A stretch of 47,428 nucleotides of DNA from Emticicia aquatilis (GTDB lineage: Bacteria > Bacteroidota > Bacteroidia > Cytophagales > Spirosomataceae). The stretch lies in contig NZ_BMKK01000024.1 in the NCBI RefSeq assembly GCF_014644295.1, forward strand, positions 1 to 47,428. The letters run 5' to 3'. Of this stretch, positions 1 to 47,428 are shown in pieces. The notes below the pieces were generated by a model. It made no database searches. It saw only the letters and a program-made list of their open reading frames with translations, and was not told the origin of the DNA. Each line of letters opens with the position of its first letter. Positions within the stretch are counted from its first letter, which is position 1. A program made the position numbers and the translations under genes.

Positions 1-1332
1 GGCTGTACTGCCACTGCAACGACCAATGTCACCCTTGATAACAGTGTGCCAAGTGCAGGAATTACAGGCACAACAAATTTAACTTGTACAACGACCTCAG
101 TCAGCCGAACAGCCACAGGCGGTGGAAGTTATTCATGGTCAAATGGTTTGGGAACAAGTGCCACTGTAAGTATCACAATTTCAGGTATTTATACCGTAAC
201 TGTAACGAATAGCAATGGCTGTACGGCAACCGCTACCACCAATGTTACACTTAATAACAGTGTCCCAAATGCAGGTATTACTGGCACAACGAATCTAAGT
301 TGTACAACGACATCAGTAAGCCGAACAGCCACAGGTGGTGGAAGTTATTCATGGTCAAATGGTTTGGGAACAAATGCGACGGTAAGTATCACAAGTTCAG
401 GCATTTATACCGTAACGGTAACAAATAGCAATGGCTGTACAGCAACCGCAACGACCAATGTCACGCTTGATAACAGCGTACCAAATGCAGGCATCTCAGG
501 CACGACAAATTTAACTTGTACAACAACATCGGTCAGCCGAACAGCCACAGGTGGTGGAACATATTCATGGTCAAATGGCTTGGGAACGAATGCGAGTGTA
601 AGTATCACAATTTCAGGCATTTACACCGTAACGGTGACAAATAGCAATGGCTGTACTGCCACTGCAACGACCAATGTCACCCTTGATAACAGTGTGCCAA
701 GTGCAGGAATTACAGGTACGACAAATTTAACTTGTACAACGACATCGGTCAGCCGAACAGCCACAGGTGGTGGAAGCTATTCATGGTCAAATGGTTTGGG
801 AACGAATGCGAGTGTAAGTATCACAATTTCAGGCATTTACACCGTAACGGTGACAAATAGTAATGGCTGTATTGCAACCGCTACGACAAATGTGACGCTT
901 GATAATAGTGTTCCAAATGCAGGTATTACAGGCACAGAAAATCTAAGTTGCACAAGAACATCGGTCAGCCGAACAGCCACAGGCGGAGGCACGTATTCAT
1001 GGTCAAATGGACTGGGAACAAATGCGACAGTAACTATCACAAGTTCAGGTATTTACACCGTAACGGTGACGAATAGCAATGGCTGTACGGCCACAGCTAC
1101 CACCAATGTCACACTTGATAACAGTGTGCCAAATGCAGGAATTACAGGCACAACAAATTTAACTTGTACAACGACATCGGTCAGCCGAACAGCCACAGGT
1201 GGTGGAACGTACTCATGGTCAAATGGTTCAACGAGTCAAAGTGTGAATTTTACTGCTCAGGGTACTTACTCGGTGACTGTGACTGGTACTAATGGTTGTA
1301 CAGCCACAGCAACAACGTTTGTGAGTTTTACG
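1..1332 (+). repeat. Six 216-bp in-frame tandem repeats plus a partial unit
   Basis: Units begin at 46, 262, 478, 694, 910 and 1126 (exactly 216 bp apart); 1-45 is the tail of a preceding unit and the last unit is degenerate. Neighbouring units are nearly identical at DNA level, including silent positions, which implies recent duplication or gene conversion. The array continues upstream of the window, so copy number is unknown. Confidence 0.95.
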
Positions 1333-2433
1333 AACGATTTGGAGGTTTTGGCATCAAATACTGGCCCTTATTTAATAGGGCAAGCAATCGCTCTTAATGC
1401 AAGTGGTGGCAGTAGTTATGTTTGGTATGGGCCAAATAATTTCACAAGTAGTTCACAAAATCCAATAATTGCATCTGCACTTTCGGCTAATAGTGGTATT
1501 TACACTGTCACAGTTACGAGTGGTATTTGTACTGCCACAGCCACAACGAATGTTATTGTATCAGGTGTTGACCCATGTACTCAAATTGTTGATTTACAAT
1601 ACGTTAAGGCTACGAATCCGTATCAACCTTTGTTTTCGTTGACGAATGGAAGTACAATCCAACAGATTCCTGACCAAGTTTCTATTTTAGCTGTTCCGAT
1701 TTGTCCAAATATCACTATTGAAAGTATGGATATGACCATTGTGGGCCCTGAACTCAACTGGACAATTTTGCAGAATGTTCAACCAAATGCTCTTTTCGAT
1801 AATTTTGGAGCTGATGTATTTGGAAGAAACTTTACTCCTGGAACTTATACTTTAACTATCACTGGCTATGCACAGGATAACCGAGGCGGAGGTATTGTTT
1901 ACGGGCCAGTTGTGACAACTTTTACCATCGTCGGTAATTTGGCTACGATTTCAACTCCTACAATCACCAATAATACACTCTGTGCTGGTAGTAGTATTGA
2001 TGTAACCTTTGCAACCACAGGAACATTTGATACGAATAACAATTTCCAAATTGAGTTATCGGATGTAAATGGGCGTTTCATTAATCCAACAGTTATAGGC
2101 GTGACGTCATCGATTGGCACTATTACTTGTCAGATTCCACAAGTAGTTGTCGGTGGAAATAATTACCGAATTAGAGTAGCTTCATCGAATCAAATCTTGG
2201 CAAGTAACCCAAATATGAGTGCAATTTCGATTATTGGTTCAACCAAAAATCTTGAAACTGACTTATCGGGAACTGTTACTGAACAAGCTTCGCAACGGAT
2301 TGTTGCTACAAACAAAGTTCTTGCTCCTGCCAGCGTCACCTATCAAGCAGGGAAAGCAATTGAGTTAAAACCTGGGTTTGTTGTTACGAGTGGAAGTACC
2401 TTTAAAGCTGAAATCAGAGGTTGTAGTAATTGA
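1..2433 (+). CDS. Secreted tandem-repeat (PKD/Ig-like) protein, 5'-truncated by window edge
   Basis: The frame is open from the first base, so the true start lies upstream; GTG 46 is only a codon inside a repeat. Seen: six 72-residue repeats, the last one divergent, each a beta-rich Thr/Ser/Gly unit with WSNG, GIYTVTVTNSNGC and TATATTNVTL and conserved Cys residues. They are followed by another Ig-like domain (about codons 445-520 of the window frame), two more beta domains with paired Cys (about 520-750) and a C-terminal ~60-residue block with ASQ, ATNKVLAP, YQAGK, LKPGF and FKAEIRGCSN. That tail resembles the 3-coathanger-stack C-terminus of secreted Cytophagales proteins. Role inferred: surface or secreted adhesin-like protein; no catalytic motif is visible. 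A strong terminator follows. The same tail ends the gene at the right edge of the window. Confidence 0.88.
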   Translation, partial: GCTATATTNVTLDNSVPSAGITGTTNLTCTTTSVSRTATGGGSYSWSNGLGTSATVSITISGIYTVTVTNSNGCTATATTNVTLNNSVPNAGITGTTNLSCTTTSVSRTATGGGSYSWSNGLGTNATVSITSSGIYTVTVTNSNGCTATATTNVTLDNSVPNAGISGTTNLTCTTTSVSRTATGGGTYSWSNGLGTNASVSITISGIYTVTVTNSNGCTATATTNVTLDNSVPSAGITGTTNLTCTTTSVSRTATGGGSYSWSNGLGTNASVSITISGIYTVTVTNSNGCIATATTNVTLDNSVPNAGITGTENLSCTRTSVSRTATGGGTYSWSNGLGTNATVTITSSGIYTVTVTNSNGCTATATTNVTLDNSVPNAGITGTTNLTCTTTSVSRTATGGGTYSWSNGSTSQSVNFTAQGTYSVTVTGTNGCTATATTFVSFTNDLEVLASNTGPYLIGQAIALNASGGSSYVWYGPNNFTSSSQNPIIASALSANSGIYTVTVTSGICTATATTNVIVSGVDPCTQIVDLQYVKATNPYQPLFSLTNGSTIQQIPDQVSILAVPICPNITIESMDMTIVGPELNWTILQNVQPNALFDNFGADVFGRNFTPGTYTLTITGYAQDNRGGGIVYGPVVTTFTIVGNLATISTPTITNNTLCAGSSIDVTFATTGTFDTNNNFQIELSDVNGRFINPTVIGVTSSIGTITCQIPQVVVGGNNYRIRVASSNQILASNPNMSAISIIGSTKNLETDLSGTVTEQASQRIVATNKVLAPASVTYQAGKAIELKPGFVVTSGSTFKAEIRGCSN

Positions 2434-2482
2434 TTTCAAACAAGTTATGATAAGTCATGTTTTAAAACATACTGATTAACAT

Positions 2483-2527
2483 AAAAGACGAAAGGCCTGT
2501 TAGTTGACAGGCCTTTCGTCTTTTTAT
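2483..2527. terminator. Bidirectional intrinsic terminator
   Basis: A perfect 18-bp stem (arms 2483-2500 and 2507-2524) with a 6-nt loop, A-run on the left and T-run on the right. It lies between two convergent genes (stops at 2433 and 2545), so it serves both. Confidence 0.9.
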
Positions 2528-2544
2528 TGCTCTTTTCCGAAGAT

Positions 2545-3048
2545 TTACCGTACAAACTTCCGCCAACCCAAATAAATCAAAGCAAAAAGAATAGCGAAAA
2601 TACCGAGTAAATACTGAAAAGGTAGATATGAGAAAACTACAATATGAATTTTTTCGAGCAACCACATCAAAAACATGGTGGCGAAAAGCATAAACCATAG
2701 TCCAGAAATTTTATCAAAACCCGGTACGAGCGATAAATCAACATTTCTGCGAATCACAAAAATCGTTAAGACCATCACGATAATTGGTAAAATCTGTAAA
2801 TACACATCGGTTTGCATGACATCACCTCTCTGAAATAAAAAGAAATAGGCATTTAAGGCTACCGCAAAAATTCCTGGTACACTCACCAAATAAATGAGTG
2901 CAGAATACAAATATTTCCACGGTGAAAGATGTCCTTCTCCTTTGCCCAAAACTCCCGCAATAATTGCGGCAATTGGAATGATTAGAAAGTAAAAAAGTAT
3001 GAAATTGGGGTTTTCGCCTATGTGCTGAAAGAGTTCTCGTAATGTCAT
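2545..3048 (-). CDS. Polytopic membrane protein of unknown function
   Basis: 167 residues. About five hydrophobic segments are visible (near residues 17-35, 47-72, 82-98, 115-132 and 140-160), separated by short charged loops. No catalytic motif or recognised family. The ATG at 3048 is followed by a short amphipathic N-terminus. The gene faces the repeat protein across a shared terminator and stands about 75 bp upstream of the end of the next minus-strand gene, so it may be the last gene of that transcript. Probably an inner-membrane protein; function unknown. Confidence 0.75.
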   Translation of the reverse strand: MTLRELFQHIGENPNFILFYFLIIPIAAIIAGVLGKGEGHLSPWKYLYSALIYLVSVPGIFAVALNAYFFLFQRGDVMQTDVYLQILPIIVMVLTIFVIRRNVDLSLVPGFDKISGLWFMLFATMFLMWLLEKIHIVVFSYLPFQYLLGIFAILFALIYLGWRKFVR

Positions 3049-3123
3049 TGTTGACCTTGATTTGACAGAGTGATGCGATTGATTTTGGCAAATGTAAATG
3101 TTTTTTTAAGAAAAATCCAAAAT

Positions 3124-4026
3124 CTACTTTAATTCGGTTTCGTAGATAAATAATGTAGAAGCCGAATCATCGTCGGGTACAAAATAGGCTTTTAGCCCAC
3201 CTTTCGTTGTTTCTACCCAAAAAGGATTATTAGTCATTGCCAAGCCGCTGGGCGACCACAGTTTTATCGGTACTTGAAAAACAGGGCGTTTATCTACCAA
3301 ATTCACAATTTCAAATCCTCCTAAACGAACCACATTGCCATTTGGTTGACTATATTTCTGAAACCCCGAACAAAGCATTTTATGTTTACCTAAATAATGA
3401 CAGTCCTGATAATCAATATAAAATGAAGGATTTTTGATGCGTAACTGTTCTGGAGAAGCATTCGTCATAACTTTTCCTTTGGCATTTAATTGCCATTCGT
3501 AAAAATTCCTCGACCCCCAACTTGCACCCAATAATTTATTGCTTTCAGTATCGTGGACAATCGCTCCGATATGTTCATTAAATCTCATCACTTCCTCAAT
3601 TTGAAGCGTTTGAGCATCGACTTTATAAATAATTGATTTACTATTGGGACGATACTCGGCCACAGGAATCCAAATGTATTTTCCATCAAAATCAATTCCA
3701 CCAGGGTGATAAATACTTCCTTCTCCCAAAGTAATTTTAGAAATAAGCGTTCCAGTGGAATCAAACTTGAAAAAGTGGCCGATTCCCTCGCCAGTATCTC
3801 CATTTTTAGGCGATTTTATCACTTCCACCGAACTCATGAAAAAGAAATCACTAATTTTTACCATTCCTTGTGGGTGAAACGTAGGAAATTTAAGTGATAA
3901 AGCTTTTTCTTGTGTCCAAACAGTATTGGGAGTGAGCTGTTTTATTTTTGTTTCAAGTAAACTTTCTTGAGCATGGGCGTGGAATATCGAACATATTAAA
4001 AGCAATAATCCAATGTGTTTTTTCAT
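3124..4026 (-). CDS. Secreted beta-propeller-like protein (DUF6454-like)
   Basis: 300 residues from ATG 4026, chosen over an upstream in-frame ATG at 4092 because a clean signal peptide starts here (MKKHIGLLLLICSIFHAHAQ). The mature part has repeated beta-strand-like blocks with FHPQGM, SSVEV, IYHPGGIDFDG, WIPVAEYRPNS, HIGAIVHD and ASWGSRNFYEW. From memory these resemble the DUF6454 family of secreted proteins with a propeller-like fold, but I cannot confirm the assignment. No catalytic residues are assigned. Probably periplasmic or extracellular. It sits about 105 bp downstream of a PorT-like barrel gene on the same strand and may be cotranscribed. Confidence 0.75.
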   Translation of the reverse strand: MKKHIGLLLLICSIFHAHAQESLLETKIKQLTPNTVWTQEKALSLKFPTFHPQGMVKISDFFFMSSVEVIKSPKNGDTGEGIGHFFKFDSTGTLISKITLGEGSIYHPGGIDFDGKYIWIPVAEYRPNSKSIIYKVDAQTLQIEEVMRFNEHIGAIVHDTESNKLLGASWGSRNFYEWQLNAKGKVMTNASPEQLRIKNPSFYIDYQDCHYLGKHKMLCSGFQKYSQPNGNVVRLGGFEIVNLVDKRPVFQVPIKLWSPSGLAMTNNPFWVETTKGGLKAYFVPDDDSASTLFIYETELK

Positions 4027-4132
4027 GAGAAAAGATTTTTGAAGCAAATGTATCGAAAACCAACCATCTTTAAAACAGAAAAATCCCCCCAAATGGAGGG
4101 ACTCTTCGCACTCAAAAAAAGGTACTCAACTA

Positions 4133-4741
4133 TTAAATAATTTTGAAGCCAATCGTAAACTGCCAGCCTTTATCTTTAAATTGGTTATTGCTCATGTTCA
4201 ATGCCGAAATCTCTGACAAACTTCCAACTTTTCTCAAATCAAGATTAATACCCAAGATTTTTACGCCAACACCTAACTGATACCCAAATGAAGCATTTTT
4301 GATGGCATCATCGTTTGAAGTAAGGTCTTTCAAAGCATCTTTTAGTTTTTGGTCTTCCGAAAGTTTAAATGTAGCCACTGGGCCAGCATTTACCCTAAAA
4401 ATCTTTAAAACCTTAAATCCAACCAAAACTGGTACATCAAGATTACTGTACGAAAACTTAACTTTTCCTACATTCTGAATATCAATCGTGCCGCCTTTCT
4501 GTGCTAACAAAAGCTCGGGTTGAAGAAATACTCTATCTCCAAAACGAGTCCAAATACCTGCTACATATCCAGTTTTTGTATCGTAACTTTGAGAAATATT
4601 TTTACCAAGCGAACCAGCATCAGTATAAACTTGGTTGAATGTAACACCACCTTTGATGCCCAATTGAAATCCTTTTTGAGCGAAAGTATTAGTAAACAGG
4701 CCAAATAATAAGAAAAGAGTAAAAACCGAGATTTTTTTCAT
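4133..4741 (-). CDS. Outer-membrane beta-barrel protein (PorT-like)
   Basis: 202 residues from ATG 4741. The longer frame from 4795 is rejected because MKKISVFTLFLLFGLFTNTF with AQ cleavage is a textbook signal peptide. The mature sequence opens with FQLGIKGGVTFNQ, the usual first strand of small Bacteroidota barrels. It continues with alternating strands (YVAGIWTRFG, VFLQPELLLAQKGG, LDVPVLVGFKV, FRVNAGPVATF, FGYQLGVGVKI) and ends in WQFTIGFKII, a hydrophobic C-terminal strand. This fits an eight-stranded PorT/OmpA-like barrel. Substrate unknown. Confidence 0.85.
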   Translation of the reverse strand: MKKISVFTLFLLFGLFTNTFAQKGFQLGIKGGVTFNQVYTDAGSLGKNISQSYDTKTGYVAGIWTRFGDRVFLQPELLLAQKGGTIDIQNVGKVKFSYSNLDVPVLVGFKVLKIFRVNAGPVATFKLSEDQKLKDALKDLTSNDDAIKNASFGYQLGVGVKILGINLDLRKVGSLSEISALNMSNNQFKDKGWQFTIGFKII

Positions 4742-4996
4742 GTTAGTTTTTGTTAAATGAGTAGTAAACGTAGAAAAAAATAGAGATACATTCATAAATG
4801 AATCAAGAATATTGTTTTTAAATTGAATAGGTAAAAAATCGTGCCACGTTCGAGCAAGAACTTTATATCAGACGGTTTTGAGGAAATAACGTAGATTATT
4901 CGCAAATTCGTATTTTATTAACGAAAGATTAACAAATTTGTAGAGCAATGGCATCGGCCATCCGATTTCAAAATTGCTTATTTGAAAAATAAATAA

Positions 4997-6376
4997 ATGG
5001 CAAAAATTAAAACGGCATATTTCTGCCAAAGTTGTGGATTTAGTTCACCAAAATACCTCGGTCGCTGTACTTCTTGTGGAGAATGGAACACAATGGTAGA
5101 AGAAGTATTGACCAAAGAAGAACCCGAAAAAGGCAATTGGAAATTTACCTCGTCGGGTGGTGTAAAAAGTGCCAATAAACCCAAAACGCTCACCGAAATC
5201 ACGACCCAAGAGCGGTACAGAATCGTGACCGAAGATGACGAACTCAATCGAGTTTTGGGCGGTGGAATCGTGCCTGGTTCATTGGTTTTGATAGGTGGCG
5301 AACCTGGTATTGGTAAATCTACTCTCATGTTGCAGATAGCTTTGAGCCTAAAAGATTACACGATTTTGTATGTGTCAGGTGAAGAAAGCGAGCAGCAGAT
5401 TAAAATGCGTGCCGAGCGAATGCAATACGTGAATGACAAGTGCTATATTTTGAATGAAACTTCGACTGATAATATTTTTCGCCAAATAGAACTCACTGAA
5501 CCTGATATTGTCATTATCGACTCGATTCAGACCTTAAATTCACCACTCATTGAGTCAGGTGCAGGAAGTGTTTCGCAGGTGAAAGAATGTACGGCTGAAT
5601 TGATGAAGTTCTCAAAAGAATCTGATACTCCCGTAATTATGATTGGGCATATCACGAAAGATGGAGGTTTGGCTGGGCCGAAAGTCCTCGAACACATGGT
5701 GGATACCGTTTTGCAGTTTGAAGGTGACCGTCACATGACTTACCGAATCTTGCGTACAACCAAAAATCGTTTCGGTAGCACTTCCGAACTCGGTATTTAC
5801 GAAATGCAAGGTACAGGCCTGCGTCAAGTAAGCAATCCATCCGAAATCTTGATTTCGCAGCGAGAAGAAGATTTGAGTGGTATCACTATTGCGGCCATGC
5901 TCGAAGGTAATCGTCCACTTTTGATTGAAATTCAGTCGCTTGTGAGTATTGCAACCTACGGAACACCCCAACGAACCAGCAATGGTTTTGATAGTCGAAG
6001 AACGCAAATGTTATTAGCAGTTCTCGAAAAAAGAGGCGGTTTCAGACTTGGAACACAAGATGTTTTTTTGAATATTGCTGGAGGTTTGAAAGTAGAAGAC
6101 CCAGCCATTGATTTAGCGATTTGTGTATCAATCGTTTCATCTTACGAAGACATCAGCGTGCCGAGTTCATGCTGTTTTGCGGCCGAAGTTGGTCTGGGTG
6201 GCGAAGTTCGTGCGGTCAATCGCATCGAAAATCGCATTTCGGAGGCTGAAAAGTTGGGTTTCAAGAAAATCTTTATTTCAAAGTATAATCTTAAAGGCTT
6301 AGATACCAAACAATACAAAATTGATATTTTTGCAGCCAGCAAGCTTGAAGAAGTGTTTAGTGAATTATTTGGATAG
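4997..6376 (+). CDS. radA: DNA repair protein RadA
   Basis: 459 residues, the usual RadA/Sms length. In order: N-terminal C4 zinc finger (Cys10, Cys13, Cys24, Cys27), RecA-like ATPase with Walker A GEPGIGKS (101-108) and Walker B IVIID (171-175), the RadA-specific KNRFG motif (256-260), and a C-terminal Lon-protease-like domain from about residue 290 (GGLKVEDPAIDLAI region). RadA is a hexameric branch-migration helicase-like ATPase acting in recombinational repair in the cytoplasm. ATG 4997 gives the complete zinc finger and is the only sensible start. The 255-bp upstream gap separates it from the divergent barrel gene. No missing motif. Confidence 0.97.
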   Translation: MAKIKTAYFCQSCGFSSPKYLGRCTSCGEWNTMVEEVLTKEEPEKGNWKFTSSGGVKSANKPKTLTEITTQERYRIVTEDDELNRVLGGGIVPGSLVLIGGEPGIGKSTLMLQIALSLKDYTILYVSGEESEQQIKMRAERMQYVNDKCYILNETSTDNIFRQIELTEPDIVIIDSIQTLNSPLIESGAGSVSQVKECTAELMKFSKESDTPVIMIGHITKDGGLAGPKVLEHMVDTVLQFEGDRHMTYRILRTTKNRFGSTSELGIYEMQGTGLRQVSNPSEILISQREEDLSGITIAAMLEGNRPLLIEIQSLVSIATYGTPQRTSNGFDSRRTQMLLAVLEKRGGFRLGTQDVFLNIAGGLKVEDPAIDLAICVSIVSSYEDISVPSSCCFAAEVGLGGEVRAVNRIENRISEAEKLGFKKIFISKYNLKGLDTKQYKIDIFAASKLEEVFSELFG

Positions 6377-6385
6377 AAAATTAAT

Positions 6386-6459
6386 AATTGAAAATGTAAA
6401 ATTGATAATGTAGAATGAGTATTCGTTCATTTTCAATTTTACATTTTACATTTTTCATT
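6386..6459. repeat. Imperfect 33-bp inverted repeat between radA and the epimerase-like gene
   Basis: Arms 6386-6418 and 6427-6459 with an 8-nt loop; 25 of 33 positions pair. The words AATGTA, AATTGA and AATGTAAAA recur in another intergenic stretch near 23521-23556. It ends 5 nt before the ATG at 6464, so it would fold in the 5' leader of the next gene. Confidence 0.6.
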
Positions 6460-6463
6460 AGTA

Positions 6464-7366
6464 ATGTATTACATAGAAAACGAATATTTAGAAGTAGGAA
6501 TCAACCCAAAAGGAGCAGAATTAGTGAGTCTTTACCACAAAGACCACGATTTGGAATATATGTGGGGAGCTGACCCTGCATTTTGGGGTAAATCTTCGCC
6601 CGTACTGTTTCCGATAGTGGGAGGTTTAAAAGATAACTCTTATACCTTTGAAGGAAAAACCTACAATTTGTCACGTCATGGTTTTGCCCGTGATATGTTT
6701 TTTGAAATAGAAGACCACTGGGACGACGGCATAAGTTTCCTACTTCGCTCTAATGAAGACACGCTCAAAGTTTATCCATTTGAGTTTGAATTTCGCTTGG
6801 TTTATGAACTCTACGCTAATTTACTAAGCGTAACTTATCACGTAACTAATTTGGGTGAAAAAGATATGTATTTTTCGGTAGGTGGACATCCAGCATTTGC
6901 AGTTCCACTCGAAGAAGGTCTAAGTTACCAAGATTATTATTTGGAATTTGAAGAAGAAGAGAACCTGAAACGTTGGCCGTTAAGTTCTCAAGGATTGATT
7001 CTGGACGAACCCGAAGCCATTTTCGAGCAAACCTTAGTTGATGATGAGTTAGTCGAAATCGAAACTAAACTTTTACCTTTGACCAAAGAGTTATTCCATC
7101 AAGATGCACTGGTTTTCAAGCAATTAAACTCTTCGACAGTGACGCTGAAATCTGATAAAAGTGACCATTTGCTTCGCTTTGATTTCGCAGGATTTCCATT
7201 TCTTGGTATTTGGGCAGCTAAAGATGCCGATTTTGTTTGCATCGAACCGTGGTGCGGTATTGCCGATTCGGTTAGACATTCACAAGAATTAACTGAAAAA
7301 GAAGGTATTAATATTCTACCTGTAGGCGATGTCTTTGAGCGTGCTTGGGCGGTGAAATTGAGTTGA
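6464..7366 (+). CDS. Aldose 1-epimerase family protein (LacX/YeaD-like)
   Basis: 300 residues, typical for the galactose-mutarotase superfamily. Catalytic-type residues are in place: RHGFAR with His72, GGHPAF with His142 and a late Glu in IEPWCG (Glu261), corresponding to the acid/base His pair and Glu of mutarotases. Aldose epimerases interconvert alpha and beta anomers of sugars in the cytoplasm. No signal peptide. The LacX/YeaD subgroup has unclear substrates, possibly hexose-6-phosphates. It is read in the same direction as radA but 87 bp downstream, with a long imperfect hairpin in the gap, so linkage to radA is uncertain. Confidence 0.9.
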   Translation: MYYIENEYLEVGINPKGAELVSLYHKDHDLEYMWGADPAFWGKSSPVLFPIVGGLKDNSYTFEGKTYNLSRHGFARDMFFEIEDHWDDGISFLLRSNEDTLKVYPFEFEFRLVYELYANLLSVTYHVTNLGEKDMYFSVGGHPAFAVPLEEGLSYQDYYLEFEEEENLKRWPLSSQGLILDEPEAIFEQTLVDDELVEIETKLLPLTKELFHQDALVFKQLNSSTVTLKSDKSDHLLRFDFAGFPFLGIWAAKDADFVCIEPWCGIADSVRHSQELTEKEGINILPVGDVFERAWAVKLS

Positions 7367-7433
7367 TAGTTTATAATTATGATTTGTTTTTCTGAGAATA
7401 GTTGTTTACTTTTAACTAATAAGTTGAGAAATT

Positions 7434-7664
7434 ATGACACAAATAACGCTCAAAATTGATGATTCGATTGTTGAAACATTAGGTAGGCAGCAAATCGAAA
7501 CAAAAATCGGAGAATGGTTGAAAGAACTCAAAAGAAAGATTGACCTTCAAGAAGCCGCCGAAGAATTAGATGGTTTGCAGTTAAGCAACGACCCAAGCTG
7601 GCAAGTAGCACGCAACCTTGCATGGGACACCTATAAGCATAACTTTGATACAGAAGCACAATGA
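7434..7664 (+). CDS. Putative antitoxin of a PIN-domain toxin pair
   Basis: 76 residues, Lys/Glu-rich, beta-then-helix pattern (TQITLKIDDSIVETLG, then a long amphipathic helix KIGEWLKELKRKIDLQEAAE). The stop overlaps the start of the PIN gene by 4 bp (ATGA), the normal translational coupling of type II toxin-antitoxin operons. No known DNA-binding family is obvious; it resembles the short antitoxins that accompany VapC-like toxins. A possible promoter (TTTG, 20 bp, TACTTTTA) lies in the 67-bp upstream gap. Assignment rests mainly on context. Confidence 0.75.
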   Translation: MTQITLKIDDSIVETLGRQQIETKIGEWLKELKRKIDLQEAAEELDGLQLSNDPSWQVARNLAWDTYKHNFDTEAQ

Positions 7665-8083
7665 AAACTTACATAGTTGATGCCAATGTTTTGATGTCAA
7701 TTCTTATAAGTGGAAAAGCAGTTTATCGAAATTTATTGAAAGAATACGTTTTTTTAAGTAGTGATTTTGCTTTTATAGAAATTGATAAATACCAAAAAGT
7801 TATTTTACAGAAAGCAAAGTTAGACAATGATTCTTTCAAGCACTTTTCTTATTTTGTGTTTTCCAACGTACACTTTCTACCCAATTATGTGATTGATGAA
7901 AATGTGAAACAAAAAGCTATCGCCTTAGTCAGCGATGTTGATATAAAAGATGTAGCTTATGTGGCTTTATCAATGCAATTAGATATTACTTTACTGACTC
8001 GTGACCAAGTTTTACACGATGGTTTAAGAAAAAAGGGCTTTCGTAGTATTCAAATGTTTGATGATTTCTTGAGAAATGCTTAA
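7661..8083 (+). CDS. PIN-domain ribonuclease, VapC-like toxin
   Basis: 140 residues, full PIN length. Acidic metal-binding set visible: Asp7 in VDANVL, Glu40 in FIEIDKY, Asp94/Asp97 in DVDIKD and Asp115 in TRDQVLHDGL. These build the Mg-dependent nuclease site of PIN toxins, which usually cut tRNA or rRNA and block growth until neutralised by the antitoxin encoded 4 bp upstream in overlap. The target cannot be read from sequence. It ends 31 bp from the convergent WYL regulator and lies beside an RNA-repair cassette, which may or may not be meaningful. Confidence 0.85.
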   Translation: MKTYIVDANVLMSILISGKAVYRNLLKEYVFLSSDFAFIEIDKYQKVILQKAKLDNDSFKHFSYFVFSNVHFLPNYVIDENVKQKAIALVSDVDIKDVAYVALSMQLDITLLTRDQVLHDGLRKKGFRSIQMFDDFLRNA

Positions 8084-8114
8084 GATATAGCTGTACTTCG
8101 GTACGAAAATTGTG

Positions 8115-9128
8115 CTACAATTCATAATTCTGCAAACCTTTACTCATGCGAGAAAAAATCCTTTTTTTTAGCTTTTCGGGTGCTAACACCTCCATTCCTT
8201 CACCAAAACCAAGTATTTCTTTCTCCAATTCAAAATTCAACTGTACTTGAATCTGAATGACGATGCCATCAGTCTGCCTTTCCAACACAATTTGTGAATG
8301 ATGCAAAGGCTTGGTTTCGACATACGGAGCGTGTTCGAGATTGACCCAAATTTGCACTTTTTCGGCTCGCATATTTTCTGAAACTGTCACGCCAACGGTA
8401 TCTTTGTAATACAGTTCGGGGTCGAGGTCGGTGTTTTCTCGGTAAGTTATTTTTTCTTCAATACTTAATTCCAAAATACGGTCGAGTGCCAAATGAGTTA
8501 CGGTTTTTTGTCCGTTTCGAACACCAACCGCAAACCATCTATTTTTAAACTCTTTCAGCCACCAAACGTGGAAATAGAACACACTTGCTGCCCGAGCTTT
8601 GAATGATTGGTAAGTCATCTGCACGGCTTTCTGATGAATTACCGAATTATAAAGCAAATCAAGGTGCGAAAGTCCACGTAGATTATCATTTTTCTCAAAA
8701 TCAATGATTGACCGTTTCTTATTTGCCACTGAGTAAACGTGGTCTTCGAGTTTCTGCACCACTTCATTGAGTTGCTGAAAATGCGAAAAGCCCTTAAACT
8801 GTTTCAAAAGTTCAACAGCCTCGTTCATTCTGCCCAAATCAGCATCCGAAATTGGGATATTTGTGATGCTATAATTGGGGTCTTCGTAAGTATAAAATTT
8901 TTTATCAAGCACTACGATAGGGGCGAAGTAACCCAATTTATCGCTTCGCATCATCTGAATATCGGCCTGAATTGTGCGTTTACTAATGCCTTTATCCATA
9001 CCTTCGTATTCATAAAGAGCCTCAGAAACCTGCTCGATTAAATCTTCGAGCGTCCATTTACGGTTGCGTCTTTGCAGACAGCTATCAATAACTTTATAGC
9101 GAATAAGGGCGTTGCGATTGGCGGGCAT
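8115..9128 (-). CDS. WYL-domain transcriptional regulator
   Basis: 337 residues from ATG 9128. N-terminal helix-turn-helix region (NALIRYKVIDSCLQ to the KGISKRTIQADIQMMR recognition segment, about residues 5-65), a linker, then a WYL domain (about 150-250: YNSVIHQKAVQMTYQSF, WWLKEFKNRWFAVG) and a C-terminal WCX-like extension with EILGFGEGMEVLAP. The upstream ATG at 9164 lies inside an inverted repeat, and the family normally begins MPxNxNALIRYK, so 9128 is preferred. WYL domains sense ligands, often nucleic acids or nucleotides. It is transcribed divergently from the RNA ligase operon and is its likely regulator. Confidence 0.9.
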   Translation of the reverse strand: MPANRNALIRYKVIDSCLQRRNRKWTLEDLIEQVSEALYEYEGMDKGISKRTIQADIQMMRSDKLGYFAPIVVLDKKFYTYEDPNYSITNIPISDADLGRMNEAVELLKQFKGFSHFQQLNEVVQKLEDHVYSVANKKRSIIDFEKNDNLRGLSHLDLLYNSVIHQKAVQMTYQSFKARAASVFYFHVWWLKEFKNRWFAVGVRNGQKTVTHLALDRILELSIEEKITYRENTDLDPELYYKDTVGVTVSENMRAEKVQIWVNLEHAPYVETKPLHHSQIVLERQTDGIVIQIQVQLNFELEKEILGFGEGMEVLAPEKLKKRIFSRMSKGLQNYEL

Positions 9129-9159
9129 TTTTAGAAATTGATTTTGAAAATAAACATTA

Positions 9160-9297
9160 TTCATTGCCGTCTGCTTTAGCTGACGGATAACAGATAATCA
9201 AAACAATGTAGGCTTCAGCCCCAATTTCACTGTTTAGACTAAAGTCAACATTATTTTTAGCTTTTTATATCCGTCAGCTAAAGCAGACGGCAATGAA
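9160..9297. repeat. MITE/REP-like element with perfect 30-bp terminal inverted repeats
   Basis: Arms 9160-9189 and 9268-9297 are perfect inverse complements. Each arm also contains a small imperfect hairpin (CCGTC...GACGG around TTTA). The 78-bp interior has a second, weaker inverted pair near 9207 and 9246. No ORF inside. The layout is that of a non-autonomous element or a REP doublet (BIME) mobilised by a REP-associated tyrosine transposase elsewhere. It sits in the divergent control region of the WYL gene and the RNA-repair operon. Confidence 0.8.
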
Positions 9298-9331
9298 CTG
9301 TTATACATAAAAATAAAAAATATTTTTTACC

Positions 9332-9350
9332 TACGCAAATAGACTGCGTA
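9332..9350. promoter_or_regulatory. Candidate operator upstream of the RNA-repair operon
   Basis: Palindrome TACGCA-N7-TGCGTA, 39 bp before the ligase ATG. A -7-like element TTACTTTG (9360-9367) follows 9 bp later, so a factor bound here would cover the -33 region. The WYL regulator encoded next door is the obvious candidate to bind; this is inference. Confidence 0.4.
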
Positions 9351-9388
9351 ATAGTGTTTTTACTTTGTAGCATCAAATCAAAAACAAA

Positions 9389-10417
9389 ATGAATATCCAA
9401 GACCTAAAACAACTCATCGCCGATGATTATATCAATGTACAAAAGCACCCAACGGCTGATTTGTATATCTATAATTATTCGCCCAAAGCTCAATATGACA
9501 GACTTTGGAACGAATGGACGCTGGCTTGTAGAGGCTTGATAATGAATGGTTTGTATGAAGTTGTGGCTCGTCCGTTTCAAAAGTTTTTTAATTTAGAAGA
9601 ATCAGAAAACTTGGTTTTACCAGATGAACCTTTTGAAGTTTACGAAAAAATGGATGGCTCGCTCGGTATTCTGTATTGGGCTGATGGAAAACCCGCTATT
9701 GCCACTCGTGGTTCGTTTACGAGTGAGCAGGCAATCGTTGCCACTGAGTTATTGCACACAAAATATGCCGATGCAATCGAACATTTAGACCCAACCAAAA
9801 CCTATTTGTTTGAAATCATTTACCCAGAAAACCGAATTGTAATTGATTATGGCGATGCACTAAAATTGGTGCTTTTGGCCATTATTGATACAAAAACAGG
9901 CAAAGAATTTTTGATGGAAGATATCCCATATTATTTTTTTGAAACTGCCAAACGTTACGATGGTTTGAATGATTTGCAACAATTAAAGGCTTTGGAAGAA
10001 GATAATCGTGAAGGTTTTGTAGTAAAATTTAAGAGCGGGTATCGTCTGAAAGTGAAATTTGCAGAGTATGTGCGTATTCACCATATTATTACGAGGGTTT
10101 CAACGGTAAATATTTGGGAATATCTAAAAGAAGGACAAGAATTATTACCAATTTTGGAGCGAGTACCCGACGAATTTTATGATTGGGTAAAGCAAACTCA
10201 CGCAAAATTATTGAATGATTTTGCCCAAGTAGAAGCCGAAGCCAAATCAGAATTTAAGATTTTAGCAACCAAAAAAGAAACGGCTCTTTATTATCAAACT
10301 TGCAAATATCCAGCAATTTTGTTTAAAATGATGGAAAATCGACCTTATGACCAAATCATTTGGAAAATAATTCGACCAAAATTTGAGAAGCCGTTTGCCA
10401 ATAAAATTGAAATATGA
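9389..10417 (+). CDS. T4 Rnl1-like RNA ligase
   Basis: 342 residues. Covalent nucleotidyltransferase motifs in order: motif I KMDGSL with the AMP-accepting Lys87; upstream Rnl1-like RGLI and ARPFQKFFNLEE (48-71), which match the corresponding region of T4 RNA ligase 1; motif IIIa FEIIYPENRIV (141-151); motif IV EGFVVKF (208-214); motif V LKVKF (220-224). Such ligases use ATP to seal 5'-phosphate and 3'-hydroxyl RNA ends. First gene of an operon: the stop overlaps the next start by 4 bp (ATGA). With the downstream end-healing kinase-phosphatase it forms a T4-style break-repair set for cut tRNA or other RNA. All motifs intact. Confidence 0.93.
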   Translation: MNIQDLKQLIADDYINVQKHPTADLYIYNYSPKAQYDRLWNEWTLACRGLIMNGLYEVVARPFQKFFNLEESENLVLPDEPFEVYEKMDGSLGILYWADGKPAIATRGSFTSEQAIVATELLHTKYADAIEHLDPTKTYLFEIIYPENRIVIDYGDALKLVLLAIIDTKTGKEFLMEDIPYYFFETAKRYDGLNDLQQLKALEEDNREGFVVKFKSGYRLKVKFAEYVRIHHIITRVSTVNIWEYLKEGQELLPILERVPDEFYDWVKQTHAKLLNDFAQVEAEAKSEFKILATKKETALYYQTCKYPAILFKMMENRPYDQIIWKIIRPKFEKPFANKIEI

Positions 10418-11445
10418 AAATAATGTACAAAGCCATAGTTGGTAGTCAAGCCTATGGCACAAACACACAAAACTCCGATGTAGATTTCAAAGGAGTTTAC
10501 GCTCAATCGGTGGATGATTTGATTGGTTTCAATTACAAAGAGCAAATCGAAGTTTCAAAAGATGAATGTTATTATGAAGTGCGTCGTTTTTTGCAATTAT
10601 TGCAATCGGCCAATCCTACGATGCTGGAGTTGTTATACATGCCCGATGATTGTGTGATAGAAAAACACCCTGCTTTTGAGTTGATTATTGAAAATAAACA
10701 TCGTTTCTTAACCAAGAAATGTTTGCATTCGTTCGGCGGTTATGCAGTGGCTCAAATTAAAAAAGCCAAAGGTTTAGATAAAAAACTCAACTGGGAACAC
10801 GACAAAGTAGTTAGAAAAACGCCATTTGATTTTTGTTACGTTTATGAAGATGGAAAAACTACAACGCTGTTGCATTATTTGGATAAAAACAAGCTCAATG
10901 AAGCAAAGTGTGGCTTGGTAGCCCTTAATCATTTCAAAGATTGTTATGCTTTGTACTATGATTTTAGTGGTGATTTAGGCTATCGTGGTATTGTTTCGGA
11001 AAAAGGGAATGAAGTAAAACTAAGTTCGATTCCGAAAGATGAAAAGCCACTTTGTATTATGAATTTCAATAAGGAAGGGTATTCGTCTCATTGCAAAGAT
11101 TATGTCGAATACGAGACCTGGTTGAAGAATCGGAATGTACAGCGGTATGTTGATATTCAACATCATCAGCAACAAATTGACGGCAAAAACTTGCTTCACT
11201 GCCGAAGATTGCTTGATATGGCAAAAGAAATTGCTACTGAAAAGACAATCAATGTAAGACGTAAAAATGCCCAAGATTTATTGAAAATCAGACGTGGAGA
11301 AATCAATCTGGCCGAATTTATGCAAACAGCCGAAGAAGAAATAACTGAATTAACAAAACTTTTTGAAGAATGCGATTTACCAAACGAAGTTGATACCGAT
11401 TTTGTAAACGCATTACTTTTGGAAGTAAGAAAAAGTATAAAATGA
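10414..11445 (+). CDS. DNA polymerase beta-superfamily nucleotidyltransferase (COG3541-like)
   Basis: 343 residues. The N-terminus carries the superfamily signature GSQAYGTNTQNSDVD (10-24), with Gly-Ser and the two metal-binding aspartates Asp22 and Asp24; a third acidic residue is not assigned. The remaining ~300 residues are helical and match the long YcgL/COG3541 group of predicted nucleotidyltransferases. The transferred nucleotide and acceptor are unknown. It is translationally coupled (4-bp overlaps) between RNA ligase and polynucleotide kinase-phosphatase, which strongly suggests an RNA-end or tRNA substrate. A second Met three codons in (10423) is an equally possible start. Confidence 0.88.
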   Translation: MKIMYKAIVGSQAYGTNTQNSDVDFKGVYAQSVDDLIGFNYKEQIEVSKDECYYEVRRFLQLLQSANPTMLELLYMPDDCVIEKHPAFELIIENKHRFLTKKCLHSFGGYAVAQIKKAKGLDKKLNWEHDKVVRKTPFDFCYVYEDGKTTTLLHYLDKNKLNEAKCGLVALNHFKDCYALYYDFSGDLGYRGIVSEKGNEVKLSSIPKDEKPLCIMNFNKEGYSSHCKDYVEYETWLKNRNVQRYVDIQHHQQQIDGKNLLHCRRLLDMAKEIATEKTINVRRKNAQDLLKIRRGEINLAEFMQTAEEEITELTKLFEECDLPNEVDTDFVNALLLEVRKSIK

Positions 11446-11492
11446 AAAAAAACTCCCCTTTGGGGACGGGCCGACGATTCGGTTGGGGGTAT
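11446..11492 (+). repeat. GC-rich palindromic insert at an operon junction
   Basis: A short stretch with two nested hairpins, CCCC-TTT-GGGG and CCGA-CGAT-TCGG, between the nucleotidyltransferase stop and the preferred kinase start. A similar GGGCCGA...TCGG block occurs at 38613-38634, at the beginning of the LytS-like kinase gene. Its base composition is unlike its surroundings. It may be a small dispersed repeat. Confidence 0.45.
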
Positions 11493-12416
11493 ATGAAAAC
11501 AATATTAATATTAAGAGGCTTACCAGCCAGCGGAAAATCTACTTATGCACGAAACCTAATCGACGAAAACAAAGGAGCGTGGAAACGACTCAACAAAGAT
11601 GAGTTGCGTGCAATGCTTGATAATTCGCACCATACTACTGCCAACGAAAAATTTGTTGAGCGAGTACGAGACATGATGCTCATTGAAGCTTTGAAAGAAG
11701 GTAAGCACGTAGTGATTGACGATACCAATCTATCTGACCGACCAGTTGAGCGTATCCAACAGGTAATCGGACGCTATAAAAAAGAAACAGGGGAGGAGAT
11801 AAAAGTTGAGCTAAAGACAATGGAAACCTCGCTCGAAGAATGTCTGGCTCGTGATGAAGTGCGTGAAAAAAAGGTGGGTCGAGACGTAATTATGCGAATG
11901 TATAACGACCATATTGCCAAAGAAAAATTGCCAACAAATTCGACCAAAAAAGAGATAGATTTAAGCAAGCGAGGGCCGCATTATCAGCCGCAAGACGATA
12001 CTTTGCCGCCTGCAATTTTATGCGACCTTGATGGAACTTTGGCAATTATCCATAACCGAAGCCCGTTTGATTCTGTGCGTTGCGAAACCGATTTATTGAA
12101 CGAACCAATTGCCGAAATCTTAAAAAATTATGCAGCAATGGGCGTAAAAATTATCTTGATGTCAGGCCGAGATGAAGCCGCTCGCCGCCCAACTACCAAT
12201 TGGCTGTCTTATAATCGAATTCCTTACGATGCACTTTTTATGCGAGCTACTGGCGATGCCCGAAAAGATTCGGTTGTGAAAAAAGAATTATTTGAAGCTC
12301 ACGTAAAAGGTCAGTATTTTGTAAAATTCGTACTTGATGACCGAAACCAAGTAGTCGATTTGTGGCGTTTAGAATTGGGTTTACCCTGTTTACAAGTCAA
12401 TTATGGCGATTTTTAA
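11493..12416 (+). CDS. Polynucleotide kinase-phosphatase (T4 PseT/Pnkp-like)
   Basis: 307 residues from ATG 11493, close to the 301 of T4 PNK. N-terminal kinase: P-loop GLPASGKST (9-17), DDTN (76-79) and a lid segment rich in Arg. C-terminal HAD phosphatase: DLDGTLA with Asp178 and Asp180, SGRDE (224-228), and LDDRNQVVDLWR (281-292). The order kinase then phosphatase is that of T4 Pnk, which removes 2',3'-cyclic or 3'-phosphate and phosphorylates 5'-OH ends, producing substrates for Rnl1-type ligase. An upstream ATG at 11442 overlapping the previous stop would add 17 residues encoded by a GC-rich hairpin insert; I prefer the internal start directly before the kinase strand. Confidence 0.93.
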   Translation: MKTILILRGLPASGKSTYARNLIDENKGAWKRLNKDELRAMLDNSHHTTANEKFVERVRDMMLIEALKEGKHVVIDDTNLSDRPVERIQQVIGRYKKETGEEIKVELKTMETSLEECLARDEVREKKVGRDVIMRMYNDHIAKEKLPTNSTKKEIDLSKRGPHYQPQDDTLPPAILCDLDGTLAIIHNRSPFDSVRCETDLLNEPIAEILKNYAAMGVKIILMSGRDEAARRPTTNWLSYNRIPYDALFMRATGDARKDSVVKKELFEAHVKGQYFVKFVLDDRNQVVDLWRLELGLPCLQVNYGDF

Positions 12417-12418
12417 AT

Positions 12419-12455
12419 AAAAAAGACTGGTTCAAATTGACCAGCCTTTTTTTAA
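12419..12455 (+). terminator. Terminator of the RNA-repair operon
   Basis: AAAGACTGGT pairs with ACCAGCCTTT (one A/C mismatch) around an 8-nt loop, followed by a run of seven T. It starts just after the kinase-phosphatase stop. Confidence 0.8.
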
Positions 12456-12458
12456 TTG

Positions 12459-12638
12459 AATCCACACAACTTTTATGAAAAAACTATATAATGCTATATT
12501 GAATTTCTATATATAAGACTCCGTTTTTCGGCAATCGGTTGCATCCAAAACGATTTATTTTTTGGTAGGGGTATAAAAAAAAAGGACTGGAGTAAATAAC
12601 TCCAGCCTTTCCCGCTACTAAATCCACACAACTTTTAT
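12459..12638 (+). repeat. Perfect 18-bp direct repeat, 162 bp apart
   Basis: AATCCACACAACTTTTAT at 12459-12476 and again at 12621-12638. Each copy follows a GACTGG...CCAGCCTTT hairpin, so the duplicated unit is hairpin plus tag, about 60 bp. Confidence 0.85.
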
Positions 12639-13008
12639 CTTTAATATTTTATTTCTAAATATATGACGAAATTTCTTTGCAAAAAGTTGCACTAAAGTGC
12701 GAAAATATTTGCGTTCTTAATTATGGTTCAAAGATAAAACAAAAATATATGTTGATACAAGTATTTTTTTGTTTTTTTTAATTTCGATGTGACAAACATA
12801 TAAAGAATCTTGAGTAAAAGCAACAAAAAAAAATAAATTTTATTGTATGAAAGCCTAAAAATATTTTTTTGATTAAACGGATGCAAAAAAACTCAATCTT
12901 TTGACTTTCAAGTATTTTTGATTCTTGATGTTTATGCAACAAAAATAAGGATTTTAATAATCTTTCCTAAAACTATTCGTCTTAATTTTTCTTGATTTTA
13001 ATCTTTCT

Positions 13009-13740
13009 TTAATTTATAATATTCGCTGGCTTTTTATTTCTGAAAACCCACTTATAAATATCGGTCAAAAGTGCGAGTTGTACGTTGGCTCCAACACTAT
13101 AATATAGACCGTTATATGAGTCAGGAAAGTTTTTTTTGTGTAGAGCATACCGATACCCACCTTGCACTGACAAGCCTCCCCAGCGGGTTGCTTTCCAGCC
13201 TACATAGACTCCCGCTTGTATAGGCATGAAGTAGTCTTTACGTTTCCAAATTTGTATTTCATTCAATAAGCCAACGTTTTCGTTCTTGGTAGCTCCAATG
13301 CCTACTTCAACGGGCATACTTACTCGCCATCTTTTATTATTGACAAAATTTTTCCAGTACATTAAACTAAAAAAATAGAGGTCGGTTTTGGTGTAATAAT
13401 CCAGATTCACCCTTTTGGCTGCTGACTTTCGTAAATCGAGCAAACGTAAATATGAATTGAAATTGAGCCAATAGTAGCCAACTGTAATCTGATTTCGCTT
13501 GCGGCCAATGATAATACCTGTATTTACGCCCCAAATATTTACTCTTTTTTCTTTAATAATCGAACTTCGAGCGTCCCAGTTGATGGCGTAGCTTAGGCGT
13601 GGCTTTAGGCTATCAGGATAGCTAACAAACACAGTGTCAACGATTTGAGCTTTGGCATTTCCAAATACACCCAATAAAAGCCAAAAGACGAAGATTTGGC
13701 TTTTATTGGGTGCTTTAATGTAGAAAAGGATATTTATCAC
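13009..13740 (-). CDS. Putative outer-membrane beta-barrel protein, uncertain start
   Basis: About 243 residues if the GTG at 13740 is used; this gives a short N-terminus ending in a signal peptide (FVFWLLLGVFGNAKAQ). The only in-frame ATG lies at 13842, inside the preceding gene, and would put about 50 non-signal-like residues ahead of the secretion signal. The mature part shows alternating aromatic beta strands (GVNTGIIIG, ITVGYYWLNF, LYFFSLMYWKNF, MPVEVGIGA, MPIQAGVYVGW, LSVQGGYRYA, YYSVGANVQLALL), as in small Bacteroidota barrels. Family not recognised. It follows the VIT1 gene closely and is probably cotranscribed. Confidence 0.7.
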   Translation of the reverse strand: MINILFYIKAPNKSQIFVFWLLLGVFGNAKAQIVDTVFVSYPDSLKPRLSYAINWDARSSIIKEKRVNIWGVNTGIIIGRKRNQITVGYYWLNFNSYLRLLDLRKSAAKRVNLDYYTKTDLYFFSLMYWKNFVNNKRWRVSMPVEVGIGATKNENVGLLNEIQIWKRKDYFMPIQAGVYVGWKATRWGGLSVQGGYRYALHKKNFPDSYNGLYYSVGANVQLALLTDIYKWVFRNKKPANIIN

Positions 13741-13789
13741 AAATGGCTTATAAAACAATTCTATAAACGCTTTTATTAGTCTATATATT

Positions 13790-14482
13790 TTATTCGAGCA
13801 ATTTTGCCACGAAGAATGCAGCTGCGGCTGCAACTGCCCCAATGGCAGTTACTTTAAAAGCTCCAAAGACAGGTGGCTGACCTGTAACTTTACTTTTGAA
13901 ATAACCAAACACGAAAAGACACACGAGCGTAGCAATACAAGAATACTGTAAACCACTGATTGGATTACTGGTAAAAAAATAAGGAGAAAGTGGAATTAAC
14001 CCACCAATAATATAAGCAACTCCGATTGTAATGGCACTTTTGGTGGCTCGATTTGGGTCTGGCTTTTCGAGTCCTAACTCAAACTTCATCATAAAATTCA
14101 CCCACTTTTCTTTGTTTTTAGAAAGTTCTTCGGCGATTTCATCTTGTAGATGCGGACTAAGACCATATTCGGCAAAGACTTCTTTTACTTCTTGTTTTTC
14201 TCGTTCGGGTACTCTTTCTACCTCATCGTATTCACGTTTTAGTTCCGAATCATAGTGTTCGATTTCGGTTCGCCCAGCCAAATAACCGCCTAAGCCCATT
14301 GCTATTGAGCCAGCTACAATTTCGGCAATACCAGCCGTTACGACAATATCGTTGGTTGAAACAGCCCCACTTAACCCAGCCGCTAATGCAAAAGGTACGG
14401 TAAGGCCATCGGACATTCCGATAACGATGTCGGTTATAAATTCTGAACTTCCGAGATGTTCTTCTTGGTGATGGTCGTGCAT
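13790..14482 (-). CDS. VIT1/CCC1-family metal transporter
   Basis: 230 residues. N-terminal His-rich start (MHDHHQEEH), then SSEFITDIVIGMSDGLTVPFALAAGLSG, the hallmark first membrane segment of VIT1/CCC1 iron/manganese transporters, and GIAEIVAGSIAMGLGGYLAGR. A cytoplasmic Glu-rich helical metal-binding region follows (about 75-135: EIEHYDSELKREYDEVE, EKQEVKEVF), then three further membrane segments. The family moves Fe2+ or Mn2+ out of the cytoplasm, usually by proton exchange. A perfect hairpin ends two bases before the ATG. The gene overlaps or abuts the next barrel gene. Confidence 0.92.
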   Translation of the reverse strand: MHDHHQEEHLGSSEFITDIVIGMSDGLTVPFALAAGLSGAVSTNDIVVTAGIAEIVAGSIAMGLGGYLAGRTEIEHYDSELKREYDEVERVPEREKQEVKEVFAEYGLSPHLQDEIAEELSKNKEKWVNFMMKFELGLEKPDPNRATKSAITIGVAYIIGGLIPLSPYFFTSNPISGLQYSCIATLVCLFVFGYFKSKVTGQPPVFGAFKVTAIGAVAAAAAFFVAKLLE

Positions 14483-14484
14483 GA

Positions 14485-14518
14485 AAAAGCCTTATTTTTA
14501 AACAAAAATAAGGCTTTT
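14485..14518 (-). terminator. Perfect 15-bp hairpin directly before the VIT1/CCC1 start
   Basis: Arms 14485-14499 and 14504-14518 pair perfectly around AAAC; on the minus strand the 3' arm ends in a T-run. It could terminate transcripts from the Spy-like gene upstream. Because it ends two bases before the transporter ATG it would also sequester the translation start. Confidence 0.7.
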
Positions 14519-14551
14519 AGTGAGATATTTAGAGTTTTGGTAAGAATAAAA

Positions 14552-15073
14552 TTATTGACCTTTTTTATTCCCTTTACCAGCTTTTTGATTCTTTTCTTTC
14601 ATTTCCTGATAAGTTTTAAATTGCTCAGGCGTAAGAATCTTTTCAAGTTCTTTGTCTTTTTTTGCTTCTAAAGCTGCCATTTTTTCTTTGGCATTATCTA
14701 TTTGAGCAGGGGTTGGCTGACTGCTCCCAAACTCTTTTTTGATTAATTCGTATAAATCTTTGCGTTGGTAAGCATAGTCTTCGTTGAGCGAGGAAATGAT
14801 GATTTCTTGCTCTTCGTTCAGTTTCAATTTCTTGACCATTATACGAGTTTCTTCTTTCGCTACTTCGTCGGGGTCTGGTGGAGGCTTTGGTTTTCCGTTA
14901 TCGAAACTTGGGTTGTTGAAGGCACTGTTATAGCCTCGGCCATAGCCACCATAACCACCTCCGTATCCGCCATAGCCACCTCCATAGTATTGGGCGTAAG
15001 AAGTAGAAATCGTAAATATCAGACAACACACGAACAAAGTTGATGTTCTAAATATGCCTTGATTTTGCTTCAT
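14552..15073 (-). CDS. Periplasmic Spy/CpxP-like helical protein with Gly/Tyr-rich N-terminus
   Basis: 173 residues. Signal peptide ends at about residue 28 (TISTSYAQ). Residues 29-48 are a Gly-Tyr tract of GGYGGYG type, then a Pro-rich linker. From about residue 66 there is a charged helical region with two LT/LN-EQ-type motifs (LKLNEEQEIIISSLN and ILTPEQFKTYQEM), the pattern of Spy/CpxP and related periplasmic metal or stress proteins. Role inferred: periplasmic chaperone or metal-responsive factor; the neighbouring metal transporter is consistent with that. The C-terminus is Lys/Gly-rich. Confidence 0.75.
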   Translation of the reverse strand: MKQNQGIFRTSTLFVCCLIFTISTSYAQYYGGGYGGYGGGYGGYGRGYNSAFNNPSFDNGKPKPPPDPDEVAKEETRIMVKKLKLNEEQEIIISSLNEDYAYQRKDLYELIKKEFGSSQPTPAQIDNAKEKMAALEAKKDKELEKILTPEQFKTYQEMKEKNQKAGKGNKKGQ

Positions 15074-15187
15074 AATTATTTATTTGAAATAGATTTTCAG
15101 TAAAACTTTTCAAAAGTAATAATTTTAAATAAGATTAAAATGAATTAGCAAACCTTATATCTTATTTTGATATAAAAAACTGATAAA

Positions 15188-15928
15188 TTAATTGTTAGCA
15201 GCACCTGCATTAATCCATTTTTTGATAGCCTCAATTTGACAAGCTCCTAATTTTTGGTTTTGAGGCATTCCGACATATCCGACGTGATAATTAATTACAT
15301 GCCATAGCTTTTGATTGTCAACATAATTTTTGACGAAAGCATAGCTGTCCAGGATTACACTTCCTTGAGCGGCTTTTGTTTGGTGGCACCCAACGCAATA
15401 TGTATCAATAATTGGCTTGATTGTTTTGGTAAATGTTGGTGTGGCTGCATCTACTATGCTTGCACCGCAGGTTGTGTTTTTTGCACCTTCGTCAATCCAC
15501 TGTTTGATGATAGCAATTTGGCTACTTGCCATTTTTCTTGGAGATTCAGGCATTTTCCCGCTCGACATTTCGCTGTAAATTTTACTTCTACTCGAATTTC
15601 CCGCATTTACGCCTTTCATAATTCCATTGTAAGTGCTAAGGTCATAACCTTCGGCTCTTGTTTTAGAATCATGACAACCACTTTCTGCACAATTTGAATA
15701 GATGATTGGTAAAACCTGTGAATCAAAGCAAATTGCGGTACTTGTACTGGCAGTTGTGGCACAAGCAAGTTGCGAAGGTGGTGTTGTTTCGGTAGCTGCT
15801 CCTGTTGGGTCAGTATTTAAGGGCGTTTCGGTTGTATTAGAGTTTGAGGGCGAAATCAATGTTGCTTTATGATAGGTACAGGAAACGATGATACTCAAAC
15901 AAGCAATTATATAAATTAGTGTTTTCAT
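15188..15928 (-). CDS. Di-haem c-type cytochrome lipoprotein
   Basis: 246 residues. Lipoprotein signal with Cys17 (IIVSC), followed by a Ser/Thr/Pro linker. Two haem-binding motifs: CAESGCH (Cys80, Cys85, His86), an unusual CX4CH, and a canonical CVGCH (Cys178, Cys181, His182). After each comes a possible axial Met (KMPESP near 126; GMPQN near 221) and a conserved helix ending IKQWIDEGA or IKKWINAGA, an internal duplication. Likely a periplasm-facing membrane-anchored electron carrier. Same strand and close behind the YceI, DUF5777 and Rieske genes, suggesting one redox cluster. Confidence 0.88.
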   Translation of the reverse strand: MKTLIYIIACLSIIVSCTYHKATLISPSNSNTTETPLNTDPTGAATETTPPSQLACATTASTSTAICFDSQVLPIIYSNCAESGCHDSKTRAEGYDLSTYNGIMKGVNAGNSSRSKIYSEMSSGKMPESPRKMASSQIAIIKQWIDEGAKNTTCGASIVDAATPTFTKTIKPIIDTYCVGCHQTKAAQGSVILDSYAFVKNYVDNQKLWHVINYHVGYVGMPQNQKLGACQIEAIKKWINAGAANN

Positions 15929-16001
15929 TTTTTGAGGAAGATTTTAATTCAAAAAAAGAATTGACTCTGCAATCAATTCTTTTGTACTTGATTTTATACA
16001 A

Positions 16002-16550
16002 TTATTTTTTCATTGCTGTAAATACAAATTTGTTTTTAACGGCAATGTTTTCTGCAATTTTAGCAACCACGAGCGTCGGAACTTCAATTTTATGGTCAAC
16101 TAATGGCACGTTGAAATCAGATAATAAAGTGATTTTTACGCCTTCAATGGTTACTTTGCCTTTTAAGGTACGTTCTTTTGAAACTCCGTGCATGATTAGC
16201 GTACCTTTGGCGGTTACATCGTATGTACCATCTTTTTTCCAATCAATAGCTTCGTTGATTTTTCCTTTGAAAATACCATTCGGAAACTTTGTTGATTCCA
16301 TGTAGTTTTCATTGAAATGTTCTTCCATCAAATGGTTTTTAAACTTAAAATCGGTCATAACCATTTTGACGGCGATTTCATTAGTTGCAGCATTCAGAAC
16401 AGAAGTAACCGTTTTGTTGAGTGCAGCTATGTTTTCGAGCGGAGTTTCTGAGAAAAAACTTGTTTCTCCCTCACGGCAGATATAGTTTTGAGCATTGGCA
16501 CTGGCTGCAAAAAATAAGCTGATGATGAGTGTTTTTATGATATTTTTCAT
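16002..16550 (-). CDS. YceI-family periplasmic protein
   Basis: 182 residues, signal peptide ending at ASANAQ (about residue 20). The mature lipocalin-like fold is shown by SFFSETPLENIAALNKTV, MTDFKFKNHLMEEHFNENYME, FPNGIFKGKI, YDVTAKGTLIMHGVSKERTL and the C-terminal beta strands. YceI proteins bind polyisoprenoids or amphiphiles in the periplasm. The second YceI gene of the window (43404) is more canonical. Lies between the DUF5777 barrel and the cytochrome gene, 73-109 bp gaps. Confidence 0.85.
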   Translation of the reverse strand: MKNIIKTLIISLFFAASANAQNYICREGETSFFSETPLENIAALNKTVTSVLNAATNEIAVKMVMTDFKFKNHLMEEHFNENYMESTKFPNGIFKGKINEAIDWKKDGTYDVTAKGTLIMHGVSKERTLKGKVTIEGVKITLLSDFNVPLVDHKIEVPTLVVAKIAENIAVKNKFVFTAMKK

Positions 16551-16659
16551 TTGTTCGTGGTTTAAGAATGTGAGTAAAAAACGACTACTACAATTATAAA
16601 TTATAGGTTATATTGTAAAGTTTAGTTAAGCTATTGGTAATCAGTTCGCTTTCTGATAA

Positions 16660-17607
16660 TCACCATTTATCTTTTTTCTTCTTTTTATCAAAACTAAATG
16701 TTCTTGAAAGATTAAAGCCCCAGTGGATGCCTCCATTAGTCCACGATTCGGTATTTTCTGCAATAAATTGTTTTTCAATCATACCGAGTGAATTGGTAAA
16801 ATGAAGCTGAAAAACGTGTCCACCCGTTTCGATATCAACACCTACCGAAAGCGAGTTATGATAATTTGAGTTGAGTGCATACTGGTCGTTGAATGATGGT
16901 AGTCGATAAAAATACTCGGCATTGATAGAGGTACGTTTATTGAGTTTGTATCTTCCTCCGAAACCAATGGCAAAAATATCGTTGGGTTCAAGTATTTCTC
17001 TGGCATCGCTTGAGTTAATTCTGAAAACCTTATTTCTGTGCAAATAAGTTGGGCTTATTTGTAATGAAAAACCATCAGTGATTTTCCGAGCAATCAGGAT
17101 TTGGCTGCAATAAGTCCAACGTTCGATGTTATTAGCAAAGCTTGGTGACGAAAAAGAGTTTTCGGGATTTGAACTCAACGAAACTGCGGCGAGGCTGGCA
17201 AATAGCGTAACGCTCACGGGCATTGTTCTGGCTCCACTTGATTGTTTAAGTAATTTGTATTTACCAAAATAATCAAATGTTTTCTGGGTAGTACTTCGGC
17301 CAATTCCGACCATCAAATCATCGGTTAGACCATACTCAAAGCTCATACGCATGGTGGCTTGGTCTAAACCAAAGTAATTATAAGCTCCCGTATTTAAAGC
17401 TCCAAAACGGTGAGCAATACGAAAATCTAAATGACGCTTGGCTATTGTTTCAACCGACTGCCCATTAATCACTCTTGTTGATTTGAATGTAGCAGTTGCA
17501 AATGTCGTAGTGGGTTTGGTGTTTTTTTCAAGTATATCCATTGGGTCGTCTTGTGCAATGGCAGTAATACTCAGAAAAAGTAAAAAGAGGAGGTATGTAT
17601 TTTTCAT
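16660..17607 (-). CDS. DUF5777-family beta-barrel protein
   Basis: 315 residues. Signal peptide MKNTYLLFLLFLSITAIAQ, then a short Asp-rich start (DDPMDILE). The barrel begins with the family-typical block HLDFRIAHRFGALNTGAYNYFGLDQATMR and LTDDLMVGIGRS. Further strands follow and the end is HWGFNLSRTF plus a Lys tail. DUF5777 proteins are outer-membrane barrels of unknown substrate commonly encoded with YceI, cytochrome and Rieske-type genes, exactly as here. Located 66 bp after the Rieske gene. Confidence 0.87.
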   Translation of the reverse strand: MKNTYLLFLLFLSITAIAQDDPMDILEKNTKPTTTFATATFKSTRVINGQSVETIAKRHLDFRIAHRFGALNTGAYNYFGLDQATMRMSFEYGLTDDLMVGIGRSTTQKTFDYFGKYKLLKQSSGARTMPVSVTLFASLAAVSLSSNPENSFSSPSFANNIERWTYCSQILIARKITDGFSLQISPTYLHRNKVFRINSSDAREILEPNDIFAIGFGGRYKLNKRTSINAEYFYRLPSFNDQYALNSNYHNSLSVGVDIETGGHVFQLHFTNSLGMIEKQFIAENTESWTNGGIHWGFNLSRTFSFDKKKKKDKW

Positions 17608-17673
17608 GATTGAATAATTGAAATTGTATAGAAAGGGAAGTTAAATAAAAGCAACTTCCCCCCAGAAATGGAT

Positions 17674-18090
17674 TTAAGACACCGTGAGTGTAGTTCCGTT
17701 TACTGCAACTGTATATTTTGTAAGACTTTTGGTAGCTGGACCTTGGGTTACAGCTCCACTTGTATTAAATTCTGCACCGTGATTTGGGCAATGAAATTTG
17801 CCACTACTTTGATAAACCACACTTGTACCTTCGTGAGTACATGCTTGTGCTACCGCCACAAAAGAGCTTGCTGTATTGCCCGATGCAATGCGGGCAATGA
17901 TTACGCCATTGCTGTAAACATAACTATTAACTGATAGTAATTTAGTTGCTAAATCTACTGAGATTCCTCCTGCTGGAATTACGACATCACTTGCGTTTTT
18001 GCATGATGCAAGAACGGCCAATAGTGCAGAACCGCCTAAACCCATACTTCTTAGAAAGTCTTTTCTTGTAATTGATTCTTGTGTAAGCAT
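17674..18090 (-). CDS. Rieske [2Fe-2S] protein, membrane-anchored
   Basis: 138 residues. The N-terminus (TRKDFLRSMGLGGSALLAVLASC) combines a signal-like hydrophobic stretch with a lipobox-type Cys30. Cluster ligands are clear: CTHEG (Cys84, His86) and CPNHGAEF (Cys101, His104). The length fits a free-standing small Rieske domain, probably a lipoprotein facing the periplasm. First gene of the run Rieske, DUF5777, YceI, cytochrome. A second Rieske-like protein with altered motifs is encoded at 28770. Confidence 0.9.
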   Translation of the reverse strand: MLTQESITRKDFLRSMGLGGSALLAVLASCKNASDVVIPAGGISVDLATKLLSVNSYVYSNGVIIARIASGNTASSFVAVAQACTHEGTSVVYQSSGKFHCPNHGAEFNTSGAVTQGPATKSLTKYTVAVNGTTLTVS

Positions 18091-18292
18091 TGTGTTTTGA
18101 TTATTTATTTGATTAAGTGGGTATTATTGAAAATATAAAAAGCACTTTAGCAGATTTGTTGAATTCATATCATAAGCAAAATTGAATATTTCTTTGAGAG
18201 AAAGTATTACATAATATTTTTCAAAAGTTGTAATATTCATACTTTCATTAGCTTCTACGTAATTAAACGTACTTGGGTTGCAAGCCTATTAT

Positions 18293-18355
18293 GATTTTGT
18301 AAAAAGCACCGCCCAAAGTGTTAGGCAGTCGAATAGTGCTTTTTACTTACAAAAT
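18293..18355 (-). terminator. Terminator of the sigma/anti-sigma operon
   Basis: GTAAAAAGCAC (18299-18309) pairs with GTGCTTTTTAC (18336-18346), with an inner GCC/GGC pair and flanking ATTTTGT/ACAAAAT. It lies immediately after the stop at 18359. Confidence 0.75.
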
Positions 18356-18358
18356 ATC

Positions 18359-19903
18359 TCAACGGCTTACTCTATAAAGCCCATTAAGTTTCAGTCCAAA
18401 CAGCCAGTCATTGTTTCGGTAAGACAGTGTTTTGAGTTGGTATGAAACATACGGACTTAGCTGAACCGAGAATCGTTTCCAACGTTTTTCGATGCCTGTC
18501 GATAACATCCAGTTGTTGAATGGAGTTACTTTTATACTTTCGGTTAGGCCTTCTTGCTGATTTTCTTTGATGAAATCATGGTGCGAAAAAGAGGTGATTT
18601 GGCGAAGATTGACATCTAAATCTGTGCCTGTTGAAAATAATACAGTATAATCTTTTCGTAACGGCAGACGATAATTGAGGTAAAGCGGGATTCTGAACAG
18701 CACCTGATGTGCCTCAATATCTTTAATTGGCGAACTCAGTGGCAAATCTAAGTCATGTTGCTCACGGAAATCTCGTTCGGTTTTACGTTTGAAATCATCT
18801 TCATCGCCAAAATGCTCAAAACCTAAGAAACTTACATTAAGGCCGGTTGTCATGCTCCAGCGTTTACTAAACAAAACTTCGGTCAAAATACTCGTTCCGA
18901 TTTGCCCATTGTCGATATTACTTCCTAAACCTACCCGGTATTTTAGCGATGGTAAAGTGATTTGTGGCATTCTGAAACCAAATTTTTTTGAACTTGCATC
19001 TACCCAACGTGCGGTTTTAAGCTGACGGTCAGCAAAACTAATGGCAGGAGATAATCCGAGTGGGTTGTAACCTTTACTTTTTAAATCTTTTAATGATAAA
19101 GTTTTTAGGCTTACCTCTTCTAATTCTGACTGATTTGCAGGAGTTTGAGTAGTGTTATTTGCTTGATTATCAGTGTTTTGTGTGATTTTCGATTCTTTGT
19201 TTTCTGAATAGTCTTTTGGAGCAGATTTGCCACCAGAATTTAAATCAGATTTATTTCCTACAAAACTATTTTGTTGTGCAATAGTCTCAAATCGCTTCTT
19301 TGATGTGTTATAGCCTTTGTTGGTGGCATTACTTGTATTTTTATTGATATTTTTACTGAAATTATCTTTGTTAGTTTCTTCTTTACTTAGATTTGAAATT
19401 GATTTTTCAGAATTTTTACTTGCAGCAACGGCTGTATTTTCTGAAATGTCACCGCCATTTTCAAACGGAGTATTTTCACTACTATTTGTTTGAGGTTGTG
19501 CCGCTATGCTCTCTTCGTAGTCATCAACTTTAATTTCGTGTTTGATGTGCTTAACAACATAAACCGTATCGATTTTTTCGACAATAACAGGCGAAGACTT
19601 CTCTTTTAGAACTGTTTTTGAAGCCGTTTGTGTTGATTTTTGTTCTAATTGTTGGTTTAATTCTGAGATTTTATTTAGTAAAGATTTATTCTCATTCGCT
19701 TGAAAAATGGTTGTTGTTAGTAAAGTTAGAATCATGAGCGTACCAACCGAATAGGTAAAGATATGCCCAAAGCGTTGCCATAGGCTCAGAGGAATGTGCT
19801 GATTGACATACCCTTGAACTCGGTCGATTTCGTCTTCACTGAAAGGTGGGTGAAAGTTTTCAACTTTGCGTCGAAAAGCCTCATCAAATTTGTCAGTTTT
19901 CAT
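18359..19903 (-). CDS. Anti-sigma-factor-like transmembrane protein fused to a barrel-like domain
   Basis: 514 residues from ATG 19903, which overlaps the sigma gene stop by 11 bp; the longer frame from 19936 is not needed. Order: ~45-residue cytoplasmic charged N-terminus (MKTDKFDEAFRRKVENF), one membrane segment (about 49-68, YSVGTLMILTLLTTTIF), short coiled coil, a ~180-residue Asn/Ser/Lys-rich linker, then from about residue 310 a beta-rich domain (YRVGLGSN, GTSILTEVLFSKRWSMTTGL, FRIPLYLNYRLPL, LFGLKLNGLYRV) like an outer-membrane barrel. No HxxxCxxC zinc motif. Position and topology mark it as the regulator of the coupled ECF sigma factor, possibly spanning the envelope to sense it. Confidence 0.82.
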   Translation of the reverse strand: MKTDKFDEAFRRKVENFHPPFSEDEIDRVQGYVNQHIPLSLWQRFGHIFTYSVGTLMILTLLTTTIFQANENKSLLNKISELNQQLEQKSTQTASKTVLKEKSSPVIVEKIDTVYVVKHIKHEIKVDDYEESIAAQPQTNSSENTPFENGGDISENTAVAASKNSEKSISNLSKEETNKDNFSKNINKNTSNATNKGYNTSKKRFETIAQQNSFVGNKSDLNSGGKSAPKDYSENKESKITQNTDNQANNTTQTPANQSELEEVSLKTLSLKDLKSKGYNPLGLSPAISFADRQLKTARWVDASSKKFGFRMPQITLPSLKYRVGLGSNIDNGQIGTSILTEVLFSKRWSMTTGLNVSFLGFEHFGDEDDFKRKTERDFREQHDLDLPLSSPIKDIEAHQVLFRIPLYLNYRLPLRKDYTVLFSTGTDLDVNLRQITSFSHHDFIKENQQEGLTESIKVTPFNNWMLSTGIEKRWKRFSVQLSPYVSYQLKTLSYRNNDWLFGLKLNGLYRVSR

Positions 19904-20498
19904 TGAGTTTATTTTTTCGCACTGCGTAAATATCAAATAAATGAGGATAATGAATGCGTATCATTTCCTGTAATTTTATGCGAGCATCTTGAAGGTTCGA
20001 TTTCGATGTGCCTTCTTGTATGCCGAGACGCTCCGCAATTTCTTTATGTTTATAGCCCTCAACTACATAAAGCATGAAAACCATGCGATACATCGGTGAA
20101 AGCTTACGAACAAGCCCCATGATTTCTTCAACCGAAAGCTTACTAATCACGTCGTCGTCGAAGTCAGTTACTTCTACTTCATCGACTGCAATATGGAGTT
20201 GGTATTTTTTATTACTTCTATAATAATCAATGGCCGTATTGACCATGATTGTGCGAACCCACGCTTTGAAAGGTTGAGCCGAGTCGTATTTAGGTAGATT
20301 ATTAAAGATTTTCAAGAAACCATCATTGACCATCTCTTCGACTTCTTGCTCGTTGCTCGAATATCTCGCACAGATACTCTTCGCAAAGCCCAAATGCAGC
20401 TTTATGAGCGTCCGTTGAGCCTGACTGTTATTATCAATACAGGCTTTTATTACGCTATCGAGGTTATCTTCCGAAAATGTACTTTTCTTGAAAAACAA
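19893..20498 (-). CDS. ECF-type RNA polymerase sigma factor
   Basis: 201 residues from a TTG start at 20498; upstream to the in-frame stop there is no ATG. Region 2: AQRTLIKLHLGFAKSICARYSSNEQEVEEMVNDGFLKIF, FKAWVRTIMVNTAIDYYR. Region 4: EEIMGLVRKLSPMYRMVFMLYVVEGYKHKEIAERLGIQEGTSKSNL, a complete helix-turn-helix. Both domains and the linker are intact. It directs polymerase to a small regulon; four sites TTACCCCAC-N17-CGTA, one in its own upstream region, are the probable targets. Coupled to the anti-sigma gene by an 11-bp overlap. Confidence 0.93.
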   Translation of the reverse strand: MFFKKSTFSEDNLDSVIKACIDNNSQAQRTLIKLHLGFAKSICARYSSNEQEVEEMVNDGFLKIFNNLPKYDSAQPFKAWVRTIMVNTAIDYYRSNKKYQLHIAVDEVEVTDFDDDVISKLSVEEIMGLVRKLSPMYRMVFMLYVVEGYKHKEIAERLGIQEGTSKSNLQDARIKLQEMIRIHYPHLFDIYAVRKNKLNEN

Positions 20499-20607
20499 TG
20501 GATACTGATTTATTACATTTACGAATTTATTAAAGCATTGATTGTGAGTGCGTTAGCATTGCTGACTTTAATAAGCTTCGTCTAAAAAATTATATTCATA
20601 AAGGTAG

Positions 20608-20637
20608 TACGTATGCCCGCAAAAAAGGGTGGGGTGG
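20608..20637 (-). promoter_or_regulatory. ECF sigma promoter, autoregulatory copy
   Basis: On the minus strand CCACCCCAC (20637-20629), exactly 17 bp, then CGTA (20611-20608), 110 bp before the sigma factor start. Same spacing and core as the three plus-strand copies. Confidence 0.75.
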
Positions 20638-20675
20638 AAATAGAAAAATAATATTTTTTTCAAAAAAAACTTTTT

Positions 20676-20705
20676 TTACCCCACGCTTTTATTCGGCTCG
20701 GCGTA
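20676..20705 (+). promoter_or_regulatory. ECF sigma promoter of the barrel gene at 20749
   Basis: TTACCCCAC at 20676-20684, 17 bp, CGTA at 20702-20705, 43 bp before the ATG. It faces away from the sigma gene's own copy; the two -35 elements are about 40 bp apart. Confidence 0.8.
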
Positions 20706-20748
20706 AAGATAGGTAATTACTCATTTTTACATTTTAATATTAATACCT

Positions 20749-21468
20749 ATGACACGTTTTGCAAAGTTGATGATTTTATCGGCATTATTGATGGGCTTTA
20801 GCTCAGCTACTGTATTGGGACAAGACTCTACGAAGTCATCAATTCAAACGATTTTTAAGAAAAAGAAAGGTGGGGCTAAATTAAATTATTTGGGCGTTTA
20901 TATTGCTCCCGAGTATCAATTCGGACAAGTTGGTGGAGTATTTACGTCGTTAGCGGGAGGCTCATTTATGTTGCAATTCAATAAAAAGTTTGCAGTTGGT
21001 ATGACTGGTTACAGCAGTTTTAGAAATCAATCGACTGGTGTTGATGGGATGTTTGGTGGACTAAAATTTGAATATACCGTAAAACCCGATGCGGCGGTTC
21101 ACGTTTCGTTCCCATTGGTTGTTGGTGTAGCAGGCAATAATTTCCATTTCGGAGATTTCGACCACGATGGTTTTAGAGGTGATAGGGATGGTAATTTTGA
21201 CCCGAACGCTGATGGAACAAAGCCAATGAGAGATGGGAGTTTTTCAAATACAACGTATCGCCTGATTCAACCTGGAGTTGTGGCTGAGGCAAACCTTTCT
21301 CGTTTTGCAAAAGCATTCGTTGGAGCAAATTACCGATTTGCATTTGATAATAGTGGTTTGAATAATGACTATAAAGGGTTTTCGGCAAATATTGGTCTAA
21401 AATTGGGTATTTTTGATTACGCAGTTAATAGAAAACCAAAGAAGAAAAAACACGAAAGTAAATTTTAA
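20749..21468 (+). CDS. Outer-membrane beta-barrel protein under the ECF sigma factor
   Basis: 239 residues. Signal peptide to about residue 25 (FSSATVLGQ). The mature protein starts with a Lys-rich stretch, then barrel strands (YLGVYIAPEYQFGQVGG, GSFMLQFNKKFAVGMTGYS, GGLKFEYTV, VHVSFPLVVGVAG, FVGANYRFAFDNSG, FSANIGLKLGIFDYAV). The long loop near 130-160 (DFDHDGFRGDRDGNFDPNADGT) is Asp/Gly-rich, resembling a calcium-binding loop. C-terminus Lys-rich. Family not recognised. Divergent from the sigma/anti-sigma operon with a matching promoter, so a direct regulon member and possibly a partner of the anti-sigma protein. Confidence 0.85.
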   Translation: MTRFAKLMILSALLMGFSSATVLGQDSTKSSIQTIFKKKKGGAKLNYLGVYIAPEYQFGQVGGVFTSLAGGSFMLQFNKKFAVGMTGYSSFRNQSTGVDGMFGGLKFEYTVKPDAAVHVSFPLVVGVAGNNFHFGDFDHDGFRGDRDGNFDPNADGTKPMRDGSFSNTTYRLIQPGVVAEANLSRFAKAFVGANYRFAFDNSGLNNDYKGFSANIGLKLGIFDYAVNRKPKKKKHESKF

Positions 21469-21580
21469 TTTGATGTTCGTGCAACCATTTTTAGAATGAA
21501 TGCCGTCATTGAAAATGTAATTACAAAACAGAAGCTTCGCTCTAAACAAAATCATTTACTATTTATTTAATACTAATCGA

Positions 21581-21871
21581 ATGAAAAAATTAGTTGTTTT
21601 ATCATTTTTTGCTCTTGGAAGCATCTATTTTGTTGCATGTAATAGAGATAATATTAGCCCAGATTCGATGTCGGTTGATGCAGTTTCAGCTGCCACTGCT
21701 GATTCGACAAAAAAACATAAACCGCATGGTGATTCGTTAGGTCATAAAGGTCCAAAAGGTATGCCACATGATTCTTTGGGACATAAGCCACCAAAAGATT
21801 CTCTTGGCGTAAAACCACCAAAGTTGGATTCACTTGGACACAAACCAAAGAAAGGACCAAAACACGGTTGA
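21581..21871 (+). CDS. Small His/Lys/Pro-rich repeat lipoprotein
   Basis: 96 residues. Lipoprotein signal with Cys20 (YFVAC). From residue 45 the protein consists of imperfect repeats of a DSLGHKPPK motif, with DSLG at 51, 64, 73 and 83, and six His among many Lys and Pro. No family recognised. The His-rich repeats could bind metal ions or polyanions; this is inference. It lies 112 bp after the ECF-controlled barrel gene and is possibly read from the same promoter. A terminator follows. Confidence 0.75.
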   Translation: MKKLVVLSFFALGSIYFVACNRDNISPDSMSVDAVSAATADSTKKHKPHGDSLGHKGPKGMPHDSLGHKPPKDSLGVKPPKLDSLGHKPKKGPKHG

Positions 21872-21910
21872 TTAGAATTTAAAAGTTAATATATTTTTGT
21901 GGTTTGGTAG

Positions 21911-21945
21911 AAACTTCCCGATGTTATGTCAGGAAGTTTTTTTGT
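21911..21945. terminator. Convergent terminator
   Basis: AAACTTCC (21911-21918) pairs with GGAAGTTT (21932-21939), followed by a T-run. It lies between the repeat lipoprotein and the convergent LytTR gene. Confidence 0.75.
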
Positions 21946-21954
21946 TTCTGTATT

Positions 21955-22278
21955 TTATAAAGTTTGTCTTTCTTTCCAGTTTCGCCCTCGACGGCGTGAG
22001 AAATTGATGATGATTGAGTTGGACAACTTCATGGCATTTTCGTGTTCTTCCACCACAAATTGCTGATTGACCAAATAACTCTTATTCATGCGTATAAAAG
22101 CAAACTGACGGAATCGTTCTTCTAATTTTTTGAGAGTTGTAGCTACAATCAATTTTGTGCCATCGCTGAGATGAATAATCGAATAATTTACATCGGCTTG
22201 AAGCATTATGACCTCGTTGGGGCATACTTTTTGTCGGCCTCCGATGGAAACTTGATTGGCATTTTCTATGGTTTTCAT
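21955..22278 (-). CDS. Stand-alone LytTR DNA-binding protein
   Basis: 107 residues. Almost the whole length is a LytTR domain: VCPNEVIMLQADVNYSIIHLSDGTKLIVATTLKKLEERF, then FIRMNKSYLVNQQFV and a basic end (NFSRRRGRNWKERQ). No receiver domain. LytTR proteins bind pairs of short direct repeats. The gene begins 13 bp after the fibre-like gene's stop and so is probably its cotranscribed regulator. Confidence 0.88.
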   Translation of the reverse strand: MKTIENANQVSIGGRQKVCPNEVIMLQADVNYSIIHLSDGTKLIVATTLKKLEERFRQFAFIRMNKSYLVNQQFVVEEHENAMKLSNSIIINFSRRRGRNWKERQTL

Positions 22279-22291
22279 GGCGTTGTATGGG

Positions 22292-23434
22292 TTATTCTTC
22301 GTAGGTTACTACTATTTTTATGTCTTTACTCAAAATATTGGCACTATTTCCGGGGCTGTTCGTAATAAATATATTTGAGCCATCATATTGATACGAAAAC
22401 TCATATCCAGTTACGCCTGTGTAGCCATTACCTACCCATGCTTCGGCAGCAGAACCATTGTATCTAACCAAAACATTGATAGCAATAATTTTTGAAGAAG
22501 ACACACCGTGAGGAATAGATACATTACCTCCTTGCGATGCACTTGTGGTGCTGGTTATCTTTTTGATTTTGATTTTTGGTGCGGCCACATCGTCTCCCAA
22601 AGTAGTAAAACCAGATACTTTTACATTACCGTTACCTTGCAGGTCAAGAATGGGTGTTGTACCACCATAATCGAATGATACAAAATTATTGGCTGCTGTG
22701 GCACTTGATAAATTAAAATATTGCCCAAAATAGCGGGTAGCAGTAGAATTTTCCATTCTAATCATGCCATTCGAGGCGTCAACGGTTGTTTTTAAAGTGA
22801 TATGCGGGTTAGTGGCGGTGTTGCCAGTATTGTGCCAAATATCAAACTTACCCGCAGGAGTTAAACAACTCAAGCAAGCTTTTAGCGTTGGAGCTAATTG
22901 TAAAAATGTAGCACCATTTGTTCCAATGCCAAGAAAAGCATTTTCTTGGTTAAAGATTGAGGCATTGCCAGAATTGTTTTCGCCGATGTATAAACCATCG
23001 GTGCTTGTTGTGCCGATGGTTTCGTTGGTTAATTGTAAAATTGAAGAAGAGCCTGTACTTGGATTATGAAGTTGTAAATTGTAATTGGGGCTTACTGTTC
23101 CGATACCAACTTTTCCGTCGAGGGCAAGTCTTATTCTTTCTTGTCCATTTGAACCAAGCGATAATTGACTCGATAAGCTTCCACCCAAGTGGATTCGGTC
23201 GGCAAAAGTAGAAATTGACCCCATGTCTGTTCCTGTGTTTCCATCGCCAGTGGCTGAGTTTTTGAAATATAAATCAGCACCGAATGAACCTGTTGTAGAA
23301 AAATGCCCGTAAGTAGTGCCTGTCGATTTTACTACAAATCTTTTACTGGCTGTTCCAGGTTCTAATAAAACGCTTTGTCCGAATGATACAACCGAAATCA
23401 TAACCAAAGCTAATGCAATAATATTTTTTTTCAT
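22292..23434 (-). CDS. Secreted fibre-like beta-repeat protein
   Basis: 380 residues from ATG 23434 (an in-frame ATG at 23476 would precede the signal peptide). Signal peptide MKKNIIALALVMISVVSFGQ. The mature part is Gly/Ser/Thr/Asn-rich with tail-fibre-like blocks: GQERIRLALDGKVGIGTVSPNYNLQLHN, GLYIGENNSGNAS and LDLQGNGNVKVSG, as in trimeric fibres and secreted Bacteroidota proteins with S74-type ends, though no S74 peptidase domain is seen. Single CLSC pair near the middle. It has a TACAT-N4-ATGTA palindrome 72 bp upstream, shared with the response-regulator gene. Confidence 0.8.
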   Translation of the reverse strand: MKKNIIALALVMISVVSFGQSVLLEPGTASKRFVVKSTGTTYGHFSTTGSFGADLYFKNSATGDGNTGTDMGSISTFADRIHLGGSLSSQLSLGSNGQERIRLALDGKVGIGTVSPNYNLQLHNPSTGSSSILQLTNETIGTTSTDGLYIGENNSGNASIFNQENAFLGIGTNGATFLQLAPTLKACLSCLTPAGKFDIWHNTGNTATNPHITLKTTVDASNGMIRMENSTATRYFGQYFNLSSATAANNFVSFDYGGTTPILDLQGNGNVKVSGFTTLGDDVAAPKIKIKKITSTTSASQGGNVSIPHGVSSSKIIAINVLVRYNGSAAEAWVGNGYTGVTGYEFSYQYDGSNIFITNSPGNSANILSKDIKIVVTYEE

Positions 23435-23505
23435 GGTTTTGAAAATTAAGATTTTGTGAAGAATTATTTTCGACAAAATTCAATTTTAAAACCACGCCCG
23501 TCAAT

Positions 23506-23519
23506 TACATGATGATGTA
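23506..23519. promoter_or_regulatory. TACAT-N4-ATGTA operator, fibre gene copy
   Basis: Palindrome TACAT-GATG-ATGTA, 71 bp upstream of the fibre-like gene. The flank GTCAAT before it is identical to that of the copy at 27020. Confidence 0.6.
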
Positions 23520-23604
23520 GGGAATTGAGAATTAAGAATGTAGAATTGAGAATGTAAAAATAATAATCGGTGGGTTAGCGTTGTCGAACCCATAAATTAT
23601 TAGC

Positions 23605-24237
23605 TTATATAATCCGTTCATTAATGGCTTTTGCTACTGCTTCGGTTTGGGAATGTACGTGTAGTTTTTCGTAGATATGTTTGATATGAGCCCGCACGGT
23701 ATCAATGCCCGTGCCGATTTGGTGGGCAATCATTTTGTAGCTTAGCCCTTTTACGAGGTTTTCAAGAACTTCTTTTTCTCGTTTAGTGAGTTGATAGTCA
23801 ATGTTTTGTGTGTTTTTCTGACTCATAAATGCCAACACTTTTCGAGCAATAGCGGCCGACATCGGTACACCACCTTCATGAACACTCAGAACACCTTCAA
23901 CGATTTGAGCAGGTGAGGTGGTTTTCAGTAAATAACCATTTGCTCCGAGTTTGAGTGCTTCAAAGATATGTTCATCGCTATCGAAAACTGTTAGCATCAC
24001 AACCTGAATACTGTTTGAGTGTTTTCTGATGGTCTTCAAACCACTAAAACCATCAGCAATTGGCATATCAATATCCATCAAAACTACGTCAGGTTTTTGG
24101 CTAAGTATTTGGTTGTCAATGTTTTCGCAGTTTTCGTAGCTATCTAAGAATTCAATACCAGCCGAACTTTCGAGTAGAAACGAAAGACCCACCCTAAGTT
24201 TTGGATTATCTTCATATAAAAGCACTCTGACTGGCAT
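23605..24237 (-). CDS. NarL/FixJ-family response regulator
   Basis: 210 residues. Receiver domain 1-125 with acidic pair (YEDNP), phospho-acceptor Asp55 in VVLMDIDMP, and the LTVF and LLKTT switch segments. LuxR-type helix-turn-helix from about 148 (LTKREKEVLENLVKGLSYKMIAHQIG, DTVRAHIKHIYEKL). It pairs with the histidine kinase encoded just upstream. DNA targets inferred: TACAT-N4-ATGTA sites at 27020, 24285 (its own leader) and 23506. Confidence 0.94.
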   Translation of the reverse strand: MPVRVLLYEDNPKLRVGLSFLLESSAGIEFLDSYENCENIDNQILSQKPDVVLMDIDMPIADGFSGLKTIRKHSNSIQVVMLTVFDSDEHIFEALKLGANGYLLKTTSPAQIVEGVLSVHEGGVPMSAAIARKVLAFMSQKNTQNIDYQLTKREKEVLENLVKGLSYKMIAHQIGTGIDTVRAHIKHIYEKLHVHSQTEAVAKAINERII

Positions 24238-24284
24238 ATTCTAATTTTTTTACAATGTTAGTATTTTTTAATTCTATAAAAAAT

Positions 24285-24298
24285 TACATTTTGATGTA
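24285..24298. promoter_or_regulatory. TACAT-N4-ATGTA operator, response-regulator copy
   Basis: TACAT-TTTG-ATGTA, 47 bp before the response-regulator start, suggesting autoregulation. Confidence 0.55.
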
Positions 24299-24347
24299 GC
24301 ATGACTTTACCAAATTGTGCTGTATCGAACTTAATCGTTTATGATTT

Positions 24348-25424
24348 TTAGGAAGAAATTGGAATCTTGACTTCAATTTCTGTTCCGCTACCAATTTCAG
24401 AGCTAATACTAAAAAATCCTTTTAATTGCTCGGCTCGCTTTTTCATGTTTATAATTCCATTTCCCATTTTTTGTTGGTGCAGGTCAAACCCTTTACCATT
24501 ATCTTTGATGCTCAATATTAATAAATTTTGGTGTTTTAATAGGTTTATAGTTAGGGTTTTAGCTTCGGCGTATTTTGCAACATTATTGATGGCTTCTTTA
24601 AAAATCATATAAAAGTCGTAGTATTTCTGCGAACTCCACTTGATTGTTTTAAGTGATTCGTCGGCATTAAATTGATATTCGATGTTTTGGGGTTCGAGCA
24701 TTTTTGCTGTAAATTCCTGCATTCTGATGATTAATTGTTCAAAATTATCATTTAATGTTTTGTTCGTCCACACAATATCACTCATATTATCGAGCATTTC
24801 TTGGGCATTTTCGCTTATTTGATTGAGTAAGGTCTGCGTTTTTTCGGGCGAATTTGCTAACTGATTTTTAGCTACTTGTGTCAGAATCGCAATGCTGCTG
24901 AGAGTGGAACCGACATCATCGTGCAAATCTCTCGCAATTTTATCTTGCACTTTTTGGGTACGCATTTTCTGCCGAAATCTGTACATTAAAAACAAATAAA
25001 TGATGATACCAAGCACCGTAAGCACATACAAAAATATTGAAGGAACAAACCACCAACTTTGCCAAAATGCTGGTTTTATTTTAAATTTCAGTGCGTTTTC
25101 GTGTTTATTTCTAAGATTCTTTACTGCAAACTCATACTCGCCCCCATAAAGATTAGAATATGACATAAAGTTTTGGTGACCAATTTTTATCCATTCTATA
25201 TTATCCGAGCCTTTGAGCTGGATGGCATATTGGGCATTGAGTGAGTCTGATTTATCAACGAAGCTGATACCAATGTGTTGGGGTTTAAATGCTAATTCGA
25301 TGGGTTTTGTGCAGTCATAAATGGTGCTATCATCGAACACTTGAAATCTTAGAAAAGTGATGTTTTTCTGAGAGAAGCAACTATTATAAAGGCACAACAG
25401 CAAAATAGTAAAAACTAAACGCAT
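24348..25424 (-). CDS. Sensor histidine kinase (HisKA_3/NarX type) with Y_Y_Y sensor domain
   Basis: 358 residues. Signal peptide to about 18. The periplasmic part (20-118) looks like a Y_Y_Y domain (IEWIKIGHQ, YGGEYEFAVK); the beta-propeller that normally precedes it in this family is absent. One membrane helix about 125-147. HisKA_3: ARDLHDDVGSTLSSIAIL with phospho-His168. C-terminal HATPase: EAINNVAKYAEA (N box), DNGKGFD (G1), GNGIINMKKRAEQLKG (G2). Works with the NarL-type regulator 110 bp downstream. Confidence 0.93.
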   Translation of the reverse strand: MRLVFTILLLCLYNSCFSQKNITFLRFQVFDDSTIYDCTKPIELAFKPQHIGISFVDKSDSLNAQYAIQLKGSDNIEWIKIGHQNFMSYSNLYGGEYEFAVKNLRNKHENALKFKIKPAFWQSWWFVPSIFLYVLTVLGIIIYLFLMYRFRQKMRTQKVQDKIARDLHDDVGSTLSSIAILTQVAKNQLANSPEKTQTLLNQISENAQEMLDNMSDIVWTNKTLNDNFEQLIIRMQEFTAKMLEPQNIEYQFNADESLKTIKWSSQKYYDFYMIFKEAINNVAKYAEAKTLTINLLKHQNLLILSIKDNGKGFDLHQQKMGNGIINMKKRAEQLKGFFSISSEIGSGTEIEVKIPISS

Positions 25425-25459
25425 AGGAATTGGATTGGGTATAGAAAAGTAGGATTTTT

Positions 25460-26113
25460 CTACGAATTTGCCAAGTTTTCGGCATAATATTTAGTTTTCC
25501 AATAGCCAATGCTTACAAAGATGACTCTTATAAAAATAAAAATCGGTACGATGTAGTCCCATAAAAAAAATATGAAAGAACGATTGAGGTTATAAAGCCA
25601 ACTGTTAAGTGCAGTTAATAATAAATCAAAAATTTGGAAAATAAGTGTCCCAATTATCACCCAAAATAATGGAAATTCTCTTAATGATTCTATGCTTTCA
25701 TCTTTTAAAATTTGGTTGAGAGCAACCAAGAAAAAAATAATTGTCCAAATATTAAAAACCAAGAAAAGATATTGATTCATATAAATTCCATGTAAATATA
25801 AATCAATACAAATGCCTGATAGATAGATAATTAGTGAGAAAAGTAAAATTTGCTTATAAATTTTTGATTTAAGCAAAGTATAGAAAAAAAAAGTACGAAA
25901 TATCATAGTACAGCAGGCACTAACATATATCATAAAATGATTATTGATACCATGTTCGCTAAGTTTGATGGAAATTATGCTGTTCAGATTTGCCAATAAT
26001 AAGCCTCCAAAATACCACCATAAACTACTACTAATGTATTTATGATTGTAAACAGCTATAAGTATTGGTAAAAATAAACTATAAGAAGAAATTTTATAAA
26101 GCCAGTCAGACAT
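25460..26113 (-). CDS. Polytopic membrane protein, unknown, linked to the NarL-type two-component system
   Basis: 217 residues, about seven hydrophobic segments (near 8-25, 32-50, 60-80, 88-108, 115-135, 147-168, 180-203) with few charged residues. No motif recognised. It lies 35 bp before the histidine kinase on the same strand, so probably cotranscribed and perhaps part of the sensing apparatus. Function unknown. Confidence 0.78.
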   Translation of the reverse strand: MSDWLYKISSYSLFLPILIAVYNHKYISSSLWWYFGGLLLANLNSIISIKLSEHGINNHFMIYVSACCTMIFRTFFFYTLLKSKIYKQILLFSLIIYLSGICIDLYLHGIYMNQYLFLVFNIWTIIFFLVALNQILKDESIESLREFPLFWVIIGTLIFQIFDLLLTALNSWLYNLNRSFIFFLWDYIVPIFIFIRVIFVSIGYWKTKYYAENLANS

Positions 26114-26133
26114 AAGTTAGCATATATTATTTA

Positions 26134-26958
26134 TCAACCTGGACAATAATTTGGACACGGACGACTACTTGACGTTCCGCCACCAGAGTGAGTATGGTCT
26201 TTGTAGGTGGCAACTCCTATCATTTGTGTCTCGGTATTTTTATAGATAATATTGAACGCAACTTTATGAATATCAGCCATTGGTGGAACACTAAAAGCAG
26301 CTCCCTTCCTGACATTTAATTCGATGCCTTTTACTTCTGGAATAATATTACCCTCAAAGTCTGCCAAATGATTCATTATTAACTCACGTCCAATAAAATA
26401 TCCTTGAATGGGTTCAGTAAATCCCCTTCTTAAATCATTAATGGAAGGTGTACCCATAGGAATACTTGGCGTTGGACTTAAAGGATTTACAGTAATTTCT
26501 GTTTGATATTTTAGAAGTAAATAATTTTCAGAGAGTATTTTGGGTCCACCCGAAAACCCAGCTTTTGTTATAACTATTTTAGGTACATCATTTTTAGCTT
26601 TCTTTGTAAACCAAATCCAGAAGCCAACAATGCTATTTTCGCCAGTAAAACTTGCATCAAATAAAAATGAAACAAGGTTATTTATGGGAATATAAAAAGA
26701 GCCTATGAGCGAGTTAGAAATACTATAATTAGCATCAAAACCTTGCTCAAAGCCATTTCCTTTGGGACTTATAAAGGAGTTTTGTCTTCCAATAACGGTA
26801 GTGCCATCTCTTCTAACATCAGCTCTATCATTCAAAATTTGCTCCTTTACATAATTATAAAAAGCCGCAACAGCTATTGTATTGTGATTGTCAATAGAAG
26901 CAATATTTGGAATATTGGGGTTGTTTAAAACATTTTTTGGGATTTTTGATTTTGCCAT
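26134..26958 (-). CDS. Unknown protein preceding the two-component cluster
   Basis: 274 residues from ATG 26958, chosen because the region upstream of it (to 27018) is a hydrophobic stretch that would give an atypical start, and the internal start opens MAKSKIPKNVLNN. No signal peptide from this start. Sequence mixed alpha/beta with no recognised family; the C-terminus is striking: HTHSGGGTSSSRPCPNYCPG, a His/Ser/Gly tail with two Cys. If the longer start were used, residues 1-20 could act as a membrane anchor. A perfect 16-bp palindrome lies 61 bp upstream. Confidence 0.65.
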   Translation of the reverse strand: MAKSKIPKNVLNNPNIPNIASIDNHNTIAVAAFYNYVKEQILNDRADVRRDGTTVIGRQNSFISPKGNGFEQGFDANYSISNSLIGSFYIPINNLVSFLFDASFTGENSIVGFWIWFTKKAKNDVPKIVITKAGFSGGPKILSENYLLLKYQTEITVNPLSPTPSIPMGTPSINDLRRGFTEPIQGYFIGRELIMNHLADFEGNIIPEVKGIELNVRKGAAFSVPPMADIHKVAFNIIYKNTETQMIGVATYKDHTHSGGGTSSSRPCPNYCPG

Positions 26959-27019
26959 CGTTTTTTCTTTTAGGTTGAAAAGATAAACGAATGTCAAAAT
27001 AAAAAACGAAATTGTCAAT

Positions 27020-27033
27020 TACATTATAATGTA
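27020..27033. promoter_or_regulatory. TACAT-N4-ATGTA operator, perfect copy
   Basis: Core of a perfect 16-bp palindrome TTACATTATAATGTAA (27019-27034). It lies 61 bp before the minus-strand unknown gene that heads the kinase/regulator cluster. Confidence 0.6.
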
Positions 27034-27200
27034 AGATACGCACGCAACCCTTTTTCATATCGATTCGTCTATTTCAATTAAAGGGATTTAATCTTTTGCT
27101 CAACAATAAATCAAGCTGAAATATTGTTGAATAAAACACTAACCTAAAATTTATATCAACCAAATTCTTCCTTTGTTTATTGATTAAATTTTTCCTCTTG

Positions 27201-27230
27201 TTACCCCACGCATTGCTGAGGGTTTCCGTA
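27201..27230 (+). promoter_or_regulatory. ECF sigma promoter of the DsbD gene
   Basis: TTACCCCAC at 27201-27209, 17 bp, CGTA at 27227-27230, 34 bp before the ATG. Confidence 0.8.
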
Positions 27231-27264
27231 TAGCTAATTAAAGTACCATCAAACCTATTTTTTC

Positions 27265-28635
27265 ATGCACGAACAACAGTCTTTGCTCGGTTTTCTTTCT
27301 GTGGCATTTTTAGCAGGAGTAGCCAATCTTTTTATGCCTTGTATCTACCCGATTATGCCCATGACGGTCAGTTTTTTTACGAAGCAGTCGGATGGCTCTC
27401 GTAAAGCCATGTTTTATGGGTTTTCAATCATGTTTGTTTTTGCTCTAATTGGCTTCGTTACTATGGCCTTTGGAGCTCCATTTCTAAACTTTATCAGTAC
27501 TCACTGGTTGCCAAATCTTATTTTCTTTGTTATTTTTATTGTTTTCGGAGTATCACTTTTGGGGGCATTTGAAATAGTTTTACCTCACCAATTTGTCAAT
27601 CGTATTGATGGGATGTCGGAAAGTGGTGGTTGGTTGGGAATTTTCTTTATGGCCCTAACTTTGGTGGTGGTTTCGTTTTCGTGTACAGCCCCATTTGTGG
27701 GGTCGTTGTTGATTTTGGCCGCACAGGGCGAAGTTTGGCGACCATTATGGGGAATGTTAGCTTTCGGGCTTCCTTTTGGGTTGGTTTTTACACTCTTGGC
27801 GATGTTTCCTCAATGGCTCAAAAGTATGCCAAAATCAGGTGGTTGGATGAACGAAATGAAAGCAGTTATGGGTTTTGCCGAATTTGCTTTGGCACTCAAA
27901 TTCTTGAGCAATATCGACCAAGCTTATCACTTCAATTTATTGCATCGAAATATATTCTTAATCGTCTGGATAATCATTTTCGGATTAATTGCATTTTATA
28001 TTGCAGGTTTCATCAGATTGCCGAAAGACAGTAAAGTAAAGACTTATCATTGGTCGAGAGTGGTTTTTAGTGCTTTATTTTTCATCTTTACGTTTTATCT
28101 GATTCCTGGCGTAGTACAAGATAAACCGCTCGAATTGCTTTCTGGTATTTTACCTCCACAAGATAATAAATCTGAGTTGGCAGGGGTGCCTTCTGAAAAG
28201 CTTCGTCCGATGCCGCACGGTTTATCGGGGTTTGTCGATTACGATGATGCTCTGGCCTATGCTAAGGAAGTAAATAAGCCACTTTTACTCGATTTTACGG
28301 GTTATGCGTGTGCAAATTGCCGTAAAATGGAAGAAAATGTTTGGGTAAAACCAGAAGTTTTGGAGCGACTCAAAAAAGATTATGTGATAGCGTCGCTCTA
28401 TGTGGATGACAAGAAAGAATTGCCCAAAGAAAAACATTATAAATCGACTTATGATGATGAAGTAAAAACAACTATTGGCGACAAAAACATGGATTTGGAG
28501 ATTACGAGGTTCAATAATAATGCTCAGCCATATTATGCCGTAGTCGATGCCAGTGGCAAAACAGTAGTAAATCCAATAGGGTATTCGAGTGTTGAAGACT
28601 TCGTGAAATTTTTGGAAGAAGGTAAAAAGAAATAG
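27265..28635 (+). CDS. DsbD-like thiol:disulfide reductant transporter, lacking the N-terminal periplasmic domain
   Basis: 456 residues. Eight-helix membrane core with the two redox cysteines in conserved context: MPCIYP (Cys26) and SCTAPFVG (Cys140). C-terminal thioredoxin domain from about 325 with CANC (349-352) after LLDFTGYA. Classical DsbD also has an N-terminal alpha domain; it is absent here, as in the common Bacteroidota form. It passes electrons from cytoplasmic thioredoxin through the membrane to periplasmic thiols. Read from an ECF promoter, and just upstream of a Rieske/thioredoxin/ApbE operon with the same promoter type, so the two are co-regulated. Confidence 0.93.
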   Translation: MHEQQSLLGFLSVAFLAGVANLFMPCIYPIMPMTVSFFTKQSDGSRKAMFYGFSIMFVFALIGFVTMAFGAPFLNFISTHWLPNLIFFVIFIVFGVSLLGAFEIVLPHQFVNRIDGMSESGGWLGIFFMALTLVVVSFSCTAPFVGSLLILAAQGEVWRPLWGMLAFGLPFGLVFTLLAMFPQWLKSMPKSGGWMNEMKAVMGFAEFALALKFLSNIDQAYHFNLLHRNIFLIVWIIIFGLIAFYIAGFIRLPKDSKVKTYHWSRVVFSALFFIFTFYLIPGVVQDKPLELLSGILPPQDNKSELAGVPSEKLRPMPHGLSGFVDYDDALAYAKEVNKPLLLDFTGYACANCRKMEENVWVKPEVLERLKKDYVIASLYVDDKKELPKEKHYKSTYDDEVKTTIGDKNMDLEITRFNNNAQPYYAVVDASGKTVVNPIGYSSVEDFVKFLEEGKKK

Positions 28636-28700
28636 AAATTTCAACCAACCTTTCTTTGATAAGATTCGTCTTTAAAATAAGTATCGATAAAAGGAAAACA

Positions 28701-28730
28701 TTACCCCACTCTTTGAGAAGTGGTTACGTA
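28701..28730 (+). promoter_or_regulatory. ECF sigma promoter of the Rieske-ApbE-DUF3570 operon
   Basis: TTACCCCAC at 28701-28709, 17 bp, CGTA at 28727-28730, 39 bp before ATG 28770. Its presence argues against the longer reading frame starting at 28656. Confidence 0.8.
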
Positions 28731-28769
28731 ATCAAAAATATAAACCATTATTTATTAAATTTTAGAATC

Positions 28770-29381
28770 ATGACACGTTACGAGTTTTTGAAATCATTAG
28801 GTTTTAGTGGAGGTGCTTTAATGGCTTTACTTACTTCTTGTGTAAGAGAAGATGATAAATATGTAAATGCTTTAACAGTAGCACCAGATGGCTCAACTAC
28901 TGGTACTACAACAACAGGAACTACTGGCACTACTACGACAGGGACAACTACTGGTACAACAACAACAGGTACTACGACAGGAACGACAACTGGTACTACA
29001 ACAGGAACCACTACTGGAACTACCACAACGACTTCAAACGTGTCAGGTATTATAACTACCGAAGAACTAAATAAAATTACAAGTACTAAACTAAAAATTG
29101 ACCTTACTTCTACAACTTATGCTAAGCTGAAAACAGTAGGAGGGTATACGGTAGTGAGCAATATCGTTGTGGCCCTATCTAAAGCCAACACATACATAGC
29201 GGCTACGGTGACTTGTTCGCATGAACCTAAAAAACAAGTGATATATTACAATAATGAATGGTATTGTACTGCTCACGGAGCAAGATTTTCGCTGACAGGT
29301 GCAGGACTGAATAGCAATGGTAGAGCTGGACTTACTGTATATAAAGTAGCAACAGATGGCAAAACATTAGTTGTTTATTAA
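28770..29381 (+). CDS. Rieske-like lipoprotein with Thr/Gly repeat linker
   Basis: 203 residues from ATG 28770, preferred over 28656 because the ECF promoter lies between them. N-terminus MTRYEFLKSLGFSGGALMAL with lipobox-type Cys24, as in the other Rieske gene. Residues about 43-88 are a pure Thr/Gly tract. C-terminal Rieske fold: CSHEPK (Cys149, His151) and CTAHGARF (Cys166, His169). The first motif lacks the usual Gly (CTHxG), so cluster properties may differ. It heads the operon continuing with thioredoxin, ApbE, DUF4266 and DUF3570. Likely a membrane-anchored electron carrier facing the periplasm. Confidence 0.85.
   Translation: MTRYEFLKSLGFSGGALMALLTSCVREDDKYVNALTVAPDGSTTGTTTTGTTGTTTTGTTTGTTTTGTTTGTTTGTTTGTTTGTTTTTSNVSGIITTEELNKITSTKLKIDLTSTTYAKLKTVGGYTVVSNIVVALSKANTYIAATVTCSHEPKKQVIYYNNEWYCTAHGARFSLTGAGLNSNGRAGLTVYKVATDGKTLVVY
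28896..29033 (+). repeat. ACT/ACA/GGT/GGA codon repeats encoding a Thr-Gly linker
   Basis: About 46 consecutive Thr/Gly codons in TTGTT/TTTG blocks with near-identical 12- and 15-bp units. Such simple tracts can change length by slippage without breaking the frame. Confidence 0.85.
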
Positions 29382-29417
29382 GAGATTTACAGAGAAATAT
29401 TTAAACTAAACTAAAAA

Positions 29418-29861
29418 ATGAAATTTTTAAGCATTCTCCTGACATTCTTCTTGCTTGAAGGAGCTCCGCAATGGGGCAATGATTTCGACAAAGCAAAATC
29501 TGATGCCATTCAGAATCATAAATATATTGTGATTAATTTCTCTGGCTCTGATTGGTGTGGACCATGTATCAAACTCAAAAGAGATATTCTCGATTCTCCC
29601 GAATTTTTAAATTATGCTACATCAAATTTAGCTTTGGTTCGTGCCGATTTTCCAAGATTAAAGAAAAATCAATTGGATAAAAAACAAACGGCAATGAACG
29701 AAGCCCTCGCCGAAAAGTATAATCAAGAAGGAAAGTTTCCGCTCACGGTTTTGGTCGGAGCCGATGGAAAGGTTTTGAAAGAGTGGGACGGCTACCCAAC
29801 AGGTATCACAACCGAAACTTTTATTCAAGAAATTCAGTCGATTATCAATGCTCGCAAATAA
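29418..29861 (+). CDS. Secreted thioredoxin-family protein
   Basis: 147 residues. Short hydrophobic signal (MKFLSILLTFFLLEGAP). Active site SGSDWCGPCIKLKRD (Cys47, Cys50), followed by the thioredoxin fold with cis-Pro segment KFPLTVLVGADG. Probably a periplasmic reductase fed by the DsbD-like protein encoded upstream. Its 3' end overlaps ApbE by 14 bp, showing tight coupling. Confidence 0.9.
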   Translation: MKFLSILLTFFLLEGAPQWGNDFDKAKSDAIQNHKYIVINFSGSDWCGPCIKLKRDILDSPEFLNYATSNLALVRADFPRLKKNQLDKKQTAMNEALAEKYNQEGKFPLTVLVGADGKVLKEWDGYPTGITTETFIQEIQSIINARK

Positions 29862-30780
29862 GGTTCATCAAAAAACGCTTCGCTTAATGGGTAATCGCTT
29901 TACTATCACGGTAGTAGATGACGATGCTCAATGGGCCGAGCAGCAAATTGATGAAGCCATTGCTGAAGTTAGTCGAATCGAAAAGCTTCTGACTACCTTC
30001 AGCAGTGATAGCCAAACCAACCAAATCAACGAAAATGCTGGCATCAGACCAGTAAAAGTTGATAAAGAAGTATTTGATATAATTCAGCGTTCGCTCCGAA
30101 TATCTGCTCTTACTGACGGAGCTTTTGATATAACCTACGGCTCAATCGACAAACGTTTCTGGAATTTTGATAAAGAAATGACTTCACTTCCCGATGCTGA
30201 AACAGCCAAAGAATCGGTCAGATTAATCAATTATCAGAATGTTATTTTAGACGCCCAAAATCAGACAGTTTTCTTGAAAGAAAAAGGTATGAGAATTGGT
30301 TTTGGGGGAATCGGAAAAGGCTATGCTGCCGAACGAGCCAAACAATTATTGATAAAAAACGGAGTAAAAAGTGGGATTGTAAATGCTGCAGGCGACCTAA
30401 GCACTTGGGGAAACCAACCTAATGGAAAACCTTGGACGATTGCCATTGCCGACCCCGACACTCAAAATAAAGCTTTCTCGTACCTCAATATCAGTGGAGT
30501 AGCGGTGGCAACTTCGGGAAATTACGAAAAGTACGTAGTTATTGACGGAAAAAAATATTCGCATACGATTGACCCAAAGACTGGTTTTCCAGTGTCGGGA
30601 ATTAAAAGTGTAACGATTATTTGCCCCAATGCCGAATTAGCCGATGCAATGGCTACACCCATCACTGTTTTAGGAGTTGACGCAGGTCTGGGCCTTATCA
30701 ATCAAATGCAGCAGATTGCTTGTATCATCATCGACGACGACAATAATATATATACATCAAACAACATTAACGTTTCATAA
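29848..30780 (+). CDS. apbE: FAD:protein FMN transferase (ApbE family)
   Basis: 310 residues, family length. Motifs: TFSSDSQTNQINENAG, DGAFDITYGS, GFGGIGKGYAAERA, NAAGDLSTWG, SGVAVATSGNYEKY and the Mg-binding segment YSHTIDPKTGFPV. ApbE attaches FMN covalently to Thr or Ser of periplasmic proteins. No signal peptide or lipobox is visible at either possible start, unlike most ApbE proteins, so the site of action is unclear. It starts inside the thioredoxin gene and ends 2 bp before the DUF4266 gene. The substrate is not obvious: no canonical SGAT flavinylation motif was found in neighbouring proteins. Confidence 0.92.
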   Translation: MLANKVHQKTLRLMGNRFTITVVDDDAQWAEQQIDEAIAEVSRIEKLLTTFSSDSQTNQINENAGIRPVKVDKEVFDIIQRSLRISALTDGAFDITYGSIDKRFWNFDKEMTSLPDAETAKESVRLINYQNVILDAQNQTVFLKEKGMRIGFGGIGKGYAAERAKQLLIKNGVKSGIVNAAGDLSTWGNQPNGKPWTIAIADPDTQNKAFSYLNISGVAVATSGNYEKYVVIDGKKYSHTIDPKTGFPVSGIKSVTIICPNAELADAMATPITVLGVDAGLGLINQMQQIACIIIDDDNNIYTSNNINVS

Positions 30781-30782
30781 AG

Positions 30783-31001
30783 ATGAAATCAATCAAAATT
30801 TTTGCTCTTTTAGCTTATTTACTTAGCTCAATGGCTTCATGTGTAGCGGTGAAAGAGTACCAGAAAAATCGCATCAATGATTCCGAAATGGAACTTGCTG
30901 CAAGAAAAGCTGAGAAGTTTGAAACAAGCTTTTATCTCTACCGAGAGGGTGCATCGGGTGCCAATGGTGGGAAAAGTGGTGGTGGTTGCGGTTGTAACTA
31001 A
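30783..31001 (+). CDS. DUF4266-family small lipoprotein
   Basis: 72 residues. Lipobox Cys20 (SMASC), then VAVKEYQKNRI, a charged middle and the invariant-looking C-terminal tail EGASGANGGKSGGGCGCN with Cys69 and Cys71. The tail and the neighbours (ApbE, thioredoxin, DUF3570) match my memory of the DUF4266 family. Function unknown. The EGASGAN part (55-61) resembles the ApbE flavinylation motif except that the acceptor Thr is Asn; the C-terminal CGC could bind metal or be modified. Starts 2 bp after apbE. Confidence 0.85.
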   Translation: MKSIKIFALLAYLLSSMASCVAVKEYQKNRINDSEMELAARKAEKFETSFYLYREGASGANGGKSGGGCGCN

Positions 31002-31142
31002 CACCGTGGAATGAAGCTCTGCTTCGTTCATGTAATTGGTAAATAAATAATTATAGGTGGTTTCTGGCTACTTATAATGAGCAAAACATTGAAATAGTCG
31101 AATTCAATTGAATCCTTCTCGGCTATTAAAAACTTTTCCCCT

Positions 31143-32438
31143 ATGAAAAAAGTAACATTAGCGATTGGTTTGTACGTAGGCATTTTAAGCGGAGCCTATG
31201 GTCAATACGACGAAACCAAATTTATATTTAAAAATAAAAAGACCGAAACAACCAACAAAAACTCAATGCCCACATCAAGCAAAGAGTATAAATTAACTTC
31301 AAAACCTGAAGCCGAAAGTGGTTTCCGTACATTGAAGCTTGATGAAGTAAACTTTGTTTCGGCATATTATAATCAAGATGGTAATCACTCAGCCGTAACG
31401 GGTGGAGTCGGAACCGAAAAACTGATTGACTTCGCCAATTCGATAGATTTAAAATTGTCATTTACGGATAAAAAAGGTCGTAAACATTCAATTATTGGCG
31501 AAGCTGCTATTGATTATTATTCGTCGGCTTCTTCGGACAAGATTGACCCTCGCTCGGTATCTTCGGCTTCAATGACTGATACGCACTTTTATCCAACGCT
31601 TTCTTGGAGTAGAAAAGACGATAAAAAACACACTACGGTGGGTGCGAGTTTTTCGTATTCGACTGAGTGGGACTATAAATCTCATGGAGGAAATTTGAGT
31701 TTCTCTAAATCATCAAAAGATAATAATACTGAATTAAGCGTAAAACTCGGTGCGTTCTTTGATACTTGGTCGGTTATTTTACCTTATGAAGTACGCCCAG
31801 ATGGCTACGGCTCAGGTGCAGAAGGCGACCAAAATATTGACTATAAACGCCGAAACTCCTATAATTTATCAATCGGTGTTTCGCAGATTATCAATAAACG
31901 TTTACAAGTAATGGCGGTTGTTGAACCTTCGTATCAAGAAGGACTTTTGAGCACGCCTTATCACCGAGTTTATTTTACAGACGGCACATTGAAAGTAGAA
32001 AAACTGCCTGGCACACGTGCAAAATTACCTGTTGGCTTACGTGCCAGCTATTTCTTGGGTGATAGATTTATCATTCGTTCGTTCTATCGTTATTACCAAG
32101 ATAACTGGGGCATGAAAGCCCATACTATAAGCGTTGAAGTGCCTATCAAAATAACTTCATTCGTGTCAGTTACACCGCATTATCGCTTTAATAGTCAAAC
32201 TGCTGTTAACTATTTTGCACCAATCAATAGTCATAAGCTTACCGAAACCTACTATACTTCTGACTTCGATATTTCGGATTTCAGAAGTGCTTTTTGGGGG
32301 GCAGGAATTAGAATTGCCCCACCAGATGGCGTTTTGGGTATCAAACATTGGAATACCGCTGAGTTGCGTTATGGGCATTATAACCGGAGCAATGGTATGG
32401 TAGCCAATATTGTTACGCTCAGTGCCAAGTTTAAGTAA
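31143..32438 (+). CDS. DUF3570-family outer-membrane barrel
   Basis: 431 residues. Signal peptide to GAYGQ (about 21), Lys/Thr/Ser-rich stretch, then a long barrel (VNFVSAYYNQDG, TDTHFYPTLSWSRKDDKKHTTVGASFSYSTEWDYKSHG, LSVKLGAFFDTWSVILPYEVRPDG, SFYRYYQDNWGMKAHTISVEVPI, FWGAGIRIAPPDG, AELRYGHYNRSNGMVANIVTLSAKFK). Order, size and neighbours fit DUF3570, which normally accompanies DUF4266. Probably the outer-membrane partner of the system. It lies 141 bp after the DUF4266 gene without its own ECF site. Confidence 0.87.
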   Translation: MKKVTLAIGLYVGILSGAYGQYDETKFIFKNKKTETTNKNSMPTSSKEYKLTSKPEAESGFRTLKLDEVNFVSAYYNQDGNHSAVTGGVGTEKLIDFANSIDLKLSFTDKKGRKHSIIGEAAIDYYSSASSDKIDPRSVSSASMTDTHFYPTLSWSRKDDKKHTTVGASFSYSTEWDYKSHGGNLSFSKSSKDNNTELSVKLGAFFDTWSVILPYEVRPDGYGSGAEGDQNIDYKRRNSYNLSIGVSQIINKRLQVMAVVEPSYQEGLLSTPYHRVYFTDGTLKVEKLPGTRAKLPVGLRASYFLGDRFIIRSFYRYYQDNWGMKAHTISVEVPIKITSFVSVTPHYRFNSQTAVNYFAPINSHKLTETYYTSDFDISDFRSAFWGAGIRIAPPDGVLGIKHWNTAELRYGHYNRSNGMVANIVTLSAKFK

Positions 32439-32474
32439 TTTAGTGTAAATTAATGCTTTAAATTGGCATTTTGG

Positions 32475-33002
32475 ATGAATAAAAGAAAAGGTTATTGGCT
32501 CATAGTTTTGTTAATTGGAGTGCATTTTAAATCATTTTCACAGTTAGATTCACAAAAGTCTATTCGGAATTTGATTTATCTCGAAGCCTTCGGGGCTGGT
32601 GGCTACGGTTCATTAAACTATGAGCGAATAATTTTTCAGCAAAAGCAAAAACTTCCACCCAATCTAAAAGTTGGTTTTCGTCTGGGAATAAGCACGTTTC
32701 ATCTCAAAGATTTTAACAATAAATTTAATCCAGACGTTATTATTCCGGTATCTGTCAATGCCATTTATGGCAAAATACACCACGTTGAGATTGGTTTTGG
32801 CCAAACTATTTCTAATGTAACTCAGACAAGTGCCTCATTTGAAATTGAACGTAAAACAACGCTCAATTCTAATTTTATAGCGGGTTATCGCTATCAAAAA
32901 TCTGAGCGAGGCGTAATATTTCGGCTAAACTATTCACCTATTATTTCTTCTAACAAAGTATATAACTCATGGTTTGGGTTATCAATAGGTTATGGTTTTT
33001 AA
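32475..33002 (+). CDS. Small secreted beta-barrel-like protein
   Basis: 175 residues from ATG 32475 (a TTG 12 bp earlier is less likely). Signal peptide ending at HFKSFSQ (about 23). Short beta-barrel-like sequence (IYLEAFGAGGYGSLNYER, LKVGFRLGISTF, HVEIGFGQTISNV, FIAGYRYQ, FRLNYSPIIS, WFGLSIGYGF) with a C-terminal aromatic strand. Family not recognised; outer-membrane location inferred. 36 bp after DUF3570, probably the same transcript. Confidence 0.8.
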   Translation: MNKRKGYWLIVLLIGVHFKSFSQLDSQKSIRNLIYLEAFGAGGYGSLNYERIIFQQKQKLPPNLKVGFRLGISTFHLKDFNNKFNPDVIIPVSVNAIYGKIHHVEIGFGQTISNVTQTSASFEIERKTTLNSNFIAGYRYQKSERGVIFRLNYSPIISSNKVYNSWFGLSIGYGF

Positions 33003-33011
33003 TGAAATTTT

Positions 33012-33905
33012 ATGAAAAAACTTCTTTTATTTTCTGTATTAAGTTTACTTTTTGCTTGCGAAAAAGAAACTGAAATATTCGAAATTGCCAACCTCAATCG
33101 TAATTATATAACGGTATTAGGTCATGGCGGAATGGGCATATCGTCAACCTATCCGATTAATACCTACGAGTCAATCATGAGTTGCCTGAGTTTGGGTACT
33201 GATGGTAGCGAAATTGATGTGCAAATGACCAAAGATAGTGTTTTGGTAGCTTTTCATGATTCTGATTTAACCGAAAAAACAAATCTGACAGGGTCTATAA
33301 GTCAATATACTTTTGCCGAACTTCAAGAAGGATTCTACGACGAGATGCCGTATAAAACTTACGCTATTGTTTCGTTGGAACAGATTTTTTCAAACATTGA
33401 TGATTTTTCGCCTTATAAATTTACGTTTGATTGTAAACTCTACAACGCCGACCCTACAAATGATGCTTATTTAGGCACTTTTGCTAACGCTATCGTGAAG
33501 ATTGCCCAGAAGTATAATATTCAGCGAAAGATTTTGATAGAATCGAATGACAAAAACTTCCTGACGATGTTATCCGCCAAAAATGAAAGGTTTAAGTTAT
33601 TCATTTACCCGCAAACTTTTGAAGAAGGCTTAGAAACTGCCTCCGAGCTTAAGTTATACGGAATAACGATTTCGAACGATGATATTTCAACCGAACAACT
33701 CTCCGAAGCTCACGATAAGGGTTTCAGAGTGGCAGTTTGGAATGTCCAAACCGAAAACGAAAATATTGAGGCTATCAGAAAGAACCCCGATTTTATTCAA
33801 ACAGATAAGGTCAAATATTTGGTAGAGACAATGCAAGCTACTGATGAGGTTTATTACGCCACAATTCAGCAATGGCAGAAGCCTGATTCGCTTTCACGGA
33901 AATGA
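33012..33905 (+). CDS. Glycerophosphodiester phosphodiesterase-like lipoprotein
   Basis: 297 residues. Lipobox Cys16 (LLFAC). GDPD core: HGGMG (His38) where the family has HRG, then NTYESI, EIDVQMTKDSVLVAFHD with Glu67, Asp69, His82 and Asp83, and the later VAVWNVQTEN block with the FIQTDK motif. So the metal and acid/base residues are kept but the Arg after the first His is replaced by Gly. Likely a periplasmic phosphodiesterase, or a related enzyme with shifted specificity. Nine bp after the small barrel gene. Confidence 0.85.
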   Translation: MKKLLLFSVLSLLFACEKETEIFEIANLNRNYITVLGHGGMGISSTYPINTYESIMSCLSLGTDGSEIDVQMTKDSVLVAFHDSDLTEKTNLTGSISQYTFAELQEGFYDEMPYKTYAIVSLEQIFSNIDDFSPYKFTFDCKLYNADPTNDAYLGTFANAIVKIAQKYNIQRKILIESNDKNFLTMLSAKNERFKLFIYPQTFEEGLETASELKLYGITISNDDISTEQLSEAHDKGFRVAVWNVQTENENIEAIRKNPDFIQTDKVKYLVETMQATDEVYYATIQQWQKPDSLSRK

Positions 33906-33916
33906 AATTTTAAGAT

Positions 33917-33952
33917 ATAAAGCCACATCAACACTAATTAATGTAGCTTTAT
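33917..33952. terminator. Convergent hairpin terminator
   Basis: ATAAAGC-ACAT pairs with ATGT-GCTTTAT (one mismatch) around an AT-rich loop, between the GDPD gene and the convergent gene ending at 33955. Confidence 0.65.
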
Positions 33953-33954
33953 GA

Positions 33955-34620
33955 TTATTTGAAATCTTCTGGATAAAGTCTTCTTTGTTGATTAGAAAGT
34001 TTATCTAAAACATCAATTTCAGCTAAGTAACTGATTGTGATAAAAGAAAAAATAATTGGTAGAGCTATTGGGTACCAATTTGCCAAATCAGAAAGAGATA
34101 AATTGAAAAAGACTTGTAACATTAGCAAGTATGACCCGACAGACGAGCTTAAAATGTAAATATTCTTGAATTGTAGAAGTGGTAACTTAATGCTTCGTTT
34201 GATTAAAATTATTTTGCTAATGAGAATTATATTAAAAATAATAATAAGTGCATAGAAAGAGTATATCACTGATGCTAAACTTGCTATTTGAAATGCTTTG
34301 TAGCTTACCAAGAAAATCATTAACAAAAGCAGAATTTTTGGTAATTTGAAATACCCTACGAAACTTTTTCTGAATAAATTTCTGCCTTTAATTGCTACTT
34401 CCATTTCTTTTTGTCCTACCAAGTCACTGAAACCAAATATTCCAAATTGAGTATAAACTTGTTGCAAAGCAGTTTCAAAATTGATATTGCTGGTACTCAT
34501 TTTCTCTTCGATTGAAGAAGCCAAGTGGTCAACCAATTCTGTCTGTACATCATAATATTCTACATACTTTTTGCGTGTAAAAGCATATAATTCTTCGATT
34601 TGTGCTGCGGTTAGTTTCAT
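33955..34620 (-). CDS. Membrane protein coupled to a PadR regulator
   Basis: 221 residues. N-terminal soluble helical part (KLTAAQIEELYAFTRKKYVEYYDVQTELVDHLASSIEE) typical of the membrane proteins encoded with PadR regulators in Bacteroidota, then about five membrane segments from residue 95. No enzymatic motif. The ATG overlaps the PadR stop by 4 bp, so the two are translationally coupled; it may act as the cognate sensor or effector. Confidence 0.82.
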   Translation of the reverse strand: MKLTAAQIEELYAFTRKKYVEYYDVQTELVDHLASSIEEKMSTSNINFETALQQVYTQFGIFGFSDLVGQKEMEVAIKGRNLFRKSFVGYFKLPKILLLLMIFLVSYKAFQIASLASVIYSFYALIIIFNIILISKIILIKRSIKLPLLQFKNIYILSSSVGSYLLMLQVFFNLSLSDLANWYPIALPIIFSFITISYLAEIDVLDKLSNQQRRLYPEDFK

Positions 34621-34949
34621 TGAAGTGCAAGTTTAGGATTCAAGATTAGATTTAGGTTTTCGGCAAAAGCACGGAGTTCAGCAATTCTGTCAACTGCAAT
34701 TTCATTTCCTTTCGGAGTTATTTTATAGTATTTTCTTACTCGGCCTTCTACCTTTTCAGTTTCTGCCGTTAGTATTTCTTCTGCCTCAAGTTTATGCAGA
34801 ATCGGATACAATGCCCCCTCAGTAATTTGTATGTCTTCTTGGGTTATTTCTTTTACTTTTTGAGTAATTTCATAACCATACATTCTTCCATTATCGTGCA
34901 GTAGTTTTAGAATTATTGTACTAAGGCTACCTTTTATATGTTGATTCAT
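34617..34949 (-). CDS. PadR-family transcriptional regulator
   Basis: 110 residues. Winged-helix core: KGSLSTIILKLLHDNGRMYGYEITQKVKEIT, ITEGALYPILHKLEAEEILTAETEKVEGRVRKYYKITPKGNE, the exact PadR pattern. The C-terminal part is a short helix for dimerisation. Represses its own operon in most family members; the target here is unknown. Coupled by ATGA to the membrane protein. Confidence 0.93.
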   Translation of the reverse strand: MNQHIKGSLSTIILKLLHDNGRMYGYEITQKVKEITQEDIQITEGALYPILHKLEAEEILTAETEKVEGRVRKYYKITPKGNEIAVDRIAELRAFAENLNLILNPKLALQ

Positions 34950-35160
34950 TTGCTTATCGTTTATTTCGACGGGTAAATATACATAATTTTCTTATACATC
35001 AAATTCTTAGGTATTAATTTTTATTCTGCTTCACTCCATTTTATTAGCTACTGACTCCATTTAAACGTTCATTCACTCTGTTCCTTTGGCAGTAGGAGAG
35101 GTTTCAAACGTTATGTATTTGTAAAATTTTTAATCAACAACTTTACAAATATCAATCGTT

Positions 35161-36084
35161 ATGAAAAAAATTAAGGCCCTGTTAGGAGTAAGTGTTCTTT
35201 TAAGTGGAATGATGTTGGGTATCAGCTCTTGTGATACTAACGATGATGCAATGCCAGCTACCAAAGACGTGGTAGATGTAGCTTTAGCGGATAGTCGCTT
35301 CTCGACTTTGACTAAACTTTTGACTGATAACGGACTTGTTTCGACGCTTAAAGGTACAGGGCCATTTACGGTTTTTGCTCCAACCAACGATGCGTTTGCA
35401 AAAATTGATGCCAGTAAATTAACCAATGCTGAATTGGTAAATATCCTAAAATCTCACGTTGTTAGTGGAAGAGTATTGGCAGCTGATGTGAAATCTGGGG
35501 TTGCAACTTCACTTGGCTCGTCAATTTACTTGTCAAAAAATTCTACTGGAGTTTTTATCAATGGCAATAGCCAAGTAACAACTGCCGATGTATCAGCATC
35601 AAACGGAATTATTCACATTATTGATAATGTAATTGTACCACCAACAAAAAGTTTGGTTGAAATTGCTCAAGGAGACCCAAATTTCTCAGAATTAGTTTCT
35701 TTAGTATTGGCAGCTGATGCGTCGGTAGTTACTGCATTGTCTTCTGCTTCAGCAAATGGACTTACGGTTTTTGCTCCAACCAACGCAGCTTTTACCGAAC
35801 TCTATAAAACTACTCCAAAAGCAACTTTGCTCGCACCAGCCAACAAAGCATTATTGACAAGCGTATTACTTTATCATGTAGTACCAGGTCGAGTATTTTC
35901 GTCTGATTTACCTAATGTAAGTGGTGAAGTTAGTACTGCCAATACGGCTGCAAAACTTACTTTCGACTTAGCGGGAGGTGCAAAAGTAAAAGGTAAATCG
36001 AGTGGTAATTCTAATATTACAGCGGTGAATATTCTCGGAACAAATGGTGTAGTTCATGTGATTGACAAAGTTTTATTGCCGTAA
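35161..36084 (+). CDS. Fasciclin (FAS1) domain lipoprotein
   Basis: 307 residues. Lipobox Cys24 (GISSC). Two FAS1 domains, about 34-165 and 168-307; each has the FTVFAPTNDAF or LTVFAPTNAAF block (H1), YHVVPGRV or SHVVSGRV, and ends IIHIIDNVIVPP or VVHVIDKVLLP (H2). Such lipoproteins are surface-exposed and implicated in adhesion; partner unknown. Monocistronic, terminator behind it. Confidence 0.93.
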   Translation: MKKIKALLGVSVLLSGMMLGISSCDTNDDAMPATKDVVDVALADSRFSTLTKLLTDNGLVSTLKGTGPFTVFAPTNDAFAKIDASKLTNAELVNILKSHVVSGRVLAADVKSGVATSLGSSIYLSKNSTGVFINGNSQVTTADVSASNGIIHIIDNVIVPPTKSLVEIAQGDPNFSELVSLVLAADASVVTALSSASANGLTVFAPTNAAFTELYKTTPKATLLAPANKALLTSVLLYHVVPGRVFSSDLPNVSGEVSTANTAAKLTFDLAGGAKVKGKSSGNSNITAVNILGTNGVVHVIDKVLLP

Positions 36085-36104
36085 TTATAAGTTAATATTT
36101 TAGT

Positions 36105-36142
36105 AAGGTCGGAGTGTTCGTTTGAATACTGCGACCTTTTTT
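36105..36142 (+). terminator. Terminator of the FAS1 gene
   Basis: AAGGTCG pairs with CGACCTT with an inner AGTGTT/AATACT helix (one G/G mismatch), followed by T-run. Confidence 0.75.
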
Positions 36143-36294
36143 GTTTTACGAAAAACAAGGTTATATAAAACAATTTTCAGAACACGAAGTTTTATATTAT
36201 ACCAACTACCTATTTATTTATTACTGCTGAAATTAACAAACTGTTTTTCACTTTGAGTTAAATAAGTAATAATTAGTCTAAAATTGAGAGATAA

Positions 36295-36795
36295 ATGAGG
36301 GAGTTATTTTCTGAAGAAAAAGTATCCACAGCTGATAGAATATCGGAACTTCTGAGGGATTTTAGTGCGGAGATTAAGATACAGAAGGTTGATTTAATCA
36401 ACGAAAGTATAAATTGGCTTAGCCCAATACAGCAGCAACAATCAGGTAAATCAAATTTCAAAAATCGCTTTTTAGTAAAAACTGGCAATAATATCTTATT
36501 CAAAAATATTGATGAGATTGCCTATTTCTTTGCCGAAGATAAAATTGTGTATTTGGTTTCGGTAGATGCCAAACAATACATAGTAGATTATCGTTTGGAG
36601 CAGCTCGAAACCCTCCTGAATCCGCACGTTTTTTATAGAATCAACCGTAAGTTTTTTATAAAAATTGATGCCATTCAGAAAGTTAAACAGCTATCCAATA
36701 ATCGTTTACAGTTATTCTTAAAGCCTCATTTTGAGCAAGAAATATTTATTAGTAAAGATAAAGTAAAAGAATTTAAGGCTTGGCTCGACCAATGA
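36295..36795 (+). CDS. LytTR-domain protein lacking a receiver domain
   Basis: 166 residues. About 60 N-terminal residues look like the linker of a LytTR response regulator (RISELLRDFSAEIKIQK), then a LytTR domain: FKNRFLVKTGNNILFKNIDEIAYFFAEDKIVYLVS, KQYIVDYRLEQLETLLN, FYRINRKFFIKIDAIQKV. No receiver domain precedes it, so either it is a truncated response regulator or a free-standing LytTR protein. Convergent with the intact LytTR regulator; the stops are 9 bp apart. The upstream 210 bp contain only the FAS1 terminator. Confidence 0.82.
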   Translation: MRELFSEEKVSTADRISELLRDFSAEIKIQKVDLINESINWLSPIQQQQSGKSNFKNRFLVKTGNNILFKNIDEIAYFFAEDKIVYLVSVDAKQYIVDYRLEQLETLLNPHVFYRINRKFFIKIDAIQKVKQLSNNRLQLFLKPHFEQEIFISKDKVKEFKAWLDQ

Positions 36796-36803
36796 ATTGG
36801 CTT

Positions 36804-37556
36804 TTAACTTACTTGTTTTTTCTCGATAAATTCTTTGAAAGCCTTACGGTAAGTATCACTTATAGGAATGAAGTTTTTGCCGATTTGTACTTTTTCTTTG
36901 TCAATGGCATCAATGGCATCGAAGGCAATGATATAGGAGTTATGAATTCTAATAAATTGATTTTCTGATAATTGGCTTTCTAAACTTTTCATAGTTTGAA
37001 GCGTAACTATCTTTTTGAGTGTAGAGTCTTTATCTTTCGTATGGATACAAACGTAATCTTTTAGACCTTCGATATACTGGATTTCGTTTAGGCGTATCTT
37101 GACGAGCTTTGTGCCGTCTTTCACAAAAATAAATCCTTGATTATTGTCAGGACTCACCGTTATTTCCTGCACGATTTTTTCTTGTACAACTGGCTGGGTT
37201 GCAGTTAGGCGAATGGTTGCTTTTTCTACTGCTTTCAGAAAACGTTCGAGACTGATGGGTTTCAATAGATAATCAAAAACTTCCAATTCATAGCCTTCAA
37301 GGGCATATTCAGAGTAGGCGGTTGTCAGAATCACCAAAGGTTTTTTTTGTAAGATTTTAAGCAGCGTAATACCTGTAATTTCAGGCATCTGTATATCTGA
37401 AAACAAAATATCTACCGTATTTTCACGCAAAAAATCTAAAGCTGCCAACGAACTCGAAAATGATTTTAGCAAATTTAGATGCGGCACTTTCTTTACGTAG
37501 GCCTCCATTAGGTTTCGAGCCAGAGGTTCGTCTTCGATGATTATACAGGTTAACAT
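36804..37556 (-). CDS. LytTR-family response regulator
   Basis: 250 residues. Receiver domain with IIEDEPLA, phospho-acceptor Asp54 (FSDIQMPE), TTAYSEYALEGYE and LLKPI. LytTR domain from about 145: GFIFVKDGTKLVKIRLNEIQYIEGLKDYVCIHT, FIRIHNSYIIAF. Partner of the LytS-like kinase located 28 bp upstream. Candidate target: the twin TTGTCGAGTT repeat at 38836-38865 upstream of the TonB receptor. Confidence 0.94.
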   Translation of the reverse strand: MLTCIIIEDEPLARNLMEAYVKKVPHLNLLKSFSSSLAALDFLRENTVDILFSDIQMPEITGITLLKILQKKPLVILTTAYSEYALEGYELEVFDYLLKPISLERFLKAVEKATIRLTATQPVVQEKIVQEITVSPDNNQGFIFVKDGTKLVKIRLNEIQYIEGLKDYVCIHTKDKDSTLKKIVTLQTMKSLESQLSENQFIRIHNSYIIAFDAIDAIDKEKVQIGKNFIPISDTYRKAFKEFIEKKQVS

Positions 37557-37584
37557 TAATTATTAATGTTTAATTGTTAATTGA

Positions 37585-38658
37585 TTAAGCCAAGTTCAGT
37601 TTCAAAACCACGATATAATCTTTATCGTCTTCATTCACAATCAATTCATAGTTATTCGGGTAGCTGAGTTCTAAGCGACGATTGACGTTTTGTAGGCCAA
37701 TTCCCGATTTTTCGTTGGTTGTTTCGAGGTTTGGGGGCAATTTACTATTTTCTACACAATATGTGCATTGTTGACCATTTATATCAATCGAAATATTTAC
37801 GTAAGCATCGGTCATGCTATTGCTTACACCATGTTTGAAGGCGTTTTCGAGAAATGTGATAAAAATCAGCGGTACAATCTGCACTTCATCTGGGTTTCCC
37901 GAAATATCAAATGTAATCGGTATCTGATTATCTAATCTGAGTTTTTCGAGGCTGATATAATTTTTCATATACTCAATCTCTTTCGTCATCGAAACCTTCG
38001 GGTGATTTGAATCATAGAGCATGTATCGCATCATTTGTGAGAGTTTCTCAATAACTTCGGTTGTATTTGGCGAATTTATCATGGCCAAATAATATAGATT
38101 ATTGAGTGTATTGAATAAAAAATGCGGATTCACTTGAGCTTTCAAGAAGCGTAATTCGGCCGTTAGTTTTTCGTTTTCAATCTCACTTTTCTTGGCTTCT
38201 AATTCAAACCAATCTTTTGCGAAACGTAACATCCCGATAAAAATAGCTATGAAAATAGCCGCAATTACGTGCTGACTGATAAATTTAGTAGAATACAGAA
38301 AGCCCTTAGCTTCTTTGATTTCAAGATAGATATATCTCTTCAAGAAAATATGGCACGTAATAATAATGGTGAAAGGAATCAGAAATTCGATTAAATATTG
38401 GCCGAAATTTTTGTGTACCAAGAAACGAGGCAAGCAAATAAAGTAATTGAAATAGCTGATTAAGGCCATAAAGATTATCTGAGTGGAAGCATCAAAAAAT
38501 GACCGTTGATAATTTGGTTCTTCTCCGTGGCGGCTAAATGTAATTTGATAGAAAAAAAATGAGAAATATAACGCCCAAAAGGATAGGTGTAATAGTAATA
38601 TTCTGTTGGTCGGTAGTCCGAGGGTCGGCCCCCCGAATTTTTTAATGAAATTCTGCAT
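37585..38658 (-). CDS. Sensor histidine kinase, LytS/YehU type
   Basis: 357 residues. Four hydrophobic segments in the first 145 residues (about 19-38, 60-78, 90-107, 127-146), a coiled coil (150-172), then the His-kinase signature VNPHFLFNTLNNLYYLA with His179, and an HATPase domain with ITFLENAFKHG (N box) and GIGLQNVNRRLEL. No extracytoplasmic sensor domain. Its N-terminus is encoded by a GC-rich stretch resembling the insert at 11446. Confidence 0.93.
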   Translation of the reverse strand: MQNFIKKFGGPTLGLPTNRILLLHLSFWALYFSFFFYQITFSRHGEEPNYQRSFFDASTQIIFMALISYFNYFICLPRFLVHKNFGQYLIEFLIPFTIIITCHIFLKRYIYLEIKEAKGFLYSTKFISQHVIAAIFIAIFIGMLRFAKDWFELEAKKSEIENEKLTAELRFLKAQVNPHFLFNTLNNLYYLAMINSPNTTEVIEKLSQMMRYMLYDSNHPKVSMTKEIEYMKNYISLEKLRLDNQIPITFDISGNPDEVQIVPLIFITFLENAFKHGVSNSMTDAYVNISIDINGQQCTYCVENSKLPPNLETTNEKSGIGLQNVNRRLELSYPNNYELIVNEDDKDYIVVLKLNLA

Positions 38659-38994
38659 TGTTTTTTAATTAAACGATTGCCAGATGTATATCGGCTTCAT
38701 AAATAATATCAAAGTTTGCCTAAAAAGAATCTTAAATGCAACTATTCTGTGGTACTTTAAGGTGCTTTTTGCCTCTTTTTCTACAATTCGGCTTTCTTGG
38801 TCGATATTTTGGCAAAAATATTCTGCACTTCGGCATTGTCGAGTTATCGGCCGAGTTGTCGAGTTGAACGCCGTACTTATCTAATACCAAAAATTGTTTC
38901 AAAAATTACTGTTTGTTTTGTTGCATAATTTAACGAGGCCGACAATCCTCACAGTTTTTTAGAACCGAAATTCAAAATATTAAATAGCACTGCA
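38659..38994. other. 336-bp divergent control region with twin direct repeat
   Basis: Lies between the LytS-like kinase and the TonB receptor gene. It holds TTGTCGAGTT at 38836-38845 and again at 38856-38865. No credible ORF. The rest is AT-rich without recognised elements. Confidence 0.65.
38836..38865 (+). promoter_or_regulatory. Candidate LytTR binding site (twin 10-bp direct repeat)
   Basis: TTGTCGAGTT twice, start-to-start 20 bp (two helical turns), the geometry used by LytTR dimers, 130 bp before the receptor ATG. Confidence 0.5.
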
Positions 38995-41544
38995 ATGAAA
39001 AAGTTAGCATCAATACTTACACTAATTATAGCTGCCACTACACTGGCAACTGCTCAGTTTGGTCCTGGTGGCCCTGGTGGGATGGGTGGTGGACAAAGAG
39101 GAGATGGCAATGGCCGTCCTCAAAACACACAACAAGCACCCACTTTTAATTTAGAAGGAAATGCTCCAAAAGGAAATTCAAAAGTTTTTGGTTTTGTGAT
39201 TGACGAAAGCGTATCAACTGCTGTTGAGTTTGCTAACGTTGCTCTTTATATAAAAGACACAAAGAAAGTAGTTGACGGAACAATCGCTGACGAAAAAGGT
39301 AAATTTTCGATGAGCCGTGTTGCCGCTGGCGAATATAACTTGGTTATTACATTCATTGGTTTCAAAGACAAAACCATTGAGGTTAAAGTAGAAAAAGGCA
39401 AAGACAATGATTTGGGCGTAATTAAACTCGCACAAAGTGTAAAGCAATTAGAAGAAGTAACTGTTACGGCTGAGAAATCAATGATTGAAGAAAAAGTTGA
39501 TAGATTAGTTTATAACGCCGAAAAAGATTTGACATCGAAAGGTGGCGATGCAGCCGATATTTTGCGTAAAGTTCCGATGTTGTCGGTTGATTTAGACGGT
39601 AACGTTTCATTACGTGGTACTTCAAACCTTAAAGTTTTGATTAATAACAAGCCATCTACAATCGTTGCGAGTAGCATTGCCGATGCCTTGAAAATGATTC
39701 CTGCCGATTTGATTAAAACGGTTGAGGTAATCACTTCGCCATCAGCTAAATATGATGCAGAAGGTTCGGGTGGTATCATTAACATCATCTTGAAAAAATC
39801 TACTTTACAAGGCTTAACGCTTAATGTTGATTCGGGTGTGGGTATTCGTGGTTCAAACCTGAGCTTAAATGGTAATTATCGCCAAGGAAAACTTGGTGTA
39901 ACTCTCGGTGGTTTCGGTCGTGTATTTTATAATAAATCAGCTACATCATTAGACCAAACAACGGTAAGAAACGGTATTCCTACACTAACAAATCAAACGG
40001 CAGATGCTTTTGATAACGGTCTTTTCGGAAGATATAATTTAGGATTTGATTATGATTTAGCTAAAAATCAATCGCTTACGGCTTCGGTAGCATTCGGTAC
40101 TCGTAATTTTACTCGTTCGCAAGATTTTACTATTAATCAATACACAAACAGTGTCTTAAATTCTACATCATACCGTGATGTAACGAGCAAAGATTTATCA
40201 AATTCGGTTGATATCAACCTTGATTATATCCGTACTTTTAAACCATCACAAGAATGGTCGGTTTCTGGACAATTTAGCCAAAACAAATTGACAAATAATT
40301 TCTTTACTGATTTATTAAGTAATTCACAGGAATTGGTTAGCCGTCAGAAAAACTTGAATAAAAACTTTAACAACGAAGTTACCTTACAAACTGATTATCA
40401 GACACCAATCAAACAAAATCAAATGTTTGAGGTAGGTTTGAAAACTGTAATCCGTCAAGTAAACAGTGATTACGAATACCTAATCGCTAACCCAACAGGT
40501 TCGTTTTCGTCAGATGCTCGTAATCCAGCAGGTTTGTTGAATTACAGCCAAAATATTGCAGCAGGTTATTTGTCATATACTTATTCAACAAAAAACAAAT
40601 ATACATTCAAAGTTGGTAGCCGTTATGAATACACAACAATTACTGCCAACGACCAAAAAGGAACAATCTCGATTCCAGCTTATGGCAATCTCGTACCGAG
40701 CGTAAATATCTCAAAAAGCGTAGGTAAAGCTTCAACATTGAAATTAGCTTACAATAACCGTATTCAACGTCCAGGTTTGCAACAATTAAACCCGAACTAC
40801 AATGCGTCAAATCCGCAAAGTATTTCGATTGGTAACCCAAGCCTAAGACCGGAAATCTCTAATAACCTTGAGTTTAGTTTAAGCACAAACATCAAGAAAA
40901 CATACTTAAATGTTTCGGTGTTTGGTCGTCAAACCAACAACTCTATCACACGTATCTCAATGCCATCTGATAGTGTAGTTGGAGCAATCATCACAACATT
41001 CCAAAACATTGGTAAAGAACAAACTTACGGTACTAACATCTTCGGTAACTTCTTTATCACGCCAAAATGGACTTTGAATGGTGGACTTGATTTGTATTAC
41101 AACTACTTAGAAGGACAGCAAACAGGTTTGAATGGTATTTCGTCAACAATTAGTAACTCAGGTGTTGTTGTTGGTGGACGTTTACAATCATCTATCACAC
41201 TCCAAAAGGGTTGGGCCATTCAAGCATTCGGTGGATTCAGAGGCAACCGTGTACAACTTCAAGGAACACAAGGTGGTATGGGTATGTACTCAATCGGAGC
41301 AAGAAAAGAATTTGCTAACAAAAAAGGTAGCCTTGGCTTAGCAACTGAAAACTTCTTCGGAATGAGAATGAAAAGCACCCTTACAACGCCATTGTTCAAT
41401 CAAGTTAGTATCAACAACATTTATAACCAAAACATTAAGCTGACATTTAGCTATAAAATTGGTAAAATGAAGTTTACACAAACCAAACAATCGAAAGTGA
41501 AAAACGATGACGTGAAGTCAGGTGGTGATAATAACAATAACTAA
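38995..41544 (+). CDS. TonB-dependent outer-membrane receptor (outer-membrane beta-barrel family)
   Basis: 849 residues. Signal peptide to ATAQ (21), a Gly/Gln-rich stretch (FGPGGPGGMGGGQRG...), carboxypeptidase-regulatory-like domain about 62-150 (VFGFVIDESVSTAVEFANVAL, KGKFSMSRVAAGEYNLVITFIGF), plug about 155-270 (VEEVTVTA-like LEEVTVTAEKSMIEEKVDRLVYN, GGDAADILRKVPMLSVDLDGNVSLRG, ITSPSAKYDAEGSGGIINIILKK), then a 22-strand-type barrel. C-terminus FSYKIGKMKFTQTKQ plus an Asn tail. Substrate unknown. Divergent from a LytTR two-component system that probably controls it. Confidence 0.92.
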   Translation: MKKLASILTLIIAATTLATAQFGPGGPGGMGGGQRGDGNGRPQNTQQAPTFNLEGNAPKGNSKVFGFVIDESVSTAVEFANVALYIKDTKKVVDGTIADEKGKFSMSRVAAGEYNLVITFIGFKDKTIEVKVEKGKDNDLGVIKLAQSVKQLEEVTVTAEKSMIEEKVDRLVYNAEKDLTSKGGDAADILRKVPMLSVDLDGNVSLRGTSNLKVLINNKPSTIVASSIADALKMIPADLIKTVEVITSPSAKYDAEGSGGIINIILKKSTLQGLTLNVDSGVGIRGSNLSLNGNYRQGKLGVTLGGFGRVFYNKSATSLDQTTVRNGIPTLTNQTADAFDNGLFGRYNLGFDYDLAKNQSLTASVAFGTRNFTRSQDFTINQYTNSVLNSTSYRDVTSKDLSNSVDINLDYIRTFKPSQEWSVSGQFSQNKLTNNFFTDLLSNSQELVSRQKNLNKNFNNEVTLQTDYQTPIKQNQMFEVGLKTVIRQVNSDYEYLIANPTGSFSSDARNPAGLLNYSQNIAAGYLSYTYSTKNKYTFKVGSRYEYTTITANDQKGTISIPAYGNLVPSVNISKSVGKASTLKLAYNNRIQRPGLQQLNPNYNASNPQSISIGNPSLRPEISNNLEFSLSTNIKKTYLNVSVFGRQTNNSITRISMPSDSVVGAIITTFQNIGKEQTYGTNIFGNFFITPKWTLNGGLDLYYNYLEGQQTGLNGISSTISNSGVVVGGRLQSSITLQKGWAIQAFGGFRGNRVQLQGTQGGMGMYSIGARKEFANKKGSLGLATENFFGMRMKSTLTTPLFNQVSINNIYNQNIKLTFSYKIGKMKFTQTKQSKVKNDDVKSGGDNNNN

Positions 41545-41565
41545 GAAAAGTGGGCTAAGTGTATC

Positions 41566-41602
41566 AAAATGGCTTTAGGGGAGGGGTTCCCTAAGCCATT
41601 TT
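41566..41602 (+). terminator. Hairpin after the TonB receptor gene
   Basis: AAAATGGCTTTAGGG pairs with CCCTAAGCCATTTT (one bulge). Followed by only four T, so it is a weak terminator; a second hairpin with a longer T-run lies 50 bp on. Confidence 0.5.
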
Positions 41603-41653
41603 CCAAAGCCCAAAAGATATAAAAGATTTTTATTTTGATTAGGTTGAAAAATT

Positions 41654-41691
41654 AGAAGGCTTGTGATATTCGGCAAGCCCCTTCTTTTTTT
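41654..41691 (+). terminator. Second terminator after the TonB receptor
   Basis: AGAAGGCTTG pairs with CAAGCCCCTTCT (small bulge), then eight T. Confidence 0.6.
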
Positions 41692-41830
41692 ATTCAAAGT
41701 TCTGATGAGAGTCAACGTTAATTGATTTTCATTCGTACTGTAAAAAAAGCTTATTGAAATTCTGAATAAATACCAATATAGTTTTCTCAATAATTAGTAT
41801 TTTTATAAAATAATCAACTCTATTAAGACT

Positions 41831-42691
41831 ATGAATCAAGAAATTATCAACCTTTTCGACGAGTACACCCACAAACCGCTCACTCGAAGTGATTTTATGG
41901 CACGATTGGCCAAACTCACTGGCGGTACTGCCGCAGCTATTGCCATTTTGCCTCTTTTAGAAGTAAATTATGCCAATGCCATGACAATAGCCGAAGATGA
42001 TGAAGATATTACAACCGAAGATATTACATACGAAGGTGATGGCTCTACGATGAAAGCGTATTTGGCTAAACCAAAGAAAATTTCGGGTAAAATAGGAGCG
42101 GTTTTAGTGATTCACGAAAACCGTGGTTTGAATCCTCATATCAAAGACGTTACTCGTAGAGTTGCAAAAGCTGGCTATATTGCACTTGGTGTAGATGCCC
42201 TTTCACCATTTGGCGGAACTCCAACCAACGAAGACGAAGCACGTGGATTATTTGCCAAACTTGATGCTCCGAAAAATGTGAATAATTTCTTGAAGGGTTT
42301 TGATTACCTACGTTCACTCAAAGAGTCTAACGGAAAAACAGCTTGTGTTGGTTTTTGTTGGGGTGGTGGACTTGCTAATCAATTGGCGGTAAACTCGCCT
42401 AAACTTAATGCTGCCGTTGCTTATTATGGCCGTCAGGCCGATGCCGTTGATGTGCCAAAAATTAAGGCATCGTTGATGTTGCACTACGGCGGACTTGATG
42501 AGCGAGTAAATGCCGGAATTCCTGCTTACGAAGCTGCTCTTAAAGCCGCTGGTACAAAACATGAGATTTATATTTATGAAGGTGCCAATCATGCGTTTAA
42601 TAACGATACGGCTCCGACTCGATATAATGCTGAAGTGGCAAAATTAGCATGGGAGCGAACCCTCCGTTTGTTTAAAGATACTTTATCGTAA
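41831..42691 (+). CDS. Dienelactone hydrolase-family protein, exported
   Basis: 286 residues. Residues 28-50 form a hydrophobic, signal-like stretch after an N-terminal segment (RSDFMARLAKLTGGTAAAIAILPLL), reminiscent of a Tat-type leader. Alpha/beta-hydrolase core with catalytic triad Cys176 (GFCWGGG), Asp223 (GGLDERV) and His254 (ANHAF), and Glu96 in HENRG that activates the Cys in this family. Substrate unknown. Followed after 64 bp by the haem-binding gene in the same orientation. Confidence 0.92.
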   Translation: MNQEIINLFDEYTHKPLTRSDFMARLAKLTGGTAAAIAILPLLEVNYANAMTIAEDDEDITTEDITYEGDGSTMKAYLAKPKKISGKIGAVLVIHENRGLNPHIKDVTRRVAKAGYIALGVDALSPFGGTPTNEDEARGLFAKLDAPKNVNNFLKGFDYLRSLKESNGKTACVGFCWGGGLANQLAVNSPKLNAAVAYYGRQADAVDVPKIKASLMLHYGGLDERVNAGIPAYEAALKAAGTKHEIYIYEGANHAFNNDTAPTRYNAEVAKLAWERTLRLFKDTLS

Positions 42692-42755
42692 ATTTATAAA
42701 CGAACCACGAGTTTGCTTGTATATTTTCTGAGTACTAACCTTAAATTCTATAATT

Positions 42756-43271
42756 ATGTTGAAGAAAATTGCTCTTGGAGTCGGAGTAGTGTTGATTCTG
42801 ATTCAGTTTATTCATCCTGAAAAAAATCTTTCAGATGATAATACATTCGATATTTCAACAAAATACAACGTCCCAACTGAAGTTGCTAATGTGCTGCAAG
42901 TAGCTTGTCGAGATTGCCACTCAAACAAAACAGCGTATCCGTGGTACAACAATATTCAGCCAGTAGCATTTTTCTTAGCACATCATGTAGATGATGGAAA
43001 ACGACACCTTAATTTTTCGACTTTCACTAAGTTGCCGATTGCCGTACAAAATCATAAGCTTGAAGAGGTAATGGAAACGGTCGAAGAAAAAGAAATGCCT
43101 TTGGAGTCTTATACCGCTCTCGGCTTGCACAAAGAAGCAAACCTTACGGCTGCACAACGCCAATTAATTATTGATTGGGCTAAGGCACAAATGGATACTT
43201 TGAAAGCCAATTACCCCGCCGATAGCTTGGTAATGAAGCGTCGTAGTCCAGAAGGACAAGCCCGAGATTAA
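42756..43271 (+). CDS. Haem-binding domain protein (membrane-anchored)
   Basis: 171 residues. N-terminal hydrophobic anchor or signal (ALGVGVVLILIQFI). CRDCH (Cys51, Cys54, His55) followed by the family blocks TAYPWYNNIQPV, HHVDDGKRHLNF and EVMETVEEKEMPLESYTAL, where the Met may be the second axial ligand. This is the haem-binding domain family of Bacteroidota c-type proteins. Likely a periplasmic electron carrier or sensor. Confidence 0.9.
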   Translation: MLKKIALGVGVVLILIQFIHPEKNLSDDNTFDISTKYNVPTEVANVLQVACRDCHSNKTAYPWYNNIQPVAFFLAHHVDDGKRHLNFSTFTKLPIAVQNHKLEEVMETVEEKEMPLESYTALGLHKEANLTAAQRQLIIDWAKAQMDTLKANYPADSLVMKRRSPEGQARD

Positions 43272-43318
43272 TACGTTTAGTCTATTTAGTTAATGGATTG
43301 TTAATGTTCTTGAAATAG

Positions 43319-43349
43319 TTTGTCTGAACATTATATGTTATTACATTTG
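43319..43349 (+). promoter_or_regulatory. Bacteroidota-type promoter of the YceI gene
   Basis: TTTG at 43319-43322, 19 bp, TACATTTG at 43342-43349, matching TTTG-N19-TAnnTTTG. 54 bp before the ATG. Confidence 0.65.
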
Positions 43350-43403
43350 TCTGAGTATTTCGTCTAATTATTCATAGTATTAACCAAAAAAAAACACAGT
43401 AAA

Positions 43404-43967
43404 ATGAAAAAAATCACAGTACTTGCTATTGCTTTATTAGCATCAGTTGCATCTTTTGCACAGAAATGGTCACTTGACAAAGCTCACGCTAAAATGACTT
43501 TCACTGTTACTCACTTGATGATGTCAGAAGTTGACGGTGTATTCAAAAGTTTCGATGCAACAATCACATCTTCAAAAGAAGATTTCTCTGATGCAGTTTT
43601 TGAATTAACTGCTGATATGAAACAAGTGACTACTAACCAAGAAATGCGTGATGGTCACCTTCAAAAAGCTGATATGTTTGATACAGAGAAGTTTCCAACA
43701 TTGACTTTCAAAAGCACAGGAATTGCTCCTGCTGGTCCAAAAAAATATAAATTGACTGGTAACCTAACAATGAAAGGTGTAACAAAACCAGTTACTCTCG
43801 ACCTTACATTGGTTGGTACAGGTGCAGCTCGTGATGGCAAAAAATTAGTAGGTTTTAAAGCTACTGGTACAGTAAAACGTACTGACTTCGGTGTAGGTGC
43901 AATGCCTGGTGCTGTTGTAGCTGAAGATGTAGAACTTCGTGCTTCTGGCGAATTCAAAGCTAACTAA
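43404..43967 (+). CDS. YceI-family periplasmic protein
   Basis: 187 residues. Signal peptide to SFAQ (20). WSLDKAHAKMTFTVTHLMMSEVDGVFKSFDATI is the family's N-terminal signature, followed by MRDGHLQKADMFDTEKFPTLTFKS and KYKLTGNLTMKGVTKPVTLDL, ending GFKATGTVKRTDFGVG. Binds isoprenoid-type lipids in known members. Own promoter and terminator, so monocistronic. Confidence 0.96.
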   Translation: MKKITVLAIALLASVASFAQKWSLDKAHAKMTFTVTHLMMSEVDGVFKSFDATITSSKEDFSDAVFELTADMKQVTTNQEMRDGHLQKADMFDTEKFPTLTFKSTGIAPAGPKKYKLTGNLTMKGVTKPVTLDLTLVGTGAARDGKKLVGFKATGTVKRTDFGVGAMPGAVVAEDVELRASGEFKAN

Positions 43968-43987
43968 ATAAGGGTTTGACCTTTTAT

Positions 43988-44030
43988 AAAAAAGCATGCT
44001 GAGAGCGAATCTCGGCATGCTTTTTTGTTT
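43988..44030 (+). terminator. Strong terminator after YceI
   Basis: A 17-bp stem (43988-44004 with 44010-44026, one G/T wobble), 5-nt loop, T-run. Confidence 0.9.
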
Positions 44031-44115
44031 TAAAACCATTTTTATGACTTTCATCATATTTTTCGATATTCAGCTTTGATAGTTTTGTCCACAAGATTCT
44101 AAGAAAGGCAAAGAT

Positions 44116-44814
44116 ATGACAACAGTAAACGACCTCATTGATAATTCTAAAATGCTTCAATTGATTACGGAGCGATTAGATAGTACTCCAAAAACTAAAT
44201 CAATCACTCATCTCGAAATGAACCACGAGCTGATTGAGCTGATTTTGGATTTATATAATGACGACGAAGACTTCCCTTTCGAGAAAATGCAGAAGTTTTC
44301 GGTAGAAGATATTCTGGATTATTTGCAAGCTACTCACCAATATTATTTGAGTAAGAAATTACCCGAAATAGAGCAGTCTTTGTTACATATTTTTAGTAAA
44401 TATGGCCAAAGCCACCATCTATTGGCAAGTTTGGCTATTTTCTTCAATGATTATAAAAATAAATTGGTTGAGCATATCCGAATGGAAGAAAAACAATTAT
44501 TTCCATATATCAGACGAATGATTGTGGCTTCTAAGATAAAGCCAGTGTGTGCCGAAAGTTTAGACCTCGACCCTGAGTTTTCGATAGAAAAATTTATTGC
44601 AAGCCACTCACCAATTGAAGACGAGCTAAAAGAAGTGAGTGAGATTATTAAAAAATATTCGGACAACAAAACCACTCCATTACCTTACAAAGTTTTCTTA
44701 AATCAAGTTGAATTATTTGAGCTTGAACTTCGCAAACACGCTATCATTGAAGACCACGTACTGGTGCCAATGGTTGTAGAATTGGAGAAGAAAACAAAAC
44801 ACTTATCTCATTAA
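44116..44814 (+). CDS. Hemerythrin-domain protein (Ric/YtfE-like)
   Basis: 232 residues. Metal-ligand pattern of hemerythrin-like repair proteins: His74 (LQATHQYYLSKKLPEIE), His120 and Glu124 (LVEHIRMEEKQLFPYI), His164 and Glu168 (SHSPIEDELKEV), His208 and Glu212 (LRKHAIIEDHVLVP). An N-terminal helical segment precedes it (1-60). Di-iron proteins of this type repair iron-sulfur clusters or deal with nitric oxide and oxidative stress. Cytoplasmic, no signal. Exact subfamily uncertain. Confidence 0.88.
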   Translation: MTTVNDLIDNSKMLQLITERLDSTPKTKSITHLEMNHELIELILDLYNDDEDFPFEKMQKFSVEDILDYLQATHQYYLSKKLPEIEQSLLHIFSKYGQSHHLLASLAIFFNDYKNKLVEHIRMEEKQLFPYIRRMIVASKIKPVCAESLDLDPEFSIEKFIASHSPIEDELKEVSEIIKKYSDNKTTPLPYKVFLNQVELFELELRKHAIIEDHVLVPMVVELEKKTKHLSH

Positions 44815-44837
44815 AAACACATACCCTTGGATAGTAT

Positions 44838-44873
44838 AAGGCCAGATGAATGAATGTTCATCGGCCTTTTTTT
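44838..44873 (+). terminator. Terminator after the hemerythrin gene
   Basis: AAGGCC-GATGAA pairs with TTCATC-GGCCTT (one A bulge), 6-nt loop, T-run. Confidence 0.8.
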
Positions 44874-44995
44874 GTTGTTAGAGTGTTATGACATATCTTT
44901 ATAGAGTCGAGCAATCCTTAGTCGGATGTTTTATTGTAGCAATTTAGATTTTTAATAACAGGAAAAGCCTATTTCAACTTCTTACTCATTAGAAA

Positions 44996-45859
44996 ATGTA
45001 CAAGAAACTAATCACCTTATTGGTATCCATTTTTACTGTTTTTCAAACGCAAGCACAACAAACTCCAAAAGGTTTACTTTGGGAGATTTCTGGTAATGGG
45101 CTTTCACAGCCATCATATCTTTACGGCACAATCCATATAATTTGTCCTGACAAGTTTTTCTTGCCCAAAAGCACAGCTGAGAAGTTTAAAACCGCTCAAC
45201 AAATCTTCTTAGAAATTGATATGGACGACCCACAGATGCTGTTTAAAGCTCAAAAATTGATGATGTCGGCCGATGGTAAAAAGCTAAAAGATTTAATGAA
45301 TGAGACTGATTATAAGTTGTTTGGTGAATATTTTAAGAAAAATGTCGGAATGGATGTTGCTGCATTTGGCACAGCCAAACCGATGTTTTATATGAGCATG
45401 GCTTTGATGAAATCAGCGGGCTGTCCGATTCCCAAGTCTTATGAAGAATATTTTGTAAAAGAAGCCAAAAGCGAAAATAAAGAAGTTTTGGGGCTTGAAA
45501 CCATCGAAGAACAAATGGCTTTGTTGAATAATGCACCCTTGCAACAGCAAATTGATTGGTTGATGGAGATTGTCAGAGAGGCCGAAAAAAGCAATGAAAC
45601 ATACGACCAGATGTTAGATTTATATAAAAAACAAGATATTGAGGCATTGACCAAAATGATTTCGGAAAAGATGGTAGGTATGAAAGGCATCGAAGACGAA
45701 ATGCTTGATAAGAGAAATCAAAATTGGATACCTGTCATTGAAAAAAACATCAAACAGAAACCAACTTTCTTTGCAGTAGGAGCGGGACATTTGGGTGGAG
45801 AGAAAGGCGTTCTGAAACTTTTGCAACAAAAAGGTTATACTTTGAAAAGTTTAGAGTAG
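44996..45859 (+). CDS. TraB/GumN-family protein
   Basis: 287 residues. Signal peptide to QTQAQ (21). Family motifs: PSYLYGTIHIICPDKFF, VLGLETIEEQMALLN and FFAVGAGHLGGEKGVLKLLQQKGYTL. The conserved Glu and His of the two GxxH-like motifs suggest a Tiki-type metalloprotease fold; activity unproven. Exported, probably periplasmic. Confidence 0.92.
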   Translation: MYKKLITLLVSIFTVFQTQAQQTPKGLLWEISGNGLSQPSYLYGTIHIICPDKFFLPKSTAEKFKTAQQIFLEIDMDDPQMLFKAQKLMMSADGKKLKDLMNETDYKLFGEYFKKNVGMDVAAFGTAKPMFYMSMALMKSAGCPIPKSYEEYFVKEAKSENKEVLGLETIEEQMALLNNAPLQQQIDWLMEIVREAEKSNETYDQMLDLYKKQDIEALTKMISEKMVGMKGIEDEMLDKRNQNWIPVIEKNIKQKPTFFAVGAGHLGGEKGVLKLLQQKGYTLKSLE

Positions 45860-45904
45860 AAAATCTTGAAATTTTGTTGAAACCAAACAATCACGGCTTA
45901 TTTA

Positions 45905-45934
45905 TTGCTAATAAGCTACTTAATGTTATATTTG
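45905..45934 (+). promoter_or_regulatory. Bacteroidota-type promoter of the DEAD-box gene
   Basis: TTG at 45905-45907, 19 bp, TATATTTG at 45927-45934, 43 bp before the TTG start. Confidence 0.65.
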
Positions 45935-45977
45935 TAGATATTAAAGCTTTCATAAGTCCTATTTAATTTATAAAAAA

Positions 45978-47222
45978 TTGCAATTTACCGAACTTAACCT
46001 TCATGATGATGTCTTAACTGGAGTGGACGCCATGAATTATTTACAAGCCACTCCGATACAGCAACAAGCCATTCCGATTATTCTTTCAGGTAAAGATTTG
46101 ATAGCTTCGGCACAAACTGGTACGGGTAAAACTGCCGCCTATTTGATTCCGATTTTAGATAAAATTAGTCGAGAACCCAGCAATCATACATCTGCTCTTA
46201 TTTTAGTTCCGACTCGTGAGCTTGCCAAACAAATTGATGAGCAAATTGAAGGTTTTAGTTATTTTATAAAAGCAACCAGTATTGCGATTTACGGTGGAGG
46301 AAAAGGCGAAGACTGGGACCAACAACGTAAAGCCTTAGTAAAAGGTGCTGATATTATCATTGCCACGCCTGGCCGATTAATGGCACACATGAACTCGGGC
46401 GAAGTAAAATTTGATAATTTGAAATGCTTAATTTTGGACGAAGCAGATAAAATGCTCGATATGGGTTTTTCGGACGATATACTTTTTGTATTGAAGCATT
46501 TACCCCAAAATCGTCAAAATCTGATGTTTTCGGCAACGATGCCTAAGAAAATCAGAGATTTTGCTGATAAAATACTGAAAAATCCAGAAGAAATTCGTTT
46601 GGCAGTTTCAAAACCTGCGGTGGGAATCGACCAACAATTTTATTTAGCTTCCGATGAACAAAAACTTCCTTTATTGATTCATTTGATGAAAAATACAGTA
46701 GCTGAATCGGTTATTATTTTTACATCGCAAAAAGCAATGATTGATAAAGTTGTTCGGATGCTCAATCGAAATAAATTTGAAGCGAAGGGTATTTCGTCGG
46801 ATAATTCTCAAGAAGACCGTGAAGAATCATTGCGAGGTTTCAAGAATAAACAATTCAAGATTTTGGTAGCTACCGACGTTCTTTCGAGAGGGATTGATAT
46901 TAATAATTTGAACTTGGTAATAAATATTGATGTACCTCGTGATGCTGAAGATTACATCCATCGAATTGGACGAACAGCACGTGCCGAAACTACTGGAACA
47001 GCCTTTACCTTTATCAACGAAAAAGACCAATATCGCATAGCAAATATCGAAAAACTACTTGAAAGAGAAGTTGAGAAGCAAAATATTACCGAAAGCTTAG
47101 GACTCGGAAAAGCACCCGAATACAAAGCATCTCAGTCAAGAAAACCTTACAGAAAACCAACGGGAAAGAAGAAGTTTTTTAATAAAAAAGGAGTTGATAA
47201 TAAAAAGCCAGCTGTTTCTTAA
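45978..47222 (+). CDS. DEAD-box RNA helicase (RhlE-like)
   Basis: 414 residues from a TTG start at 45978; no in-frame ATG is nearer and the Q-motif region starts immediately. Motifs: Q motif TPIQQQAIP, AQTGTGKT (45-52), PTREL (78-82), TPGR (130-133), DEAD (154-157), SAT (185-187), then the second RecA domain with VATDVLSRGIDI and HRIGRTAR, and a basic Lys-rich tail (KPYRKPTGKKKFFNKKG). ATP-dependent RNA remodelling in ribosome assembly or mRNA turnover. Complete. Confidence 0.95.
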   Translation: MQFTELNLHDDVLTGVDAMNYLQATPIQQQAIPIILSGKDLIASAQTGTGKTAAYLIPILDKISREPSNHTSALILVPTRELAKQIDEQIEGFSYFIKATSIAIYGGGKGEDWDQQRKALVKGADIIIATPGRLMAHMNSGEVKFDNLKCLILDEADKMLDMGFSDDILFVLKHLPQNRQNLMFSATMPKKIRDFADKILKNPEEIRLAVSKPAVGIDQQFYLASDEQKLPLLIHLMKNTVAESVIIFTSQKAMIDKVVRMLNRNKFEAKGISSDNSQEDREESLRGFKNKQFKILVATDVLSRGIDINNLNLVINIDVPRDAEDYIHRIGRTARAETTGTAFTFINEKDQYRIANIEKLLEREVEKQNITESLGLGKAPEYKASQSRKPYRKPTGKKKFFNKKGVDNKKPAVS

Positions 47223-47243
47223 AAGTCTTAGGCATACAAAATG

Positions 47244-47284
47244 ATAAAAGCGAGCTAACTTTTTGTTGGCTCGCTTTTATTGTT
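47244..47284. terminator. Bidirectional terminator after the helicase gene
   Basis: A 16-bp stem (47244-47259 with 47265-47280, one G/T wobble), 5-nt T loop, T-run. Confidence 0.85.
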
Positions 47285-47308
47285 GTAAGGCATCAATGGA
47301 TTATATAA

Positions 47309-47337
47309 AGTCGAGTGAGTGGTAATACCACTCGACT
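47309..47337 (-). terminator. Hairpin just after the stop of the minus-strand gene at the right edge
   Basis: AGTCGA (47309-47314) pairs with TCGACT (47332-47337), with an inner GTGGT/ACCAC helix and a 4-nt bulge. Weak T-run on the minus strand. Confidence 0.5.
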
Positions 47338-47344
47338 CCTGTAT

Positions 47345-47428
47345 TTAATTACTACAGCCTTGTATTTCAGCTTTGAAAACAGCCCCTGATTCAAAACCTG
47401 GACTGAGAACAATACTCTTACCAGCTTG
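47345..47428 (-). CDS. C-terminal end of a secreted 3-coathanger-type protein, truncated by window edge
   Basis: The last 27 codons and stop on the minus strand read QAGKSIVLSPGFES...FKAEIQGCSN. This matches the end of the protein at 1-2433 (YQAGKAIELKPGF, FKAEIRGCSN) almost position by position, so it is the tail of another secreted protein with the same C-terminal domain. The rest lies beyond the window. Frame open to the edge; no in-frame stop. Confidence 0.82.
   Translation of the reverse strand, partial: QAGKSIVLSPGFESGAVFKAEIQGCSN

What the first reader, a model, noticed from the sequence alone, without database searches (positions are those of the whole stretch)
19893..32438. ECF sigma regulon readable from an exact promoter word (TTACCCCAC-N17-CGTA)
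Seen: four intergenic copies at 20676-20705, 27201-27230 and 28701-28730 (plus) and 20608-20637 (minus, CCACCCCAC), all with exactly 17 bp between CCCCAC and CGTA, all 34-110 bp before a start codon. I found no other intergenic CCCCAC in the window. Known: ECF sigma factors recognise short -35 and -10 words with fixed spacing and often autoregulate. Inference: the sigma factor at 19893-20498 drives its own operon, the divergent barrel gene, DsbD and the Rieske-thioredoxin-ApbE-DUF4266-DUF3570 operon.
Basis: partly seen in the sequence, partly recalled or inferred. Interest (0 to 1): 0.85.

Follow-up and report, generated by a model that had tools for sequence, protein, structure and literature searches.

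The report
Transenvelope sigma regulon controlling redox operon
In the bacterium Emticicia a stress sigma factor, apparently held in check by a protein that reaches from the cell interior to the outer membrane, appears to switch on itself and a flavin-based redox system through one exact promoter word that can also be read in the DNA of relatives.

Summary
CCCCAC-N17-CGTA occurs four times in the window, always intergenic, and eight times in the 6.75-Mb genome; the other four lie in open frames. TTACCCCAC-N17-CGTA is exact three times in the genome, all here. The site before the sigma gene is conserved in Emticicia and in relatives with 57-69% sigma identity.

The sigma partner (18359-19903) has the architecture of Dma/Reo transenvelope anti-sigma factors: cytosolic helices, a membrane helix, a disordered tether and a small outer-membrane barrel. 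Many related sigma genes have outward-facing twin promoters upstream. Their -35 word follows the sigma region 4.2 helix: CCCCAC with 13 of 14 [QR]DAR sigmas and with none of 46 others.

The target operon (Rieske, thioredoxin, ApbE, DUF4266, DUF3570) carries [ACGT][GC]C[AC]AC-N17-CGTA in 34 of 65 loci of other genera (0.15 expected; other spacings from 10 to 24 give at most 2).

Best reading: a Dma/EcfO-type pair that autoregulates and drives an extracytoplasmic flavin/thiol redox system. The pair type and the redox cluster are known; the promoter code, the regulon and their link were not found in the papers searched. Nothing was tested at the bench; the inducing signal is inferred.

The parts
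19893..20498 (-). ECF sigma factor, 201 aa, TTG start
   Evidence: Pfam Sigma70_r2 1.4e-15, Sigma70_r4_2 5.2e-15; NCBIfam sigma70-ECF 4.6e-26; TTG in the 6 Emticicia orthologs read, own included; recognition helix EGTSKSNLQDAR
18359..19903 (-). Dma/Reo-type transenvelope anti-sigma factor, 514 aa, start overlapping the sigma stop codon
   Evidence: No Pfam hit at E 1; AF2 model: helices 4-17, 23-35 and 41-96, disorder 91-316, strands 321-512; barrel part matches OmpA, OmpX and Ail folds
20608..20634 (-). sigma autoregulatory promoter: -35 CCCCAC 20629-20634, -10 CGTA 20608-20611
20635..20678 (.). A/T-rich spacer between the two outward-facing -35 elements (44 bp)
20679..20705 (+). divergent promoter of the barrel gene
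21581..21871 (+). His/Lys/Pro-rich small lipoprotein, 96 aa; follows the barrel gene in G004, G006 and G007 and the promoter in G017, not found by tblastn in the G005 and G009 loci
   Evidence: no Pfam hit
27204..27230 (+). promoter of dsbD
27265..28635 (+). DsbD-like transmembrane electron carrier with C-terminal thioredoxin domain
   Evidence: Pfam DsbD_TM 1.7e-20, Thioredoxin_7 3.5e-10
28704..28730 (+). promoter of the Rieske-flavin operon
28770..29381 (+). Rieske-like lipoprotein (CxH...CxxH)
   Evidence: Pfam Rieske E 0.02, below its cut-off; sequence
29418..29861 (+). thioredoxin-like protein
   Evidence: Pfam Thioredoxin_7 2.8e-11
29848..30780 (+). ApbE flavin transferase
   Evidence: Pfam ApbE 5.7e-84
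30783..31001 (+). DUF4266 small CXC lipoprotein
   Evidence: Pfam DUF4266 1.4e-19
31143..32438 (+). DUF3570 protein, probable ApbE substrate
   Evidence: Pfam DUF3570 1.2e-33; PMC8238504 for the family

Best explanation
The locus encodes an ECF sigma factor of the EcfO/Das type held by a Dma/Reo-type anti-sigma factor that spans both membranes. When the outer membrane or its barrel proteins are disturbed (inferred from EcfO-Reo and Dma1/2), the anti-sigma releases the sigma. It then reads ACCCCAC-N17-CGTA at four promoters: its own operon, the back-to-back barrel/lipoprotein genes, dsbD, and the Rieske-Trx-ApbE-DUF4266-DUF3570 operon. The product is an electron route from the cytosol (DsbD) to extracytoplasmic thiols, a flavinylated DUF3570 and a Rieske protein. 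Steps shown by sequence: the sites, their conservation, the partner's predicted architecture, and the match between -35 word and sigma recognition helix. Steps inferred: sigma release, the signal, transcription from the sites, and the direction of electron flow.
For: Site exactness and location. Conservation across Emticicia and 57-69% relatives. Twin promoters of identical hexamers in 18 of 35 sigma upstream regions against 0.1% of Markov-simulated regions. CCCCAC before 13 of 14 sigmas with D at helix position 10 and before 0 of 46 others. Anti-sigma architecture. Flavin operons of other genera carry the same promoter form, 34 of 65 against 0.154 expected, at spacing 17. An unlinked homologous pair of genes (44% identity) follows the site in E. 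aquatica and in G060. Within Emticicia, DUF4266 is present in 7 of 7 genomes with the sigma ortholog and in 0 of 4 without.
Against: No transcript data. The DsbD site is not strict in 2 of 5 Emticicia loci with a DsbD gene and readable upstream; the Rieske site departs from the strict form in G007 (one base) and G005 (base and spacing) (by eye). In genus g2 (5 loci) the operon has no such site although in G011 the sigma pair lies beside it; 31 of 65 operons of other genera lack the strict site. In G242, G250 and G355 a CCCCAC-type sigma exists but the operon bears CGCAAC or TGCAAC; in G020 the reverse. The agreement of operon word with sigma word over 30 genomes is only moderately above shuffling (17 against 12.0). 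The CCCCAC sigmas form one group on the tree, so the helix-word association rests on few independent changes.
Confidence: 0.85

Rival explanations
1. The words are operators for another DNA-binding regulator, such as a repressor or activator, and not the -35/-10 of this sigma.
For: Nothing here measured transcription; the twin sites form an inverted repeat, as operators often do.
Against: Two separated words at a fixed 17-bp spacing and 34-43 nt before three of the four start codons fit a promoter. CGTA stays constant while the CCCCAC word changes with the sigma recognition helix. Before 65 operons no spacing other than 17 among 10-24 occurs more than twice.
Confidence: 0.06
2. The promoters are real, but a different ECF sigma of the same genome reads the redox operon, and this sigma reads only its own twin promoter.
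For: The own genome has 25 sigma matches at E<=0.001, this one included. In G242, G250 and G355 the operon word does not match the CCCCAC-type sigma found. G017 keeps the sigma and twin site with no flavin gene in the 18 kb read and is not among the DUF4266 genomes listed.
Against: In Emticicia both the sigma's own site and the operon site read CCCCAC, and the own paralog of 54% identity has a different upstream word, GGCAAC by eye. Presence or absence of sigma ortholog and DUF4266 agrees in 11 of 11 Emticicia genomes.
Confidence: 0.08
3. The four copies are chance or a repeat element.
For: With two mismatches allowed the genome shows no excess over the reversed control. Emticicia genomes without the sigma ortholog also have 2-3 copies of ACCCCAC-N17-CGTA each.
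Against: 0.11 copies expected in the window; all four intergenic; sites recur in front of orthologous genes while their spacers differ.
Confidence: 0.01

Closest known systems
EcfO-Reo of Bacteroides/Phocaeicola (PMC9308784, PMC13114119; passages read)
   Same: Sigma gene followed by a large anti-sigma predicted to span the periplasm with a C-terminal outer-membrane barrel; a response attributed to envelope stress; the sigma gene is itself induced.
   Different: The regulon described there includes NigD lipoproteins and affects O-antigen length; in the passages read no promoter word and no flavin redox operon is described.
Dma1/Das1 and Dma2/Das2 of B. thetaiotaomicron, ECF21 sigmas (PMC13088901; passages read)
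   Same: Four-part anti-sigma architecture: anti-sigma domain, TM helix, disordered tether, barrel; adjacent ECF sigma.
   Different: Linked there to vesiculation and PULs; 'motif' occurs 0 times in the main text.
[quoted passage not shown] passages read)
   Same: Same cluster composition.
   Different: No regulator appears in the passages read. Here a Rieske-like lipoprotein heads the operon and both DUF3570 motif positions read SSAS, not [S/T]GA[S/T].
Bacillus SigW/SigM-type ECF promoters (recalled, not from a call)
   Same: -10 word CGTA/CGTC and a short -35 ending in AC.
   Different: -35 here is CCCCAC with N17.

Membership tests
ECF sigma factors | Sigma-70 regions 2 and 4 only | tested here: met
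   Pfam Sigma70_r2 and r4_2, NCBIfam TIGR02937 over its cut-off
ECF21 group (EcfO/Das) | Score against the group's own model | not testable with these tools
   The ECF classification models are not held; placement rests on the partner's architecture
Dma/Reo anti-sigma family | Cytosolic helical anti-sigma domain followed by one membrane helix | tested here: inconclusive
   Helices 4-17, 23-35, 41-96 predicted with block pLDDT 59-74; sigma binding not tested
Dma/Reo anti-sigma family | Long disordered tether | tested here: met
   Residues 91-316 almost wholly below pLDDT 50
Dma/Reo anti-sigma family | C-terminal outer-membrane beta-barrel | tested here: met
   Nine strand segments within 321-512, block pLDDT mostly 83-95; Foldseek best match OmpA 1.8e-8, TM-score 0.58 by target length; membrane location not tested
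Dma/Reo anti-sigma family | Gene next to its ECF sigma | tested here: met
   Overlapping genes, kept in relatives
DsbD/DUF3570 flavinylation system | ApbE, DUF3570, Thioredoxin_7, DUF4266 and DsbD together | tested here: met
DsbD/DUF3570 flavinylation system | Two [S/T]GA[S/T] flavinylation sites in DUF3570 | tested here: not met
   The window protein has SSAS at 127 and 140; 23 of 24 DUF3570 sequences compared lack [ST]GA[ST]. The claim is therefore 'works like', with the site variant unexplained
ECF-type promoter | Transcription start just downstream of the -10 word | not testable with these tools
   No transcript data held

The most novel reading that the evidence does not exclude
A readable promoter code for transenvelope (Dma/Reo-type) sigma systems: the -35 hexamer is set by the region 4.2 helix (CCCCAC with [QR]DAR, GGCAAC with EGTSRSN[LF]xKAR, TGC[AC]AC with EAT[VI]RS[HN], GGAAGC with ESAVRAN) while CGTA and the near-constant N17 stay fixed. 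A flavin/thiol redox operon has stayed under such sigmas in much of a bacterial family, and in Emticicia its -35 word was rewritten when a CCCCAC-reading sigma took it over.
Probability: 0.5. Interest if true: 0.75.

Novelty: new variant of a known kind. Interest (0 to 1): 0.66.

Why it matters
Dma/Reo transenvelope anti-sigma factors were described recently; in the passages read here their promoters are not described and their effects centre on NigD, O-antigen, vesicles and PULs. The DUF3570 flavinylation cluster had no regulator in the passages read. A fixed promoter grammar would let regulons be read from Cytophagales genomes, ties extracytoplasmic flavin redox chemistry to envelope sensing, and offers a residue-level prediction (Asp in helix 4.2 for CCCCAC) testable in vitro.

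Tried and rejected
Loose genome scanning (two mismatches) gave no excess over control (84 against 96) and was dropped. One-mismatch scanning of the extended word found no further intergenic site: its six matches outside the window lie in open frames of 245-770 codons. A strict site before the operon of genus g2 was sought and not found. No ECF21 model was available, and the EcfO and Dma1 papers (PMC3536166, PMC10927553) are not held. Paper searches: Dma; DUF4266/DUF3570 (one paper); ECF21; ECF sigma, promoter motif, Bacteroidetes, flavinylat; EcfO; flavinylat, sigma factor, DsbD, Bacteroidota (three papers, listing only); Emticicia with sigma factor (none); Dma1/Das1/nigD/EcfO/Reo. A promoter description for this group may exist outside the held library. 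The idea that the operon sits beside its sigma as a rule was rejected: none of the 16 loci L223-L238 has a sigma or anti-sigma match in the 12-20 kb read.

Controls to note: ACCCCAC-N17-CGTA occurs 5, 3, 4, 6, 4 and 2 times in the six other Emticicia with the sigma ortholog and 3, 2, 2 and 2 times in the four without. In each of the six one copy is a shared site in a 467-485-codon frame, so counts alone separate them weakly; position does.

Selection to note: one search lists 102 DUF4266 matches by my count, 95 outside Emticicia; I read 65 of these 95, 60 fetched by hand to spread over genera and five fetched earlier. The operon pattern was chosen after seeing it in L224, L225 and L232; without these three it is 31 of 62. 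L267 is cut short. L266, L282 and L284-L286 start at TRX and L267 and L288 at APBE. The twin search was designed after reading the upstream regions; its 35 regions hold close relatives (six Emticicia). Sites found with the NNTT pattern enforce two T positions in part of the 36-site table. The -35 class of some tree rows (L048, L059, L063, L109 among them) was set by hand and not by a strict pattern hit. The word agreement over 30 genomes was tested by shuffling: exact 17 against mean 12.0 (42 of 5000 shuffles as high), class 25 against 20.5 (27 of 5000); this ignores relatedness.
Full report
Observation. All other CCCCAC words in the window lie inside ORFs. The whole genome (6.75 Mb, 36 contigs; the window is all of contig 24) has eight copies; the four outside the window lie in open frames of 125, 326, 467 and 459 codons. 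The longer word TTACCCCAC-N17-CGTA is exact three times, all in the window; the four one-mismatch copies lie elsewhere, in long open frames. With two mismatches the genome shows nothing above control (84 against 96), so the signal is carried by the near-exact word.

Setting. The sigma gene (19893-20498) has regions 2 and 4 only and starts with TTG, as the Emticicia orthologs read do. Its stop overlaps the start of a 514-aa protein without a Pfam hit. AlphaFold on an alignment of 16 proteins gives cytosolic helices, a long helix 41-96, a disordered stretch 91-316 and strand segments within 321-512. The barrel part matches OmpA, OmpX and Ail folds. This is the architecture given for Dma (PMC13088901, passages) and for Reo (PMC9308784 and PMC13114119, passages).

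Conservation. Of 58 genomes searched, six other Emticicia carry the sigma at 87-96% identity (one cut by a contig end) and G017 at 69%. The twin sites upstream of sigma stand in all six Emticicia loci with readable upstream DNA (own included) and in G017 (one spacer of 18 there). Four further species with 57-61% sigma identity keep the sigma-facing site. The other best-match loci, at 55% and below (L047-L068), do not show it. Later three sigmas of 50-58% identity with CCCCAC sites turned up in G242, G250 and G355, so the word follows the sigma clade and not identity alone.

Targets in Emticicia. Rieske operon: strict site in 5 of 7 loci (own, G004, G006, G009, G010); G007 has ACCCAC-N17-CGTA and G005 TCCCAC-N16-CGTA by eye. 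DsbD: strict in own, G004 and G007; not in G006 or G009, and in G009 the gene lies in two frames; in G005 only a remnant of DsbD was found; in G010 the upstream is cut off. Sigma ortholog and DUF4266 go together in the genus: 7 genomes have both, 4 (G001, G002, G003, G008) have neither.

Other targets. E. aquatica (L104) and the more distant genome G060 (L204) both have an intergenic site before a ~400-aa protein; the two proteins are 44% identical over 410 columns. Two related lipoproteins (42% identical) follow sites in G060 and G062. G060 also has a site before a YHYH protein with a type IX sorting tail and before a TonB-receptor-like gene. In five genomes with this sigma the NNTT form of the word was found 15 times against 1 for the reversed control; one of the seven in G060 (L198) is clearly coding.

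Promoter grammar. A search for identical outward-facing hexamers, whatever their letters, each followed by N16-18 and CGTA, found twins upstream of 18 of 35 sigma genes, against 0.1% of simulated regions (designed, and the set holds close relatives). The hexamers were CCCCAC, TGCCAC, TGCAAC, GGCAAC and GGAAGC, or shifted registers of such words. Across 62 sigma loci, 60 with a readable helix, Asp at helix position 10 marks 14 sigmas; 13 have CCCCAC facing sigma, and the fourteenth (L300) has it on the divergent side. None of the 46 others has it (43 have another word, 3 none by the strict pattern). On a tree built without the helix the CCCCAC sigmas are one group (support 88), so this is probably one switch and not many independent ones.

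The redox operon in other genera. DUF4266 occurs in 94 of 222 genomes of the family and 16 of 148 sampled in the order. In 65 operons outside Emticicia, 34 have [ACGT][GC]C[AC]AC-N17-CGTA within 80 nt of the estimated start; 0.154 are expected from the same loci, and spacings 10-16 and 18-24 give at most 2. Leaving out the three loci that suggested the pattern it is 31 of 62. The hits fall in 8 of 18 genera; 31 operons lack the strict site. For 30 genomes of this set I read the best-matching sigma: the operon word equals a word of that sigma's own promoters in 17 of 30 and is of the same class in 25 of 30 (shuffled means 12.0 and 20.5). Against: in G242, G250 and G355 the best sigma is CCCCAC-type but the operon is not; in G290 the operon is GGCAAC with a TGCAAC sigma; in G020 (88% complete) the operon has CCCCAC, 153 nt upstream of the estimated start, and the one sigma read has CGCAAC. 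Only the best sigma per genome was read, so another paralog may serve.

How it works. Shown by sequence: sites, conservation, predicted architecture, helix-word match. From the passages read: EcfO-Reo is induced by envelope-damaging toxins and Reo is thought to sense outer-membrane stress; the DsbD/DUF3570 cluster is proposed to pass electrons from DsbD into a thioredoxin-like/flavin system (PMC8238504). Inferred: in Emticicia the same kind of sensor turns on this redox system. DUF3570 here has SSAS at both places where the paper reports [S/T]GA[S/T], so flavinylation needs a test.

Verdict. The sigma/anti-sigma kind and the redox cluster are known; their link, the promoter word and its helix-dependent grammar were not found in the papers searched.

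Noticed in passing
window 21872-27264: About 5 kb (by eye LytTR-like, two-component and other genes) lies between the small lipoprotein gene and dsbD here; in G004, G006 and G007 these two genes are near neighbours.
   Followed up: no
window 31143-32438: Both expected flavinylation sites of DUF3570 read SSAS where the literature gives [S/T]GA[S/T]; 23 of 24 DUF3570 sequences compared lack the latter.
   Followed up: partly
window 16660-18090 (-): A second Rieske lipoprotein and a DUF5777 barrel follow the anti-sigma gene and are kept in G005, G009 and G010; possibly part of the sigma operon.
   Followed up: no
L109 9928-11948: A second sigma/anti-sigma pair of the same type in the own genome (54% sigma identity) has GGCAAC-N17-TGTA upstream by eye.
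   Followed up: partly
L331 1501-1527: G020 has the Emticicia-type word CCCCACCCTTTT with N17-CGTA before its Rieske-flavin operon, while the one sigma read in this incomplete genome has another word.
   Followed up: partly
L100 7063-8404 and L101 11517-11699: dsbD lies in two frames in G009 and is a short remnant in G005; in neither is a strict site found before it.
   Followed up: no
L335 and L336: In G250 and G355 the gene divergent from the CCCCAC-type sigma encodes a protein with KVLEVSA[TS]EIKY, by eye unlike the window's barrel gene (not compared), so the twin promoter may be kept while its partner gene changes.
   Followed up: no
window 20498: The sigma gene starts with TTG in the six Emticicia loci read, a non-ATG start kept across species.
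   Followed up: no
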